DNA of 64,000 nucleotides from Thiobacillus sp. Lineage in GTDB: Bacteria > Pseudomonadota > Gammaproteobacteria > Burkholderiales > Thiobacillaceae. Shown here one piece after another: positions 1-64,000 of this stretch (position 1 is the stretch's first letter; each line of letters opens with the position of its first letter). Below the pieces are notes generated by a model that made no database searches, was not told the origin of the DNA, and saw nothing but the letters and a program-made list of their open reading frames with translations. A program made the position numbers and the translations under genes. The stretch is taken from assembly GCA_019459055.1 (NCBI GenBank), contig JAIBEI010000050.1, forward strand, positions 1 through 64,000. The letters are read 5' to 3'.

Positions 1-2
1 CC

Positions 3-1193
3 TTATTCTTCGATCTTGGCAACAACGCCGGCACCGACGGTGCGGCCGCCTTCGCGGATGGCAAAACGCAGACCTTCGTCCATGGCGATCGGCTGGATCA
101 GCGATACCTTGATGCTGACGTTGTCGCCAGGCATCACCATCTCGGTGCCGGCCGGCAATTCGATGCTGCCGGTGACGTCGGTGGTGCGGAAGTAAAACTG
201 CGGACGGTAGCCGTTGAAGAACGGGGTATGGCGACCACCCTCATCCTTCGACAGCACGTAGATCTCGGCACTGAACTTGGTGTGCGGCTTGATCGAGCCG
301 GGCTTGGCCAATACCTGGCCACGCTGGACTTCTTCACGCTTGGTGCCGCGCAGCAGCACGCCAACGTTGTCGCCCGCCTGACCCTGGTCCAAGAGCTTCC
401 TGAACATCTCGACGCCGGTGCAGGTGGTCTTGACGGTGGGGACGATGCCGACGATTTCGATTTCTTCGCCAACCTTGATGATGCCGCGCTCGACACGACC
501 GGTGACGACAGTGCCGCGACCGGAGATGGAGAAGACGTCTTCAACAGGCATCAGGAAGGGACGGTCCACGGCACGCTCGGGCTCGGGAATGTAGGAGTCG
601 AGCGCGTCGGCCAGCTTCAGGATGCTGGGCTCGCCGATGTCGCTCTGGTCGCCTTCGAGGGCCTTGAGGGCACTGCCAATGATGATGGGGGTGTCGTCGC
701 CGGGGAAGTCGTACTTGCTGAGCAGTTCGCGAACTTCCATTTCAACAAGCTCGAGCAACTCGGGGTCGTCGACCATGTCGGCCTTGTTCATGTAGACGAT
801 GATGTAGGGCACGCCAACCTGACGGGCAAGCAGGATGTGCTCGCGGGTCTGCGGCATGGGGCCGTCGGCGGAGGACACGACCAGGATGGCGCCGTCCATC
901 TGCGCAGCGCCGGTAATCATGTTCTTGATGTAGTCGGCGTGGCCCGGGCAGTCGACGTGCGCGTAGTGACGCTTTGCGGTCTCGTACTCGACGTGCGCGG
1001 TGTTAATGGTGATGCCGCGCGCCTTCTCTTCGGGCGAGCTGTCAATCTCGTCGTATTTCTTGGCCGCACCGCCAAACTTCTTCGACAAAATGGTGGTGAT
1101 CGCCGCGGTCAAGGTGGTCTTGCCGTGGTCAACGTGACCAATCGTGCCAACGTTTACGTGCGGTTTGGTCCGCTGGAATTTTTCCTTAGCCAT
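3..1193 (-). CDS. tuf: Elongation factor Tu
   Basis: GTPase that delivers aminoacyl-tRNA to the ribosomal A site. The 396-residue product has the usual EF-Tu length. Its N-terminus [16 protein letters not shown] and the G motifs [13 protein letters not shown] and NKAD are all visible, followed by two beta-barrel domains ending in VVAKIEE. An in-frame extension of eight codons exists upstream, but the MAKEKF start matches the family. The gene lies downstream of tRNA-Tyr, tRNA-Gly and tRNA-Thr on the same strand, the classical tRNA-tufB arrangement, so it is probably transcribed from the promoter at 1637-1666. The stop codon is only two bases from the window edge, so the next gene is not visible. 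Confidence 0.98.
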
Positions 1194-1311
1194 TTCAGTA
1201 CCCCTCAATTTGCACACGCAACAATGCGGTCAATCACGATCAGCAACCTGACTACCGCTTTTCAAATACTGGTGCGCCATCTTAATAATCCGGCAGCACC
1301 TAGAAAGAAAC

Positions 1312-1386
<75 letters not shown>

Positions 1387-1434
1387 GCAAGGTTTTGACC
1401 CACAGCGCGTCAAAACACAAAAACCCTTACAAAC

Positions 1435-1508
1435 TGGAGCGGGAGAAGGGAATCGAACCCTCGTCATAAGTTTGGAAAACTTCTGCTCTACCATTGAGCT
1501 ACACCCGC
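1435..1508 (-). tRNA. tRNA-Gly (anticodon TCC)
   Basis: 74-nt cloverleaf with encoded CCA. The 5' end is GCGGGTGTAGCTCAATGG, the anticodon loop TTTCCAA reads TCC, and the T-arm is GAGGGTTCGATTCCCTTC. It is the middle gene of the tRNA-Tyr/Gly/Thr-tuf transcription unit. Confidence 0.97.
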
Positions 1509-1536
1509 TTCGCCCTGCTCGAAAACTGCAAAAATC

Positions 1537-1621
1537 TGGTGGTGGGGGAAGGATTCGAACCTTCGAAGGCAGAGCCGTCAGATTTACAGTCTGATCCCTT
1601 TGACCGCTCGGGAACCCCACC
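1537..1621 (-). tRNA. tRNA-Tyr (anticodon GTA)
   Basis: 85-nt class II tRNA with a long variable arm and encoded CCA. The acceptor stem GGTGGGG pairs with CCCCACC with discriminator A. The anticodon loop CTGTAAA lies between TCAGA and TCTGA. It is the first gene after the promoter at 1637-1666. Confidence 0.97.
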
Positions 1622-1636
1622 CAAACGAAGCGCGAG

Positions 1637-1666
1637 ATTATAGGGCTTTTCGGGACAGTGTGTCAA
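1637..1666 (-). promoter_or_regulatory. Sigma-70 promoter of the tRNA-Tyr/Gly/Thr-tuf operon
   Basis: On the minus strand a perfect TTGACA (1661-1666) and a perfect TATAAT (1637-1642) are separated by 18 bases. Transcription would start about ten bases before the tRNA-Tyr 5' end. Consensus hexamers fit a stable-RNA operon. Confidence 0.88.
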
Positions 1667-1691
1667 TTATCCCCTGAGTAAATTGCCTCGC

Positions 1692-2783
1692 TCACACATT
1701 GAACAGGAAATTCAGGACATCGCCATCCTTGACCACGTATTCCTTGCCTTCGGCGCGCATCTTGCCCGCTTCCTTGGCGCCCTGTTCGCCCTTGCCGGCA
1801 ATGAAATCCTCGTACGAGATGGTCTGCGCGCGAATGAAGCCGCGCTCGAAATCGGTGTGGATGACCCCCGCCGCCTGCGGCGCGGTATCACCCTTGTGGA
1901 TCGTCCACGCCCGCACCTCCTTCACCCCGACGGTGAAATAGGTCTGCAGGCCCAGCAAATCATAGGTGGCGCGAACCAGGCGGTTGAGCCCCGGCTCATC
2001 CCAACCGAGCTCTTTCAGGTATTCCATGCGCTCCTCAGGCGACAATTCCTGCAGTTCGGCCTCCAGCGCCGCGCACACTGGCACCACCGGCGCGCCCTCC
2101 TTCCCGGCAAAGGCGCGCAGCGCATCGAGCATGGGATTGTCGTGGAAGCCGTCTTCGCTGACGTTGGCGACATACAGCGTCGGCTTCACCGTCAACAGGC
2201 ACAGCGGCTTGATCGCCGCGAGGCCTTCCGCATCCAGGCCGGCGGCACGCGCGGGGCGGCCTTCGTTCAGCGCGGCCAGCACCGGCTTCAATGCCTCCGC
2301 GATGACTTTCGCATCCTTGTCGCCCCCACGCGCAGCTTTTTCGTATCGTATCAACGCCTTTTCGGCACTGGACAGGTCAGCGAGCGCCAACTCCGTGGCA
2401 ATGGTTTCCACATCCGACAGCGGGTCGATCTTGCCCGCAACGTGGATCACGTTGTCGTCCTGAAAACAGCGCACCACGTGGCAGATCGCATCGGTCTCGC
2501 GAATATTGGCGAGGAACTGGTTGCCGAGGCCCTCGCCCTTGGACGCCCCCGCCACCAGCCCGGCGATATCGACGAATTCGACAATCGCCGGCACGACTCT
2601 CTGCGGCTTGGCAATCTCGGCCAGTTGCGCCAGGCGTGGATCCGGCACCTCGACAATGCCGGTGTTCGGCTCGATGGTGCAGAAGGGATAGTTTTCCGCC
2701 GCGATGCCCGCCTGGGTCAGCGCATTGAACAGGGTGGATTTTCCGACGTTGGGCAAGCCAACAATGCCGCATTTGAGACTCAT
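1692..2783 (-). CDS. ychF: Redox-regulated ATPase YchF (Obg-like)
   Basis: Universally conserved TRAFAC-class P-loop nucleotidase that prefers ATP and associates with ribosomes. The 363-residue product begins [17 protein letters not shown] (G1 motif). It has the YchF-type G4 replacement YVANVSE in place of NKxD, and the C-terminal TGS-like domain ends [14 protein letters not shown]. An upstream in-frame extension of 21 codons was rejected because family members start at MSLKCG. The ATG overlaps the pth stop by four bases (ATGA), so the two are translationally coupled, as in many proteobacteria. Confidence 0.96.
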
Positions 2784-3376
2784 GGTTTTTCCTGGAGTTT
2801 GATGGAACCGGGTTTGGTGTTGGCGCGCTGGATGGCCGCGTTCCACTCGCCCTTTTCAATGAGTGGCCACAAATCGAGCGCGCGCTCGATGGCGGCGTCG
2901 ATGTCGGCCTGCTCCTCGCGACGCGGCGGTTTCAGGACGTAGTTCACGACTTCGTTGCGGTCGCCCGGATGACCGATGCCGGTGCGCAGCCGCCAATAGT
3001 CCTGGGTGCCCAGATGCGCGGTGATGTCCTTCAGGCCGTTGTGCCCGCCCATGCCGCCGCCAAACTTTAGGCGCAGCTGGCCGGGCGGAATGTCGAGTTC
3101 GTCGTGCACCACCAGGATCTCGGCTGGCGCAATGCGATGAAATCGTGCAAACGCACCGACGGCCTGGCCGGAACGGTTCATGAAGGTCTGCGGCAGCAGC
3201 ATCCACATGTTGCCCCGACTGCGCCCGACGATGCCGTGAAAGCGCGACTCATGCGCGAGCGGCACACCCCACGTCTGCGCCAGCCGCGCGCAAAACCAAA
3301 ACCCGGCATTGTGCCGGGTTTCTTCGTAGTCGCGCCCCGGGTTGCCGAGGCCGACAATTAGGCGGGGCGCTGTCAT
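2780..3376 (-). CDS. pth: Peptidyl-tRNA hydrolase
   Basis: Releases peptides from prematurely dissociated peptidyl-tRNA in the cytoplasm. The 198-residue product shows the family signature [20 protein letters not shown] with the catalytic His of RHNAGF, the FMNRSG segment, and [11 protein letters not shown] followed by [12 protein letters not shown]. The start was set at MTAPRLIVG, six codons inside the longest frame. It follows rplY and overlaps ychF by four bases, forming the common rplY-pth-ychF translation block. Confidence 0.97.
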
Positions 3377-3387
3377 GCCGCACACGG

Positions 3388-3412
3388 CGTGCAATCCACC
3401 GCGGATTGCACG
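3388..3412 (-). terminator. Hairpin between rplY and pth
   Basis: Perfect 10-bp stem CGTGCAATCC / GGATTGCACG with a 5-base loop, just after the rplY stop and before the pth start. No U-tract follows, so it is more likely an mRNA-stabilising or partial attenuation hairpin than a strong intrinsic terminator. Confidence 0.4.
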
Positions 3413-3418
3413 ACCGGC

Positions 3419-4048
3419 TTACGCCGCAGGGGCAGCCGGAGCAGCCGGAGCAGCGGGCGCTTCTTCGGTAGCCGCACCGATCTTGGGCGCACTGATCGAC
3501 GCCACAGAGGGGTTTTCTGTCTGCAGGTGCCCAACCAGCTCGACGCCCGCGGGCAGCGTCAGGTCATTCGCATGAATGGAATGGCCGATTTCGAGATTGC
3601 CCATGTCGACTTCGATGAACTCGGGCAGGCTGCCGGGCAGGCACTGGACGTCAAGCTCGGTCACGATGTGGTGCGGCTTGCCGCCGCCGGTCTTGACGCC
3701 CGGCGCGGTGTCGGCATTGATGAAGTGCAGCGGCACCTTGACGTGAATCTTGTGATCCTTGTCGACGCGCTGGAAATCGATGTGCAGCACTTGCTGCTTG
3801 AAGGGATGCCATTGCGCGTCGCGCAGCAGCACGGACTCCTTGGCACCATCGACATTCAGCGTCAGCACGGAGGCGTGGAACGCTTCCTTGCGCAGCGCGT
3901 GATACAGCGTGTTGTGGTCCAGCTCGATCTGCACCGGGACAGCGGTGCCGCCGTAGACGATGCCGGGGACCTTGCCCGCGTGACGCAGACGGCGGCTCGC
4001 ACCCGTACCTTGCAATTCACGCTTGGCGGCAATGACTTCGATTTCCAT
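3419..4048 (-). CDS. rplY: 50S ribosomal protein L25 (long form, Ctc family)
   Basis: Binds 5S rRNA in the large subunit. The 209-residue product contains the N-terminal 5S-binding barrel ([26 protein letters not shown]) and the Ctc-type C-terminal domain ([17 protein letters not shown]). A low-complexity Ala/Pro tail built from AAP repeats follows. The long form is usual in betaproteobacteria. It is separated from prs by an intrinsic terminator and a tandem repeat, so it may have its own promoter. Confidence 0.96.
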
Positions 4049-4071
4049 GAAACTTCTCCTAAATAACTGCC

Positions 4072-4141
4072 TGATGATGCATCGCCAAAAATGGTCAATG
4101 CATGGCTTGATGATGCATTGCCGAAAATGGTCAATGCATGG
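4072..4141 (-). repeat. Two 34-bp tandem imperfect repeats upstream of rplY
   Basis: Copies at 4072-4105 and 4108-4141 (36-bp period) differ at two positions. Each contains two ATGCAT palindromes and, on the minus strand, a TTGACC hexamer resembling a -35 element. They occupy the leader between the prs terminator and the rplY start codon. A duplicated operator or promoter is possible; no matching -10 box is convincing. Confidence 0.7.
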
Positions 4142-4164
4142 TTAAAGCCCCCGCGACCAGGGGC
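4142..4164 (-). terminator. Intrinsic terminator after prs
   Basis: On the minus strand the hairpin GCCCC / GGGGGC with a 7-base loop is followed by TTTAA. It starts 13 bases after the prs stop codon. Confidence 0.7.
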
Positions 4165-4176
4165 ATTCGGCCGACC

Positions 4177-5127
4177 CTACTCGATAAAGAGCGAGCTGAC
4201 GGAATCTTCGTTGCTGATGCGGCGGATCGTTTCCGCCAGCAGTTCAGCCACCGACAATTGCCGGATTTTGGCGCATGCGCGCGCATCGTCGCGCAGCGGG
4301 ATGGTGTCGGTCACCACCAGTTCGTCGAGCGCGGAATTCGTCACGCGTTCGGCGGCGCTGCCGGATAGCACGGCATGGGTGCAATAGGCCATCACCTTCC
4401 TGGCGCCATGCTCCTTCAGCGCATTGGCCGCCTCGCACAGCGTATTGGCGGTGTCGACCATGTCGTCCATGATGATGCAGGTTCGATCCTTCACATCACC
4501 GATGATGTGCATCACCTTCGCCACGTTCGGTTTCGGACGCCGCTTGTCGATGATCGCCAGGTCGCATTCGAGGCGCTTGGCAATCGCCCGCGCCCGCACC
4601 ACCCCGCCCACATCGGGCGACACCACCACCAGGTTCGGGTGGTCGCGCTTCCAGATGTCGCCCAAGAGGATCGGGCTGGAATAAATGTTGTCGACCGGAA
4701 TGTCGAAAAAGCCCTGAATCTGGTCCGAGTGCAGGTCCATCGTCAGCACCCGGTCGACCCCCACGCCCTGCAGCATGTTGGCCACCACCTTGGCGGTGAT
4801 CGCCACCCGCGCCGAGCGGGTTCGGCGATCCTGGCGCGCGTAACCGTAATACGGGATGGCGGCGGTGATGCGACCGGCCGAGGCGCGCTTCAGCGCGTCC
4901 ACCATCACCATCACTTCCATCAGGGTGTCGTTGGTCGGCTGGCAGGTCGACTGCAGCACGAAGACGTCCTTGCCGCGCACGTTTTCCAGGAGCTCGACCA
5001 TCACTTCCCCGTCGGAAAAACGCGACACGGTGGCGCGGCCGAGATGGATATTGAGATGGCGCACCACATCGCTGGCAAGACGCGGGTTGGCATTTCCGCT
5101 GAACACCATCAGGTTGTCTATGGACAC
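4177..5127 (-). CDS. prs: Ribose-phosphate pyrophosphokinase
   Basis: Makes PRPP from ribose 5-phosphate and ATP for nucleotide, His and Trp synthesis. The 316-residue product has the class I signatures: GRFSDGE-like [38 protein letters not shown] and the PRPP-binding loop [13 protein letters not shown] set the start at a GTG ([13 protein letters not shown]) preceded by GGAG four bases upstream. This gives the expected length and avoids a 13-codon extension running into the upstream terminator. A downstream ATG (MVFSGNA) is the alternative. It sits between tRNA-Gln and rplY, the usual arrangement. Confidence 0.96.
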
Positions 5128-5162
5128 ACGAGTCTCCGGCGATACGGTGGACCGACACAAGA

Positions 5163-5189
5163 ACAAAAACAGCCGCCACGGCGGCTGTT
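5163..5189 (-). terminator. Intrinsic terminator after tRNA-Gln
   Basis: A perfect 10-bp stem AACAGCCGCC / GGCGGCTGTT with a 2-base loop is followed on the minus strand by TTTTTGTT. It lies between the tRNA-Gln 3' end and the prs start, only about 35 bases before the latter. Confidence 0.82.
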
Positions 5190-5197
5190 CGCTTATC

Positions 5198-5272
5198 TGG
5201 CTGGGGAGGTAGGGATCGAACCTACGAATGTCGGAATCAAAATCCGATGCCTTACCACTTGGCGACTCCCCA
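5198..5272 (-). tRNA. tRNA-Gln (anticodon TTG)
   Basis: 75-nt cloverleaf with encoded CCA. The acceptor stem TGGGGAG pairs with CTCCCCA with discriminator G, and the anticodon stem TCGGA/TCCGA encloses TTTTGAT. The T-arm is GTAGGTTCGATCCCTAC. It lies 11 bases after ispE and could be processed from the lolB-ispE transcript. Confidence 0.97.
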
Positions 5273-5283
5273 ATGGGTGCTAC

Positions 5284-6117
5284 TCAGGCGCAAAAGTCAT
5301 GCAAGGGATGCCTGTCGAGACCCTGCGCCACAAAACCCTGCATCGTTTGGGGCAACTGGCGCAGCACGTCACGCGCCGCGCTTTCCGTTCCGAACGATGC
5401 AAACACACAGGCACCCGAACCGGTCATCCGCGCCTCGCCGAATTGCCCCAGCCATTCGAGATGGCGGGCGACTTCAGGATAGCGGCTGACGACCACCGGC
5501 TGCAGGTCGTTATGACCCATGCCTGCGGAAAAGCGCGCTATTTTGAAGGGTGGCGAGTTGCGTGTCAATTCCGGCGCTGCAAAAATTGCAGCGGTCGGTA
5601 CCTGCACCGGCGGCATCAGCACCACATACCACGCCCGCGGCGCGCTCAGCGGGCGCAGGATTTCGCCCACCCCCTCGGCGAACGCCGTCTGGCCGAACAC
5701 GAAGACCGGCACGTCGGCCCCCAACTGCAGAGCCATCTGTTGCAGGGTTTCGCGCGGCAGATTGACCTGCCACAGGCGGTTCAGGGCCAGCAGCACGGTG
5801 GCCGCATCCGAACTGCCGCCACCGAGCCCGCCTCCCATCGGCAAAATCTTGTCGAGCCGGATGCTCACCCCGGCGCCGGCAGGCGCATGCGGCTGCAGCA
5901 GACGCGCCGCGCGCACGGTCAGATCGTGGTCTTCCGGCACCCCGGGCAGGTCGCCTTCGCGCACCACCCGGCCGTCGTCACGCAGTTCAAGATGCACGGT
6001 GTCGGCGCGGTCGATCAGGCGGAACACGCTCTGCAGCAGGTGATAACCGTCGGCGCGCCGGCCGACGATGTGCAGGAACAGGTTGAGCTTGGCGGGGGCG
6101 GGGTAGGCGTGGATCAA
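5284..6117 (-). CDS. ispE: 4-diphosphocytidyl-2-C-methyl-D-erythritol kinase
   Basis: ATP-dependent GHMP kinase of the MEP isoprenoid pathway. The 277-residue product shows PAPAKLNLFLHI near the N-terminus, the GHMP glycine-rich loop PMGGGLGGGSSDAA and the third motif MTGSGACVFA. The start is a TTG that overlaps the lolB stop (TTGA) and has GGGAGG four bases upstream. Starting further upstream would add 66 residues of lolB shadow sequence. It is coupled to lolB and followed by tRNA-Gln. Confidence 0.95.
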   Translation of the reverse strand: MIHAYPAPAKLNLFLHIVGRRADGYHLLQSVFRLIDRADTVHLELRDDGRVVREGDLPGVPEDHDLTVRAARLLQPHAPAGAGVSIRLDKILPMGGGLGGGSSDAATVLLALNRLWQVNLPRETLQQMALQLGADVPVFVFGQTAFAEGVGEILRPLSAPRAWYVVLMPPVQVPTAAIFAAPELTRNSPPFKIARFSAGMGHNDLQPVVVSRYPEVARHLEWLGQFGEARMTGSGACVFASFGTESAARDVLRQLPQTMQGFVAQGLDRHPLHDFCA

Positions 6118-6668
6118 TCGGCCTCCCAGCTGTCCGCCACCAGGCGGATTTCCAGCCCCTCGCGCGTCACCGTCAGTTTGCGCGGACGCCCGTCGGCGGC
6201 ATATTGCAGGTAATCGATCACCCAGCCCTGCTGTTTGAGTTGCACGAGGCGTCCGGCGCCATTGCGTGTCGCCTCGAAAATGCCGTCCGGGTCGGGACGC
6301 GCCTGCATCCACCACCCAAGGCCCGCCACCGGCAGCGTATAACCGAGCGCCTCGCGCGTCAGGGATTCGGCATCGGGCGCTCGGCGCGTGGGCTGATTTG
6401 GCACCTCGAGCGCAACGCCGTCGACATCGCGCACGATGCGCGCCACCCCCTGCCCCAGCGGCGAAGTCAGCAACACCTCATCTGTTTCCATGCTGTGCTG
6501 CCAGCGGATCTGGCCCGACAGGCTCTGCTCGCCCGCCTGGATGCCGATGCGCCCCTGCAGCGTCCAGTTGGCGGACAGGGGAACGACGGCATCGGTGGGA
6601 ATGCCGGGCGACGTGGTCGCACAAGCGGTCGTCAGCGCCAGCAGCAATACTGCGGCCAGGCGCACCAT
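6114..6668 (-). CDS. lolB: Outer-membrane lipoprotein LolB
   Basis: Receives lipoproteins from LolA and inserts them into the outer membrane. The 184-residue product starts with a lipoprotein signal peptide (MVRLAAVLLLALTTAC, lipobox LTTAC) followed by a LolA/LolB-fold domain (WTLQGRIGIQAGEQSLSGQI). The longest frame extends 36 codons upstream; the start chosen places the signal peptide at the N-terminus and overlaps the upstream TPR gene stop by one base (TGATG). Confidence 0.92.
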   Translation of the reverse strand: MVRLAAVLLLALTTACATTSPGIPTDAVVPLSANWTLQGRIGIQAGEQSLSGQIRWQHSMETDEVLLTSPLGQGVARIVRDVDGVALEVPNQPTRRAPDAESLTREALGYTLPVAGLGWWMQARPDPDGIFEATRNGAGRLVQLKQQGWVIDYLQYAADGRPRKLTVTREGLEIRLVADSWEAD

Positions 6669-8449
6669 CAAGGCTTCAGCCGGTGCAGGGTTTCGAGCAG
6701 CAATTCGTTCTGCGGATGGGCTTGCAGGCTGGTCTGCCAGAGTTCTCCGGCCGCCTCGCGCAGACCGCCCGCCCACAGCACCTCGCCCAGATGCGCCGCG
6801 ATTTCGGGATCCGGACGCACCTTGTAGGCGCGTTCCAGATATTCCCGCGCGCGCGCCAGATTGCCCGAGCGGTATTGCGCCCAGCCCACGCTATCGAGAA
6901 TGAAGGGGTCTTCCGGCGCCAGCGCCAGCGCCTTGTCGAGCAGCACGATGGCCTCGGCCAGGCGATCGGTGCGGTCGGCCAGCGTGTAGCCCAGCGCGTT
7001 GTAAGCCTGCGCATCGTCGGGGCGCAGCACGATCACTCGGCGCAGGTCGGCTTCCAGCGCATCGAGCTTGTCGAGCTTTTCCGCCACCATGGCGCGGTCG
7101 TACAGCAACTCTGCCGAGTCGGGAAAGCGCTTGAGGCCATCCGACAGCACCGCGAAAGCGGCCGCATGATCCTTGCTGTCGCGCAGCAGTTCGGCCTGCG
7201 CCTGGATCAGCCGCACGTTTTGCGCGTCGTTTTCGCCGCGCGTGAACGCCAGCAGCGTGCGTGCTTCATCCAGTTTGCCCGCGCGCGCCAGCAGCGCGGC
7301 CTGGCGCGCGCGTGCCGGCACCAGGTAATTGCCCGATCCGACCTCGGCGTAATGGGCATTGGCCGCGTCCGGCTGCTTCATCTGTTCGGCCACCTGGCCG
7401 AGGTAGTAATGCACCATGTCGGGGTCGCGCGGGCTGAAGCCGAGAGTCTGGGTCAGCAAATCGCGCGCCACCTCGAGATCGCCCATCTGCAGCGAAAGCA
7501 GACCGGCGGCAAAGCTGACTTCGGCATTGCGCGGAAAATCGCTCGTCAGGCGGGCGAATTCGACGCGTGCCTCGGCGAACTGATTGGCGTTGACCAGGGT
7601 GCGCGCATAGGTCAGCCGCACTTCGCGCGATCCGGGATGGCGCGCCAGAAAATCGCGCATGAAGGCCAGCGCATCGGGGCGCGATGTTTTCGCCAGGATC
7701 TGCGCATGCAACAGCGCGCCGGGCTCCCAGCCCGGGCGCAGGCTGTCGGCCTGCTGCAAGGCGGCAACCGCCACATCGAAATGCCCGGCACTGGCCGCGG
7801 CCTGGGCAACCGCCAGGCGCGCCTCCGGCAAGGCCGGATGGTCGGCCGCCAGACGCTCGACCAGTTCCAGCGCGGCCCGTGTATCGCGCAGCTGTCCCAT
7901 CAGCGCCGACAGATGCAGGAAGCCGTTGGCGCCATCCTCTTTCAGCAGGGCGCGCAGAATCGGTTCGGCCTCCCCGAACTTGCCCTCGCTCAGCAGCAGC
8001 GCTGCCAGCGTCTGCTGCGCCCGTCCCGAATCCTGCTCGGCTGCTGCCCACAAGCGGGCGGCCTCCAATGCGCCGGCCTGGTTACGTGCAAACATCGAAA
8101 CCTCGACGGCACGACGGGCAATGCGCGGATCCTGCGTCTGCCGCGCCAGGTCGAGGTAGGCCGACTGGGAAATGCCAATCGCACCGCGCTGGCCGGCCAC
8201 CTCGGCCACCAGGAATTTGAACAGGATTTCGGGCGTGAGCGGCTGCTTGGGCAGGGCAGCACGGACCCGGGCTTCGGCCTCCTCCTCGGGATCGGCGGCG
8301 ACTTCGGCCGCCGCTTCGACCGCCGCCTCGACTGGCTGCAGCGTCTGGGTTTCAGCCACCGCAGGCGGTGACGCCCTGACACCGGGCTGGCTGCACGCAG
8401 CCGCGAACAACAGCGCTGCGCAGAGGGGAAGGATTTTGAGGTGTGCCAT
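6668..8449 (-). CDS. TPR-repeat outer-membrane lipoprotein
   Basis: 593-residue protein with a lipobox signal peptide (MAHLKILPLCAALLFAAAC). An Ala/Glu-rich linker and about ten tetratricopeptide-like helical pairs follow, such as ALEADLRRVIVLRPDDAQAYN and LDKALALAPEDPFILDSVGW. The family is commonly found upstream of lolB-ispE in betaproteobacteria, but its molecular role is not established; a scaffolding function at the outer membrane is inferred from TPR content and the Lol context. It is the first gene of the unit leading through lolB and ispE to tRNA-Gln. Confidence 0.85.
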   Translation of the reverse strand: MAHLKILPLCAALLFAAACSQPGVRASPPAVAETQTLQPVEAAVEAAAEVAADPEEEAEARVRAALPKQPLTPEILFKFLVAEVAGQRGAIGISQSAYLDLARQTQDPRIARRAVEVSMFARNQAGALEAARLWAAAEQDSGRAQQTLAALLLSEGKFGEAEPILRALLKEDGANGFLHLSALMGQLRDTRAALELVERLAADHPALPEARLAVAQAAASAGHFDVAVAALQQADSLRPGWEPGALLHAQILAKTSRPDALAFMRDFLARHPGSREVRLTYARTLVNANQFAEARVEFARLTSDFPRNAEVSFAAGLLSLQMGDLEVARDLLTQTLGFSPRDPDMVHYYLGQVAEQMKQPDAANAHYAEVGSGNYLVPARARQAALLARAGKLDEARTLLAFTRGENDAQNVRLIQAQAELLRDSKDHAAAFAVLSDGLKRFPDSAELLYDRAMVAEKLDKLDALEADLRRVIVLRPDDAQAYNALGYTLADRTDRLAEAIVLLDKALALAPEDPFILDSVGWAQYRSGNLARAREYLERAYKVRPDPEIAAHLGEVLWAGGLREAAGELWQTSLQAHPQNELLLETLHRLKP

Positions 8450-8746
8450 GTTATGCCTTGTAGATGGGGGGTGCCTGCCACGATTCTAAGCGTTCGAGGC
8501 CTGCCTGCAAGTTAGGTTCAGGCACGCAGCATGGTTTGATGTCCCTGCCCCCGCCGAACCACATCACCCGCAGCAGGGAAAGTCGCATATTCGAAACGGG
8601 GAAGGCTACAGGGTGAAGTCGGGATATAGAATCGCAATCTATCGGTTCGGTTCCCGCTTGCGGGAGCAGACATTGCGGGGCGCCCTATGCAGGGCTGGCT
8701 CCCGTTTATCTCAACCCGGCATCACAGCACCCTCCGGCCCCACGCC
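8450..8746. other. Divergent intergenic region between the TPR lipoprotein gene and mutM
   Basis: 297 bases with no convincing ORF. A short hairpin (TCCCGC TTG CGGGA, near 8655-8670) and an AT-rich patch around 8620-8645 are visible. Both divergent promoters must lie here, but I could not find a clear pair of hexamers. Confidence 0.5.
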
Positions 8747-9559
8747 ATGCCCGAATTACCCGAAGTCGAAACCACCCGCCTGGGTCTGTTGCCGCGCCTG
8801 CAGGGCCGTGCGCTCAGGCGCATCGTGGTGCGCAATCGGCGCCTGCGCTGGCCGGTGCCGGATGATCTGGAAGCCCGGCTGACGGGGCTGACGCTGAATT
8901 CACTCGTCCGGCGCGGCAAATACCTGCTGTTCGACTTCGGCAGCGTCACGCAAATCGTGCATCTCGGCATGTCGGGCAGCCTGCGCTTTGCCGAACCCGA
9001 CGAACCCGCCGCCCTGCACGACCATGTCGACTGGCTATTCGACGACGACGCCACGCTCCGGCTGCGCGACCCGCGTCGTTTCGGCGCGGTGCTATGGACC
9101 GACGACGTGGCGCGGCATCCGCTGCTGGCCCACCTGGGCCCGGAGCCGCTGACGCCGGCATTCGATGCGGCCTATCTGCACGCGCAGTGCCAGCGCCGCA
9201 GCACCGCGATCAAGCAGGTCATCATGGATGGGCAGGTGGTGGTCGGCGTCGGCAACATCTATGCTTCCGAGTCGCTGTTCCATGCCGGTATCCGCCCCGC
9301 CGCCACCGCCCGCCGCCTCAGCCGCCCGGCCTGCGCGCGACTTGCGGAGGCGATCCGGCAGGTGCTGACGGCGGCGATTGCAGCCGGCGGCAGTTCGCTG
9401 CGCGATTACGTCGCAAGCGACGGCGAGCTGGGCTACTTCCAGCTGCAGACACGGGTGTACGATCGCACCGGCCTGCCCTGCAAGACCTGCGCCACGCCGA
9501 TTCGCCGCATCGTGCAGGGGCAGCGTGCGAGCTTTTACTGCCCGACCTGCCAGCGTTGA
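8747..9559 (+). CDS. mutM: Formamidopyrimidine-DNA glycosylase
   Basis: Base-excision repair enzyme that removes 8-oxoguanine and cleaves the abasic site. The 270-residue product begins MPELPEVET, in which Pro2 becomes the catalytic N-terminal nucleophile and Glu3 is the acid. It also has the HLGMSGSLR segment, the helix-two-turn-helix motif VGVGNIYASE, and a C-terminal zinc finger with two CxxC pairs (CKTC, CPTC). The start is fixed by the catalytic Pro; the 20-codon upstream extension is not genic. Confidence 0.97.
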   Translation: MPELPEVETTRLGLLPRLQGRALRRIVVRNRRLRWPVPDDLEARLTGLTLNSLVRRGKYLLFDFGSVTQIVHLGMSGSLRFAEPDEPAALHDHVDWLFDDDATLRLRDPRRFGAVLWTDDVARHPLLAHLGPEPLTPAFDAAYLHAQCQRRSTAIKQVIMDGQVVVGVGNIYASESLFHAGIRPAATARRLSRPACARLAEAIRQVLTAAIAAGGSSLRDYVASDGELGYFQLQTRVYDRTGLPCKTCATPIRRIVQGQRASFYCPTCQR

Positions 9560-9636
9560 TGCGCAGCTGCCGCCTGCATCAAGTTTGTCATGGACATGTC
9601 GTTACATTACAGCGCCTTATCTGATGGATCGCCCCG

Positions 9637-11601
9637 ATGAAACCCATGACCCTGGTTGACGAGTTTGAACACTACAGTGCCTGGCGCGATGCCGTGTACA
9701 TGCGCGTCGAGGCGCTGCGCGACTGGCTCGCCACGCAGGAACTGGGCGACGCCGAATCCGGATTGCGGCTGAACCAGCTGCTGGGGCGGCTGCAGGAAGA
9801 CACGCTGAACGTGGCTTTCGTCGCCGAATTTTCGCGCGGCAAGTCCGAACTGATCAACGCGATTTTCTTTTCGGATTACCGCCAGCGCGTGCTGCCGTCC
9901 TCCGCCGGGCGCACCACCATGTGCCCCACCGAGCTGTATTACACCCCCACCCGGCACCCCTCGCTGCGCCTGCTGCCGATCGACACCAAGACCCGCGAGG
10001 GCAGCATTGCCGACTTCAAGCGCGATGCGGACGCCTGGACCGAATTCCCGCTCAACCTCGATTCCGCCGACGAAATGAGCGCGACGCTGATGCGACTGGC
10101 CGACACCATGCAGGTCGATGCCGCCACCGCCGAAGCCTACGGCCTGATCAACCCCGATGACGCAGAGACCGCGCGCAGTCTGACGCGCGACGGCGGCATC
10201 GCGATTCCACGCTGGCGCCATGCGCTGATCAATTTTCCGCATCCGCTGTTGAAGCAGGGCCTGGTCATCCTCGACACGCCGGGCCTCAACGCCATCGGCA
10301 CCGAACCGGAGCTGACGCTCAACATGCTGCCCAGCGCCCATGCGGTGCTGTTCCTGCTGGCCGCCGACACCGGCGTGACCAAATCCGACATCGAAATCTG
10401 GCGTCAGTACATCGCCCCGCTGCAGGGCGCCAGCCGGGCACGGCTGGTGGTGCTGAACAAGATCGACGGCCTGTGGGACGACCTCAAGTCGCCCGCCGAA
10501 ATCGACGCCATAATCGCCAAGCAGGCCGCCAGCAGCGCGGCATTACTCGACCTGCCGATCAGCCAGGTCTACCCGGTATCGGCGCAGAAGGCGCTGGTCG
10601 CCAAGGTGAAGAACGACCCCGCCCTGCTGACGAAGAGCCGCCTGCTCGAGCTGGAAGCCGCGCTGACGCAGGAGCTGATCCCCTGCAAGCAGGCGCTGGT
10701 CAGCGAATCGGCCCAGGCCAGCGTGGAAGACGTGGTGATCAAGACCACCGAACTGCTGGAAACCCGGCTCGCCACCATCCAGGATCAGGTCGACGAACTG
10801 CAGGGACTGCGCGGCAAGAACCGCGACGTCATCCAGCACATGATGATCAAGGCCAACGAGGACAAGCAGCAGTTCGAGCGCGGCCTGGAGCAGTTCAATG
10901 CGCTGCGCAACGTGTTCGCTTCACAGGTCGAGACGCTGCGCCGGCGGCTGGGGATGCAGGCGCTGCGCAGCGAAGTGCGTCAGACCCGGCAGGCGATGGA
11001 AAAAAGCCGCTTCAGCGTCGGTTTGCGCGAGGCGATGGGGAGTTTCTTCCGCGAAATTGACGGCAATCTGAAGGCATCGGCGGCGATTGCACAGGAAATT
11101 CGCTCTATGATGACGGCGATGTACCAGAAGTTCAGCGACGAACACGGGCTGGCGGCAGTCAACCCGCCCGATCACAGCCTGAACAAGTACCGCAAGGAAA
11201 TGGCGCGACTGGAACAAATTTTCGATGAGCGCTTCAACACGGTTTTCAAGATGCTGACGCTGGGCCAGCATCAGCTGACCGCGCGTTTTTTTGAAACGCT
11301 GGCCAGCAAGGTGGTGCAGGTCTTCGAACTCGCCAACAGCGAAACCGAAGCCTGGCTGAAAGCGCTGATCGCGCCGATGGAAACCCAGATACGCGAGCAC
11401 AAGATCCAGCTGAAGCGCCGGCTGGAAAGCGTCAGCCGCATCCATGCTGCGACCGAAACGCTGGATGACCGGATCGCCGAACTCGATGCGTCAATCGGAA
11501 GCGTGAGCGACCAGCTGGACCAGCTGGCGCGCATCAACACACGCATCGTCGATGCCCTGTCCGATGATCTGACCGGGGCGCGACTGGCCAAAACGGCCTG
11601 A
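9637..11601 (+). CDS. Dynamin-family (bacterial dynamin-like) GTPase
   Basis: 654-residue large GTPase. The N-terminal G domain has the P-loop AEFSRGKSELINA (the usual first Gly is Ala), switch region SSAGRTTMCPTEL, G3 DTPGLN and G4 NKID. A long helical region follows, including coiled-coil stretches near residues 380-430 and 600-645. Bacterial dynamins act at membranes in remodelling or stress protection; the specific role here is unknown. It is single and monocistronic on the plus strand, 77 bases after mutM, and ends four bases from the convergent ferredoxin gene. Confidence 0.85.
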   Translation: MKPMTLVDEFEHYSAWRDAVYMRVEALRDWLATQELGDAESGLRLNQLLGRLQEDTLNVAFVAEFSRGKSELINAIFFSDYRQRVLPSSAGRTTMCPTELYYTPTRHPSLRLLPIDTKTREGSIADFKRDADAWTEFPLNLDSADEMSATLMRLADTMQVDAATAEAYGLINPDDAETARSLTRDGGIAIPRWRHALINFPHPLLKQGLVILDTPGLNAIGTEPELTLNMLPSAHAVLFLLAADTGVTKSDIEIWRQYIAPLQGASRARLVVLNKIDGLWDDLKSPAEIDAIIAKQAASSAALLDLPISQVYPVSAQKALVAKVKNDPALLTKSRLLELEAALTQELIPCKQALVSESAQASVEDVVIKTTELLETRLATIQDQVDELQGLRGKNRDVIQHMMIKANEDKQQFERGLEQFNALRNVFASQVETLRRRLGMQALRSEVRQTRQAMEKSRFSVGLREAMGSFFREIDGNLKASAAIAQEIRSMMTAMYQKFSDEHGLAAVNPPDHSLNKYRKEMARLEQIFDERFNTVFKMLTLGQHQLTARFFETLASKVVQVFELANSETEAWLKALIAPMETQIREHKIQLKRRLESVSRIHAATETLDDRIAELDASIGSVSDQLDQLARINTRIVDALSDDLTGARLAKTA

Positions 11602-11605
11602 ACGA

Positions 11606-12361
<756 letters not shown>

Positions 12362-12937
12362 TTATTCCTTTATCAGCAGTGCAAAGTGCGAGCGCCCCGC
12401 GCGTCCGCTGCGGTGGATGATAAACCCGGGAGGGGGCAGCACTTCCGAACCCTGCTCGACATACGCCTGGCCGCCGGACTTGAGATGGCGCGCCAGGTCG
12501 GCCAGCACCGCCGCGGCCAGTCCGCTGTCGAACGGCGGATCGACAAAAATCAGGTCGAAGGCCTCGCGGCTGTTCGCCAGCCAGGCCAGCGCGTCGGCAC
12601 GACGGACGTCGACCTGGTTTGCGCCGAGCACGGTACGATTTTTTTCCAGCGCGTCGATCGCTGCGCGGTCGCGTTCGACCATGATGACGCGCCCGGCGCC
12701 GCGCGAGGCGGCCTCGAAGCCGAGCGCGCCGCTGCCGGCAAACAGGTCGAGGCAAACCCAGCCCGGTAGGTCCTGCCCCAGCCAGTTGAACAACGTCTCG
12801 CGCACGCGGTCGGGCGTGGGGCGCAGGCCGGCGCAGTCGGGAAAGTCCAGCAGCCGGCGGCGATACTGGCCGCCGATGATGCGCACGCGGTTGGCCGCAC
12901 CGTGCGCCCGCCCGGGCGCCGCGCGCTTAGCGAGCAT
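12362..12937 (-). CDS. rsmD: 16S rRNA (guanine966-N2)-methyltransferase
   Basis: 191-residue SAM-dependent methyltransferase that modifies G966 of 16S rRNA. It has the N-terminal RIIGGQYRRRLL segment, the SAM-binding motif DLFAGSGALGFEAASRG and the catalytic motif VDPPFDSG. The ATG overlaps the end of the upstream M16 peptidase gene by 11 bases, so it is probably part of the same transcript. Confidence 0.95.
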   Translation of the reverse strand: MLAKRAAPGRAHGAANRVRIIGGQYRRRLLDFPDCAGLRPTPDRVRETLFNWLGQDLPGWVCLDLFAGSGALGFEAASRGAGRVIMVERDRAAIDALEKNRTVLGANQVDVRRADALAWLANSREAFDLIFVDPPFDSGLAAAVLADLARHLKSGGQAYVEQGSEVLPPPGFIIHRSGRAGRSHFALLIKE

Positions 12938-14234
12938 GGCCGCCCCCCACCACCACGGTCACCAATTTGTCCGGGTCGATGCGGCGAGCAAACGCCTGCT
13001 TCACTGCGGCCGCATCGACCGAGTCGACCCGGTCGATCCAGGTGTCCAGATAGTCCAGCGGCAAATTGTAGAAGCCGATCAGCGACAGGTAATCGAGGAT
13101 TTTCCGGTTGCTGTCGATGCGCAGCGGGAACCCGCCGGTGAGGTTGGATTTGGCCTGGGTGAGCTCAGCCTCGGTGGGACCGTCGGCGATGAACTGCCGC
13201 AGCGTCGCCTGCGCCACTTTCAATGCGTCGTCGGTCTGCTCCAGCTTGGTCTGCAGCCCCAGCTGGAACGGCCCGGCCTCCCGCATCGGCAGGAAATAGC
13301 TGTATACACTGTAGGCGTAGCCGCGCTTGTCGCGCACCTCGCGCATCAGCTGCGAATCGAAGCCGCCGCCGCCCAGAACATAGTTGCCGACAAACAGCGG
13401 GAAGAAGTCGGGATCGTTGCGCGCCATGCCTACTGCCCCCATCAGCACATGGCTTTGCGTGGAGGGATGGGCGATGCGCGTGTCGGAGGCCGCCGCCGGC
13501 GCGGGCTTCGGCAGCGCCGGCAGTGCCGCCGCCCGCGATAGATCGGCCGTCAACCGGACCGCAATGGCTTCGGCCTCGGCGCGCGTGACGTCGCCCATCA
13601 GCGAAATCACCACGTTGGGCACGCCGTAATGCGTGCGATAAAACGCCTGCAGGTCGCCCCGTGTCAGCCGTGCGATGGCAGCGGGATCGCCCGCTTCGTC
13701 GTGCGCATAGGGATGCCCGTCATACAGCGCGCGGTAAAACGCCTTGCTGGCGACCTCCCCGGGGTCGGCCTCGGCCTCGCGGATCGACGAGATCAGGCGC
13801 TGCTTTTCGCGCTTGACCACCGCCTGCGGGAAATCGGGGCGCTGCAACACGCGTGCGAAGAGTTCGAGCGCCTTGTCCTTTTCGGCGGCCGACGACAGGG
13901 TGCGCAGCGTCACCCCGGCACGGTCGCGGTCGAAGTGCCCCGACAGCACCGCGCCGACATCGGCCAGACGATGCGCGATGGCGGTGTCCGAGAGGCCGCC
14001 CGCGCCTTGATCAAGCAGGCCGTGAGCCAGCCGGGCGAGGCCGGCCTTGCCGACGGGATCGCGGGCGCTGCCGGCGGAAAAATCCACCGCGACATCCAGC
14101 ATCGGCAGTTCATGGCTTTCGACAAAGAGTACCCGCGCACCCTGCGGCGTCTGCCAGTGCTGGATGGCGAGCGCGGCCTGCGCCGACAGCGGCAGGCTTA
14201 GCAACAGGGCGACAAGGCAAGACTTGATTGACAT
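12927..14234 (-). CDS. M16-family peptidase-like protein, catalytically degenerate subunit
   Basis: 435-residue periplasmic protein with signal peptide MSIKSCLVALLLSLPLSAQA. It has the two-lobed M16 architecture, but where the active partner has HxxEH this protein has R68-L-A-H71-G72, so all three catalytic residues are replaced. Such inactive partners usually heterodimerise with an active M16 protein, here the upstream gene 19 bases away. An alternative start 10 codons upstream (MPIKAV) would overlap that gene by 11 bases. The natural substrate is unknown. Confidence 0.88.
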   Translation of the reverse strand: MSIKSCLVALLLSLPLSAQAALAIQHWQTPQGARVLFVESHELPMLDVAVDFSAGSARDPVGKAGLARLAHGLLDQGAGGLSDTAIAHRLADVGAVLSGHFDRDRAGVTLRTLSSAAEKDKALELFARVLQRPDFPQAVVKREKQRLISSIREAEADPGEVASKAFYRALYDGHPYAHDEAGDPAAIARLTRGDLQAFYRTHYGVPNVVISLMGDVTRAEAEAIAVRLTADLSRAAALPALPKPAPAAASDTRIAHPSTQSHVLMGAVGMARNDPDFFPLFVGNYVLGGGGFDSQLMREVRDKRGYAYSVYSYFLPMREAGPFQLGLQTKLEQTDDALKVAQATLRQFIADGPTEAELTQAKSNLTGGFPLRIDSNRKILDYLSLIGFYNLPLDYLDTWIDRVDSVDAAAVKQAFARRIDPDKLVTVVVGGGHAR

Positions 14235-14253
14235 GGGTTTATTTGAAACAGCT

Positions 14254-15612
14254 TTAATTGGCATGGCGCACCCCTGGTACCTTGGCACGAGCCGGCTGCG
14301 CATCCAGCGACTGCGGATCGAGTTCGGCCACGCTCAGCCGCTCATCCTGCAGCCATTGCTGGGCGACGGCCTGCACTTCTTTCGCGGTCACCGCGCGCAG
14401 CTTGTCGACCCGGCCCGCCAGCGCCTCGGGCGGCAGTCCCGCGGTCACGTATTCGCCCAGCTGCATGGCCTGGTAGAACAGCGAATCGCGCTGGTAGACG
14501 TCGGCCGCGATCACCTGCGCCTTGACCCGCGCGAGTTCCGCCTCGCTGATGCCCTCGCGCCGGAGACGTTCGAGTTCGCCGCGGACGGCTTTTTCCAGCG
14601 CGGCAACCGATTTGCCCGGTGCGGGCGTCGCGTCGACCATGAACATGCCCGGCCCGCGCGCGACGGCGTCGTAGCCGGCGCTCGCGTCCACCGCGATCTG
14701 CTGCGTCTTGACCAGCGATTTCTGCAGTCGCGCCGAGTCGTTGCCCGAGAGCACCCCGGCCAGGATCTGCAGCGCGTACGGCGTGGTGTCCTGCGCCCAG
14801 TCCTTGAGGGTGGGCGCATGCCAGACCATCAGCAGATAGGGCAGCTGCGCCGGCGCCTTCACCACGATGCGCTTCTCGCCAAGTTGCGAGGGCTCGGCCT
14901 GCGGCTTGCGTTCCGGCAGGGCGCGCGCCGGCAGCGCGCCGAAATGGCGTTTGGCCAGCGCGATCACCTCGTCGGCCTTGACGTCGCCCGCCACCACCAG
15001 GGTGGCGTTGTTGGGCGCATACCATCGCGCATACCAGTCGCGCGCATCCTGCGCGGTCATGCTCTGCAGATCGTCCATCCAGCCGATAATGGGGCGGCGG
15101 TACGGGTGCACCTGCAAAGCCGTCGCCATCAGGCGTTCGTAGACGACCGACTGCGGCTGGTCGTCGGTGCGCAGCCGGCGCTCTTCCATCACCACCTGGA
15201 CCTCCTTGGCGAACAATTCGTCGCTGATGACGAGCTTGGCCATACGGTCGGCCTCCAACTGCATCGACAGTGCCAGCCGGTCCTTCTGCATCTGCTGGAA
15301 ATACGCCGTGTAGTCGCGGCTGGTGAAGGCATTTTCGCGCCCGCCGGCGGCGGCGATGCGTTTTGAGAACTCGCCCGGCGGAACCGTTTCCGTCCCCTTG
15401 AACATCATGTGCTCCAACACGTGCGCCACCCCGCTGGTGCCGTTAAACTCATCCATCGAGCCGGCGCGATACCACACCTGCGACACCATCACCGGTGCGC
15501 GGTGATCCTCGTGCACGATCACCCGCATTCCATTGTCCAGCATGACGTCCGTCAAAGCCGCCTGTGCGCTGCCCGCCAGCAGCGCCAAACCGATTGCCCA
15601 TAGCTTGCGCAT
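14254..15612 (-). CDS. M16-family zinc metallopeptidase, catalytic subunit
   Basis: 452-residue periplasmic protein (signal peptide MRKLWAIGLALLAGSAQA). The inverzincin motif H64-V-L-E-H68 lies in GVAHVLEHMMFKGT, with the distal Glu region (ALSMQLEADRM) downstream, so it should bind zinc and hydrolyse peptides. It starts at an ATG with GAGGG upstream; the longer frame (15 extra codons) lacks the signal peptide at its end. It forms an operon with the degenerate M16 partner and then rsmD-coaD-ferredoxin. It is divergent from ftsY. Confidence 0.9.
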   Translation of the reverse strand: MRKLWAIGLALLAGSAQAALTDVMLDNGMRVIVHEDHRAPVMVSQVWYRAGSMDEFNGTSGVAHVLEHMMFKGTETVPPGEFSKRIAAAGGRENAFTSRDYTAYFQQMQKDRLALSMQLEADRMAKLVISDELFAKEVQVVMEERRLRTDDQPQSVVYERLMATALQVHPYRRPIIGWMDDLQSMTAQDARDWYARWYAPNNATLVVAGDVKADEVIALAKRHFGALPARALPERKPQAEPSQLGEKRIVVKAPAQLPYLLMVWHAPTLKDWAQDTTPYALQILAGVLSGNDSARLQKSLVKTQQIAVDASAGYDAVARGPGMFMVDATPAPGKSVAALEKAVRGELERLRREGISEAELARVKAQVIAADVYQRDSLFYQAMQLGEYVTAGLPPEALAGRVDKLRAVTAKEVQAVAQQWLQDERLSVAELDPQSLDAQPARAKVPGVRHAN

Positions 15613-15661
15613 GGTGTTCCCTCTGATTGCATGAGTTTGTAATTCCGCAAACCGCAAGCGG

Positions 15662-15689
15662 TCGACTGCGGTTTTCAGGATGATAAGAT
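15662..15689 (+). promoter_or_regulatory. Possible ftsY-ftsE-ftsX promoter
   Basis: TCGACT (15662-15667), a 16-base spacer and TAAGAT (15684-15689) lie 40 bases before the ftsY GTG, in the divergent gap to the M16 genes. Both boxes deviate from consensus. Confidence 0.35.
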
Positions 15690-15728
15690 ACAGCGTCCGT
15701 CAAACAGTTGTGCTGACTGCCCCGATCC

Positions 15729-16760
15729 GTGTTTAGTTTCTTCAAGTCCAAACCCGCTCCCGCACCGGAACCGCCCACGGCCGAACAGCCGGCGGTGCAA
15801 GCGGTCACGCCCCCGCCGCCCGCCGAACCGGCTGCTACCCAGCCGCGTCCGGGCTGGGCGCAACGGCTGAAGCAGGGGCTCGCCAAAACCCGCGACCGGC
15901 TCGGCGGCCAGCTGTCTGGCCTGTTCGGCGTCGGCCGCAAGATCGACGCTGAGCTGTTCGAGGAGCTCGAAACCATCCTCATCACCGCAGACGTCGGCGT
16001 CGACGCGACCCAATCGCTGCTCGACACCCTGCAGAAAAAAGTGCGGCGCGAGAATCTCACCGAGGCCTCCGATCTGCAGGAAGCGCTGAAAGAGGCGCTG
16101 GTCGATCTGCTGTCCCCGCTGCAGGCGCCGCTCGACGTCACCCCGCACAAGCCTTTCATCCTGATGCTGGCCGGCGTCAACGGCGCCGGCAAGACCACCA
16201 CCATCGGCAAGCTCGCCAAGCTGTACCAGGCGCAGGGCCTGTCGGTGCTGCTGGCAGCGGGCGACACCTTCCGCGCCGCGGCACGCGAGCAGTTGCAGGT
16301 CTGGGGCGAGCGCAACAAGGTAACCGTGATCAGCCAGGAAAAGGGCGATTCGGCCGCGGTGATTTTCGACGCCATCCAGGCCGCGCAGGCGCGCGGCATC
16401 GACGTGGTGCTGGCCGACACCGCTGGCCGTCTGCCGACCCAGCTGCACCTGATGGAAGAAATCAGGAAGGTCAAGCGGGTGATCGAGAAGGCGATCCCTG
16501 GCGCACCGCACGAGGTGCTGCTGGTGCTCGACGCCAATACCGGGCAGAACGCCGTCGCCCAGGTCAAGGCCTTCGACGACGCGCTCGGCGTGACCGGGCT
16601 GGTGCTGACCAAGCTCGACGGCACCGCCAAGGGCGGCGCCATCGCGGCGATCGCGAAGGCGCGGCCGATCCCGGTGCGCTACATCGGCGTCGGCGAAACC
16701 GTCGACGACCTGCGGCCGTTCGATGCGCGCGAGTTCGTCGAAGCCATTTTCAGCGCATGA
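15729..16760 (+). CDS. ftsY: Signal recognition particle receptor FtsY
   Basis: SRP-family GTPase that docks ribosome-nascent chain complexes at the inner membrane. The 343-residue product has a Pro/Ala-rich acidic N-terminal extension (residues 1-45), the helical N domain, and a G domain with G149-V-N-G-A-G-K-T, DTAGRLPT and TKLDGTAKGG. The start is a GTG (VFSFFKSK), typical of the short amphipathic membrane-targeting N-terminus. It overlaps ftsE by four bases. Confidence 0.96.
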   Translation: MFSFFKSKPAPAPEPPTAEQPAVQAVTPPPPAEPAATQPRPGWAQRLKQGLAKTRDRLGGQLSGLFGVGRKIDAELFEELETILITADVGVDATQSLLDTLQKKVRRENLTEASDLQEALKEALVDLLSPLQAPLDVTPHKPFILMLAGVNGAGKTTTIGKLAKLYQAQGLSVLLAAGDTFRAAAREQLQVWGERNKVTVISQEKGDSAAVIFDAIQAAQARGIDVVLADTAGRLPTQLHLMEEIRKVKRVIEKAIPGAPHEVLLVLDANTGQNAVAQVKAFDDALGVTGLVLTKLDGTAKGGAIAAIAKARPIPVRYIGVGETVDDLRPFDAREFVEAIFSA

Positions 16761-17419
16761 TCAGCTTCAGCCAGGTCACCAAGCGTTATCCCGGCGGGCA
16801 CGAAGCCCTGTCCGGCGTCGATCTTTCCATCGAAAAAGGCGAACTGGTTTTCCTGACCGGACATTCCGGCGCCGGCAAAAGCACCCTCCTGAAACTCGTC
16901 GCCGCCATCGAACGCCCCACCGGCGGGGTAGTGTCGGTCAGCGGCCAGAACGTGGGGCGCCTGCCGCAACGTGCGATCCCCTATTTGCGCCGCAACATCG
17001 GCCTCATCTTCCAGGATCACAAGCTGCTATTCGACCGCAACGTGATCGAAAACGTGGTGCTGCCGCTCGACATCGCCGGATTGGACCGCCGCGAGTCGCT
17101 GAAACGCGCGCGCGCGGTGATCGACAAGGTTGGCCTGCTGAAACGCGAAAAAGCCAACCCCATCAGCCTCTCCGGCGGCGAACAGCAACGGCTGTGCATC
17201 GCGCGCGCGCTGGTCAGCCGCCCCGCCCTTTTGCTGGCCGACGAGCCAACCGGCAACCTCGATGCCGGCTACGCCGCCGACATCATGGCGATGTTCCGCG
17301 ACTTCCATCAGGTCGGCACCACGCTGGTGATCGCCACCCACGACGACCGCGCCATCGCCGCGCTGGGCGGCCGCACGCTACGGCTGGATCATGGCAAGGT
17401 CGAGGAGGGCTCGGCATGA
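16757..17419 (+). CDS. ftsE: Cell division ATP-binding protein FtsE
   Basis: ABC-type ATPase that works with FtsX at the septum to activate periplasmic amidase regulators. The 220-residue product has Walker A GHSGAGKST, signature LSGGEQQR, Walker B LLLADEPTGNLD and the H-loop ATHD. It is translationally coupled by ATGA overlaps to ftsY upstream and ftsX downstream, the canonical ftsYEX operon. Confidence 0.97.
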   Translation: MISFSQVTKRYPGGHEALSGVDLSIEKGELVFLTGHSGAGKSTLLKLVAAIERPTGGVVSVSGQNVGRLPQRAIPYLRRNIGLIFQDHKLLFDRNVIENVVLPLDIAGLDRRESLKRARAVIDKVGLLKREKANPISLSGGEQQRLCIARALVSRPALLLADEPTGNLDAGYAADIMAMFRDFHQVGTTLVIATHDDRAIAALGGRTLRLDHGKVEEGSA

Positions 17420-18324
17420 TCGGCTGGCTGCGTCACCAGAAGCATGCGTTCACTGCCGCACTGCGCCGCCTCGGCGCGCAACCAGTCGCATCCCTCCTCA
17501 CCGCGCTGGCGATGGGGGTGGCGATCAGCCTGCCGGGCGGGCTCTTCCTGGCGCTCGGCAATCTCGACCGCCTGGCGGGCGACCTGCCCGCGCAGCCGGA
17601 AATCAGCGTATTTCTCGACACCGGGGCGTCGTCTGTGCAGAAACAGGCCATTGCCGAACGCCTCCGGCAGCCCGACATCGCCGAGGCCCGCTATGTGCCC
17701 AAAGACGAGGCGCTGGCGGCGCTCAGCAGCGCGCAGGATCTGGCCGACATCACCGCCGGCCTGACGCAGAACCCGCTGCCCAACGCCTGGGTGGTGCGGC
17801 CGCAAACGATGTCCCGCGAAGAACTGGTACGGGTCGCGGGCGCTCTGGGAAAACTGCCGGGCGTGGCGGAAACCCACCTCGACAGCCAGTGGGCAGACCG
17901 TCTGCAGGCCGCCCTCGCCATCGGACGCACCGGTGTCTGGCTGCTGGCAGGGCTGTTTGCCGTCGCGCTCGTCGCCATCTCGGGCAACGCCATCCGCGCG
18001 CAGGTACTGGCGCGGCGCGACGAAATCCTGGTCAGCCGGCTGATCGGCGCCACCGACCGCTACATCCGCCGCCCCTTCCTCTACGTGGGCGCGCTGCAAG
18101 GTCTGCTGGGCGGACTGGCGGCAGGCGGCGTGCTGGCCATCGCCGGCGTGATATTGCGCGCACCGGTCGAGCAGCTGGCCGGCTTGTACGGATCGGCCTT
18201 CCACCTGCTGCCACCGGCCACGATCGAGATCGTCGCCGTACTCGGCCTGACCGCCCTGTTCGGCTGGCTCGGCGCCTGGCTCTCGGTGACGCGGGCGCTG
18301 CGGCAGGTCGAGGCGGCGCGCTGA
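17416..18324 (+). CDS. ftsX: Cell division permease FtsX
   Basis: 302-residue inner-membrane partner of FtsE. One transmembrane segment lies near residues 22-46, followed by a periplasmic loop of about 125 residues (EISVFLDTGASSVQKQ and onward) that contacts EnvC-type activators. Three further segments lie near 175-197, 222-245 and 272-297. The start is the ATG overlapping the ftsE stop; the longer frame upstream is ftsE shadow. Confidence 0.95.
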   Translation: MIGWLRHQKHAFTAALRRLGAQPVASLLTALAMGVAISLPGGLFLALGNLDRLAGDLPAQPEISVFLDTGASSVQKQAIAERLRQPDIAEARYVPKDEALAALSSAQDLADITAGLTQNPLPNAWVVRPQTMSREELVRVAGALGKLPGVAETHLDSQWADRLQAALAIGRTGVWLLAGLFAVALVAISGNAIRAQVLARRDEILVSRLIGATDRYIRRPFLYVGALQGLLGGLAAGGVLAIAGVILRAPVEQLAGLYGSAFHLLPPATIEIVAVLGLTALFGWLGAWLSVTRALRQVEAAR

Positions 18325-18368
18325 TTGGTCCCGGTTTTATGGAAACCATCGGGGAACCCTGCATTGCC

Positions 18369-18395
18369 TTGGCACTCCTACTCTTTGAGTGCTAA
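18369..18395 (+). promoter_or_regulatory. CIRCE element (HrcA operator) upstream of rpoH
   Basis: TTGGCACTC-N9-GAGTGCTAA, matching the CIRCE consensus TTAGCACTC-N9-GAGTGCTAA at 17 of 18 positions with exact spacing. It lies 36 bases before the rpoH ATG and overlaps a possible -35 TTGGCA, so HrcA binding would be expected to repress rpoH. No hrcA gene is in the window. Confidence 0.88.
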
Positions 18396-18431
18396 TGTTA
18401 AAATGTGTTTCAAAGGGGAATTTTTACAAGC

Positions 18432-19277
<846 letters not shown>

Positions 19278-19294
19278 GCCATACATACCCCCAA

Positions 19295-19332
19295 AACGAC
19301 AAAGCCCCGCATTGCGGGGCTTTGTCGTTTTT
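19295..19332. terminator. Strong bidirectional terminator after rpoH
   Basis: Perfect 16-bp stem starting AACGACAAAGCCCCGC, with loop ATT, followed by TTTTT on the plus strand and flanked by an A-run that serves the minus strand. It separates rpoH from the convergent small ORF and cco genes. Confidence 0.92.
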
Positions 19333-19343
19333 GGGTAGCCGGG

Positions 19344-19451
19344 TCAGAAAAAAGCGGCGATCAAAACCGAGAGAATGCTGATCCATGACCAAACGACCAG
19401 CGCGACCACCACCACCATGGGGAAACCCTGAAAAGTGAAAAGCTGTTTCAT
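19344..19451 (-). CDS. 35-residue single-pass membrane protein downstream of ccoS
   Basis: Tiny ORF starting MKQLFTFQGFPM and continuing as one hydrophobic helix (VVVVALVVWSWISILSVLIA). The ATG is preceded by GGAG with an 8-base spacing, a better ribosome site than many neighbours have. It lies 34 bases after ccoS and ends right before the terminator, so it belongs to the ccoGHS transcript. Small one-helix subunits (CcoM) are known in some cbb3 oxidases; whether this is one is inference. No family is recognised. Confidence 0.55.
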   Translation of the reverse strand: MKQLFTFQGFPMVVVVALVVWSWISILSVLIAAFF

Positions 19452-19485
19452 CGTACGGACTCCATAAAAGTTGATAAATTCTAGT

Positions 19486-19725
19486 TTACTTGCGGCCATT
19501 TGGATACTTGCGTGCGTCCGGGTACCTGTGCCCATTTGGGTATTCGCCCTGACCGTCCAGGCGGTGGGTCGGCAGCAGGGGATCATCGTCATCCATCAGG
19601 ATGCGTTCGGCCGGCCCTTCCAGATCGTCGAACTGGCCGCTTTTGATCGACCAGAACACGCCCACGACAATCAGCAGCACGAATAGGCCGGACAGCAGGA
19701 ATAAAAATCCCATGATGCCGCTCAT
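19486..19725 (-). CDS. ccoS: cbb3-type cytochrome oxidase assembly protein CcoS
   Basis: 79-residue protein with one N-terminal membrane helix (FLFLLSGLFVLLIVVGVF). It then has the family signature WSIKSGQFDDLEGPAERILMDDD. CcoS is needed for cofactor insertion into cbb3 oxidase. The C-terminus is an unusual hydrophilic tail with two DA/NGH-YPNG-type repeats (GEYPNGHRYPDARKYPNGRK). It overlaps ccoH by four bases. Confidence 0.92.
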   Translation of the reverse strand: MSGIMGFLFLLSGLFVLLIVVGVFWSIKSGQFDDLEGPAERILMDDDDPLLPTHRLDGQGEYPNGHRYPDARKYPNGRK

Positions 19726-20498
19726 GGCGCGACCAGTTCCTGCGTATTCTGATAATGCAGCTTGTGCTCGCGCAGCAGGCGCAGTTCGACCAGCCAGCGC
19801 CCGCTGGCGGGCAGGCGCAGCACCCCGCCATAGGTGCCGGCCTCGAGTGCGGCGAGCGGAAGAGTGAGCGCGGCCTGGGTGGCACCGGGCCGCAGCAGAC
19901 GCAGTTCGCCCTCGATACGGTCGACGGGCAAGCCGGTGCGGTCCTTGACGCGAACCTGAATCACACGCACGGGGGCATTGCCGTCAAGGCCGCTTACTTC
20001 GACCTGCCAGCCGAGTTCCGACTCGCGCTGCGTCTGGGAGAGCTCGGACGAAACCGCTTTCGCTGCCGCCTGGCCATGCGCGACCACGCCGGAAAAGCCG
20101 CTGTAGACTGCATTCCCTTTGCTGCCCAGCCACCAGCGCGCAAGCGGTTCAGGCAGCCCTTTGCCGGCAATGTAGAGGAGGCTGCCGTTGACCACGACGA
20201 GGCCGAGGAAAAATGCCGTCAGGAGCTTGGGCACCCAGTGCATGCGTCCGACGCTGTGTCGGCGAAACTGGGTCACCGCAAACAGCACCAACCCCGCCGC
20301 GAGAAATACCGAGATGTGCATGGCCACCACGTCCAGCCCCGGCCAGCGCCCGACGATGAGAACGAAATACGCAAGCAGCGGGATCAGCCCCGCCAGCAGT
20401 GCACGCAGGATCGGCGGCAGGTTACGGATGGCGCCCCCCGCCAGATAAAGGGCAAACACCGCGGCCAGCCCGCCAAGCAGGGAGGTCATCGTATTCAT
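19722..20498 (-). CDS. ccoH: FixH/CcoH-family cbb3 oxidase assembly protein with extra membrane helices
   Basis: 258-residue membrane protein. The N-terminal half has about three helices (residues 5-25, 33-52, 58-80) not found in short CcoH, then another helix near 92-112. A periplasmic FixH-like domain follows (WQVEVSGLDGNAPVRVIQV, PASGRWLVELRLLREH). CcoH stabilises the oxidase during assembly. It sits between ccoG and ccoS with 4-base overlaps on both sides. Confidence 0.82.
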   Translation of the reverse strand: MNTMTSLLGGLAAVFALYLAGGAIRNLPPILRALLAGLIPLLAYFVLIVGRWPGLDVVAMHISVFLAAGLVLFAVTQFRRHSVGRMHWVPKLLTAFFLGLVVVNGSLLYIAGKGLPEPLARWWLGSKGNAVYSGFSGVVAHGQAAAKAVSSELSQTQRESELGWQVEVSGLDGNAPVRVIQVRVKDRTGLPVDRIEGELRLLRPGATQAALTLPLAALEAGTYGGVLRLPASGRWLVELRLLREHKLHYQNTQELVAP

Positions 20499-21931
20499 GG
20501 ACGTTTTCCGGGAACGTCGAAGCGGACGCTTTCGGCTCGTGTCTCTTCAGGCTTGCCCTGGGGCGTGATGACCAGTTCGAAGTGCTGCGTTTGTGCCGCA
20601 ACGGTTGGCGGCAGGCGCACGCTTGCCTGCACCAGTCCGCTATGACCCGACTTGATGGTGATTTCGCGGAAATTGCCGAGGTCGATCGCATCCGCCGGAA
20701 TGCCGCGCGCGCTGATCACATAGGTCTGGTCATGCGCCGCCTTGTTGGTGATACGGATCTGGTAGCGGTTGCGGATATCTCCATTCGACAGCACGACATA
20801 AAGCGGCTGGCGGATCTGGTTGACCGCACGTTCGAAGCTGCCGCGAGTAGCCACGCTGTATGCGAGGTAGGTGGCCATCAGTACCAGTGCCAAGCCGTAG
20901 CCGATGGTTTTCAGGCTTCTCCATTGCACCTTCGGCGCGGCCGGCACGGGCGAAGCCAGATTCTTTTCCGAGTCGTAGCGGATCAGGCCGCGCGGAAAAC
21001 TGAACGAGTCCATGACGTTATTGCAGGCGTCGATGCACAGCCCGCACGAGATGCACTTGTATTGCAGGCCCTCGCGGATATCGATGCCGACCGGACAGAC
21101 CTGCACGCACAGTCCGCAATCGACGCAATCGCCCAACCCCTTTTCATGGCGCTCGGCCAGGGTGCGCTGGCCGGCACGCGCGGGGGCCCGTCCGTGCGCC
21201 GCTTCGCCGCGCCGGGCGTCGTAATGCACGGCCAGGGTCTCGGGCTCGTACATCACGCTCTGGAAGCGGCCATACGGGCAGACATAGGTGCAGATCTGCT
21301 CGCGCATCAGGCCGGCCGCGACGTAGGTCGACAGGGTCAGCACACCCGTCGTGATGTAGGCGGCGGGTGCGGCCTGGCCGCTGAAGAAATCCAGCACCAG
21401 CTGCGGCGCATAGGTGAAATAGGCGACAAAGGTGAGGCCCGTCCAGAACGAAGCCAGCATCCACAAGGCATGGGTGCCGCCGACCTTGACCAGCTTTTCG
21501 GAATTCCACGGCTGACGGTGGAGCCGCATCCGCGCCGGGCGCTCGCCCTGGACCAGGTGCTCGATCCAGATGAAGAAGTCGGTCCACAGGGTCTGGAAGC
21601 AGAAGTAGCCGCAGAACGCACGCCCGACCAGCCCGGTGACGAAGAACAGGAGAATGGCAGCGATGAACAGCAGCAGCGCCAGCCAGATGACATCCTGCGG
21701 ATAGACCGTCAGCCCGAAGATCAAAAACCGGCGGCCCGGCAGATCGAACAGGACTGCCTGCGCCGGGGCATCCAGGCGCTGCCATGGCAGCCACGGCAGC
21801 AGAAAGTACATCGCATAGGCCAGCACCAGAACCGATGTCTTGAAACGCCGAAAACGCCCCTTCACCGAGCGGGTGAAGATGGGAATGCGCTTCTGGTAAA
21901 GCTCGGACTGGTCTTTTTGACCTGTTTGCAT
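20495..21931 (-). CDS. ccoG: cbb3 oxidase maturation ferredoxin CcoG/RdxA/FixG
   Basis: 478-residue inner-membrane iron-sulfur protein implicated in reducing copper for the CuB centre. It has five predicted helices, the membrane CGYFCFQTLW and CTYVCPYGR Cys motifs, and two 4Fe-4S motifs CVDCGLCVQVCP and CISCGLCIDACN. A C-terminal Ig-like FixG domain follows. The start is ATG 21931; a TTG ten codons upstream has no ribosome site. It is separated from ccoP by an intrinsic terminator, so the ccoGHS unit may be expressed by read-through or its own promoter. Confidence 0.95.
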   Translation of the reverse strand: MQTGQKDQSELYQKRIPIFTRSVKGRFRRFKTSVLVLAYAMYFLLPWLPWQRLDAPAQAVLFDLPGRRFLIFGLTVYPQDVIWLALLLFIAAILLFFVTGLVGRAFCGYFCFQTLWTDFFIWIEHLVQGERPARMRLHRQPWNSEKLVKVGGTHALWMLASFWTGLTFVAYFTYAPQLVLDFFSGQAAPAAYITTGVLTLSTYVAAGLMREQICTYVCPYGRFQSVMYEPETLAVHYDARRGEAAHGRAPARAGQRTLAERHEKGLGDCVDCGLCVQVCPVGIDIREGLQYKCISCGLCIDACNNVMDSFSFPRGLIRYDSEKNLASPVPAAPKVQWRSLKTIGYGLALVLMATYLAYSVATRGSFERAVNQIRQPLYVVLSNGDIRNRYQIRITNKAAHDQTYVISARGIPADAIDLGNFREITIKSGHSGLVQASVRLPPTVAAQTQHFELVITPQGKPEETRAESVRFDVPGKRP

Positions 21932-21957
21932 GGTGCGACCGCTTAAATGGATGGGAA

Positions 21958-21985
21958 ACAAAAGCCCCCGCGAGCGGGGGCTTTG
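21958..21985. terminator. Terminator between ccoP and ccoG
   Basis: Near-perfect hairpin AAAGCCCCC / GGGGGCTTT, with TTTTG on the minus strand and TTTG on the plus strand, 20 bases after the ccoP stop. It should reduce transcription of ccoGHS relative to ccoNOQP. Confidence 0.8.
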
Positions 21986-22005
21986 CTCATCCCGTCATCC
22001 GAAGG

Positions 22006-22920
22006 CTACTGCCCGCCGCCCAGCTCATGAACGTAGACTGTCAAAACCTTGATTTGTTCGGGTGTCAGTCGAGCGGACCACGCCGGCATCACGCCCTTGT
22101 TGAGGCCGCTGGCAATGACGCCGCGTATTGCAGCGATCTTGCCCTCGGCCGAACCGGCCGCCGGCACGTTGGCCCACAGCCAGATGTTGTCGGTCAGGTT
22201 GGGGGCGCCCAGTTCCTGCCGTCCCTTGGCATCGCCGCCGTGGCAGACGTAACAGCCTGCGGCTTCGCCATGAAACAGCGTATTGCCGGCAGCGGCCTTG
22301 GCGGAGTCATGGTCGCCGCCCGACAGGCTGGCCACGTAATTCGCCAGTTGGTCGATCTGCTCGCCATTCAACACTTCGCTGAAGGCAGGCATGTAGCCGC
22401 GGCGGCCGCCCATCAAGGTTTCATGAACCTTTTCGTACGATCCGCCGTACTGCCAGTCGTCGTCAGTCAGGTTGGGAAAGAAACCAACCATGCCCTGGCC
22501 GCCTGCCTGGTGGCAGGGTGCGCAGTTGTCCGCAAACAGCGACTTGCCCGCGGAAAGAATAAAGCCGCTCATTTCCGGGTCTTTGGCAATCTGCTCGTAG
22601 GACATCGCCTCCACCTTGTCGAAGTAGGGCTTTTGCGCGATCGCGGCCTTGTTCAGATCTGCCAGCAACAGTGCGCGGGTGTTCCAGCTGTGCGTTTTGG
22701 CTTCGCCTTCGCTGTTGACGTAGGTGATTTTTGAAACTCCGCCGATCCAGCCTTTGCCAATCGGCCACGATGGATAAATCGTCCAGTACACGAGGGCGAA
22801 GATCACCGTGGCGTAGAACGTGTAGACCCACCATACCGGCAGCGGATTGTTGTATTCCTGCAGGTCGCCGTCCCAGACATGACCCGTGGTCGGAACCGTT
22901 TGTGGTTTTTGCTCGCTCAT
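22006..22920 (-). CDS. ccoP: cbb3-type cytochrome c oxidase diheme subunit III
   Basis: 304-residue membrane-anchored diheme cytochrome c that passes electrons to CcoO. One helix lies near residues 30-50, and the heme sites are C133-A-P-C-H and C223-Y-V-C-H with distal Met residues (GYMPAFS, GVMPAWS). It overlaps ccoQ by four bases; the order is ccoN-O-Q-P. Confidence 0.97.
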   Translation of the reverse strand: MSEQKPQTVPTTGHVWDGDLQEYNNPLPVWWVYTFYATVIFALVYWTIYPSWPIGKGWIGGVSKITYVNSEGEAKTHSWNTRALLLADLNKAAIAQKPYFDKVEAMSYEQIAKDPEMSGFILSAGKSLFADNCAPCHQAGGQGMVGFFPNLTDDDWQYGGSYEKVHETLMGGRRGYMPAFSEVLNGEQIDQLANYVASLSGGDHDSAKAAAGNTLFHGEAAGCYVCHGGDAKGRQELGAPNLTDNIWLWANVPAAGSAEGKIAAIRGVIASGLNKGVMPAWSARLTPEQIKVLTVYVHELGGGQ

Positions 22921-23114
22921 TGCTTGTCCTTCGTGTCGTCTTGATCGCCTGGCTGGTCGTCGAGAAACGGAATGTCGCGGTAGGACTCCAGTTGCTTGCT
23001 CCGCTTTTTGCTACCGTAGACGTAAATCACGATGCCGATAAAGGTGACGAAAAAAATGATCAAGGCCAGGGGCTTGGTGTTTTCGGGTTTGGCAAACCAC
23101 ATCAACCATTCCAT
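22917..23114 (-). CDS. ccoQ: cbb3-type oxidase small subunit CcoQ
   Basis: 65-residue single-helix protein (LALIIFFVTFIGIVIYVYG), followed by a basic then acidic tail (SKKRSKQ, DDQPGDQDD) typical of CcoQ/FixQ, which stabilises the oxidase complex. Its stop overlaps the ccoP start. Confidence 0.9.
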   Translation of the reverse strand: MEWLMWFAKPENTKPLALIIFFVTFIGIVIYVYGSKKRSKQLESYRDIPFLDDQPGDQDDTKDKQ

Positions 23115-23131
23115 TGCCTGGCCTCACTCGC

Positions 23132-23878
23132 TCAGCGGGTCTCGACGAACGCGTCGTCGGCATACTTGCTGAAATCGACCATGGTGCCCAGCATTTGCAG
23201 ATAGGCCACCAAGGCATCCATTTCAGAAATTCCGGAACGATCGCCGTCGTAGTTGCCGAAGTTGGCCTGCTCGACCAGGTTCTTCTGCGCAGCGGGGATG
23301 TGGAGCTGCTTGGCGACGGTTTCGCCGAACTTGGTCACGTTGGCGTCGTACTCGGCCTGCGACAGCGAATACGGCACGCCGACCTTGCGCAGCGCTTTCA
23401 TGCGGGCCGCCGTGTCGGAAATATCCAGCTGCGTCGACAGCAGCCACGGGTAATTCGGCATCACGGATTCGGGCACCATCGAGCGCGGCGCCACCAGGTG
23501 CTGCACGTGCCACTCATTCGAGTACTTGCTGCCAACCCGCGCCAGGTCGGGACCGGTGCGCTTGGAGCCCCACTGGAAAGGATGGTCGTATTGCGATTCC
23601 GCCGCCAGCGAATAATGGCCGTAGCGCAGCTTTTCGTCGCGGAAGGGGCGGATCATCTGCGAATGGCAGGTATAGCAGCCCTCGCGCATATAGATGTCGC
23701 GGCCGCGCTGCTCCAGCGGCGTGTAGGGGCGCACGCCCTCGACCTTCTCGATGGTCTTGTCGATGAAGAATAGCGGCGCAATTTCGACCAGGCCGCCGAC
23801 GCTGATCGCAATCATGGTCAACACGGCCATCAGGCCGATGTTGGTTTCAATCCATTCGTGTTTGAAGTTGATGTTCAT
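23132..23878 (-). CDS. ccoO: cbb3-type cytochrome c oxidase monoheme subunit II
   Basis: 248-residue membrane-anchored monoheme cytochrome c. The N-terminal helix spans residues 14-38, and the heme site is C68-Y-T-C-H, followed by [10 protein letters not shown], a CcoO signature. The length matches the FixO family. It lies 18 bases after ccoN. Confidence 0.97.
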
Positions 23879-23896
23879 TATTTAATCGTCCCCGAA

Positions 23897-25351
23897 TCAG
23901 GCTTGTGCCATCCTGGTGGCCAGCCCGGCATCCAATACGGCGCTTTCGCGCTTGCCCTGGCGGATGGTCATGAACATGTTGACCAACATCAGCACGGTGC
24001 CGGTGAGGAAGAACATGCCGCCAATGGCGCGCATCGCATAGAAGGGCATCATCGCCACCACGGATTCGACAAACGAGTATTGCAGGTTGCCGAACTCGTC
24101 GAATGCGCGCCACATCAGGCCCTGGGTGATGCCGGAAATCCACATCGCAACGATGTACAGGACGATGCCGATGGTGGCGAGCCAGAAGTGCGCCTCAACC
24201 AGCTTGTTGCTGTAGATCCGGGTGCCCCACAAGCGCGGGATCATGTGGTACAGCGAACCGAAGGAAATCATCGCCACCCAGCCCAGCGCGCCGGAGTGCA
24301 CGTGGCCCACCGTCCAGTCGGTGTAGTGCGACAGCGCGTTGACTTCTTTCAGAGACATCATCGGACCTTCGAAGGTCGACATCCCGTAGAACGACAGTGC
24401 GACGATCATGAAGCGCATCACCGCATCGGTGCGCAGTTTGTCCCAGGCACCCGACAGGGTCATGATGCCGTTGATCATGCCGCCCCACGAGGGCATCAGG
24501 AGCAGAATGGAGAAGGCGGCGGCCAGCGACGAGGTCCAGTCAGGCAGCGCCGTCCAGTGCAGGTGGTGCGCGCCCACCCACATGTACATGAAGGCCAGTG
24601 CCCAGAAGTGGACGATCGACAGGCGGTAGGAGTAGATCGGGCGGCCGGCCTGCTTCGGAACGAAGTAGTACATCATGCCGAGGAAGGCTGCGGTGAGGAA
24701 GAATCCCACCGCGTTGTGGCCATACCACCACTGGGTCATCGCGTCCTGGGTGCCGGCGAACAGGCTGTAGGACTTCATCGAGAACAGGTCGATCGGCATC
24801 GCCAGGTTGTTGAAGGTATGCAGCAGCGCGGTCGCCAGGATGAAGGACAGGTAGAACCAGTTGGCGACGTAGATGTGCGGTTGCTTGCGGCGCATGATGG
24901 TGCCGACGAACAGGATCAGGTAGGTCACCCACACCACCTCGATCAGGAGGTCGATCGGCCATTCCATTTCGGCATATTCGCGCGCCTGGGTATAGCCCAG
25001 CATGTAGCTGAGGTCAGCCAGCACGATGATCGCCATCCAGCCCCAAAAAGTGAAGCTGGCCATGCCGTCAGAAATCAGGCGGGTCTGGCAGGTACGCTGG
25101 ACGACGTAATAAGAGGTGGCAAACAGTGCCGAGCCGCCGAAGCCGAAGATCACCGAGGTGGTGTGCACCGGACGGAAGCGCCCGAACGAGAAATACGGGC
25201 TGTCGAAATTCAGAAACGGCCAAGCCAGTTCGGAGGCGATGTATACGCCGACAGACATGCCGATGACCGCCCAGACAAGCGACATGACGGCAAACTTTTT
25301 AACGATGTCAAAGTTGTACTGCTCTGCACCGGAATATGCTGTGACCGCCAT
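23897..25351 (-). CDS. ccoN: cbb3-type cytochrome c oxidase catalytic subunit I
   Basis: 484-residue heme-copper oxidase subunit with about 12 helices. The segments [13 protein letters not shown] and [16 protein letters not shown] carry the heme and CuB histidines, and [13 protein letters not shown] a further His pair. It reduces O2 to water at low oxygen, suiting a microaerobic denitrifier. The ATG has AGGAG seven bases upstream. It is the first gene of ccoNOQP, behind the promoter-like pair at 25431-25459. Confidence 0.98.
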
Positions 25352-25430
25352 CGACCGCTCCTGTTGTACCCGAAATAGTGCTTGTCTTTAAACCAGCAAC
25401 TGTACTTGGTATAAATCGCGAAAGCGCCGC

Positions 25431-25459
25431 ATTATAAGGAAGCCGCTCTCCGCCCGCAA
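25431..25459 (-). promoter_or_regulatory. Candidate ccoN promoter
   Basis: Minus strand TTGCGG (25454-25459), a 17-base spacer and a perfect TATAAT (25431-25436), about 80 bases before the ccoN start. A degenerate FNR-like sequence (TTGGT-N4-ATCGC, read on the plus strand near 25406) lies downstream, but it is too weak to call. Confidence 0.5.
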
Positions 25460-25473
25460 GCAGGCGGCACGGA

Positions 25474-26067
25474 TCAGGACGCCGCCAGCAAGGTCCTCAA
25501 ATCCTGGGCGATGGCGTCAGGGCTGCTGCCATAAGGCATGAGCAGCCGCAAATTCCCTTTCTGGTCATAAACATAGGTGCCTGCGCTGTGGTCGATCAAA
25601 TAGTCGTCCGCAGCCTTCACCGCAGTCTTCTGATAGACCACTTTGTATTCTTTTACCAGCTGTTTCAGCGTCGCATCATCGGCATACATCCCTAGAAAGT
25701 CCGGATTGAAGGCCGGCACGAACTGCTTCAGCAGTTCCGGGGTGTCGCGCTGCGGGTCCACTGTAACAAAAATCACCTGCACCTGTTCGGCCTGCGGTCC
25801 GAGTTGCTGCAGCGCCGCCGCAAAATCCGACAGCGTGGTGGGGCAGACATCCGGGCAATGGATGTAGCCAAAGAAAACGGCCACCGCCTTCCCTTTGAAA
25901 TCCGCCAGAGTCCGCACCTGCCCATGATGGTCAGTCAGCCTGAAGTCCCGCGCGAAGGTAGCACCGGTGATGTCGGTCGCCAGGAATGACGGGGGCTGCG
26001 GAGCGGGCTGGCAGCCGGCCAGGGTGAAGGCCGCCATGACGCAGGCGGCAAGGAGCCAGCTTTTCAT
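25474..26067 (-). CDS. SCO1/SenC-family copper chaperone lipoprotein
   Basis: 197-residue thioredoxin-fold lipoprotein (lipobox FTLAGC). The copper ligands C71-P-D-V-C75 and H160 (DYLIDHSAG) are all present. SCO proteins deliver copper to oxidases, consistent with the neighbouring cco operon. The ATG overlaps the upstream Rrf2-family gene by four bases, so both are expressed together. Confidence 0.93.
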   Translation of the reverse strand: MKSWLLAACVMAAFTLAGCQPAPQPPSFLATDITGATFARDFRLTDHHGQVRTLADFKGKAVAVFFGYIHCPDVCPTTLSDFAAALQQLGPQAEQVQVIFVTVDPQRDTPELLKQFVPAFNPDFLGMYADDATLKQLVKEYKVVYQKTAVKAADDYLIDHSAGTYVYDQKGNLRLLMPYGSSPDAIAQDLRTLLAAS

Positions 26068-26528
26068 ATGTTGGCCTGCTCGAACAGCATCCCGGGAACG
26101 TCGGCGAGGCGGTACTTGCCGGTTTCGACCGCCTTGGCCAGCTTTCCCAGCGTGGTGTCCTGCAGCATTTCGATAATCTTCATCTTCACCGGCACCCAGC
26201 GGAAATGCAGTGGGCAGGCGGTTTCATCACTGCATTTCTTGAGCCCCAGCATGCAATTTTCGGTGAACGTCGGACCTTCGGTCAGCAGCAGGATTTGCAT
26301 GAGCGTGATGTTGTCGCCATGCTCGCGCAGGCAGAAACCACCCAGACGACCACGGGAGGAAATCAGCAGGTTGCCCTTGGCCAGTCCCTGCAGGATTTTG
26401 GCGAGATACGGCGCGGGCACGCCGAGCTGCGCTGCGACATCCTTGTTCAGCACGGGCGTGGTGCTCGACTGGGTGGCCATATAGATCAGCGCCTGCACAG
26501 CATATTGACTGGTTCGGGAAAGGATCAT
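26064..26528 (-). CDS. Rrf2-family iron-sulfur transcriptional regulator
   Basis: 154-residue winged-helix regulator starting MILSRTSQYAVQALIYMA. The recognition helix region is DVAAQLGVPAPYLAKILQGL. Three Cys (C92, C99, C105) in NCMLGLKKCSDETACPLH can bind an Fe-S cluster, as in NsrR, RsrR and IscR. The longer frame (13 extra codons) was rejected for lack of homology. A TGGATA-N17-TATATT pair lies upstream. Coupling to an SCO gene and nearness to cco suggest control by NO or redox state, which is inference. Confidence 0.88.
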   Translation of the reverse strand: MILSRTSQYAVQALIYMATQSSTTPVLNKDVAAQLGVPAPYLAKILQGLAKGNLLISSRGRLGGFCLREHGDNITLMQILLLTEGPTFTENCMLGLKKCSDETACPLHFRWVPVKMKIIEMLQDTTLGKLAKAVETGKYRLADVPGMLFEQANI

Positions 26529-26708
26529 CTCGTGCTCTTGCGTATGAATTGACTCAATATAAAACAATCCTGTCCGAATATCCAGTTAGGGCCTGATTTC
26601 CCATACAAATCAAATGGATATTCACCGCCTACCCCCGCCGCGGCGCACGCGGACGGCCAGCGGTACGGAGACCCCATGCAGCCCGGATCAGGTTCGGGTC
26701 ATCGTCGG

Positions 26709-27371
26709 CTACTCAGGCAAGCTCAGCCATTGCAGCGCCGCCTCTGAAGCGCTTTCTTCATGAAGAAAGCGCTGCACGCCTAGGCACGGATCGGGCAGCC
26801 GCGCGCGCAGCGCGGCAATATTCTCGGCCTGGCGGGCCATTGCCGGGTCGATGTGGTTTCCCACCCAGCCGGCCCATGGCAGCTGCCGCCGGGCAATCGA
26901 CTCGGCGGTCAGCAGCGCATGGTTGAGGCTGCCCAGACGCAGGCCCACCACCAGCACGACCGGCAGGCCCAGGCGCTGTGCCAGGTCCGCCATGTCGTCG
27001 CGCTCGTTCAAGGGCACCCGCCAGCCGCCCGCACCTTCGACCACCACCACGTCTGCCGCAGCAGCAAGCCGCCCATACGCCTCGGCGATGACATCCAGTT
27101 CGATCCGCACACCGGCCCGCGCTGCGGCGATATGCGGCGCAACCGGTTCGGCAAAGGCATAGGGATTGACATCGCCCAGGTCGGCATCGACGTTGGCCGC
27201 GCGCAGCAACGCTGTCACATCCCCGTTCAGTTCGCCCGGCGCGCTGCCTGCCGACACCGGCTTCATCGCGGCCACGCGCAGGCCCCGCGCGCGCAGGGCA
27301 TGAATCAGCGCCACCGCCACCCGCGTCTTGCCGACGCCGGTATCGGTGCCGGTGACGAACAGGCCTCTCAC
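26709..27371 (-). CDS. bioD: Dethiobiotin synthetase
   Basis: ATP-dependent closure of the ureido ring of biotin from DAPA and CO2. The 220-residue product starts at a GTG (VRGLFVTGTDTGVGKT, P-loop) that overlaps the bioC stop by four bases. It has MKPVSAG and VVVEGAGGWRVPL, both family signatures. It is the last gene of the bio operon. Confidence 0.96.
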   Translation of the reverse strand: MRGLFVTGTDTGVGKTRVAVALIHALRARGLRVAAMKPVSAGSAPGELNGDVTALLRAANVDADLGDVNPYAFAEPVAPHIAAARAGVRIELDVIAEAYGRLAAAADVVVVEGAGGWRVPLNERDDMADLAQRLGLPVVLVVGLRLGSLNHALLTAESIARRQLPWAGWVGNHIDPAMARQAENIAALRARLPDPCLGVQRFLHEESASEAALQWLSLPE

Positions 27372-28312
27372 ACCCGGCCCAATTTTTTTTTGCGTTCGCC
27401 GATGGCGAACTCGATCACCTGACGTCCGTCTTCACGCCGCGTCTTGTCGCCTGCCCAGGCGTGGCCATAGACCACTTCGAAGGTGGCCGGCAGGCGGCCT
27501 TCCCGCCGTTGCGATTCATACGCCTGCTCCAGCCGTGCCCACGCAGACTTGCCGAACAGGCCGCGGCGGCGCGCCGCCGCCGCATTGTGCGCGCCGATGC
27601 CCTTGAGATCGCGCATCAGGCTTTTGAGATCAGCGTAGGTCAGCGTCAGCATGTCCATTTCCATCACCGGGCTGGCGAAGCCGGCGTGGATCAGCATGTC
27701 GCCGATATCGTGCAAGTCGACGAAGCGATTGACGTGCGGCGCATCGTCGATGGCCGTGAATGCCGCGCGCAATTCCTTCAGCGTGTCGGGGCCGAAGGTG
27801 GCGAAGATCAGCAGGCCGCCCGGCGCCAGCACCTGATGGAAGCCCTTGAAAGTGGCCTCAAGATCGTGCGCCCATTGCAGCGCCAGGCTCGACCAGACGA
27901 GATTCATGCTGTTGGGCGCCAGCGGCAGCCGTTCCATGTCGGCACACATCAGATGGGTCAGGGGTGAGGCGCGAGGGGTGAGGTGCCGCAGGGTGCGCTG
28001 CGCCCAGGTCGGTTGCGGCAGGCGCGCACGCGTCGCGGAAAGCATGGCCGGGGCGATGTCGAGGGCGCAGCATTCGGCCTCCGTATAGCGCGACCGCAGA
28101 TGCGCCAGGCCATAGCCGGTGCCGCTGCCGACATCGAGCACACGGTCCGGCTGCAGGGTCATGTAATCGAGCCGCTCAAGCAGACGGTCGCACACCTCGC
28201 GTTGCAGCACCGCGTGCGCATCGTAGCTGGCGGCGGCATGGCCGAAGGCGCGCCGCACTTCGGCGAAATCGAGTTCGCCTGCCGATCTGTGCATTTCGTT
28301 TGGATCAACCAT
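27368..28312 (-). CDS. bioC: Malonyl-ACP O-methyltransferase BioC
   Basis: Methylates malonyl-ACP so that the fatty acid pathway can build the pimeloyl moiety of biotin. The 314-residue product has SAM motif I VLDVGSGTGYG, the LALQWAHDL segment characteristic of BioC, and LAPGGLLIFATFGPDTL. The start is the ATG 28312 that overlaps bioH by eight bases. It is longer than E. coli BioC (251 residues) through an extended C-terminus and a short insertion after motif II. Confidence 0.94.
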   Translation of the reverse strand: MVDPNEMHRSAGELDFAEVRRAFGHAAASYDAHAVLQREVCDRLLERLDYMTLQPDRVLDVGSGTGYGLAHLRSRYTEAECCALDIAPAMLSATRARLPQPTWAQRTLRHLTPRASPLTHLMCADMERLPLAPNSMNLVWSSLALQWAHDLEATFKGFHQVLAPGGLLIFATFGPDTLKELRAAFTAIDDAPHVNRFVDLHDIGDMLIHAGFASPVMEMDMLTLTYADLKSLMRDLKGIGAHNAAAARRRGLFGKSAWARLEQAYESQRREGRLPATFEVVYGHAWAGDKTRREDGRQVIEFAIGERKKKLGRV

Positions 28313-29051
28313 GGGCAAAGCGTCCGATCGCAGCCGCCACCTCTTCGCCGTGCGACAGGTGCGGCGTATGCGCGGCGCGGGGAAACTCGACGTGCCGCGC
28401 GGCGGGCAAGATATCGACCAGCCAGGCGCCGGCTGCCGGCGGGGTCAGCGTGTCGAGTGCGCCGTGCAGCACCAGGGTCGGCGACGTCAATTGCGGCAGT
28501 TCCGCACGCAGGTCGGTGTCGCGCAGGATCGCCAGTCCGCCCGCCAGTGCCTTGCTGCTGGCGGCGGGCGCGGCCAGCAGCGACTGCCGCAATGGCTGCA
28601 GCAGCGACTTCTGCCCGTTCATGCCGCGCGTCTGCAAGCTCAGGAAGCGCAGCAGCGTGGCCTGCGGATCGGCCAGCAGCGCAGCGCCAAAATCCTGCAG
28701 GTCGGCAGGCGCCATGCCGCACAGCCAGTCCTCCGCTGCAACGAATTTCGGGGTCGATGCCAGCAGCACCAGACGCGCGACCTTGTGCGGATAGTTGAGC
28801 GCCACGCGCATCGCTACCTGGCCGCCGAGCGACCAGCCGAGCAGCGTGGCGTTGTCCGGCAGTTGCCGCGCCAGGTCGTCGGCCCAGCCCTGCAGGGAGT
28901 TGTCGGCCACGTCATCGCGTCCGCCGTGGCCGGGCAGGTCGAGCGCACGCACTTCGAAATCGGCCGCCAGCAGCGCGGCCAGACCATCGAACACGCGGGC
29001 ATTCATGCCCCAGCCGTGCACCAGCGCGAGGATGGGTTTAGGCAATGTCAT
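28305..29051 (-). CDS. bioH: Pimeloyl-ACP methyl ester carboxylesterase BioH
   Basis: 248-residue alpha/beta hydrolase that frees pimeloyl-ACP from its methyl ester, ending the BioC/BioH chain-building cycle. Nucleophile Ser74 lies in LLGWSLGGQVA, the Asp in LVLHGALDTLTPP and the His in AAHTPHLSH. It overlaps bioF by 14 bases and bioC by eight. Confidence 0.95.
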   Translation of the reverse strand: MTLPKPILALVHGWGMNARVFDGLAALLAADFEVRALDLPGHGGRDDVADNSLQGWADDLARQLPDNATLLGWSLGGQVAMRVALNYPHKVARLVLLASTPKFVAAEDWLCGMAPADLQDFGAALLADPQATLLRFLSLQTRGMNGQKSLLQPLRQSLLAAPAASSKALAGGLAILRDTDLRAELPQLTSPTLVLHGALDTLTPPAAGAWLVDILPAARHVEFPRAAHTPHLSHGEEVAAAIGRFAHG

Positions 29052-30198
29052 GCAGCGCCCCGATCAATTGATCGACATCGCCAGCGCTGTGCGCGGCTGA
29101 CAGGGTGATGCGCAGCCGCGCCGTGTCGGCCGGCACCGTCGGCGTGCGGATCGCGGGCACCAGCAGGCCGCGCGCGCGCAGGGCCTGCGACAGCCGCACC
29201 GCGTCGGCATTGGCGCCGATCAGCAGCGGCTGGATCGGCATATCCGACGGCATCAGCGAGCCGTGCTTCAAGCCGGCCAGCCCTTCGCGCAGCTGCGCGA
29301 TGCGGCTGCGCAGGCGCTCGCGCCGCGCGTCGCCGGTCCCGATCTGGCGCAGGCTCTCGTGCAGGCACGCGGCCAGCAGCGGCGGCGAGGCGGTGGTGTA
29401 GATATAGGGACGTGCCTTCTGGATCAGCCAGTCGATCACATTTTCATGCGCCGCCACCGCCGCACCCGCCACACCGGCCGCCTTGCCGAGCGTGGCCAGA
29501 TAGATCACGCGGTCGCTTGCGCGGGCGCGCTCGGTGAGTCCGCCCCGGCCGTCGTTCAGCACGCCAAAACCGTGCGCGTCGTCGAGATACAGCCAGGCGT
29601 CGTACCGTTCGGCCAGATCGAGCAGCGCGTCGACCTGCGCGATATCGCCGTCCATGCTGAACACCAGGTCCGACACGATAACTTTGTCCTGCGCCCGGCT
29701 TGCCGCCAGCCGGTCCTCTAGTTGCGCCAGGTCGTTGTGACGGTAGCGGGTGAAGCTCGCACCGGACAGCTGCGCGGCATCGACCAGCGAGGCGTGATTG
29801 AGCTTGTCGCCGAACACTTCGGCTTTGCGGGCCGCCAGCGCGGTCAGCACGCCCAGGTTGGCCAGGTAGCCGGTGGAAAACAAGAGCGCCGCAGGTTTGC
29901 CGACGAAGCGCGCAAATGCGGCCTCGAAGTCGTGGTGGAAACGGTGGTGACCGGTGATGAGATGCGCCGCGCCCGCGCCGACGCCGCACACATCGAGCGC
30001 GGCGTGCGCGGCGGCAACCAGCGCCGCATCGGCGGCCAGACCGAGGTAGTCGTTGCTGCAGAAAGAAATGAGGTGCTGGCCGTCGATGGTGATGTGCACG
30101 CCCTGCGCGCCGTCGAGCACCGAGCGCCGCCGTTCGAGATGATCGGCCTGCAGCGCCGCCAGCCCCTGCTGCAGGCGGCTCAGCGCGGCAAAGCTCAC
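29038..30198 (-). CDS. bioF: 8-amino-7-oxononanoate synthase
   Basis: PLP enzyme joining pimeloyl-ACP and alanine. The 386-residue product has [19 protein letters not shown], the Asp of [12 protein letters not shown] and the PLP lysine in [12 protein letters not shown]. The start is a GTG overlapping the bioB stop (GTGA); the very long frame that extends upstream is bioB shadow. Confidence 0.96.
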
Positions 30199-31148
30199 AA
30201 CGGCGTCAGGCCGAGCGCGTCGAACAGGCGCTGGTCGCGCTCCCATTCGGGGTTGCCGGTGGTGAGCAGCTTGTCGCCGTAGAAGATCGAATTGGCGCCG
30301 GCGAGGAAGCACAGCGCCTGCATCACGTCGCTCATCTGCTGGCGCCCGGCGGACAGTCGCACCAGGCTTTTCGGTAGGGCGATGCGTGCCACCGCGATGG
30401 TGCGCACGAATTCCAGCGGCTCGAGCGCCTCGGCATCGGCGAGGGGAGTGCCCTCGACCCGCACCAGCAGGTTGATCGGAACCGACTCCGGCTGCGGGTC
30501 GAGCGCGGCCAGCTGCGCGATCAGACCGGCACGCTGGGTGCGTGACTCGCCCATGCCGACGATCCCGCCGCAGCACACGTGGAGGCCGGCCTGGCGCACG
30601 CGTTCCAGCGTGTCGAGCCGATCCTGGTAATCGCGGGTGGTGATGACGTCGCCATAGAAATCGGGCGCGGTGTCGAGGTTGTGGTTGTAGTAGTCGAGGC
30701 CGGCTGCCTTCAGCTGCTCGGCCTGGCCGTCCTTCAGCATCCCCAGCGTGGCGCAGGTCTCCAGCCCCAGCGCCTTCACCTCGCGCACCATTTCGACCAC
30801 CGATTCGAGGTCGCGCGGTTTGGGTCCGCGCCACGCCGCGCCCATACAGAAGCGCGAAGCGCCGGCGTCCCTGGCGGCATTGGCGGCCGCCCGCACGTCG
30901 TCCAGCTTCATCATCGGCTGCTTGTCCACCCCGGCGTCGTGGTGCGCCGACTGCGGGCAGTAGCCGCAATTCTCGGAACAGCCTCCGGTCTTGATCGACA
31001 GCAGCGTGGAGAGCTGAATCTTGTTGGGGTCGAAGCGGTCGCGATGCACGTTCTGCGCCTGGTACATCAGGTCGGCAAACGGCAAGGCGAATAGCGCCTC
31101 GATCCCGGCCATCGACAGGCGCGCAACGGGCTGAGTCATATCATTCAT
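30195..31148 (-). CDS. bioB: Biotin synthase
   Basis: Radical SAM enzyme that inserts sulfur into dethiobiotin. The 317-residue product contains C57-S-E-N-C61-G-Y-C64 for the 4Fe-4S cluster, the [13 protein letters not shown] segment and further Cys for the auxiliary 2Fe-2S cluster. The ATG has GGAAAG upstream and overlaps the preceding membrane-protein gene by eight bases, placing bioB second in the operon. Confidence 0.97.
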
Positions 31149-31599
31149 TTCTTTCCACCTCGATGGTCATGTCCTGCCACGGTTCGCGCGCGGCCTTGTA
31201 AATATCAAACAGCGCCCACGGCACGATGATCGCCACCGCCAGCCCCAGCACCAGCACCAGCCCCAGCCAGCCATCAAGCAGGCCGTAGATCACCGGGCCG
31301 ATCACCACCAGGCTGCCCATCACGCCATAAAACCGGTAGCCTGCCCACTTGTTGAAATGCACCACACGCGGGTTGGGGTGATGGGCGATGCCGGCATAGA
31401 CAAAAATCGATCCGGCCAGCCAGATCATCACCGGCGGCAGCGACATCACAACGGGCAAAAAACCGACTTTCTGGCTGGCGAACAGCTTGCCCAGCAGCAA
31501 TGCGGTCAGCGAAATCAGCATCACCGCGACGGTGATGAGATTGAACAGCTGTGCGGCAAGACGGGAGGACGAAGCGGAGATGACGCGTTTTTCATTCAT
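31141..31599 (-). CDS. Small membrane protein at the head of the bio operon
   Basis: 152-residue protein with four likely membrane helices (about residues 24-40, 55-72, 92-110, 112-132), a conserved-looking [20 protein letters not shown] loop and an acidic/amphipathic C-terminus. No family with a known function is recognised. It overlaps bioB by eight bases, so it is co-transcribed with biotin genes; a role in biotin metabolism is unproven. The start MNEKRV lacks an SD, and a promoter-like sequence lies immediately upstream. Confidence 0.7.
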
Positions 31600-31606
31600 G
31601 GCCCGG

Positions 31607-31635
31607 ATTTTCGCGGGAGGCACCGCCCCTGTCAA
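31607..31635 (-). promoter_or_regulatory. Candidate bio operon promoter
   Basis: Perfect TTGACA (31630-31635), 17-base spacer, GAAAAT (31607-31612; four of six consensus bases) on the minus strand. The expected start of transcription falls at about the ATG of the membrane-protein gene (31599), which would make the mRNA nearly leaderless. Confidence 0.45.
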
Positions 31636-31653
31636 ATTTGAGAGGTTCCAGAA

Positions 31654-32352
31654 TTGAACATCAGGTCAATTTTTAGGCAACTTGTCCCTTCCTCCTGCCT
31701 GCTGTGCGGCGCGACATCGGGAACCGGCCCCCTGTGCGACGCCTGCCTGGCCAACCTGCCCTGGCACAGGCAGCCGCAGTGCCCGCGCTGCGCCATTCCC
31801 ACGCCCGAAGGCCAGGTGTGCGGCGCCTGCCTCAAGCACCCGCCCGCGTTCGACCGCAGCCGTGCCGCGCTGGCCTATGCGTTTCCGCTCGACCGCCTGA
31901 TCCCGCACCTGAAATACAACGGCCGGCTCGCCATCGCTCCGGCTCTGGGCGAATGTCTTGCGGCGACCGTGGCCCCCGGCCCAAGACCGGACTGTTTGAT
32001 CCCCATGCCGCTGCATGCAAAACGCATCCGCGAGCGCGGCTTCAACCACGCCACCGAGATCGCGCGCGAAGTGGCAAAGCGGCTCGATCTCCCGCTTGAC
32101 ACCGACAGCTGCAGGCGCATCCGCGACACCCCGCCGCAGATGGGGCTGAAACACGATGCGCGGCGACGCAACGTGCGCGGCGCGTTCGTCTGCACGGGCG
32201 ACATTCGCGGGCGGCGCCTCGCACTGATCGACGACGTGATGACCACCGGAACCAGTCTCAATGAGCTGGCCACGACGCTGAAGCGGGCCGGTGCGAGCGA
32301 GGTGAGTTGCTGGGTGGTGGCGCGCACCTTGACGCCGGGAGACACAGCCTGA
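31654..32352 (+). CDS. comF: ComF-family phosphoribosyltransferase-like protein
   Basis: 232-residue protein. The N-terminal zinc-binding Cys pairs are CLLCG, CDAC, CPRC and CGAC. They are followed by a type I PRTase domain with the PRPP loop LALIDDVMTTGTSL and the family signature IPMPLHAKRIRERGFNHA. ComF/GntX proteins are linked to DNA uptake and processing; the substrate is not established. The start is a TTG with AGAGG eight bases upstream. It is divergent from the bio operon. Confidence 0.9.
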   Translation: MNIRSIFRQLVPSSCLLCGATSGTGPLCDACLANLPWHRQPQCPRCAIPTPEGQVCGACLKHPPAFDRSRAALAYAFPLDRLIPHLKYNGRLAIAPALGECLAATVAPGPRPDCLIPMPLHAKRIRERGFNHATEIAREVAKRLDLPLDTDSCRRIRDTPPQMGLKHDARRRNVRGAFVCTGDIRGRRLALIDDVMTTGTSLNELATTLKRAGASEVSCWVVARTLTPGDTA

Positions 32353-32359
32353 CGGCGGG

Positions 32360-32491
32360 TCAGCCGGAGATTTCTTGTACTGCGAAAATCCGCCGGTGCT
32401 CGCGCATGGCGTAGCGGTCAGTCATGCCGGCGATGTAGCCGGCCATCGCGCGCGCCTTCCGGCGACTCCCGCATCTGGTACTCGGGCGCCC
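32360..32491 (-). pseudogene. Degraded second copy of the dgt 3' end
   Basis: The reverse strand encodes [19 protein letters not shown] and a stop, closely matching the C-terminus of the intact dgt gene at 33547-34674. The nucleotide match continues upstream to about 32491, but with a net 2-base loss that breaks the frame. Identity over the shared block is roughly 80 percent by eye. It adjoins the intact comF end; a matching fragment of the comF end lies beside intact dgt. Confidence 0.85.
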
Positions 32492-32887
32492 TCCCCCCAA
32501 AACCCAGTGTTTAAAGCCTTTCATGCCCATATCGGCAGATGAGAACCTTAAGAGATGCCGGCAGCAGCTTGACACCTGAGTCAGACACGCGGTTCCGGTT
32601 GCCTTTCTACGCAAAGGCACTATTTTTTATGTAAACAGGGGTACAGCGGAGGCCGACCATCCTAGTTCTCCGGTTTCAAAACCTTATGCCAAACTTCTCG
32701 CCGACAGTGGAATGTCCTAAGCAGGCGCATAACTCGTTAGCCACCGGCTTCTTTTTTTCACGAGTCAATAAAGATAGATGAATCACCACAGCAAGCCACC
32801 ATAGCCAACTATCTATAGATCAACACATGTCCGAACCCATGGGTTTACTGAATAACCGTTATTTCTTCAAAAAGAAACAGAGGGCAA
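32492..32887. other. AT-rich non-coding leader of the inserted gene
   Basis: About 400 bases of lower GC than the surroundings, with no supported ORF. The last 60 bases include A/T-rich runs and the SD-like AGAGGG six bases before the sulfotransferase-like start. No terminal inverted repeats or transposase remnants were recognised. Confidence 0.5.
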
Positions 32888-33493
32888 ATGAATAAAATAT
32901 TTGGAATCGGCTGGGCCAAGACGGGAACGACGACGTTAGGGGAATGCTTTGAGATATTGGGCCTCGACCACCAGAGTCAGAACTTAGACTTGGTCAAAGA
33001 TATAGGGAAAGGCGATCTGTCTAAAATAATGATGTTGGCGGAAAAAAAAGAGTCATTTGAGGACTGGCCTTGGATTATTCTGTACAAGGAACTCGATAGA
33101 ACATTCCCGGACAGTCGTTTTGTCCTGACAAAGAGAAATCCTGAAAAATGGATTCAAAGTTACAAAAACATGCTAGGCAATCTAGGCGACGCATCGGAGG
33201 AATTAAACGAAATCCGGCGTATTTTATACGGATTACCCTTTCCTCAAGTATCAGACGCACAACTGATGGAGCGATACGAGAAACACAACTCCGAGGTTGA
33301 GAATTATTTTCGTGATCGTCCGAAAGATCTACTTATTGTTGACTGGGAACAAGGGAGTGGATGGAAGGATCTCTGTGAATTTTTGGGGAAAAACATACCC
33401 AATGAGCCATTTCCACATTCCAACAAAGGCAAATACACAGACAAATCGGTTTTCACAAAAATGCTACATGCCGTCAAAGAATGGGGGGGATAA
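32888..33493 (+). CDS. Sulfotransferase-family protein (horizontally acquired)
   Basis: 201-residue protein. IFGIGWAKTGTTTLGE resembles the PAPS 5'-phosphosulfate loop of Sulfotransfer_4-type enzymes, and FVLTKRNPEKWIQSY resembles the 3'-phosphate motif with Arg and a distal Ser. Base composition is clearly AT-rich compared with both neighbours, and codon use follows (AAA, ATA, GAA abundant). It interrupts the comF-dgt pair and is flanked by duplicated junction sequence, so horizontal transfer is likely. The acceptor molecule is unknown. Confidence 0.75.
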   Translation: MNKIFGIGWAKTGTTTLGECFEILGLDHQSQNLDLVKDIGKGDLSKIMMLAEKKESFEDWPWIILYKELDRTFPDSRFVLTKRNPEKWIQSYKNMLGNLGDASEELNEIRRILYGLPFPQVSDAQLMERYEKHNSEVENYFRDRPKDLLIVDWEQGSGWKDLCEFLGKNIPNEPFPHSNKGKYTDKSVFTKMLHAVKEWGG

Positions 33494-33504
33494 CGGCATA
33501 ACAG

Positions 33505-33539
33505 GGCTCCGCACGCTGACGCCAGACGAAACCGCGTGA
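33505..33539 (+). pseudogene. Remnant of the comF 3' end
   Basis: Reads RTLTPDETA and a stop in the plus frame, against RTLTPGDTA at the end of intact comF (32323-32352). It precedes the intact dgt stop at nearly the same spacing as at the other junction, showing that the comF/dgt junction exists twice about 1,187 bases apart. Confidence 0.75.
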
Positions 33540-33546
33540 GGGCAGC

Positions 33547-34674
33547 TCAGCCGTAAATCTCTTCCACCGCGAAAATCCGCCGGTGTTCGCGTATGGCGTA
33601 GCGGTCGGTCATGCCGGCGATGTAATCGGCTACGGCACGTGCGCCTTCCAGCGATTCGCGCGCCTGGTATTCGGGCGGCAGCAGGCGTGCGTCGCCGATG
33701 AATGCGGTGTAGAGATCGGTGACGATGCGCCCCGCTTTGCTGCTCATGCGCGCCACCTTGTAATGGCGGTACAGGTGATGGAGCAGGAAGCGCTTGAGTT
33801 CACGGTGCTCGTCAAGCAGCGCCGGGCTGAACGCCGCCAGCGGCGGCGCGGCCCGCACTGCATCGATGCTGGTGATGCCGCTGCGCTCGATGTTGGTGCG
33901 CGTGGTATTCACCAGGTCAAGAACCAGCGTGTTGATGATGCGGCGCACGGTTTCGGTCACCTCACGGCGGCCATTCAGCGCCGGGTATCTGGCGCGGACC
34001 TCATTCAGGTGGCGGGCGAAGATCTGCACGCCGGACAGCTGCTCCAGCGTGATCAGGCCGGAGCGCAGTCCGTCGTCGACGTCGTGGTTGTTGTAGGCAA
34101 TCTCGTCGGCCAGGTTGGTAATCTGCGCTTCGAGCGAGGGCTGCTGCTTGCCCAGAAAGCGCTCGCCGACATCCCCGAGCTTTTCGGCATTGGTGAGCGA
34201 GCAATGCTTGAGGATGCCCTCGCGCGCCTCGAAGGTCAGGTTCAGCCCGTCGAACTCTGCGTAACGCTCTTCCAGCAAATCGACCACGCGCAGCGATTGC
34301 AGGTTGTGCTCGAAGCCACCGTGCTCGCGCATGCAGGCGTTCAACGCATCCTGCCCGGCGTGGCCGAACGGCGTGTGGCCGAGGTCGTGCGCCAGCGCCA
34401 CCGCCTCCACCAGGTCCTCGTTGAGGCTCAGCAAGCGGGCAATGGTGCGGCCGATCTGCGCCACTTCGAGGCTGTGGGTGAGGCGGGTGCGAAACAGGTC
34501 GCCCTCGTGGTTGACGAACACCTGCGTCTTGTACTCCAGCCGCCGGAACGCGGCGCAATGAACGATGCGGTCGCGGTCGCGCTGGAATTCGGAGCGTGGC
34601 GTGGCGGCGGGTTCGGAATGCAGCCGCCCGCGGGACTGGTCGGAATGCGCGGCGTAGGGTGCGAGTGGGGTCAT
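33547..34674 (-). CDS. dgt: Deoxyguanosinetriphosphate triphosphohydrolase-like protein
   Basis: 375-residue HD-domain nucleotidase releasing tripolyphosphate from dNTPs. It has the N-terminal [20 protein letters not shown] signature, the metal-binding H...[12 protein letters not shown] motif and the distal [12 protein letters not shown]. The longer frame adds 18 residues before MTPLAPYAA, the start I prefer. In many relatives dgt follows aroB/aroK; here aroB lies 10 kb away and the nir island occupies the space between. Confidence 0.94.
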
Positions 34675-34820
34675 GGTCGGGATGCGTGGTCGATGTCGGA
34701 CGAAGCGAACACGGCCAGTGTGCAGCACACCGAAGCCTGCCGCAACCGCAGGAATCCCGCCATCACGGCGAGGTCAGTCCGCCCGGGCGGCAATCGGGCG
34801 TGCAATCGGCGCAGCCAGCC

Positions 34821-34840
34821 TGCCGGCGAGCGCGCCGGCA
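34821..34840 (-). terminator. Hairpin after nirN
   Basis: Perfect 8-bp stem TGCCGGCG / CGCCGGCA with a 4-base loop, 14 bases after the nirN stop. There is no U-tract, so it would need Rho or act as an RNA-end stabiliser. Confidence 0.45.
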
Positions 34841-34853
34841 CTGGCCGCTCCGC

Positions 34854-36338
34854 TCAGTGGCTGGTGCCGGCGGAGCGGGTGGTCTTGTTGTAAACGTTAT
34901 ATTTCCCCGACGGCTTCTTCATCGGGATGCGCTTCACTTCCTTCAGCGTCGCCGTGTCGTAGATCACCAGCGCGCCGTCCATTTCCCAGATGCTCACCAG
35001 CGCGTATTTGCCGTCGCGCGAGAATTCCACATGGGCCGCGGTCTTGCCCGGCTCAGGACGCAGGATGTGGGCCACTTCCAGAGTTTGCTTGTCGATCAGG
35101 GCCATCGTGTCATTACTCGCCGGATTGCCGGTGGCAAAGCCATCCGTCCAGGCATAGGGCGTGTTCTCATGACTGCGCATGAAAAATCCCGGCCCCGGGG
35201 TTTTGATCTCCTTGATGGTTTTCCAGCTTTGCATATCGATCACGCTCACCACACCGTCCTTCATGTTGGGCGTGGCCATCACCTGCCGCCCCCGATAGTC
35301 CCAGGTAATGCCTGAACCAAGATGCGGCATGCCCGGAAGATCCAGTTCCGCCAGTTTTTTGCCCGTATCGAGATCGATGACCTGACCTTTATGGCTGTCG
35401 CGCGCGGTGCCGATCAGAAGCTTGTAGCCCTGGTCGAAAAAGAAATCGTCGAGATAATCGTCCACCGCGATGCGGCGGATCGGAAAAGCCTTGTCGCCAT
35501 AGGCGATCTCCCACACCTCGCGGGTGTCTTTCAGCGCCGCCACGAAGCTGCCGCGCGGCTCCGCCTGGTACACCGCGGAGACCCGCGAGCTCTTGCCGTC
35601 CGCGCCCACGGCCGGAATCACCTTGAGCAGCGAGAGGTCGTTCGCATCCAGCAGAACAAGGCTGTGCGGCAGGTAATTTCCCACCAGCACCGTCTTGCCA
35701 TCGCCGGAAACCGCCAGGTTGCGGGCATTGATGCCGGCGCGCACTTCGGCCACGGTCTTCAGGTTGTAGATATCGAACTTGCTCACCCAGCCGTCGCGCG
35801 AGGCGAAATAGACGAAGCGCCCGTCGGGTGAAAACTTCGGGCCGCCATGCAGCGCGAAGCGGGTGGCAAAGCGGTGAACCGGCTCCAACTTGTCGCCATC
35901 GAGAATGGTGGCGTGATGGTCGCCCAGCTCCACCACCACGAACAGGTTGAGTGGATCGGCGCTGAATACCGGCTTGTTCGGCAGGCTGCCGGCAGGCACG
36001 TGCCGAATGTGGGAGGCGACGATTTCATTCCTGCCCCACACCGGCACCTGCGGCAGCTTGGTGTAGATGAAGCCCGTCAGCGCCTCGATCTCCGCCTTGC
36101 CGAGCTTGTCGGAAAACCCTGCCATCTGGCTGGCGGGGCGCCCGTCGGCAATCACCTTGATTGCATCCGGACGGCGCAGGCGCGCCAGATTCTCGGGCAA
36201 CAGCGCCGGACCGGTGCCCCCAAGGCGGTCGGCGCCATGGCAGGAAGCGCAATGCGCGGCGTACGTTTGCTCTACCGGAACGTCGGCCAGGGCGCCCGAA
36301 ACCAAAAACAGGCAGCAGGCTGCAAGCATTCCTCTCAT
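34854..36338 (-). CDS. nirN: Heme d1 biosynthesis cytochrome NirN (dihydro-heme d1 dehydrogenase)
   Basis: 494-residue periplasmic protein. Signal peptide MRGMLAACCLFLVSGALA; cytochrome c domain with C30-A-S-C-H; then an eight-bladed propeller related to NirS that binds d1-type heme (WGRNEIVASHIRHVPAG, HAT/HVEFSRDGKYALVSIW). NirN performs the last oxidation making heme d1 and hands it to NirS. Two ATGs fit; GGAG lies eight bases before the one chosen and two bases before the first (36344), which overlaps the nirJ stop. It is last in the nir cluster. Confidence 0.92.
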   Translation of the reverse strand: MRGMLAACCLFLVSGALADVPVEQTYAAHCASCHGADRLGGTGPALLPENLARLRRPDAIKVIADGRPASQMAGFSDKLGKAEIEALTGFIYTKLPQVPVWGRNEIVASHIRHVPAGSLPNKPVFSADPLNLFVVVELGDHHATILDGDKLEPVHRFATRFALHGGPKFSPDGRFVYFASRDGWVSKFDIYNLKTVAEVRAGINARNLAVSGDGKTVLVGNYLPHSLVLLDANDLSLLKVIPAVGADGKSSRVSAVYQAEPRGSFVAALKDTREVWEIAYGDKAFPIRRIAVDDYLDDFFFDQGYKLLIGTARDSHKGQVIDLDTGKKLAELDLPGMPHLGSGITWDYRGRQVMATPNMKDGVVSVIDMQSWKTIKEIKTPGPGFFMRSHENTPYAWTDGFATGNPASNDTMALIDKQTLEVAHILRPEPGKTAAHVEFSRDGKYALVSIWEMDGALVIYDTATLKEVKRIPMKKPSGKYNVYNKTTRSAGTSH

Positions 36339-36340
36339 GT

Positions 36341-37504
36341 TCATTTCTCCACCTCGGCAACTTGCACCAGACCGATTTCCTCGTCGTCCAGATAACAGGC
36401 GGGGTCCTCCGCCCACGGGTCGCCCGTCACCTGCCATGCCCGCACCCGGGTATTTCCGCCGCAGATGGCAAAGTGCGTGCATGCGCCGCAGCGGCCGCCC
36501 ACCTTTCTCGGGTGCGCCTTCAGGCCGGCCATGATGGGGTCGGACGTGTCCATCCAGATGTCCGAAAAGGGCCGCTCGCGCACGTTTCCCAGGGTGTAGT
36601 TCCACCACATGGTGTCGGGGTGGACGTTGCCCAGGTTGTCGATGTTGGCCACATTGACGCCGGAGGAATTGCCGCCCCATTGTTCCAGCTTGGCCCGGAT
36701 ATGCTTTTCCAGTTGTGGGAAATTTTTCCTTACCCACAGCAGCAGGTACACGCCATCGGCATCGTTGTTTCCGGTGACGAACTCTTTCGGCCTGCCCGCC
36801 TGCTGGTCGCGCCAGCAGGTATCGAAAAGCAGGTCCATCGCCGTGCGCGTGGTCTGGTGGAAGGCATCGTCCCTGCGGTTGCGGTTGCCGCGCCCGGCGT
36901 AGTTGAGATGGGACAGGTAGAACTTGTCCAGCCCCTCGTCCTCCATCAGTTGCAGCAGCGCCGGCAGGTCGTGCGCGTTGTCCTGGGTCAGGGTGAAGCG
37001 GATGCCGACCTTGATACCGCGCGCCTTGCACAGGCGGATGCCGTGCATGGACTTGTCGAAAGCGCCGTCCATGCGGCGGAATTTGTCATGGGTTGCCGCA
37101 ATGCCGTCCAGGCTGACGCCGACATAATCGAAACCGATGGCGGCAATCTGCCCGATATTGCTTTCATCGATCAGCGTGCCATTGGTGGACAGACCGACGT
37201 AAAACCCCATTTCCTTGGCGCGGCGGGCGACATCGTAGATGTCGGGGCGCAGCAGGGGCTCGCCGCCGGAAAGTATCAGCACCGGCACGCGAAAGCGCTT
37301 GAGATCGTCCATCACCCCGAACACTTCCTCGGTCGACAACTCGCCAGGGAAATCCTTGTCGGCAGAAATCGAGTAGCAATGCTTGCAGGTCAGGTTGCAG
37401 CGCCGGATCAGGTTCCAGATCAGCACCGGGCCTGGGGGATTGCGCTTCGGCCCGAGCGGGGTGGGCTGGGCGATTTCCTGCATGAACTGCGAGATTCTGA
37501 ACAT
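36341..37504 (-). CDS. nirJ: Heme d1 biosynthesis radical SAM protein NirJ
   Basis: 387-residue enzyme that converts propionate side chains of the d1 precursor. The SAM cluster motif C36-NLT-C40-KH-C43 lies in NLIRRCNLTCKHCYS, and a C-terminal SPASM-like Cys set is CGACTHFAICGG with a final Cys in DPACYLDDEE. The length equals typical NirJ. An in-frame extension of 21 codons exists upstream, but the family starts near MFRISQF. Confidence 0.95.
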   Translation of the reverse strand: MFRISQFMQEIAQPTPLGPKRNPPGPVLIWNLIRRCNLTCKHCYSISADKDFPGELSTEEVFGVMDDLKRFRVPVLILSGGEPLLRPDIYDVARRAKEMGFYVGLSTNGTLIDESNIGQIAAIGFDYVGVSLDGIAATHDKFRRMDGAFDKSMHGIRLCKARGIKVGIRFTLTQDNAHDLPALLQLMEDEGLDKFYLSHLNYAGRGNRNRRDDAFHQTTRTAMDLLFDTCWRDQQAGRPKEFVTGNNDADGVYLLLWVRKNFPQLEKHIRAKLEQWGGNSSGVNVANIDNLGNVHPDTMWWNYTLGNVRERPFSDIWMDTSDPIMAGLKAHPRKVGGRCGACTHFAICGGNTRVRAWQVTGDPWAEDPACYLDDEEIGLVQVAEVEK

Positions 37505-37570
37505 TGGTCCGGGCTCGATCGAAGGATGATAAACGTCAACAAATTCGTGAGGCATTCCGCCGGGCAAGCG

Positions 37571-38062
37571 TCATGCGATCCGCAAACCGGTCTTTTTCAG
37601 GATGCGCGTGCTGTAGAGGATTTCGTGCCCGCGGCACGCATCACCCAGCAATTCGGCAATCTGGCGTGCTTTTTGTTCCACCTCGGCGCGATCATGCCCA
37701 TGCACCATGGCAAACAGGTTGTAGGGCCAGTCCGGTAGATAGCGCGGGCGCTGGTAGCAGTGGCTGACCGATTCGAGCTGGCCGACGCGCTCGCCCAGCG
37801 TGTCGACGCGTTCGTCCGCCACGTCCCACACGGTCATGCCATTGGCCTTGTAGCCCAGGGCATAGTGGTTGGGTACGGCGCCGATGCGGCGGATGACGCC
37901 GTTTTCCAGCATCCGCTGCAGCCGCGCCATCACCTCGGCGGGCGCGGCGCCCACCTGTTCGGCGACGGCGTGATAAGGGCGCGCCACGCGCGGCAGGCCG
38001 TCCTGGGTGGCCAGGACGATCAGGCGGTCGAGCGGGTCGAGCGGGAAAGCAGAGGACGACAT
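37571..38062 (-). CDS. nirH: Heme d1 biosynthesis protein NirH (siroheme decarboxylase subunit)
   Basis: 163-residue Lrp/AsnC-fold protein. Together with the other nirDLGH products it decarboxylates siroheme to 12,18-didecarboxysiroheme. A winged-helix part (LDRLIVLATQDGLPRVARPYHAVAEQVG) precedes the active-site-like segment SHCYQRPRYLPDWPYNLFAMVHG. The start MSSSAF has GGAAG five bases upstream; a 21-codon longer start would overlap nirG. Confidence 0.93.
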   Translation of the reverse strand: MSSSAFPLDPLDRLIVLATQDGLPRVARPYHAVAEQVGAAPAEVMARLQRMLENGVIRRIGAVPNHYALGYKANGMTVWDVADERVDTLGERVGQLESVSHCYQRPRYLPDWPYNLFAMVHGHDRAEVEQKARQIAELLGDACRGHEILYSTRILKKTGLRIA

Positions 38063-38117
38063 CGGTTCTTCCTTGCGGCCATTTTCTCGTTCGGCGAGGC
38101 AATCCTGTCGCTCGCGC

Positions 38118-38561
38118 TCAGACATGCAACTTCAGTTCGACGAAATACTCCCGGATTTTCGGCATGGCATACACCGGGAACCCGGTTTCACGCTCGATTC
38201 TGTCGAGGGCTTCGCGCTGCCCTTCCGGGGTCTCGGTGGCAAGCACGAACCACATGTTGAGTGCGTGCTCGCGGGCGTAATTGTGCGCCACCTCGGGCAT
38301 GGCATTGACGATTTCCGCCACCCGCTCGAAATCGCCGGGCGGGATTTTCATCGCCACCAGGCTGAGCCCCCCGCCCAGACGCTCGGCATGGAACATCGGG
38401 CCAAAGCGGGTCAAAACCCTGTCCCGGAGCAGTCTTTCGACCCGCGCCAGCACCTCGTCCTCGCTGCTGCCGAGCTGTTCGGCAACCGCCGCGTAGGGGC
38501 GTTCGCACAGCGGGAAACCGCCCTGCAGCTGGTTGATGATGGCGCGGTCCAGCGCGTCCAT
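38118..38561 (-). CDS. nirG: Heme d1 biosynthesis protein NirG (siroheme decarboxylase subunit)
   Basis: 147-residue Lrp/AsnC-fold protein (MDALDRAIINQLQGGFPL; MPEVAHNYAREHALNMWFVLA). The ATG overlaps the nirDL stop by one base (TGATG). Residues HNYxRxHxxNxWFVxA define the NirD/G type with the conserved His-Arg-His set. Confidence 0.93.
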   Translation of the reverse strand: MDALDRAIINQLQGGFPLCERPYAAVAEQLGSSEDEVLARVERLLRDRVLTRFGPMFHAERLGGGLSLVAMKIPPGDFERVAEIVNAMPEVAHNYAREHALNMWFVLATETPEGQREALDRIERETGFPVYAMPKIREYFVELKLHV

Positions 38562-39553
38562 CAAGCCGCCGCGCGGACGTATCGCGCGCCGCACTGCTTG
38601 AAGCGGCGGGTGCTGAACAGCACTTCGCTGGCGACGTGCTGCAGGCCACAGCCCTGGCGCATGGCCTCGACGCGCGCCAGCACTTCGGCGCGGTCATGGC
38701 CGTGAATCATGCAGAACAGGTTGTAGCGCCAGCCCGGCAGGCGGCGCGGGCGGCGGTAGCACAGGGTGACGTATTCAATGCCGCCCAGGCAGGACCCCAC
38801 GCTGCCCACGTCCTCGTCGGGAATGTCCCACACCACCATGGCGTTGGCGCGATAGCCGAGTTCATGGTGACGCACCACCACCCCCATCCGCTTGATCACG
38901 CCGCAGTCGAGCAGGTTCTGCAGGGCGGCGAGCGCTTCCGCTTCGGACATTCCGGCCTGCGCGCCGGCCGCGGCAAAGGGCCGCCTCACCAGCGGCAGTC
39001 CGGACTGGATCGCCGCGATCAGGTGACGCTCTGCCGGCGTCGGCGCGTAAGACCGGGGAGCGCCTCCGGCGTGGGTCTCGACATGGAGCGCGCGCTTGCT
39101 GCGGACGCCGGTGAGGTCGAAGCCCAGGTCGATGTGGTAATCCTCCACCAGCGGCAGGTACAGCACGCGGCAGCCGGAGCGTTCCTCGATTTCCCGCAGC
39201 ACCCGCTGCAGCGCCAGCTCATCCGGTGCGGCCACCACGAACCAGAGGTTGTAATGATGCTCGCGCTGGTAGTTGTGATTGACCTCGGGATACGCGCTCA
39301 CCATCTGCGCCACACGTTCCAGTTCGCCCTCCGGCACCGCCAGCGCCGCCAGGGTGCTGGCGCCGATGCTGCGCGGCCGGACCACTGCGCCGACCCGGCT
39401 CACCACACCCCGCTCCTGCAGGCGCGCCAGGGTGGTCAGCACGTCCATTTCGGAGACGCCCAGCGCCGCGGCCATGGCGGCGAAGGGCGCGGCCACCAGG
39501 GGAAAATCGTGCTGGTAGTCGTTCAACAGGCGAAACTCCAAGTCGGGGTTCAT
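38561..39553 (-). CDS. nirDL: Fused NirD-NirL siroheme decarboxylase
   Basis: 330-residue protein made of two Lrp/AsnC-type modules. Residues 1-155 are NirD-like (PEVNHNYQREHHYNLWFVVAA) and residues 175-325 NirL-like (VTLCYRRPRRLPGWRYNLFCMIHG). They are joined by a linker rich in Gly, Pro and Arg. In Pseudomonas nirD and nirL are separate genes; fusions are known in other denitrifiers. The ATG overlaps the nirF stop by four bases. Confidence 0.93.
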   Translation of the reverse strand: MNPDLEFRLLNDYQHDFPLVAAPFAAMAAALGVSEMDVLTTLARLQERGVVSRVGAVVRPRSIGASTLAALAVPEGELERVAQMVSAYPEVNHNYQREHHYNLWFVVAAPDELALQRVLREIEERSGCRVLYLPLVEDYHIDLGFDLTGVRSKRALHVETHAGGAPRSYAPTPAERHLIAAIQSGLPLVRRPFAAAGAQAGMSEAEALAALQNLLDCGVIKRMGVVVRHHELGYRANAMVVWDIPDEDVGSVGSCLGGIEYVTLCYRRPRRLPGWRYNLFCMIHGHDRAEVLARVEAMRQGCGLQHVASEVLFSTRRFKQCGARYVRAAA

Positions 39554-40719
39554 AGTCCGGTCCGGTGAGCGCGATGGGTGAAGAAAATGCCGCTCGGGCT
39601 GTCCGCGGGCAGCTCGCCCAGCAGGTCGAAGCGCTCGCTGTCGTAGATCAAAACCTTATGGTCGTCGCGCGCCGACAGCCAGGCGTGCTCGCCGCGCGGG
39701 GTGAATTCGATGTGCAGCACTGCCTTGCCCGGTTTGAAGGTATGCACGACCTTGCGGCTGGGCACATCGATCACCTGCACCGTGTCGTTGTGGGGGAACG
39801 CGAAATTGACCCACACCTGGCGGTTGTCCGGCCGCGCCACCACGAATACCGGCTGGCCGTGCACCGGGATGCGCCCGGCCTCCTTCCAGCTCCCCTGGTC
39901 CACCACCAGCACTTCGTGGCGCCCCACCGCCGGCACCAGCAATTCGTTGCCGGTGGCCGCCCAGCCTTCCAGATGGGGCATCTTGTAGACCGGCAGTTTC
40001 TGCTCGCCGCGGCCATAGCCATCCAGCACTCGCACGACGCCCGCATCGGGGTTCCACAGATCGAGCATGGCGAGACCATCCTCGCCGAACAGGCCCGCCA
40101 GGTAATAGCGCCCGTCGGCGGTGATCATGGCGTCATAGGGTTCCTTTCCGACATGCCGGTACTTGCGCAGCGCAGGCCGGGCGGGCGTCCGGAAATCGCC
40201 CACCCAGATTTCCCCCGCCTCGAACAGGCTCCACACGAAGCGGTTGCCCGGCGCGTCCACCAGGCCGACCACCTTGGACGGCCTGCCGGCCTCGTCCAGC
40301 GCCGGAACGTCGGCCACCAGCTCAAGCGTGGCGGCATCGAACACCTTGATGCCTCCCGGCGTGTAATTCGCCACCGCCACCAGCCGGCCATCCTGGGAGA
40401 TCGCGCCGCCGATGCTGTTGCCGGACTGCATCACCCGCCCGACGATGCGCATGGCCAGCAGGTCCACCTTGGTGAGACCGCCATCGCGACCGAACACGTA
40501 GGCGTAACGGCCGTCGCGGGAATAATTCAGCGAGGCATGCGAGAGGTCGCCCAGGCCCTCCACCTGCCCCAGCACCGAGCGTCCGCTGGTCTCGACAATG
40601 CTCACCCGCCCGGCGCCGCGCTCGATCACGACGCCCAGGTCGCCGGTGCCGCGCAACGGCGCATTGGCGCAGCCTTGCAGGAGAAACAGTGCTGCAAACA
40701 GGCTGGATAGCAGTCGCAT
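39550..40719 (-). CDS. nirF: Heme d1 biosynthesis protein NirF
   Basis: 389-residue lipoprotein (signal MRLLSSLFAALFLLQGC) folded as an eight-bladed propeller related to the NirS d1 domain (GVVIERGAGRVSIVET, FGRDGGLTKVDLL, HIEFTPRGEHAWLSARDD). It binds a d1 intermediate in the periplasm. The ATG overlaps the nirC stop by one base. A 12-codon upstream extension was rejected because it would bury the signal peptide. Confidence 0.95.
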   Translation of the reverse strand: MRLLSSLFAALFLLQGCANAPLRGTGDLGVVIERGAGRVSIVETSGRSVLGQVEGLGDLSHASLNYSRDGRYAYVFGRDGGLTKVDLLAMRIVGRVMQSGNSIGGAISQDGRLVAVANYTPGGIKVFDAATLELVADVPALDEAGRPSKVVGLVDAPGNRFVWSLFEAGEIWVGDFRTPARPALRKYRHVGKEPYDAMITADGRYYLAGLFGEDGLAMLDLWNPDAGVVRVLDGYGRGEQKLPVYKMPHLEGWAATGNELLVPAVGRHEVLVVDQGSWKEAGRIPVHGQPVFVVARPDNRQVWVNFAFPHNDTVQVIDVPSRKVVHTFKPGKAVLHIEFTPRGEHAWLSARDDHKVLIYDSERFDLLGELPADSPSGIFFTHRAHRTGL

Positions 40720-41030
40720 CAAAATTGCCCTTTCAACAGCATCTCGACAATCCATTCTGCCTCGGATTCAGTCAGAAACGGATTCCATGGGGGCATCGCG
40801 GTACCCGGCCGGCCGTACAGGATGGTGGCGACCAGACTTTCCTTCGGTTTGTCATGTAACGCTTCGGGGCGCAACGGCAATCCCAGCCCACCCGCCAAGC
40901 TCATGCCATGACACGAGCCGCAGTCCTGTCGCACCAGGTGGCTGATTTCCTTCTGCCGCGCTTCGGAAGGTTCAGCCGCCAGCGCCAGTCCGGCAGGCAT
41001 GATCAACAGCAGCGCCACGATCAATTTCAA
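40719..41030 (-). CDS. nirC: Periplasmic c-type cytochrome NirC
   Basis: 103-residue monoheme cytochrome. Signal peptide MKLIVALLLIMPAGLALA, heme site C37-G-S-C-H41, distal Met in GTAMPPWNPF. NirC reduces or matures NirS and NirF in other denitrifiers. The start codon is TTG, supported by GGAGGGG a few bases upstream. It lies directly before nirF, as in pseudomonads. Confidence 0.88.
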   Translation of the reverse strand: MKLIVALLLIMPAGLALAAEPSEARQKEISHLVRQDCGSCHGMSLAGGLGLPLRPEALHDKPKESLVATILYGRPGTAMPPWNPFLTESEAEWIVEMLLKGQF

Positions 41031-41045
41031 CCGCCCCTCCCCGGC

Positions 41046-41441
41046 TTATTCAGCCACCTCGATCACCCCGACCATCTCTGGATGAGGGCCGCAGATATAG
41101 GGATAACGACCGGGCTTGTCAAAAGTGCGTTGATAGGTTTCGCCGGGAAAAAGACGGTCGGATTCGAGCATGTTTTCCTGCTCGAACAAAACCGAGTGAT
41201 TGTTACGTTTTTCCCGGTTCACCCAGGTCACGGTCGTGCCGGGTTTGATTCGAAGAACCTGCGGGACAAACAGCATTTTTTCAATCACCACCTCGGCCGG
41301 TTCTGCGCCCGCGGCCGGCAGGATGACCCCCAGGCAGAGGCTGGCCATCAATAGCGGCGCGGCAAGAAAACGGGGGGCGTGCGGCGTGCGCCCCCGTCTT
41401 TGCTGCCGCGTCGAGGCCCAATTGTCGCGAAGAGTCGACAT
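41046..41441 (-). CDS. Cupredoxin (blue copper protein) of the nir cluster
   Basis: 131-residue exported protein with a Tat-like/long signal region (two Arg in QQRRGR, then hydrophobic APLLMASLCLGVILPAAGA). Type 1 copper ligands H82, C117, H120 and M123 are present in NHSV and CGPHPEM. The start is fixed by GGGAGG four bases before the ATG. It occupies the position of nirM, so it is a probable electron donor to NirS. Families: plastocyanin/pseudoazurin-like. Confidence 0.88.
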   Translation of the reverse strand: MSTLRDNWASTRQQRRGRTPHAPRFLAAPLLMASLCLGVILPAAGAEPAEVVIEKMLFVPQVLRIKPGTTVTWVNREKRNNHSVLFEQENMLESDRLFPGETYQRTFDKPGRYPYICGPHPEMVGVIEVAE

Positions 41442-41453
41442 GCTTCCTCCCAT

Positions 41454-42365
41454 TTACTGCTTCGCCGCCGTAATGTCGGCCTTGGCGTCGATCCCCAGGC
41501 TGTAGCCAAACGATACGAGGTGGAAGCGGCCCGCGGCATGGTCGTTATGGATGGCAAAGCCCATGTTGTAGGTCTTGCCGGAAACCAGCGCGATATCGCC
41601 CGTGCCACCAGCCAGCTTGCGGGTGAGGGTCACGGTCCAGGTGTCGCCGTCCTTCTTGCCTTCCGCGCTCACCAGTGCCTTGCCGCCCTCCATCACGCGC
41701 TTGTCGGCCACATGGCCATCCACCGGCTTGGCGCCCTTGCCGCTCTTCCACTGCATCAGGTCGTAAAACTGCCCGTTGGCCAGGGAACCGCCGGTGACAT
41801 ACTTGGTTTTCTTGTCGTCCGCGCCCGGCATGGTGCGCGCATCCGTGTGGCACGTACCCCAACAGCCCGCCGCCACGCCGATTTTCACATCCTTGCCCTT
41901 CGAATCCTTGGCCACCACCTTGCTGTCTTCCAGCATCACGGCAAGCTTGACCGGATTGTCCTTGTCCATTTTCTCGGCGCCGCCCTTGGGCTCTTTCCAG
42001 CTGAAACGCAGGTAGAGGTTGGTGCCATCGTTGGCTGCCTGCACGCTCACCGGGATACTGCCGACATGATTGGCGAGCGGCTTGGGCTCGAGCTTCTCCC
42101 CTTTCAGTATCTTGTCGGTGTCAATGTCGATCTTCTGGGTTTTTTCATCCTCATGGCAGCCGATGCAGGTCTCGCCTTTCGACAAGCCTTTGGCACCACC
42201 GTGCTCGGTCCCCTTCATGATCCATTCGATGCCCGAGGTGCCGGGGTGAAATACCGTCACCTTGCGCGCCTGCGCCTTGCTCCAGTCGGGCGCCGCCAGG
42301 GCGGTCCCGGCCATGCCGGCCAACGCCAAGCCCAGTACGGAAGCTGCAATCGTAGTTTTGTTCAT
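41454..42365 (-). CDS. Cytochrome c with ethylbenzene dehydrogenase-like domain (NirB-position)
   Basis: 303-residue exported protein (signal MNKTTIAASVLGLALAGMAG). An N-terminal CxxCH heme site (CIGCH) is followed by a beta-sandwich related to the gamma subunit of ethylbenzene dehydrogenase/DMSO reductase types (LYLRFSWKEP, YDLMQWKSGKG, HNDHAAGRFH). A second Cys set, CWGTCH, has three residues between the Cys. AGGAG lies six bases before the second ATG, used here. It lies between the tetraheme gene and the cupredoxin, the place of nirB (cytochrome c552) in P. stutzeri. Confidence 0.78.
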   Translation of the reverse strand: MNKTTIAASVLGLALAGMAGTALAAPDWSKAQARKVTVFHPGTSGIEWIMKGTEHGGAKGLSKGETCIGCHEDEKTQKIDIDTDKILKGEKLEPKPLANHVGSIPVSVQAANDGTNLYLRFSWKEPKGGAEKMDKDNPVKLAVMLEDSKVVAKDSKGKDVKIGVAAGCWGTCHTDARTMPGADDKKTKYVTGGSLANGQFYDLMQWKSGKGAKPVDGHVADKRVMEGGKALVSAEGKKDGDTWTVTLTRKLAGGTGDIALVSGKTYNMGFAIHNDHAAGRFHLVSFGYSLGIDAKADITAAKQ

Positions 42366-42420
42366 GTTCATCTCCTGTCGAAATATGTTGTGCGAAACCG
42401 TACATTCCGTCCCGTATCGC

Positions 42421-43008
42421 TTAACCGCCAGCCTCGTCTTCCGTCATTCCCTCTGGTTTCTTGTGGGCGATACCCTTGTGGCAATCGATGCAGGTCATCT
42501 TGTCTTTCTTTGCGTTTTCATGCTGTTTTGCCGCCCTGCTCTTCTGTTTTTCCACGTCCATGCCATCGAATGTGTGGCAATTACGGCACTCGCGCGAGTC
42601 CGAAGCCTTCATCCGCGCCCACTCGCGCCTGGCGAGCGTGAGCCGCTTGGCCTCGAATTTTTCCACAGTGTCGATGGTGCCCATCACCTTGCCATACAAC
42701 TCCTTGCTGGCCTGGATCTTGCGGACCATCTTATGGGTCCAGTCCTGGGGCACGTGGCAGTCGGAGCACACCGCGCGCACGCCCGTGCGATTGGAATAGT
42801 GAATGGTCTTCTTGTATTCTTGATAGACCGTGTTGCGCATTTCGTGACAGGAAATGCAGAAGGGAAGCGTATTGGTGGCTTCCATGCCCGTGTTGAAGCC
42901 GCCCCAGAACAGGATGCCGGCGATGAAGCCGCCTCCCAGCAGGGTCAGAAGTGAAAATTTAACGCTCGGCGAACGCAACTTCGCCCACCACCCTTGCTTT
43001 GCCGCCAT
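42421..43008 (-). CDS. nirT: NapC/NirT-family tetraheme cytochrome c
   Basis: 195-residue membrane-anchored quinol dehydrogenase. It has one N-terminal helix (FSLLTLLGGGFIAGILFWGG) and four heme sites, CISCH, CSDCH, CRNCH and CIDCH. The third lies in the NapC-type spacing after a linker, and an extra C-terminal tail is present. It would take electrons from quinol and pass them to periplasmic carriers for NirS. It lies directly downstream of nirS, as nirT does in P. stutzeri. Confidence 0.93.
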   Translation of the reverse strand: MAAKQGWWAKLRSPSVKFSLLTLLGGGFIAGILFWGGFNTGMEATNTLPFCISCHEMRNTVYQEYKKTIHYSNRTGVRAVCSDCHVPQDWTHKMVRKIQASKELYGKVMGTIDTVEKFEAKRLTLARREWARMKASDSRECRNCHTFDGMDVEKQKSRAAKQHENAKKDKMTCIDCHKGIAHKKPEGMTEDEAGG

Positions 43009-43075
43009 ACGTTTCCCCTCGGCTGAAATTGATGCGGCGGACGGAGGCCGAAACCTCCGCCCGCCGGTTCGGGTT

Positions 43076-45024
<1,949 letters not shown>

Positions 45025-46110
45025 TCAGGCCGCCACGCAGCGCGTCAACGTGTCGCGCAACGTCGCCTCGGGCACATCGCCGGTGACCACCGCCTCGCCG
45101 AGCTTCTTCAGCAGCACGAAGCGCATTTTCCCGCCCTCGACCTTCTTGTCGTGGCCCATGTATTCCAGATAGGTGTCGACACCCAGGTCCGGCGCCACGT
45201 CCGGCAGCCCGGCGGCACGGATCAGGGCGCGGGTGCGCACCACGTCCGCCTCGGATATCCAGCCCAAGCGCTGTGAAGTCTGCGCCGCCATCACCATTCC
45301 GGCCGCCACCGCCTCGCCATGCAACCAGTTGCCGTAGCCCATGCCGGTTTCGATCGCGTGGCCGAAGGTGTGGCCCAGATTGAGAATCGCGCGGATGCCG
45401 CCTTCGCGCTCGTCCTCGCCCACCACCTGCGCCTTGATTTCGCACGAGCGGTAGATTGCGTGGGTGATCGCCGCCGGATCGAGCGCGCGCAGCTTCTCCA
45501 TGTTGGCTTCCAGCCAGGCGAGGAATTCCACGTCCCATATCAGGCCATATTTAATGACTTCGGCCAGCCCCGCCGACAGTTCGCGGGCGGGAAGTGTCTT
45601 CAGCGTGTCGGAATCAGCCAGCACCAGCTTCGGCTGGTAGAACGCGCCGATCATGTTCTTGCCGAGCGGATGGTTGATGCCGGTCTTGCCGCCCACCGAC
45701 GAATCGACCTGCGACAACAGGGTGGTCGGAATCTGGATGAAGGGCACGCCGCGCTGGTAGCTTGCCGCCGCAAACCCGGTCATGTCACCGATCACGCCGC
45801 CGCCCAGCGCGATCAGCGTGGTCTTGCGCTCGGCGCGGTCGGTCAGGAGCGCATCGAAAATCAGGTTCAGCGTTTCCCAGTTCTTGTAGGCCTCGCCGTC
45901 CGGCAGCACCACCTGCGCCACATTCACCCCGCCGCTCTCCAGCGTTGCCGTCAGTTGCGCCAGGTACAACGGCGCCACCGTGGTGTTGGTCACCACCATC
46001 ACACGCTTTTGCACCAGATGCGGCAGGATCAACTCGGCCCGATTCAACAGGCCAGCACCGATGTGGATGGGGTAGGAGCGGTCGCCGAGGTCGACGGTAA
46101 GGGTTTGCAT
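45025..46110 (-). CDS. aroB: 3-dehydroquinate synthase
   Basis: 361-residue NAD- and metal-dependent enzyme of the shikimate pathway. The N-terminus [18 protein letters not shown] is typical; [19 protein letters not shown] binds NAD, and the metal site includes HTFGHAIE. The longest frame adds 32 codons of no similarity. The usual aroK partner is not present beside it; upstream lies the polysaccharide cluster. Confidence 0.96.
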
Positions 46111-46136
46111 GAATTTCGGGCGAATGAGCGTGACGG

Positions 46137-46164
46137 TTGATTGTAACCAAAGCTGGACTACTAT
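46137..46164 (+). promoter_or_regulatory. Possible promoter of the polysaccharide cluster
   Basis: TTGATT (46137-46142), 16-base spacer and TACTAT (46159-46164) lie in the divergent gap between aroB and the first glycosyltransferase, about 170 bases before its ATG. Each box deviates from consensus at two positions. Confidence 0.35.
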
Positions 46165-46335
46165 CGCAGTTGCCCCAGTGGACTTGACCGGGAGACGGCT
46201 ACACATTCACGACGGCACCGAAACGACCGGCATCTTCATTCCGCCGCAGTTTGCAGAAAGATTGAGCGGCGATTTCTGCCGTTTCCGGAATGAGGGTGCA
46301 GGCGTAATCGAAGGACAACACAAACAGCCAGACCA

Positions 46336-47298
46336 ATGGACCACTTCGACCCCGCACTGATCTCCGTCGTCATGCCCTGCCACAACGCCGCACCCTATGT
46401 GGGCGAGGCGGTCGCGAGCGTGCTCGGGCAGAGCTACCCGCAGGTGGAACTCATCGTGGTGGACGACGGCTCGACCGATGGCTCGACTGAAATCCTGCAA
46501 CATCTGGCTGCCGAAAATCCCGAGCGCATCACCCTCATCTACCAGAACCGCAGTGGCCCTTTTGCAGCGCGCAATGCAGCGCTCGCCCGCGCCAACGGTA
46601 ACTACATTGCCTTTCTCGACGCCGACGACGCCTGGTACCCAGACACGCTGCGCCTGATGCACGACGCGCTCGAAACGGTTTTTGCCGATGTCGCCTATTG
46701 CGGCTGGCAGGAGGTCGGTGTCGCCGCAATCGACCCGAACCCGCAGATCCCACCCATCCTCGATGCCCGTGAAGCAGCCCACTATTTCCTCGAGCACGAC
46801 CCCTGGCCGCTCCACAACACGCTGATCCGCCGCCCCCTCATCGACGAGCTGCGGGGGTTTTCCGAGCGCGCGCCCACCGCAATGGACCAAGACCTGTGGC
46901 TGCGGGTGCTGGCGCGCCAGCCCCGTCTCGTGCGCGTGCCCGACGTGCTGGCGCTGCATCGCTGCCATCCGCACAGCCATTCCCGCATCCCGCGCTGGCG
47001 ACAGGTGTTCGATGCCGTCGCAGTGCGTCGAGACTTTGCCCGGAGCCATCCCGAACTGATCGCTCCCATCACCCCTGCCCGCCTCAACGAACTGCTCTAC
47101 GACCCCCTGCTGCGCGAGGCCTATCGCTGCCACTGGCGCAATGACACCGAATCCGCCCGCCGGCTGTTCCGCCGTGCATTCCTCAAGGCCGACTGGAAGG
47201 CTGGCGACCTCAAGCACCTCATCGCCAGCCTGTTGCCGGCGCCGCTCTATCGCAACCTGGTGGATTTCGTCACGCGGCGGCGCAGCGTCCGCATCTGA
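46336..47298 (+). CDS. GT2-family glycosyltransferase
   Basis: 320-residue inverting GT-A enzyme. It starts with ISVVMPCHNAAPYVGEAVASV, has VVDDGSTDGS and the DxD-like FLDADDAWYP motif, and the C-terminal basic segment AYRCHWRNDTESARRLFRRAF. It is first in the plus-strand cluster. Sugar and acceptor are not predictable. It shares this layout with the GT2 at 56049-56996, which also has a YCGWQ segment in the middle, suggesting duplication. Confidence 0.88.
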   Translation: MDHFDPALISVVMPCHNAAPYVGEAVASVLGQSYPQVELIVVDDGSTDGSTEILQHLAAENPERITLIYQNRSGPFAARNAALARANGNYIAFLDADDAWYPDTLRLMHDALETVFADVAYCGWQEVGVAAIDPNPQIPPILDAREAAHYFLEHDPWPLHNTLIRRPLIDELRGFSERAPTAMDQDLWLRVLARQPRLVRVPDVLALHRCHPHSHSRIPRWRQVFDAVAVRRDFARSHPELIAPITPARLNELLYDPLLREAYRCHWRNDTESARRLFRRAFLKADWKAGDLKHLIASLLPAPLYRNLVDFVTRRRSVRI

Positions 47299-47319
47299 GG
47301 CGGCGCTACGAGTGCAGTC

Positions 47320-47338
47320 CAACACGTCTGGCGTGTTG
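47320..47338 (+). terminator. Hairpin after the first glycosyltransferase
   Basis: CAACACG / CGTGTTG with a 5-base loop, 22 bases after the stop codon. No U-tract follows. Confidence 0.4.
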
Positions 47339-47406
47339 CCTCTCCCCCATAATGCAATGGGCCATTCCACTGGCACACCCTTTGCTGTTACCTATCGGCA
47401 CATAGA

Positions 47407-47631
47407 ATGAATACCCATGCAACCCAAGATCCCTACCCCGTTTTCCGCGAAGCCTTACCTGACCAACCCATGCTGGGTTGAGGCGATCTTCCCCAGTCTG
47501 GCAAGCTTGATGCGAGCACATACAATCTCGTCATCCTCGACAAATACCCGACAGCCCTGTACGCCGAAGTCGGCCCATTCCTGACCCCATGCTCACCCTC
47601 GCCAAAAACCTCTACGACTACCACGAACTGA
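47407..47631 (+). pseudogene. Broken small gene in front of wzm
   Basis: A reading frame starts at ATG 47407 (MNTHATQDPYPVFREALPD), meets an in-frame TGA at 47479-47481, and continues open with protein-like sequence (SGKLDASTYNLVILDKYPT, ALYAEVGPFLTP) until TGA at 47629. The last 43 bases overlap wzm. The sequence after the TGA does not look random, so this is probably the decayed remnant of a gene lost when the ABC transporter was acquired. The parent family is not recognised. Confidence 0.45.
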
Positions 47632-48407
47632 TGGCCACGCTCGCGTGGAAGAACGTCACCCTGCGCTACAAGCAAGCTTACCTGGGCATCGCCTGGGCCA
47701 TCCTCAAGCCCATCACGCTCATGCTGATCTTCACCCTGGTGAAGAGCTTCGTCGGCATCGAAAGCGGCGAGATTCCCTATCCCATCCTGGTTTTCGCTGC
47801 GCTCATGCCGTGGACCTTCTTCCAGGAATCCACCTCCGATGGGGTAACCAGCGTCGTCGGCAACACCGCGCTGATCAAGAAGATCTATTTCCCGCGGGAA
47901 ATCTTTCCAATCACCTCGGTCCTCACCAAGCTGGTCGAACTGGGCATCAACTTCTTCATCCTGGCGGGGTTGATGGTGTGGTACCAGATGATGCCCAGCA
48001 TCTATATCCTGTGGGTTCCCCTCATCATCGCCTACACCATCCTGGCGGCGCTCACCATCGCCTTCGCCGGTGCGGCCATCAATGTTTATTACCGCGACGT
48101 GGGTGCTGCCCTGCCAGTACTGCTGTCCCTGCTGATGTACGCCTCGCCGGTTATCTACCCGCTGCAACTGGTCAAGGACAAACTGCTGGTGCAACAGGCT
48201 GCAGGCGAGTGGTCCGATATGCTCTATACCCTGTATACCCTCAACCCCCTGGCCGGCATCATTGACGCTTTTCAGAACGTCGTTCTGCGGGGGGCGCCAC
48301 CGGACCTGGACGCCATGATCCCCGGCGCCATCCTGGTCGCCATCCTGCTGCCGCTGAGCTACCTATACTTCAAGCGTGCCGAAAGTTATTTCGCCGACGT
48401 CATCTAA
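47589..48407 (+). CDS. wzm: ABC-2 type polysaccharide exporter permease (Wzm)
   Basis: 272-residue inner-membrane protein with six predicted helices and the family pattern WKNVTLRYKQAYLGIAWAIL. It also has NTALIKKIYFPREIFP and INVYYRDVGAALPVLL. It pairs with the ATPase 12 bases downstream to export a lipid-linked glycan (O-antigen or capsule-like). No ribosome site is obvious before the ATG. Confidence 0.92.
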   Translation: MLTLAKNLYDYHELMATLAWKNVTLRYKQAYLGIAWAILKPITLMLIFTLVKSFVGIESGEIPYPILVFAALMPWTFFQESTSDGVTSVVGNTALIKKIYFPREIFPITSVLTKLVELGINFFILAGLMVWYQMMPSIYILWVPLIIAYTILAALTIAFAGAAINVYYRDVGAALPVLLSLLMYASPVIYPLQLVKDKLLVQQAAGEWSDMLYTLYTLNPLAGIIDAFQNVVLRGAPPDLDAMIPGAILVAILLPLSYLYFKRAESYFADVI

Positions 48408-48419
48408 CCCATAAAAATC

Positions 48420-49661
48420 ATGCCCGTCATCGAAGTCAGCCACCTAACCAAGGAATACCGCCTCGGCGCCCTCCAAGGACTCAAGCAGACCCTGATCAAC
48501 ACAGGCGCACGCCTCATGGGCAAACATCTACCGGAGCGCCCCCTTTTCAAGGCCCTGGACGACGTCAGCTTCTCCATCGAGCAGGGCGAGGTGGTCGGTA
48601 TCATCGGCCACAACGGCGCCGGCAAATCCACCCTGCTGAAAATGCTGGCGAAAATCAGCACTCCCACCCGCGGCTCGGTCATGACCAAAGGGCGGATCTC
48701 CCCGCTCATCGAGGTGGGCGCAGGCTTCGTGCCCGACTTCACCGGGCGCGAAAACGTCTATCTCAATGGCGCCATCCTCGGCATGAAGCGCCAGGAAATC
48801 GACCAGAAATTCGACGAGATCGTCGACTTTGCCGAGATGGCGGAATTCATCGACACCCCGGTCAAGCGCTACAGCTCGGGGATGCAGGTCAAGCTGGCGT
48901 TTGCTGTGGCCACGAGCGTTCAATCCGAGATCCTGATCGTGGACGAGGTGCTGGCGGTGGGCGACCTGGCGTTTCAGCGCAAGTGCTTTGACCGGATGGA
49001 GGATGTCATCAAAGGACAGGGAAGAACCATTCTTCTCGTCAGCCACAACATCCGGCAAGTCGAGCGCATGTGCAACCGGGTCATCCTGATGGATCACGGC
49101 AAGGTGGCAGCCGATGGCCCCGTCGCCGAAGTCTGCGAACTCTTCTACCAGCAAAGCAACACCAAGATTCAGGCCCAGGCCCAGCACGCTGCCACGGCGA
49201 AGGTATCGGGGTCTGGTGAGGTCACGATCGACAGCATCGATGTGCTCGACAATGCCGGTCATCCCGTGAACGAAATCGAGTCGGGCGAGCGGCTGCGCGT
49301 CCGGATCCGGTTCACGCTTCTGCACGATCTTGAGGGGATCGAAATCGTTGCAGGAACCCACCGCACCGATTTCATTTACATCAGCTCGGCCAGCACGCGT
49401 GACGTCCTGCCCAATGCGGCCTTCAGCCGCGGGTCACACGAGGTCGAATACATCGTGCCCACTTTTCCGCTCGCTGCAGGCACCTATTCTGTACGCCTGG
49501 TCTTCCTGGATAGAAACTGGCGCTTCCTGTTCAATGGCGAGTCGTTGAAAACCTTCACCGTAAAAGCCAAGCGGCTGGAAACGATGAACAGTCAGTGGAA
49601 AACCGTCGATCTGCCCTCTGAAATGCGGGTCGATGGCACCTTGTATGCCCTGCCACAATAA
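48420..49661 (+). CDS. wzt: Polysaccharide ABC transporter ATPase with carbohydrate-binding C-terminus (Wzt)
   Basis: 413-residue protein. The ABC domain has Walker A G63-HNGAGKS-T71, signature YSSGMQVKLAF and Walker B ILIVDEVLAVGD. Residues 260-410 form a Wzt_C-type beta sandwich (GEVTIDSIDVLDNAGHPVNE), which in other systems reads the glycan's end group before export. That implies that the exported polymer here carries a terminal modification, such as the methyl group added by one of the methyltransferases in this cluster (inference). Confidence 0.93.
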   Translation: MPVIEVSHLTKEYRLGALQGLKQTLINTGARLMGKHLPERPLFKALDDVSFSIEQGEVVGIIGHNGAGKSTLLKMLAKISTPTRGSVMTKGRISPLIEVGAGFVPDFTGRENVYLNGAILGMKRQEIDQKFDEIVDFAEMAEFIDTPVKRYSSGMQVKLAFAVATSVQSEILIVDEVLAVGDLAFQRKCFDRMEDVIKGQGRTILLVSHNIRQVERMCNRVILMDHGKVAADGPVAEVCELFYQQSNTKIQAQAQHAATAKVSGSGEVTIDSIDVLDNAGHPVNEIESGERLRVRIRFTLLHDLEGIEIVAGTHRTDFIYISSASTRDVLPNAAFSRGSHEVEYIVPTFPLAAGTYSVRLVFLDRNWRFLFNGESLKTFTVKAKRLETMNSQWKTVDLPSEMRVDGTLYALPQ

Positions 49662-49680
49662 TCCGCAAACCGTATGCGGA
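49662..49680 (+). terminator. Hairpin after wzt
   Basis: TCCGCA / TGCGGA with a 7-base loop immediately after the wzt stop; no U-tract. Confidence 0.35.
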
Positions 49681-49806
49681 GCGCTGTAGCCTGAGCTGCA
49701 GCCTGTTGGAAAGAGGGGCAATTAAATGACACTGCCTACCGGCATACTCGACCCCGACCTCTGCCCTGGCTCACATACAAACACCCTCAAGTTGTGAGGA
49801 GTAAGC

Positions 49807-50988
49807 ATGCCTGAAGCATTAGAGATCACCCTGACACAAGAAACCAGCGAGGACGGTTTGCGTCGCACCGTGCGACTCCACAAAACCGGCACCACAGGGG
49901 ATGGGGATCAGACGTTTTTTTTCGATCTGGTCGGTGACACGTCATCCCCTGCACCACAGGTTTTGGATGGATTTGTATTCGGCATCATCTTTATCGCCAT
50001 GCAACTGGGATGCCCCGTGAAAGTGCATGGCCGGCTAAGCCGCAGCGCCATCTTCAATCTTGCGGAGTTTCAGAGTGCCTGGGCATGCTGGCGCCCCGAA
50101 AAATATCGGCGTGTAGACATCCTTCCGGACGAAATCGTCGACCTGCCGGCAATTGAGCACCCACCCCGTGCCATCTCGGCCTTTTCCGGCGGCGTCGACG
50201 GCAGCTTCACCGCCATCCGCCATGCGTGCAAGCATATGGGCAATGCCTCCTATCCGCTGACGGATGTAATGCTGGTGCATGGTTTCGACGTGCGGCTCGG
50301 AAAGCCCGAGGCCTTCAAACTCTTGCTGAAGCGCATTCGCCCCCTCGTGGACGAACTCGGTCTGGGCATGAAACTGATCCGCACCAATCTGAAGGAAGCC
50401 TCGGGGCAGGAATGGGAAGACAGCTTCGGCGCCCAACTTGCGGCATGCCTGCACAATTATTCCCATGATTACAACTACGCCCTGATGGGGAGCGGCGAGC
50501 CTTACTCCAACATCTTGTACCCTTGGGGCTCCACACCCGCCACGGACCATCTGATGTCCAGCGATCAAATGCGGCTCGTTCTGGACGGTGCCGCTTATTC
50601 GAGAACCGAGAAACTGGCGGAAATTGTGAAACTACCGACCACTCAGCGCACACTCAAGGTGTGCTGGGAGGGTGTCGATCGCGAGCGAAATTGCGGCCAA
50701 TGCGAAAAATGCCTACGCACAAAATTGAATTTTCTGGCGGTTGGCATAAGCAACCCCGCCTGTTTCGATGACGGACTCGACCTTGATCGAATCGCACACA
50801 TTCCTTTGCGCAACAAAGCCCAGCTCGCCGAGCTGAAGAGCATCCTTCAGTACGCGAAGGCACATTATAGGTCCGGTGATTGGGTGGACAAGCTGAAACA
50901 ACGAATCGACGCCCATGGCCGCCAACCTGACCTAATGGCACGCTTGGCGCGCAAGCTTGGTTTTCGCTCCGTCAGAAAAAATCCTTGA
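49807..50988 (+). CDS. PP-loop ATP-pyrophosphatase-like protein of the glycan cluster
   Basis: 393-residue protein. Residues 127-133 (SGGVDGS) form a PP-loop like that in QueC, ThiI and sugar amidotransferases; Gly132 replaces the usual Ser. A Cys set C286-C296-C299-C302 (RERNCGQCEKCLRT) forms a likely zinc or Fe-S site. About 110 N-terminal residues are of unknown fold. The ATG has GAGGAG seven bases upstream. Such enzymes adenylate a carbonyl or carboxylate and then add N or S; here a sugar is a plausible substrate. The exact reaction is unknown. Confidence 0.65.
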   Translation: MPEALEITLTQETSEDGLRRTVRLHKTGTTGDGDQTFFFDLVGDTSSPAPQVLDGFVFGIIFIAMQLGCPVKVHGRLSRSAIFNLAEFQSAWACWRPEKYRRVDILPDEIVDLPAIEHPPRAISAFSGGVDGSFTAIRHACKHMGNASYPLTDVMLVHGFDVRLGKPEAFKLLLKRIRPLVDELGLGMKLIRTNLKEASGQEWEDSFGAQLAACLHNYSHDYNYALMGSGEPYSNILYPWGSTPATDHLMSSDQMRLVLDGAAYSRTEKLAEIVKLPTTQRTLKVCWEGVDRERNCGQCEKCLRTKLNFLAVGISNPACFDDGLDLDRIAHIPLRNKAQLAELKSILQYAKAHYRSGDWVDKLKQRIDAHGRQPDLMARLARKLGFRSVRKNP

Positions 50989-51052
50989 ACGACAACCTTA
51001 TGAGACACCCATTGGATCTGCATATCCAAACAATCAAGCAGGGAAGTTCCCG

Positions 51053-52087
51053 ATGAACGCAACCCTTGACGCGCTACGCGCGCGCCTCCATCAGACGCTC
51101 GATCCCCTGATCCCGCCTGGCTCATGCTGTGCGCTCATCGACTTCCCGCATCACGGTAACGTCGGTGACAGTGCCATCTGGCTGGGTGAGATGGCTTACC
51201 TGAAAAGCCGCAATTGCAAGGTGGCCTACACGTGCGATGCCGGCAACTACAATGCAGAAGCGATGCGTTCTGCCATTGGCGATGGCATCCTCCTGATTAC
51301 TGGCGGAGGCAATTTCGGCGATCTGTACGCCATTCATCAAAATCTTCGGGAACGCGTAATTCGCGAGTTCCCTGACAATCGGATCATCCAGTTCCCGCAG
51401 TCCATTTACTTCGCCAATGGCAGCAATCTCGCCAGGTCGCAAGCCATCCTGTCTCCGCACAAGGACTTTCACTTCGTCGTTCGCGATACGGTCAGCCTCC
51501 GCCTTGCACGAGAGCACTACGACAACCCGAGCTATCTCTGTCCTGACATGGCGATGATGCTCGATTTGAGGCCCTTGCGATCGCAGCGAAAAACATCGGA
51601 CGTGGTCGTCCTGTCCAGGGTGGATGAAGAGAAGGCCGCGCACCTTACGGCCGGTGCGGACGCGCAGCTGAACAGTGTCGTGACGGACTGGCTCGACGAA
51701 CCCGAACCGAAGCATCAGTGGCTCTACGACTGGTCACATCGGCGCCTTGGCTGGGGAAGCTCCAGAATCCCGCCGTTCATTTTGAACAAGCTGGCGCTGA
51801 CGGCTGCAAATGCCATGGCAAGGCAACGCCTCGCACGCGGACTCAGTCTTCTGGGTCAAGGCAATGTGGTGGTCACGGATCGGCTCCATGCCATCATTCT
51901 GAGCTGGCTGGGCGGAACCCCGGTTTTCTTCGTCGACAACAACTACAACAAGCTGTCGAACTTCATCGACACATGGCTGAAAGACAGCACGGGGCTTGTG
52001 CGCTGCGCCTCTTTTGAAGATGCCCTGGAGCAAGCCCGGACGGAATACTGGCCAGCCAGCCCTGCCATGACATCGAACCCGGTCTGA
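51053..52087 (+). CDS. Polysaccharide pyruvyl transferase family protein
   Basis: 344-residue protein of the GT-B-like pyruvyltransferase family (PF04230 type). HHGNVGDSAIWLGEM, ILLITGGGNFGDLYAIHQ and VVVTDRLHAIILSWL are the core motifs. It would add a ketal pyruvate to a sugar, giving the polymer negative charge. The start at MNATLDA was chosen over a 32-codon extension. It overlaps nothing and is 10 bases before the next GT. Confidence 0.9.
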   Translation: MNATLDALRARLHQTLDPLIPPGSCCALIDFPHHGNVGDSAIWLGEMAYLKSRNCKVAYTCDAGNYNAEAMRSAIGDGILLITGGGNFGDLYAIHQNLRERVIREFPDNRIIQFPQSIYFANGSNLARSQAILSPHKDFHFVVRDTVSLRLAREHYDNPSYLCPDMAMMLDLRPLRSQRKTSDVVVLSRVDEEKAAHLTAGADAQLNSVVTDWLDEPEPKHQWLYDWSHRRLGWGSSRIPPFILNKLALTAANAMARQRLARGLSLLGQGNVVVTDRLHAIILSWLGGTPVFFVDNNYNKLSNFIDTWLKDSTGLVRCASFEDALEQARTEYWPASPAMTSNPV

Positions 52088-52097
52088 ATTTCACACC

Positions 52098-53135
52098 ATG
52101 CCGCAGGACACCCGCCCCCAACAAGCGCCTTTGATCAGCGTGCTGATGCCGGCCTACAACTGCGAGGCGTACGTGCTCGAAGCCGTTTCCAGCATGTTGT
52201 CGCAGTCTTTTGCGGATTTCGAATTGCTGGTGATTGATGACGGTTCCACCGATTCGACCAGAAGACTGCTCGAATCTGTGCATGACCCACGGCTTCGCCT
52301 GGTCTCGAATGACCACAACATTGGCCTGATCGGCACCCTCAATCGCGGCCTTGAGCTGGCGTCGGGGCGCTACGTCGCGCGCATGGATGCCGACGACATT
52401 TCTGCGCCGGAGCGGCTGGAAAAACAGGTGCAATTCCTCGAGGCGCATCCCGATGTTCACGTCCTCGGCACCATGGTCAATTTGATCAACGAGCAGGGCA
52501 AGGTGTTCGGCGCGATCGCTGGCTACCCGAAGGATGCGGACGAAATTCACCGGTATCTCTTGCGCGAATGCTGCCTCATCCATCCTTCGGTGATGTTCCG
52601 CAAGGACGCGGTACTCGCGGTCGATGGCTATTCCGCCAGTGCCCGGCATGCCGAGGATTACGATCTTTGGCTGCGCCTGTCAGATCATCACAAAATTGCG
52701 AACCTGCCCGACAAACTCGTTTCGTACCGGATGCACAGGAATCAGGTTTCCATCCGGAATCTGGCCACCCAGCATCAGGTCGCCCAGCACTGCCGCATGG
52801 AAGCATTGAAGCGGCGATCCACCCTGGGAGAAGACGTGAGCGAGGCCGTGCGGATAGTGTATGCCGGCCCGTGGGGACGACTCCGTGCGGCCGAGTGCAC
52901 CTTGGGCAGGGATTACCTCAACTGGGCGCGCATCTATCGCTGGATGAAGCATCCGCACATGGCCTTGCGCCTTGCGCTCAAAGCCGTTCTGCACAGTCCG
53001 TTTTCAGCCACAGCTTGGAACATGCTCATGATTTGTAGCGTTGAATCCATTGTGCCGCCGTCATGGCGGCAAGCCGCGAAATGGTACGCCCGACGTTTGT
53101 CCAGGCTTTTGAAGTCGGGAAGCCGTTTCTCATGA
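52098..53135 (+). CDS. GT2-family glycosyltransferase
   Basis: 345-residue GT-A enzyme: ISVLMPAYNCEAYVLEAVSS, VIDDGSTDSTRR, RMDADDISAPERL and HAEDYDLWLRL, with a long basic C-terminal tail (KWYARRLSRLLKSGS) that probably associates with the membrane. Its stop overlaps the next start (ATGA). Confidence 0.9.
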   Translation: MPQDTRPQQAPLISVLMPAYNCEAYVLEAVSSMLSQSFADFELLVIDDGSTDSTRRLLESVHDPRLRLVSNDHNIGLIGTLNRGLELASGRYVARMDADDISAPERLEKQVQFLEAHPDVHVLGTMVNLINEQGKVFGAIAGYPKDADEIHRYLLRECCLIHPSVMFRKDAVLAVDGYSASARHAEDYDLWLRLSDHHKIANLPDKLVSYRMHRNQVSIRNLATQHQVAQHCRMEALKRRSTLGEDVSEAVRIVYAGPWGRLRAAECTLGRDYLNWARIYRWMKHPHMALRLALKAVLHSPFSATAWNMLMICSVESIVPPSWRQAAKWYARRLSRLLKSGSRFS

Positions 53136-54190
53136 TGACGGTTGGTTTTCTGCCCTGGTGGCCCGCCAATCCTTATCAGATTCTGCTCAAGCGGGAATTG
53201 AACAAACTGGGGGTGCGCGTCATCGGCAATCCACCGCTCAATCTCCTGAAAATCCTGTTGCGGCGGGACGGCCTCGACGTCGTGCACGTCCATTGGCCGC
53301 ATGGCCTGTATCTCGGAAAAGTCTGGACGTTCCCGTACGTCGTGCTGGTGCTGGTGCTCTATCGCCTGATCAAGAACAACATCGTGTGGACGGTTCACGA
53401 ACTGGACTTCTACGAGACCCGGTTTACGGTGCTGGACCGCATCATCCGCGCAGTGCTGATGAAGACCTGCAGGGCCTTGATCGTCCATGGCGAGCATTCG
53501 ATCCGTGAAATCAAGCAGCGCTATGGATTCAGCCGGGATATGGTGGTGGCACACCATCCATCCTATATTGGCTACTACGCAGACACCCTGTCGGCGCAGG
53601 AGGCGCGCAACAAACTGGGCATTGGCGCTGGCAGCAGGGTCTACCTGTTCTTCGGATATATCAAACCCTACAAGGGCGTGGAGGAATTGATCGAGGCTTT
53701 CGGCGCCATTCAAAACCCGAACCTTGTCCTGCTTATTGCGGGAAAACCCTTTAACGACGAAACCGAAGCCGGGATCAAGGCTTTGGCCGCCAGAAATCCG
53801 CGCGTCAAGACGGAAATGCGTTACATCGCCGACGACGATATCCAGCTCTTCATGCGCGCCGCCGATATCGTGGTGTTTCCTTTTCGGCGAACGCAGACAA
53901 GCGGGTCGATCATGCTGGCGCTCAGTTATGGAAAACCGGTGATCGCGCCGGCCATCGCCACGATTCCGGAATATGTGGATGAAACCATGGGACTGCTGTT
54001 CGACCCGTCACAACCCGACAGCTTGCGCGCCACCCTGGAGAAATCGGCGTCGATGGACCTTGGCAGGCTGGGCGACGCCGCGGCACAACGCGCCAGCTCC
54101 TTCAGTTGGGCCGACATGGCAAGCCGCCACATGCGCGTATATAAACAGGTCATACATTCCGGTGATGCGGCGATGCAGGATGGCGACTGA
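53132..54190 (+). CDS. GT4-family glycosyltransferase
   Basis: 352-residue GT-B enzyme. The N-terminal half has DVVHVHWPHGLYLGK and a membrane-like stretch VVLVLVLYRLIKNN. The C-terminal half has the EX7E-type nucleotide site region FGYIKPYKGVEELIEAF and QTSGSIMLALSYGKPVIAP. The MMTVGFLPWW start overlaps the previous stop by four bases; the 23-codon upstream extension was rejected. Confidence 0.9.
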   Translation: MMTVGFLPWWPANPYQILLKRELNKLGVRVIGNPPLNLLKILLRRDGLDVVHVHWPHGLYLGKVWTFPYVVLVLVLYRLIKNNIVWTVHELDFYETRFTVLDRIIRAVLMKTCRALIVHGEHSIREIKQRYGFSRDMVVAHHPSYIGYYADTLSAQEARNKLGIGAGSRVYLFFGYIKPYKGVEELIEAFGAIQNPNLVLLIAGKPFNDETEAGIKALAARNPRVKTEMRYIADDDIQLFMRAADIVVFPFRRTQTSGSIMLALSYGKPVIAPAIATIPEYVDETMGLLFDPSQPDSLRATLEKSASMDLGRLGDAAAQRASSFSWADMASRHMRVYKQVIHSGDAAMQDGD

Positions 54191-54207
54191 CATGACGCAG
54201 ATGGACC

Positions 54208-55008
54208 ATGCTTGATCCCGTTACCCGCACGCTACACCGCAGCGCCGGCCAGCATGGTCCGGTCATGCTCATGTATCACGCGGTGCTGCCCGGCAAGGAC
54301 ACCCCCGCCTGGCCATGGGCCGTCTCCATGCGGCGTTTCCGCGACCAGCTCGACTTTCTGGTGGCCGAAGGCTATGCCACCCCCACCATGGCCGAACTGG
54401 CCGCCACACCCGCAAACCGATGGACGGGGCGGGTTGCCGTCATCACGTTCGACGACGGCTACGTCGACAATCTCGCCGCGTGCGAGGAATTGCTGAAGCG
54501 TGGCATGCGTGCCAGCTGGTTCCTCGTGTCCGGCTCGATTGGGAGCGAGCCTGCCTGGCCAGCCGATGGCCGTCCTGACGGCCGCCTGCTCAACGCAGGT
54601 GAACTGCGCGAGATGCGGGCAGCGGGCATGGAAATCGGCTCACATACGGTCAACCATGTCCGGCTGACCGAAACGGACGACGCGCGCCTGCAACAGGAGC
54701 TGAACGGCTCCCGGGCCGCGCTGGAAGATGTCCTGGGCGCAGCCGTCACCAGCTTTGCCTACCCTTACGGTGCGTCCGATGAACGTTGCGTCGATGCGGT
54801 GAAACAGGCCGGGTATGTCGCCGCCTGCACCACCCACACGGGCTGGGCGCTACGCGATAACGATCCGTATCGATTGCGGCGCCTGACCGTATTCAACCAC
54901 GACACACTCGGCCGCTTCGCGCGCAAACTTGCCTTTGCCAGCCATGCTGTCGGCTGGGCAGATTTGTTGCGTTACGCGCAGCATCGTGTGCGCAACCGGT
55001 CCCGGTAA
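54208..55008 (+). CDS. Polysaccharide deacetylase (CE4/NodB family)
   Basis: 266-residue protein with the NodB motifs: VITFDDGYVDN (Asp82/83), the metal site SHTVNHVRL and SFAYPYG. It would remove acetyl groups from N-acetylated sugars. It lacks a signal peptide, so the site of action (cytoplasmic intermediate or exported by another route) is open. Short gap of 17 bases after the GT4. Confidence 0.9.
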   Translation: MLDPVTRTLHRSAGQHGPVMLMYHAVLPGKDTPAWPWAVSMRRFRDQLDFLVAEGYATPTMAELAATPANRWTGRVAVITFDDGYVDNLAACEELLKRGMRASWFLVSGSIGSEPAWPADGRPDGRLLNAGELREMRAAGMEIGSHTVNHVRLTETDDARLQQELNGSRAALEDVLGAAVTSFAYPYGASDERCVDAVKQAGYVAACTTHTGWALRDNDPYRLRRLTVFNHDTLGRFARKLAFASHAVGWADLLRYAQHRVRNRSR

Positions 55009-55065
55009 CACGGTGATGGGCCGCGGACGGAAGAACAGTATTCTTTTTCACAGGAGCCTGTGCAG

Positions 55066-55962
55066 ATGAAAACCAGAGCGATTGAACCAGGGCAGGTGCG
55101 TGCGCTGATGTCTGGCATCCAGATCGGCAGTCTGGAATCCAAAGCCATGGTGGACAGCTACATCGACCAGAATCTGGTCCGGTTTACCAGGACCCTGCAG
55201 GCGATTCCTCCGGCATCCGGGCATGGCCGATTGCTGGATGTGGCCGGACTGGCAAACCTGATTCCGTGCTACCAGCAGATGCTCGGTTATGAGCGCGTAT
55301 CCATCACATCGGGCAGCCAGGATTCGCCTTTCGTTCCTGCCGGCCTTGAAGACCCCCTTCAGAAGCTTGAAAACGTGGAAATCCGCTACTTCAATGTCGA
55401 GTTTGATCCCTTCCCGTTTCCCGACCAAAGCTTCGATACCATAGTCTGTTGCGAAGTGATTGAACACATGACGGTGGACCCCATGGCTCTTATGTCCGAA
55501 ATCAATCGCGTATGCAAACCCGGCGGATTCCTGGTCATGACAACGCCCAACATTACCGGATGGAAGAATCTTGCGCGCATGGTCGCCGGCCGGCACCCGC
55601 AGGGGTTCAATTCCTTCAGCGGCATTGGCAACGATCGCCACAATCGCGAATACACACCCGGGGAGATGGGTGCCATGTTCGACGACGCGGGATTTGATAT
55701 TGTCGAACAGACGACCTTCAGCCAGTCCGGCCTCGAACCGGGTCATCGCTGGCTGAAGTGGTGCATCAAGCCCTTGTCCCGGTTCTGGACGCTGCCCGGC
55801 GAAAATGAAAGAGGTGACTTTATCCTCGCCGTGGGGCGAAAGGCCAGCGGGGTACGAAATCGACTGCCTGACTGGCTTTATGGCCAGTTTGCCGAGGACA
55901 GGGCGCTGCTCGCAAGCACCGGGCAATACACGGAACCGTCAATAGCGCGAAGCACAGGATGA
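55066..55962 (+). CDS. Class I SAM-dependent methyltransferase
   Basis: 298-residue protein with a Methyltransf_11-type fold: RLLDVAGLANLIP (motif I variant, normally GxGxG), FDTIVCCEVIEHM and CKPGGFLVMTTPN. AGGAG lies nine bases before the ATG used; the GTG two codons upstream is too near. Motif I lacks the usual glycines (DVAGLAN), so SAM binding is not certain. Possible O-methylation of a sugar or lipid carrier. Confidence 0.78.
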   Translation: MKTRAIEPGQVRALMSGIQIGSLESKAMVDSYIDQNLVRFTRTLQAIPPASGHGRLLDVAGLANLIPCYQQMLGYERVSITSGSQDSPFVPAGLEDPLQKLENVEIRYFNVEFDPFPFPDQSFDTIVCCEVIEHMTVDPMALMSEINRVCKPGGFLVMTTPNITGWKNLARMVAGRHPQGFNSFSGIGNDRHNREYTPGEMGAMFDDAGFDIVEQTTFSQSGLEPGHRWLKWCIKPLSRFWTLPGENERGDFILAVGRKASGVRNRLPDWLYGQFAEDRALLASTGQYTEPSIARSTG

Positions 55963-56048
55963 AACCAGCGGCATGCTGCAACTGACGGCAGAAAATACCG
56001 TTCTGCGCCCCGCCCGACTCACGCCAAGCCCAGCCCCTGACGAATCCA

Positions 56049-56996
56049 ATGAAGGCACCTGAAATCTCGGTCATCATGCCGTGTTACAACGCGATGGCGC
56101 ATTTGCCGGCGAGCGTGGGCAGCGTGCTGGCGCAGACGTTTGCCGACTGGGAATTGATCGCGGTCGACGACGGATCGAGCGACGCCACACTGAACTGGCT
56201 GCAGGCACAACCCGACCCGCGCCTTCGAATCCTCTCGCAGACCAACCAGGGCGTGAGTGCGTCCCGCAATGCAGGCTTGGCGCAGGCACGCGGTATTTAT
56301 GTGGCGTTTCTGGACGCGGACGACACCTGGACTGCAGATTATCTGGAAAAAATGCGGGCCATGCTGCATGCCCACCCCGATGCGGTGCTGGCCTATTGCG
56401 GCTGGCAGAACATTGGGCTGCCGGGCGGTCGCGGCGAGCCGTTTGTGCCGCCGGATTACGAGGGCGCCGACAAGGCCGAAACGCTGTTTTCCGGCTGCCG
56501 CTGGCCAATTCATGCCGCGCTGGTCAAGCGCCAGGCCGTGCTGGCCGCTGGTGGCTTTGATCCAGCGCTGAAGAATGCCGAGGATTACGCACTATGGCTG
56601 CGGGTGGCAACGGCCGCGCCGATCGTCCGGGTGCCGGAGGTCCTGGCGTTCTATCACTTTCATGGTGGTGCGCAAGCATCCGGCAACCGCGCCCGCGCCG
56701 CGCTGCAGCACTTGCAGGCGCAACAGGCCTACCTGGCCACCCATCCGGCGTTGTGCGGCGTAATCAGCCCTTCACGCATCCGCCAGTTGACCTTGGGAGA
56801 ATTACTCAAACGCGGCTACGCCTGCTACTGGCAACGCGACCTGACCGCCGCACGGCAAATCTTTCGCGCCGTAATGAAACAAGGCTATGGCACACTTGCC
56901 GACTGGAAGTACATGCTGCCCGCCTGGCTGCCCGAATCCTGGCACCGCTGGTTGATCGGGCGGCGAGACCGGGATCCCCCTACAACCGATGGATAA
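56049..56996 (+). CDS. GT2-family glycosyltransferase
   Basis: 315-residue GT-A enzyme: ISVIMPCYNAMAHLPASVGS, AVDDGSSDATLNW, FLDADDTWTADYLE and YCGWQNIGLPGG. It resembles the GT2 at 46336-47298 in the middle region and C-terminus (ACYWQRDLTAARQIFRAVMK versus the same block there), suggesting a common origin by duplication within the cluster. Confidence 0.9.
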   Translation: MKAPEISVIMPCYNAMAHLPASVGSVLAQTFADWELIAVDDGSSDATLNWLQAQPDPRLRILSQTNQGVSASRNAGLAQARGIYVAFLDADDTWTADYLEKMRAMLHAHPDAVLAYCGWQNIGLPGGRGEPFVPPDYEGADKAETLFSGCRWPIHAALVKRQAVLAAGGFDPALKNAEDYALWLRVATAAPIVRVPEVLAFYHFHGGAQASGNRARAALQHLQAQQAYLATHPALCGVISPSRIRQLTLGELLKRGYACYWQRDLTAARQIFRAVMKQGYGTLADWKYMLPAWLPESWHRWLIGRRDRDPPTTDG

Positions 56997-57094
56997 GCTT
57001 GACCCGGCCCTGAGCCCAATCGGCATGCCGTGCCGCAACGCTGCGTTCTACGATGCTTGGTGCAGCGCACGCAACCGCATCTGAGTTTTTGACC

Positions 57095-58015
57095 ATGCCC
57101 CTGCTCACTTTTGCCTTTTGCACCTACAACCGCGCTGACCGGCTGGAAAGGCTGGTGGCCGCGATGCGCGCGCAAGCCTGTCCGGTCCCGTTCGAGATCC
57201 TGGCGATCAACAACAACAGCACTGACAACACTGCGATGACGCTGGCGCAGCTGGCACAACAACCCGGCCCTACGTTGCGCTGGGTGACCGAGCCGGTTCA
57301 GGGTATCGTCGCTGCGCGCAACCGCGGCATCGCCGAGGCGATGGACAGCGACATCCTGGTCTATATCGACGACGACGAAATCCCCCTGCCAGGGCTGATC
57401 GAGGCCGCCGCAGACGCGATCCTGAACGAAGGCGCCGAATGCGCGGGCGGGCGCGTGGAAATGGACTTCACCACAATCCCGCGTCCAGCCTGGCTCGAAG
57501 ACGACCTGCTGGGCTTTCTGGCAGCCGTCGACCATGGCCCGGACGCCTTCTGGATTCAGGACACCCGCACGCCGATCTGGACGGCCAATGTCGCCTACGA
57601 CATGCGGCTGTTCAGGAATGATCCGGCATTGCGTTTCGACAAGCGCTTCGACCGGGTGGGCAATGTGGTGGGCGGCGGCTCGGATGCCGTCATGTTCCGC
57701 ACGCTGCTGGAGCGCAAGGCCCGCATCCGTTACCGTCCGGAAATGGCCGTGCTGCATGACGTGGAAGCTTGGCGGCTGGCGCGCAGCTATTTCCTCAAAC
57801 TGCATTACCGCGCCGGCCTTCGCCATGGCAAACACAAATTGCCGACGTATCCAAAAACCATACTTGGCGTGCCGCCTTTCCTTGTCACCCAGTTTGTTCG
57901 ACAAACCGCCAAAGCCATCGGCATGCAGCTCACCGGTCGGCCCGGCGCCCTGCGGCAGGGGATGAATGCAACCCACGCGCTCGGCACCTTGATCGGTTAC
58001 CGCTCTCGGCCGTGA
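57095..58015 (+). CDS. GT2-family glycosyltransferase
   Basis: 306-residue protein beginning MPLLTFAFCTYNRADRLERL, with NNNSTDNT, EPVQGIVAARNRGIAEA and the acidic motif YIDDDEIPLPGL. The C-terminus contains a conserved-looking RVGNVVGGGSDAVMFRTLLE. The next gene starts inside its stop (GTGA), so the two are coupled. The start at residue 15 of the longest frame is preferred. Confidence 0.88.
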   Translation: MPLLTFAFCTYNRADRLERLVAAMRAQACPVPFEILAINNNSTDNTAMTLAQLAQQPGPTLRWVTEPVQGIVAARNRGIAEAMDSDILVYIDDDEIPLPGLIEAAADAILNEGAECAGGRVEMDFTTIPRPAWLEDDLLGFLAAVDHGPDAFWIQDTRTPIWTANVAYDMRLFRNDPALRFDKRFDRVGNVVGGGSDAVMFRTLLERKARIRYRPEMAVLHDVEAWRLARSYFLKLHYRAGLRHGKHKLPTYPKTILGVPPFLVTQFVRQTAKAIGMQLTGRPGALRQGMNATHALGTLIGYRSRP

Positions 58016-61000
58016 CCGCGCTCACCATCCTCATCTGCACCCACAATCGGGCCGATCTGCTGGAACGGGTGTTGGCTTCGCTTAATGCGGCAAAGCGCCC
58101 TGTCATGCCGGTACAGATCCTGGTGGCCGCCAATGCCTGCACCGACGACACCGTCGCCCGGATGGGGACCTATCAGGCACAGCAGGATACTCAAGGCTGG
58201 CTGCCGTTGCGGCTGATCGAAGTCCCCACCCCCGGCAAGTCGCATGCGCTCAATCGCGCCATTCCCGAAATCGACACCGAACTCACCGCGTTTGTCGATG
58301 ACGATCACCGGGTCGATGAAAGCTATCTGGTCGCCATCGAACAGGCGGCGCAAACCTGGCCGGATGCCGGACTGTATTGCGGCCGCATCCTGCCCGACTG
58401 GGACGGCAGCGAACCCGAATGGGTGCATGACAATGGGCCCTACCGGATTTATCCGCTCCCCATTCCACGCTACGACCAGGCAGACCAATCCAAGACGATC
58501 ACCGCCGAAGAAGGGCCCATTCCCGGCGGCGGCAATCTGGTGGTCCGCCGTCATGTATTTGAACTGGCCGGCGAGTTCTCCACCGAACTGGGGCCGCATG
58601 GACATGACCTGGGCGGCGGCGAGGACAGCGAATATGTGCTGCGCGCCATGAATCGCGGCGTGCGATGCCAATACACCCCGGACATGGTGCAGCACCATTA
58701 CGTCGACAGCGAGCGACTCCGGCTCGGCTATCTGCTGAAAAAAAGCTATCAGCGCACCCGCTCCACTTCACGTATTCACGGCAACGGCCGGGTGCCGCTT
58801 TTCATGTGGCGCAAGCTTGCTGAATATGGTTTTCACAGCCTGTTCAGCCTGTCATGGGCCAGGCGCCGCTTCTACTGGATGCGGACAGCCGCTGCATTGG
58901 GCGAGGTCCAGGGTCGCCGCGAATCAGGCTTCCGTGGACGGGGGCTCGCCCTCCCCCCGGACCGCGGCATGCTGGGCGTTGAGGCCCTGGCACTGCTCAC
59001 CGGTGCCAGCGGCCTCATCGCCTGGATTGTCGCCGGCGACGCGCGCTGGGCCGGCATCCTGCCCGCACTAGGCGTCGCAGGCGTCGGGGCGGCAGCGTTG
59101 CTCGCCAAATCGCTGCTCGACTTTTCACAGACCGGGCCGCGCATGCGCGAGGAAGTACTCACCCATTACCGGCGCTACACCCTGTTTGCACTGGCACGCC
59201 TGACCGCCTGGGCGTTCGCGCTGATGCTGTTCACCGGCGGTGCGGGGGTGTTGCTCTATTTCATGCTCAACACCGTGCTCGGTGCGCCGTGGTCGGCGGG
59301 CCTGGCCTTCATTGCCGCCATCCTGGGCGTGCTGGGCGCGTTCTCGCTGCAATTCATCCGCAAGCTGCGCTTCAACCCCGGCCTGCTGGTGGCATCGATG
59401 CACTACCGCATGAGCCGGCTATACAGACTCTGGCAGTGGATGACCCCGGCCTTCATCACGGCCCTGCAATGGGGGGCCATGGGCCTGGTCGGACTGCTGC
59501 TCATGGCCGCCAGCTGGCAGTTGTCGAAGGAGGGGCGTATCGGCGACCTGATGGCGCTGTGGGCGGCCATGCTGTTTGTTGCAGGAACGATCGCCTGGGC
59601 AGGCTGGCAGCCGCAGGCACGCGCGCCGCGCAGACAGCCGGTGCGCACAGCCGATGCGCCGCCCAACATTCTGATGATCGGCTCCGACACGCTGCGTGCC
59701 GACCGGCTGGGCGCGCTGGGCTACCATCGCGCGCTGACGCCGAACATCGATGCGCTGGCCGCAAACGGTGCCCTGTTTGCCAACTGCTACGTGCCATGCG
59801 CGCGTACCGCTCCCAGCCTGGTCTCGATGCTGACCGGCACCTGGCCGCACACCCATGGCATCCGCGACAACTTCGTCAATGACGAGAGCACGCGGCTGAA
59901 GGTGGATGCCCTGCCCACGCTGCTGAAACAGGGGGGCTATCGCACCGCTGCGCTGTCGGACTGGTGCGGTGGCGACATGGGCAAGTTTTCCTTCGGTTTT
60001 GATTACACCGACCTGCCGGAAGACCAATGGAACCTGAAGTACCTGATTCGCCAGGGCCCCAAGGACCTGCGCCTGTACCTGTCCCTGTTCACCCACAACC
60101 GGCTGGGACGGCTGCTGCTGCCCGAACTGTACTATCTGGGCGGGGTACCGCTGACGCAGCCTATGGGCAAGCGTGCGCGGCGGCTGGTGTCGCGCCTGGC
60201 AGAAAACCCGCAGCCGTTTTTTCTGAACGTGTTCTATTCCACCACCCACCCGCCGTTTGCATCCGAATGGCCGTGGTACACGCGCTTTGCCGACCCGGGC
60301 TATGCGGGTGAGTCCAAGTTCGCCATGGCGCGGCTCACCGACCCGTTCGACATCATCCGCCGCCAGGGCGCGCCCAAGGCAGAATTCGATCTCGATCAGA
60401 TCATCGATCTGTACGACGGCTGCGTGGCGGAGTTCGACGATGAAGTGGGCAAGATGCTGGCCCATCTTGAAACCTGCGGCCTGGCCGGCAACACCATCGT
60501 CGTCGTTTATTCCGATCACGGCATGGAATTTTTCGAGCACGACACCTGGGGCCAGGGCAACTCTGCCGTCGGCGAAGCCAGCCCGCGCATTCCGCTGGTG
60601 ATCCGCGATCCGCGCCTGGCGCCTAAGGGGAAAATAGACCAGGTGGTACGCTCGATCGACCTGATGCCCACCCTGCTCGAGCTCGCCGGCCAGCCATCGG
60701 CCACGGCAATGGACGGGATATCGCTTGCGAAATGCCTGACGGGGAACAATGCCTGCCCCGAACTCGACGCCTTTAACGAAACCGGAATCTGGATCGCTGA
60801 CATTCCCGGCCTGCCCGACGATCACCTGCGCTACCCGGATTTACTGGAACTCATGGAAGCGCCCGACCGTACCAGCGGCACCTTGGCGATCAAGCCCGAA
60901 TACTACGAGGCCATCCTCGTCGCCAAAGACCGCATGATCCGGCGCGGCCGCTGGAAACTGGTGTATCAACCGCTGGAAACAGGCCACGTGCTCCAGTTGT

Positions 61001-61185
61001 TCGATCTGGCAAGCGACCCGACCTGCATGCACAACGTCCTCGCCCAACAAGCCGAAATCGCCCAATCCCTGTGGCAGCAGCTCGGCGAGTGGATGAAACG
61101 GGAAGAACGTGTGTCCACGCTTGGCGGCCGAATGCATCTATATACAGAAGATGCCCAGAATATCCGTCGTCATCCCCACCCATAA
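58012..61185 (+). CDS. GT2-membrane-sulfatase-like trifunctional fusion
   Basis: 1,057-residue protein from a GTG coupled to the previous stop. Residues 1-300: GT2 domain (LTILICTHNRADLLERV, FVDDDHRVDES). Residues 320-545: at least six membrane helices. Residues 553-1000: an alkaline-phosphatase-superfamily domain related to sulfatases (SDTLRADRLG near 558, D835-H-G metal site). At the sulfatase catalytic position the sequence is C596-A-R-T599-A-P-S602; the formylglycine Cys of C-x-P-S-R is a Thr and the Arg is Leu. Thr is the nucleophile in phosphoethanolamine transferases, so a phospho- rather than sulfo-substrate is likely. Fusion confirmed by one open frame with no stop. Confidence 0.85.
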   Translation: MTALTILICTHNRADLLERVLASLNAAKRPVMPVQILVAANACTDDTVARMGTYQAQQDTQGWLPLRLIEVPTPGKSHALNRAIPEIDTELTAFVDDDHRVDESYLVAIEQAAQTWPDAGLYCGRILPDWDGSEPEWVHDNGPYRIYPLPIPRYDQADQSKTITAEEGPIPGGGNLVVRRHVFELAGEFSTELGPHGHDLGGGEDSEYVLRAMNRGVRCQYTPDMVQHHYVDSERLRLGYLLKKSYQRTRSTSRIHGNGRVPLFMWRKLAEYGFHSLFSLSWARRRFYWMRTAAALGEVQGRRESGFRGRGLALPPDRGMLGVEALALLTGASGLIAWIVAGDARWAGILPALGVAGVGAAALLAKSLLDFSQTGPRMREEVLTHYRRYTLFALARLTAWAFALMLFTGGAGVLLYFMLNTVLGAPWSAGLAFIAAILGVLGAFSLQFIRKLRFNPGLLVASMHYRMSRLYRLWQWMTPAFITALQWGAMGLVGLLLMAASWQLSKEGRIGDLMALWAAMLFVAGTIAWAGWQPQARAPRRQPVRTADAPPNILMIGSDTLRADRLGALGYHRALTPNIDALAANGALFANCYVPCARTAPSLVSMLTGTWPHTHGIRDNFVNDESTRLKVDALPTLLKQGGYRTAALSDWCGGDMGKFSFGFDYTDLPEDQWNLKYLIRQGPKDLRLYLSLFTHNRLGRLLLPELYYLGGVPLTQPMGKRARRLVSRLAENPQPFFLNVFYSTTHPPFASEWPWYTRFADPGYAGESKFAMARLTDPFDIIRRQGAPKAEFDLDQIIDLYDGCVAEFDDEVGKMLAHLETCGLAGNTIVVVYSDHGMEFFEHDTWGQGNSAVGEASPRIPLVIRDPRLAPKGKIDQVVRSIDLMPTLLELAGQPSATAMDGISLAKCLTGNNACPELDAFNETGIWIADIPGLPDDHLRYPDLLELMEAPDRTSGTLAIKPEYYEAILVAKDRMIRRGRWKLVYQPLETGHVLQLFDLASDPTCMHNVLAQQAEIAQSLWQQLGEWMKREERVSTLGGRMHLYTEDAQNIRRHPHP

Positions 61186-62179
61186 TCGACCAGGGTTGCT
61201 TCGCGAGGCCGTAGCCAGCATACAGAATCAGACATTCCCTGACTGGGAGATCGTGATTGTGGACGACGGCTCGCAGCCGCCGGTAGATGCGGAATCCCTG
61301 CGGAAGGATTTTGGTTCGCGGATTCAGGTGGTGCGGAATGAGCAGCCCCTGAAGCAGCCGTATGCACGGAATCAAGGCGTTCAGGCGGCGACCGGGGACG
61401 TGGTCGTTCATCTTGACGATGACGACCTCCTTGCGCCGGAAGCATTGGAAATGAGTCTGGCCACCCTTGAAAGCGATCCCTCGCTTGAACTCGTCTATCT
61501 TGGCGTCCAGGGCTTCGGCAAAAGGGCGGCCCATTTTGATGAATCGCAGAAGCAGGCGATGCAGGCCGTACTCAGCCGGGCCAAAGGGATCGAAACGCAA
61601 AGTGGCGTCATACGATTCGGGCCCGAGCTGTTCGCGGCACTGCTCTACTCCGTCCCAATGGCGTTTCAACGATCCATCGAGTATCGCAAGACCTGGAACA
61701 AGGTAAGCGCGCTGCGCCGGCGCGCCTATATGCGTGACCCGGATATCGCTGACGAAGAGCAGGCGATGCGCAGGCTGCGGCCACCGCTGCGGGAATCCGA
61801 ATGGGCCCTATATGCCGCCGCATGCAGCAATACCGCCCTGCTTTTGGAACCCGTGTATCTGCAGCGATGCGAAACGCAAGGTTATTTCTCGGTGGCCTCG
61901 CAAAGAGAGCGGGCAGTGCTGTCCAGGATTGATATCAAGGCGCACCTTCTTGAAGCCACAAATGGAATTGCCGACCTCGGTCATTGGGGAGGCGAGATCC
62001 GAAGGAGTCTGGGTTCGGCGTACTTTGACCAGTCCTACTTCTATTTTCAAAATGGCCGGCGTTTTCCCGCCTACCGGGCACTGTTCAATGCGCTGAAAAC
62101 CCACCCAGCCGCATCGTATCTGAAGTTCGGCGTGCGAATGCTGTTGCCACGCGGCAGCGTCCCGGATCAGGTTTCGTGA
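61151..62179 (+). CDS. GT2-family glycosyltransferase
   Basis: 342-residue GT-A enzyme: RISVVIPTHNRPGLLREAV, VDDGSQPPVDAES, HLDDDDLLAPEALEM. The C-terminal half (about 200 residues) is unusually long and has no obvious motif. It overlaps the end of the fusion gene by 35 bases. The start MPRISVV was chosen over a 14-codon longer frame. Confidence 0.88.
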   Translation: MPRISVVIPTHNRPGLLREAVASIQNQTFPDWEIVIVDDGSQPPVDAESLRKDFGSRIQVVRNEQPLKQPYARNQGVQAATGDVVVHLDDDDLLAPEALEMSLATLESDPSLELVYLGVQGFGKRAAHFDESQKQAMQAVLSRAKGIETQSGVIRFGPELFAALLYSVPMAFQRSIEYRKTWNKVSALRRRAYMRDPDIADEEQAMRRLRPPLRESEWALYAAACSNTALLLEPVYLQRCETQGYFSVASQRERAVLSRIDIKAHLLEATNGIADLGHWGGEIRRSLGSAYFDQSYFYFQNGRRFPAYRALFNALKTHPAASYLKFGVRMLLPRGSVPDQVS

Positions 62180-62192
62180 TTGGAGGAAGAAA

Positions 62193-62894
62193 ATGAAAGG
62201 GGAGTTTATTGCCACGAGGCTTGTCTCGGCAGGCCAGATTTTGCTGGGGAACCCGGGCGAATTGCGGTTCGCGCCGACATGGCTGTACTCGCTATTGCCT
62301 GGACACGGGCCCGTGGCTGACCACCGTCCGTGGATGAATTTCAGGGTCATCAAGTGGCTGGAATCCACCCTGAAACCCGAGATGCGCGTTTTTGAATATG
62401 GGTCGGGAGGATCAACGCTTTTTCTCGCGGAGCGTGTCGCGCACGTGGTGAGCATTGAGCACGACGAAGGTTTCCATGCGTTCATGGCGAAACGGCTCCA
62501 GCAAGAGGCGGTGCCGAACTGCACTTACATCCTTAGCCCCCCCGAGCCGATGGAATCAGGTGGGGTTCCGCCCTATGGATGCAGCAGTTTTTCCTCCGAC
62601 TGGCCAACGCAGAGAGCCATGCGCTTTGAAGCCTATGTCAAAACGATCGATGACTATCCGGACGGGAGCTTCGACCTCGTAACGGTCGATGGCAGGGCGA
62701 GGCCCTCGTGCGCACTGCGCGCCCTGCCCAAGATCAAGGATGGCGGGTGGCTGCTGGTGGATAACATGGAAAGATCGCGCTACGCGATCATCCGGAACCT
62801 TCTGGCACAACACCAATCCCTCGATTTTTTCGGTGTGGTGCCGTATGAAATTCGCCCCCAACGCACCACTGTCTGGCGGATCACCTCTCGCTAA
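62193..62894 (+). CDS. SAM-dependent methyltransferase-like protein
   Basis: 233-residue protein with a class I Rossmann core: RVFEYGSGGSTLFLAER (motif I), VVSIEHDEGFHAFM, SFDLVTVDGRARPSCALRAL and DGGWLLVDNMERS. It resembles FkbM/Cyclopropane-type small methyltransferases in sugar clusters. GGAGGAA stands 12 bases before the ATG. Last plus-strand gene of the cluster; a methyl-capping role is possible (inference). Confidence 0.78.
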   Translation: MKGEFIATRLVSAGQILLGNPGELRFAPTWLYSLLPGHGPVADHRPWMNFRVIKWLESTLKPEMRVFEYGSGGSTLFLAERVAHVVSIEHDEGFHAFMAKRLQQEAVPNCTYILSPPEPMESGGVPPYGCSSFSSDWPTQRAMRFEAYVKTIDDYPDGSFDLVTVDGRARPSCALRALPKIKDGGWLLVDNMERSRYAIIRNLLAQHQSLDFFGVVPYEIRPQRTTVWRITSR

Positions 62895-63013
62895 TGGATG
62901 CGCGCTCTTCGCTGTGCTTTGCGCCTTCCAATGCGCATCTGGTAGCCTGCACGCTGGCTGATCCCGTCAAAGTCTTTCATGCCCGACTCTTGCGCGTGAA
63001 CTGCATTTCCAGT

Positions 63014-63790
63014 TCAGTCCGGGCAGAATCGGCAGTACGGATTGGTCGGTGAGCCGATTGGGGGTTCGGCGATGGTCTCTACCGGTGCAGGCGGAACGGT
63101 GGTTGGACTTGCTGCAGACTCAACCGAACTCGGGGTGGGGGTAGGCGGCTCTTCCGGTTTTGCAGCCTCGGCTTCGGCGGCCGGCGTTGGTTCGATGGAC
63201 TCTGGATACGGCAGCTTGCCGCCCAATTCCGTGTAGCGACGCTGCAGGCTCTTTGTGTCTGGATTGTGCCGCAAGCCATCCGTGATGATTTCAAGCGCTT
63301 TGGCAGGCTGTTTAATCCCGGAATAAAAATCAGCCAACATACTGTATGCCCTGGGTTGGCGTGGATTAAGCTCGATCGCCTTGTTCAAATGTGTGATTGC
63401 CTGAGCTGGCTGGTTCTTTAACGAAAACACCTTCCCTAGATTTGAATGGACGTCCGGCATCAGGCTGTAAGAGGGCGCCGCATGGCTGACCATATACTCA
63501 AAATTGGTTTGTGCGTTATTGAGATTGAAACTTTTACCTTGCTTGCTTCGAGCGCGGTGGTACCGGTTTAAAAAGTTGACCCCGGCACAGTAATGATGGG
63601 TATGCCCATAATCCTTCCCCAAAGCAGACATCCAATACTTGTATTCCGGACTGCCCTCATTGAATCTGGCCTTGCAAAAAGGAGGCAAGCTCGCCATCTC
63701 TGTGTCGGTCGGCACCCAGGGTTCCAATGCGTGACTTGATATGGAGACCAATGCCAGCGCAAGGAAAAGTAGCGGTTGAGATAGCTTCAT
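63014..63790 (-). CDS. Exported TPR-repeat protein
   Basis: 258-residue protein with signal peptide MKLSQPLLFLALALVSISSHA, then a Cys-containing N-terminal region (PPFCKARFNEGSPEYKYWM, HHYCAGVNFLNRYHRA). Two or more TPR units (SNLGKVFSLKNQPAQAITHL, SMLADFYSGIKQPAKALEII) and a Pro/Glu-rich C-terminus ending CRFCPD follow. Similar TPR proteins occur next to exopolysaccharide clusters; the function is unknown. It lies four bases downstream of the truncated GT4, on the same strand. Confidence 0.75.
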   Translation of the reverse strand: MKLSQPLLFLALALVSISSHALEPWVPTDTEMASLPPFCKARFNEGSPEYKYWMSALGKDYGHTHHYCAGVNFLNRYHRARSKQGKSFNLNNAQTNFEYMVSHAAPSYSLMPDVHSNLGKVFSLKNQPAQAITHLNKAIELNPRQPRAYSMLADFYSGIKQPAKALEIITDGLRHNPDTKSLQRRYTELGGKLPYPESIEPTPAAEAEAAKPEEPPTPTPSSVESAASPTTVPPAPVETIAEPPIGSPTNPYCRFCPD

Positions 63791-63794
63791 GTGA

Positions 63795-64000
63795 CTAACT
63801 CCTTGAATAAATCAACTTTTCTGTGACTTGGGAAACCTGGTTCCATGCAAACCTTTCCTGGACCCTGGCGTATGCATGGTCGGCAAGACGCCGGCACATG
63901 GCGGCATCTTCCAACAGCGCAGCCAGGCTATTGGCGATCGCATAGGCTGAATTGCCATCCACCCTGAGTCCGGTCTGCTCATGCAGCACTGCCGACCCGG
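63795..64000 (-). CDS. GT4-family glycosyltransferase (C-terminal part, runs off the window)
   Basis: Only the last 67 codons are inside the window; the start lies beyond base 64000. The frame is open to the edge (GSAVLHEQTGLRVDGN, then AIANSLAALLEDAAMCRRLAD and RVQERFAWNQV). These are typical end motifs of GT4 enzymes. It is transcribed with the TPR gene, which follows after a 4-base gap. Confidence 0.75.
   Translation of the reverse strand, partial: GSAVLHEQTGLRVDGNSAYAIANSLAALLEDAAMCRRLADHAYARVQERFAWNQVSQVTEKLIYSRS

Follow-up and report, generated by a model that had tools for sequence, protein, structure and literature searches.

A fused gene within a polysaccharide gene cluster

The window (the whole 64,000-nucleotide stretch of Thiobacillus sp. 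DNA that was analyzed) contains a gene in which a GT2 glycosyltransferase, a membrane domain, and an alkaline phosphatase (AP) superfamily domain are encoded in one open frame, from GTG at 58012 to the stop at 61183-61185 without an internal stop (Table 1). The original prediction had described this arrangement, with at least six membrane helices, and Pfam matches, reading frame, and helix counts all agree with it. Pfam detected Glycos_transf_2 (residues 5 to 148; E value, 9.8e-12), Glyco_tranf_2_3 (residues 4 to 230; 1.6e-12), and Sulfatase (PF00884; residues 551 to 893; 6.3e-48). With PF00535 and PF13641 above the cutoff, the N-terminal module belongs to the GT2 family, and all 40 aligned proteins retain its acidic motifs D96-D97-D98 and E204-D205 without change. 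The gene context is biosynthetic (neighbor genes were labeled with profiles built from the same loci).

Table 1. Features of the fused gene and its surroundings (positions in the window)
Feature	Position	Strand	Remarks
ABC-2 permease and ATPase with Wzt C-terminal domain	47589..49661	+	Polysaccharide exporter of the cluster
Polysaccharide pyruvyl transferase, GT2, GT4, polysaccharide deacetylase, methyltransferase, GT2	50957..56996	+	
Upstream GT2 gene	57053..58015	+	Stop shares 4 bases (GTGA) with the start of the fused gene
Whole fused gene	58012..61185	+	1057 aa; GT2, six predicted membrane helices, AP-superfamily (sulfatase-fold) domain
GT2 module, residues 1-305	58012..58926	+	Pfam, acidic motifs
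Membrane domain, residues 318-531	58963..59604	+	Six predicted helices as three hairpins
PF00884 domain core, residues 551-893	59662..60690	+	Predicted fold extends to ~residue 1040
D559	59686..59688	+	Predicted metal ligand, aligned with conserved Asp of sulfatases
T599	59806..59808	+	Nucleophile position; T-A-P-S-L replaces C/S-x-P-S-R
H746	60247..60249	+	Aligned with conserved His of sulfatases; 25/25
D835-H836	60514..60519	+	Predicted metal ligands, invariant
Downstream GT2 gene	61109..62179	+	Likely true start ATG 61151

Whether the same fusion occurs elsewhere had been asked at the outset. A total of 67 distinct homologues have it in a single reading frame, and together with the window protein they formed 20 groups at 70% identity; the carriers include Thiobacillus, Nitrotoga, Thauera, and Aromatoleum, among others. 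A frameshift splitting the GT from the sulfatase part, named earlier as one finding that would refute the prediction, is excluded because these 67 distinct homologues carry the fusion in one frame, and an assembly artifact or a chimeric contig is ruled out on the same count. In a draw of genomes from the class, the AP gene was present in 21 of 369; by reading frames and start codons, 8 of these genomes were assigned as fused, 12 as unfused, and 1 as unclear (G206), with the start codons of the unfused proteins chosen by hand and gene calls being poor at two loci (L132 and L134). In a draw from the phylum, a member at an E value of 1e-40 was found in 1 of 398 genomes, namely, the source genome itself.

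Active-site residues of the AP domain

The motif T599-A600-P601-S602-L603 had originally been read with Thr at the nucleophile position, and this assignment held: T599, D559, D835, and H836 were invariant in all 68 aligned fused proteins, and T599 was kept in all 25 proteins of a set reaching remote members. Position 596 in these same 25 proteins was Cys (12 proteins), Leu (8), Ile (4), or Val (1). Cys596, which had been named as the competing nucleophile, is ruled out by this comparison (12/25 versus 25/25 for Thr599).

In alignments to four solved structures (5g2v, 7p24, 7oz8, and 6hhm), the sulfatase Arg corresponded to L603, the Lys/His pair to D650 and C652, and the second Lys to Q848; the residue roles were taken from choline sulfatase, and the conversion between the two numberings is our own. 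The sulfatase Arg is replaced at position 603 by Leu, Ile, or Met in 25 of 25 proteins, and position 652 is Ala in 13 and Ser in 1 of the 25. Five polar residues (R598, R687, E842, Q848, and N850) were invariant in the same set, remote members included. The domain therefore lacks both the C/S-x-P-x-R signature of formylglycine sulfatases and their Lys/His pair with a second Lys, and it carries the Thr, D/E, and D-H residues of LtaS/EptA-type enzymes (T599, D559, D835, and H836, the last three being predicted metal ligands).

According to SulfAtlas, the sulfatase Arg is 99% conserved, and Thr would not yield formylglycine. Since all four of these sulfatase residues are replaced and Thr599 is conserved, the fused protein, as judged from aligned residues, is not a normal formylglycine sulfatase, and an ordinary sulfatase is ruled out on this basis. 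With Thr in place of the formylglycine residue, the known mechanism of sulfate removal is very unlikely to operate. Elsewhere in the AP superfamily, Thr is known from phosphoryl chemistry (LtaS, EptA, MCR-1, and YejM). On the same residue evidence, the protein is a GT2 joined to a sulfatase-like domain without the residues needed for sulfate removal.

Predicted fold and membrane topology

Superposition of the AP domain on sulfatases and on EptA/LtaS had been proposed at the outset. For the predicted model of this domain, the best-ranked solved folds were sulfatases and phosphonate monoester hydrolases (PMH), with a Z score of 34.1 to 6hr5 (356 residues; rmsd, 2.6) and 32.7 to 4uph, and no LtaS/EptA entry was present among the 50 structure matches listed. 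In predicted fold and in its PF00884 match, the domain thus agrees with formylglycine sulfatases.

The full-length AlphaFold2 model placed helices at residues 318-340, 344-369, 380-423, 429-454, 479-506, and 510-531. By simple hydropathy counts between the two domains, all 68 fused proteins have six helices at a threshold of 1.0, as do 67, 66, and 63 of them at looser thresholds of 0.8, 0.6, and 0.4, respectively, with seven in the remainder. The K+R counts of the fused proteins were 15.5 versus 2.5 on the two membrane sides, where the opposite-side loops are short and the windows take in helix ends, which lowers loop charge; the last opposite-side loop was not K+R poor (1.38 in 10 residues). 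Among the unfused proteins, nine had five helices and three had six, and charge orientation was unclear in 5 of the 12 (L116, L117, L120, L121, and L123). The topology control was a protein judged LtaS-like by eye, with a weak sixth segment and an N-terminal K+R count that drops from 4 to 2 when counted from the first Met.

Given six helices and a cytoplasmic GT, the AP domain is predicted to be cytoplasmic, opposite to that of LtaS/EptA, although this topology is weakly founded. Orthology to LtaS/EptA is not supported by the predicted topology; in view of this prediction and of the sulfatase/PMH folds, the LtaS/EptA analogy would cover the active-site residues and not the architecture.

Exchange of glycosyltransferase modules

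GT modules have been swapped repeatedly onto a conserved membrane-plus-AP core. On the AP tree, the GT label changed 17 times versus a minimum possible of 3, with the labels of five draw loci (L106-L109 and L112) assigned by eye. Identity profiles cover two of five sequences: identity jumped from ~0.36 to 0.88 near residues 300-310 in one (L045) and climbed gradually in the other (L057). Some unfused loci have the GT as a gene of its own, and in 7 of the 17 loci searched, a stand-alone gene shares 37-58% identity with the fused GT.

Sulfotransferase genes near the AP gene

A Sulfotransfer_3 gene lay within 15 kb in 15 of the 21 AP-positive genomes versus 2 of 20 control loci (Fisher P, 9e-5); the remaining 6 AP-positive genomes had no sulfotransferase gene within that range. 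The 20 control genomes were handpicked near the top of the list rather than at random, with AP-gene genomes excluded, and each control locus was centered on one export gene (PF02563), whose position in the cluster may differ from that of the GT-AP gene. One control genome (G370) has a second export gene with a sulfotransferase at 8.3 kb; when second export genes are counted, the controls reach at least 3/20, and a value of 3/20 gives a Fisher P of 4e-4. Distances were counted from contig coordinates, and short contigs shorten the 15-kb range for both groups.

Comparison with known systems

Agl30 (VNG1056C) and Agl31 (VNG1057C) of Halobacterium salinarum are AP-superfamily proteins that sulfate a lipid-linked glycan in vivo, with residual sulfation when both genes are missing (PMC11980604). 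By their published description, they share with the fused protein a sulfatase-like fold and a glycan-assembly gene cluster; one is membrane bound and the other cytosolic, and sulfate is put on the lipid-linked oligosaccharide. They differ in being archaeal, in having no fused GT, and, for Agl30, in having one predicted helix versus six. In Haladaptatus, a glycan cluster (L174) contains two AP genes that carry Thr, have no obvious N-terminal membrane segment, and may be related to Agl30/Agl31; a fifth plasmid hit (L175) yielded no usable frame. Among the papers listed by a literature search, none was later work on AP-superfamily sulfotransferases. Sulfuryl transfer, which was absent from the original prediction, has an AP-superfamily precedent in Agl30/Agl31 and a signal in the gene neighborhood.

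Like LtaS, EptA, and YejM, the fused protein has a Thr nucleophile and a membrane domain preceding the AP domain, with a D/E-T-D-H metal set as in LtaS. Unlike in those proteins, in which the AP domain is extracytoplasmic after five helices, here it follows six and is predicted to lie inside, and its best-ranked folds are sulfatases and PMH. With formylglycine sulfatases (SulfAtlas S1) and PMH it shares the fold (Z about 30-34 among the matches listed), the aligned Asp, the Asp-His metal residues, and His746; it differs from them in the absence of Cys/Ser-x-P-S-R, in the replaced Lys/His pair and second Lys, and in being membrane bound and joined to a GT2.

In E. coli, the GT2 enzyme BcsA (cellulose synthase) cooperates with its phosphoethanolamine transferase BcsG, a decorating enzyme of the AP superfamily. 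The pairing resembles the one proposed here, but the two are separate proteins, and BcsG acts on the periplasmic side.

Two unstudied genes of exopolysaccharide loci, Tmz1t_3253 (Thauera aminoaromatica MZ1T) and RGS1_10427 (Rubrivivax gelatinosus), are listed as "sulfatase (wbbL)" in two papers (PMC4784049 and PMC3684757). Both genes probably belong to the same family as the fused gene: their neighbors are similar (asparagine synthase, GT2, and deacetylase), and T. aminoaromatica S2 (L096) has a fused homologue. No earlier account of a GT-sulfatase fusion appeared in the titles or opening abstract lines of the literature matches listed. The original view of the fusion as a "new way" to couple polymerization and decoration calls for caution, as a gene at a seemingly matching position is already listed, though unstudied, in the Thauera and Rubrivivax loci.

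Proposed function and alternatives

The original prediction was that the protein may build a glycan and attach a phosphoryl group, or hydrolyze a phosphodiester, instead of removing sulfate. This is supported in part: the Thr pattern speaks against sulfate removal, and an enzyme that both builds and decorates a glycan agrees with the data, but the likeness to LtaS/EptA does not extend to the architecture. We infer, with confidence evenly poised, that the fused protein is a polysaccharide-assembly enzyme whose AP domain is a glycan-decorating transferase facing the cytoplasm, either sulfuryl or phosphoryl. One polypeptide would hold two active sites, both on the cytoplasmic side of the inner membrane. 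The GT2 at its N terminus would extend a lipid-linked chain by one sugar, and the three membrane hairpins would position the sulfatase-fold domain beside that chain. Thr599, with one divalent metal (D559, D835, and H836), would take up an anionic group from a putative donor as a covalent Thr ester, from which the group would then be passed to the sugar as presumed acceptor; such uptake and handover would thus make the protein a transferase and not a sulfatase.

The transferred group may be sulfate, narrowly the most likely candidate, with phosphoryl a more doubtful but close second. Sulfation by the AP domain would be dispensable if the glycan already receives its sulfate from the neighboring Sulfotransfer_3 enzymes. 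A specific form of this proposal, which we regard as possible but speculative, is a bacterial sulfatase-fold sulfotransferase of the cytoplasmic face with exchangeable GT modules, in which the same protein would sulfate each new sugar.

Rather unlikely, in our view, is a hydrolase on the cytoplasmic face that would cleave a phosphodiester, phosphate, or sulfate, either from the lipid-linked glycan as it grows or from the carrier, for editing or release. The best-ranked folds are hydrolases, and the constancy of the AP part while the GT varies would fit a sugar-independent target, such as the lipid carrier; however, the aligned positions no longer carry the basic residues of the sulfatase sulfate site, and the surrounding genes are biosynthetic. 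We consider improbable a periplasmic phosphotransferase of the LtaS/EptA/BcsG type that would move phosphoethanolamine or phosphoglycerol from a phospholipid to the exported polymer. Its residue set (Thr within D/E-T-DH) is that of LtaS, and E. coli offers a GT2 synthase (BcsA) with a separate AP-superfamily phosphoethanolamine transferase (BcsG), but six helices and a cytoplasmic GT put the AP domain inside by prediction, as does the charge bias, measured over short loops with helix ends in the windows. The loss of several sulfatase catalytic residues at aligned positions, and the existence of AP-fold proteins of debated activity (YejM), would suit a catalytically dead domain serving the GT as a scaffold that binds the glycan or a partner; the invariance (25/25) of the nucleophile, metal ligands, R598, R687, E842, Q848, and N850 makes this quite improbable. 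Despite the Pfam name Sulfatase (E value, 6e-48), an ordinary formylglycine sulfatase or an artifact (frameshift or chimeric contig) is extremely improbable in the face of T599 in 68/68 and 25/25 proteins, Leu, Ile, or Met for Arg at 603, and 67 one-frame fusions.

Implications

The database name sulfatase is very probably wrong for such fused proteins. Their conserved architecture provides a model of how chain growth may be coupled with anionic decoration, with the AP domain on an unexpected side of the membrane by prediction. Sulfated glycosaminoglycan-like polymers occurred in all granular sludges of one study, with few matching sulfotransferases there, and the presence of the GT-AP family in Thauera, Nitrotoga, and Thiobacillus bears on this open question of sludge-glycan sulfation. 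If the AP domain is indeed a sulfotransferase, it would be a membrane-integral AP-superfamily enzyme of inverted topology and would represent an unrecognized second route of sulfation in the exopolysaccharides of Thiobacillus, Nitrotoga, Thauera, and their relatives.

Conservation of the fused architecture and exchange of its GT part

As originally predicted, the fused gene is a single uninterrupted frame (1,057 residues), whose GTG start shares bases with the stop of the preceding gene. Pfam identified an N-terminal GT2 domain and a C-terminal Sulfatase domain of the alkaline-phosphatase (AP) superfamily (PF00884; residues 551 to 893; E, 6.3e-48), and a full-length AlphaFold2 model built from 40 aligned proteins (pTM, 0.76) contained six long helices between them. 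The surroundings of the gene constitute a polysaccharide cluster. The family of the downstream TPR protein, judged by eye, was present in 67 of 96 clustered neighbor loci and may thus regularly accompany the cluster.

Features of the fused gene, its surroundings, and selected relatives
Feature	Location	Strand	Description
Fused gene	window 58012-61185	+	GT2, six helices, AP domain
ABC exporter	polysaccharide cluster		Wzt C-terminal domain
Gene between exporter and pyruvyl transferase	window 49807-50988		weak DUF6395 match only; no Pfam family above cut-off
Pyruvyl transferase	polysaccharide cluster		
GT2 and GT4 enzymes	polysaccharide cluster		
Deacetylase	polysaccharide cluster		
Methyltransferases	polysaccharide cluster		
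TPR protein	window 63014-63790	-	downstream of fused gene
Sulfotransferase	beyond window end		
Amidotransferase	beyond window end		XrtA/PEP-CTERM model TIGR03108, score below cut-off
Ligase	beyond window end		exosortase-A model TIGR03097, above cut-off
Fused relative, Candidatus Nitrotoga sp. 1052	L071:8922-13280		frame stop-free to 1,453 aa, ~400 aa longer than relatives
Two adjacent AP genes, Haladaptatus plasmid	L174:4998-7784		Thr at nucleophile position; flanked by GT4 and epimerase genes; no obvious N-terminal membrane segment
AP protein, Leptospira borgpetersenii plasmid	L172:5077-7530		817 aa; hydrophobic N-terminal part and AP domain; R-T-x-P site common with fused family; by eye, also ETGIW and YPDxLxL motifs

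A scan of genome contigs found 127 relatives, of which 80 loci were kept; with a further set of loci, these yielded 67 distinct sequences carrying all three parts, and an artefactual fusion was therefore rejected. Together with the window protein, they formed 20 groups at 70% identity. By record title, the relatives belonged to Thiobacillus, Nitrotoga, Thauera, Aromatoleum, Sulfuriferula, and other genera. In an even draw of the class (E, 1e-40), the AP core was present in 21 of 369 genomes, including the source genome (8 fused, 12 unfused, and 1 unclear, from reading frames and start codons). A draw of the phylum detected it in 1 of 398 genomes, namely, the source genome.

The GT part varied while the membrane and AP parts stayed similar. 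One relative (L045) shared 90% AP identity but 42% GT identity with the window protein, with an abrupt switch near residues 300 to 310; in another (L057), identity changed gradually. A third type of N-terminal part, without a match to the window's GT, occurred at five loci (L060, L065, L066, L070, and L076), and that of L060 matched GT2-type models. On an AP-core tree (91 cores; a quick method, with several long branches of uncertain position), the four module classes (GT types A, B, and C and no GT) required 17 changes against a possible minimum of 3, and well-supported branches alone required at least 8 changes for type A and at least 7 for type B. A separate gene 37 to 58% identical to the fused GT was found in 7 of 17 searched loci (16 plus L093, and including L136, itself fused), i.e., L093, L124, L125, L130, L131, L135, and L137, and adjoined the AP gene in L093 and L131. 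In the same tree, the core of L036 (JAIBEL010000033.1, titled Rhizobium sp.) was near-identical to that of Thiobacillus thioparus (L037); L036 is perhaps a mislabeled metagenome bin.

A threonine active site on a predicted sulfatase fold

Alignments to sulfatases placed T599 at the formylglycine precursor position, in agreement with the original prediction. T599, D559, D835, and H836 were invariant in all 68 fused proteins, and T599, D559, R598, D650, W651, H746, D835, H836, E842, W846, Q848, and N850 were each present in 25/25 proteins of a set extending to remote unfused members. Cys596, the alternative nucleophile, was ruled out: position 596 is Cys in only 12 of these 25 proteins and L (8), I (4), or V (1) in the other 13.

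In the published site of choline sulfatase, the metal residues are Asp14, Asp296, and His297, and the site further comprises Cys54, Lys102, His104, Asn75, and a His201-Lys309 pair (PMC5870055). By alignment, D559 and D835, predicted to bind metal, match sulfatase metal positions, and the predicted metal residues of the fused protein are equivalent to those of LtaS (Glu255, Thr300, Asp475, and His476; PMC7576196). Against 5g2v, 7p24, 7oz8, and 6hhm, the sulfatase Lys, His, and second Lys aligned with D650, C652, and Q848. The C-x-P-S-R arginine aligned with L603. These positions would correspond to the choline sulfatase residues. SulfAtlas reports that this Arg is 99% conserved, that 30 of the 59 seed sequences in Pfam have Thr, and that Thr would not yield formylglycine (PMC5066984). 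Given the conserved T599, the changed sulfatase-type residues, and the LtaS-like metal set, the AP domain is, as judged from its sequence, a Thr enzyme on a sulfatase scaffold. One fused relative (L058) has T-A-P-C rather than T-A-P-S at its active site, which may reflect a sequencing error, given that its translation also contains an ambiguous residue.

Modeled alone (pTM, 0.85; mean pLDDT, 79), the AP domain had its best structural matches among sulfatases and phosphonate monoester hydrolases, with Z scores of 34.1 for 6hr5 (356 residues; 2.6 A), 32.7 for 4uph, and 32.3 for 2w8s. The Z scores of ranks 1 to 25 spanned only 34.1 to 30.6, and no single subgroup was thus identifiable. No LtaS or EptA entry was among the 50 matches listed.

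Predicted cytoplasmic location of the AP domain

GT2 enzymes draw on cytoplasmic sugar nucleotides, which places the N terminus of the fused protein inside; six helices would then return the chain inside before the AP domain. A simple hydropathy count, run at four settings, gave six helices in 68, 67, 66, and 63 of the 68 fused proteins and seven in all others. Loops on the GT/AP side averaged 15.5 Lys+Arg versus 2.5 on the opposite side, with the same direction in 68/68 proteins; per residue, the values were ~0.18 versus 0.08, with the GT/AP-side windows being longer and the short opposite-side windows taking in helix ends, a bias towards the observed result. As a control, a 656-aa PF00884 membrane protein of the same genome (LtaS-like by eye; a sixth weak segment set aside) had Lys+Arg counts of 4, 3, 4, 1, 4, and 0 from the N terminus (the first being 2 when counted from the first Met), consistent with a chain expected to start inside and end outside. 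The unfused relatives, whose start codons were chosen by hand, began 20 to 51 residues ahead of the conserved loop following helix 2; five segments were found in 9/12 and six in 3/12, and the charge pattern was clear in 7/12. The AP domain is predicted to lie on the cytoplasmic side of the membrane.

Sulfotransferase genes near AP genes

A Sulfotransfer_3 (PF13469) gene lay no more than 15 kb from the AP gene, at distances of 24 bases to 6.6 kb, in 15 of the 21 class genomes (G000, G080, G111, G120, G140, G147, G181, G206, G228, G296, G301, G318, G368, G386, and G396) and was not found within that distance in G129, G150, G336, G355, G369, and G373. Among 20 hand-picked genomes without the AP gene, each represented by one polysaccharide-export gene, it was within 15 kb of that gene in 2 (G214 and G243; Fisher's test, 9e-5), or in 3 when a second export gene of G370 was counted (4e-4). 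Anywhere in the genome, it occurred in 20/21 genomes with the AP core versus 194/348 without. Because the controls were hand-picked and centered differently, these results show association, not function.

Novelty and proposed function

No paper on a GT-AP fusion was among the literature matches listed. BcsG, a pEtN transferase of E. coli, belongs to the AP superfamily. It cooperates with a GT2 synthase, the two being separate proteins (PMC11379886 and PMC11470070), whereas the fused gene encodes one chain. The family is probably already in print, unstudied, as "sulfatase [wbbL]" tmz1t_3253 of Thauera aminoaromatica MZ1T (PMC4784049) and the corresponding Rubrivivax listing RGS1_10427 (PMC3684757), as suggested by their neighbors and by a fused homolog in T. 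aminoaromatica S2 (L096). The MZ1T cluster includes the deacetylase gene tmz1t_3249, which restored flocculation to a mutant, and the MZ1T polymer possibly bears esterified nonsugar substituents (PMC4784049). The original observation is confirmed, and its interpretation is supported in part. The superfamily is known, whereas the architecture is new and the topology is predicted to be inverted.

The predicted topology has the sugar-adding site and the AP site facing one compartment and a common lipid-linked chain. Loss of the basic sulfatase-type residues, with the nucleophile, metal residues, and His kept, points to altered chemistry in a live site. In Halobacterium, two AP-superfamily proteins (Agl30/Agl31), one membrane bound and one cytosolic, were found to sulfate sugars of a lipid-linked glycan, on in vivo evidence from gene deletion and from expression in a different species; some sulfation persisted when both genes were absent (PMC11980604). 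The Haladaptatus AP pair is reminiscent of these proteins; among the five relatives in that comparison, three had Thr and two had Cys. From the predicted shared compartment and chain, the probable altered chemistry in a live site, the Halobacterium precedent, and the Thr of the Haladaptatus pair, we favor transfer over hydrolysis; the transferred group, donor, and acceptor are inferred. The fused protein would build a glycan and attach a group, as originally proposed, with sulfuryl narrowly preferred over the phosphoryl group of that proposal.
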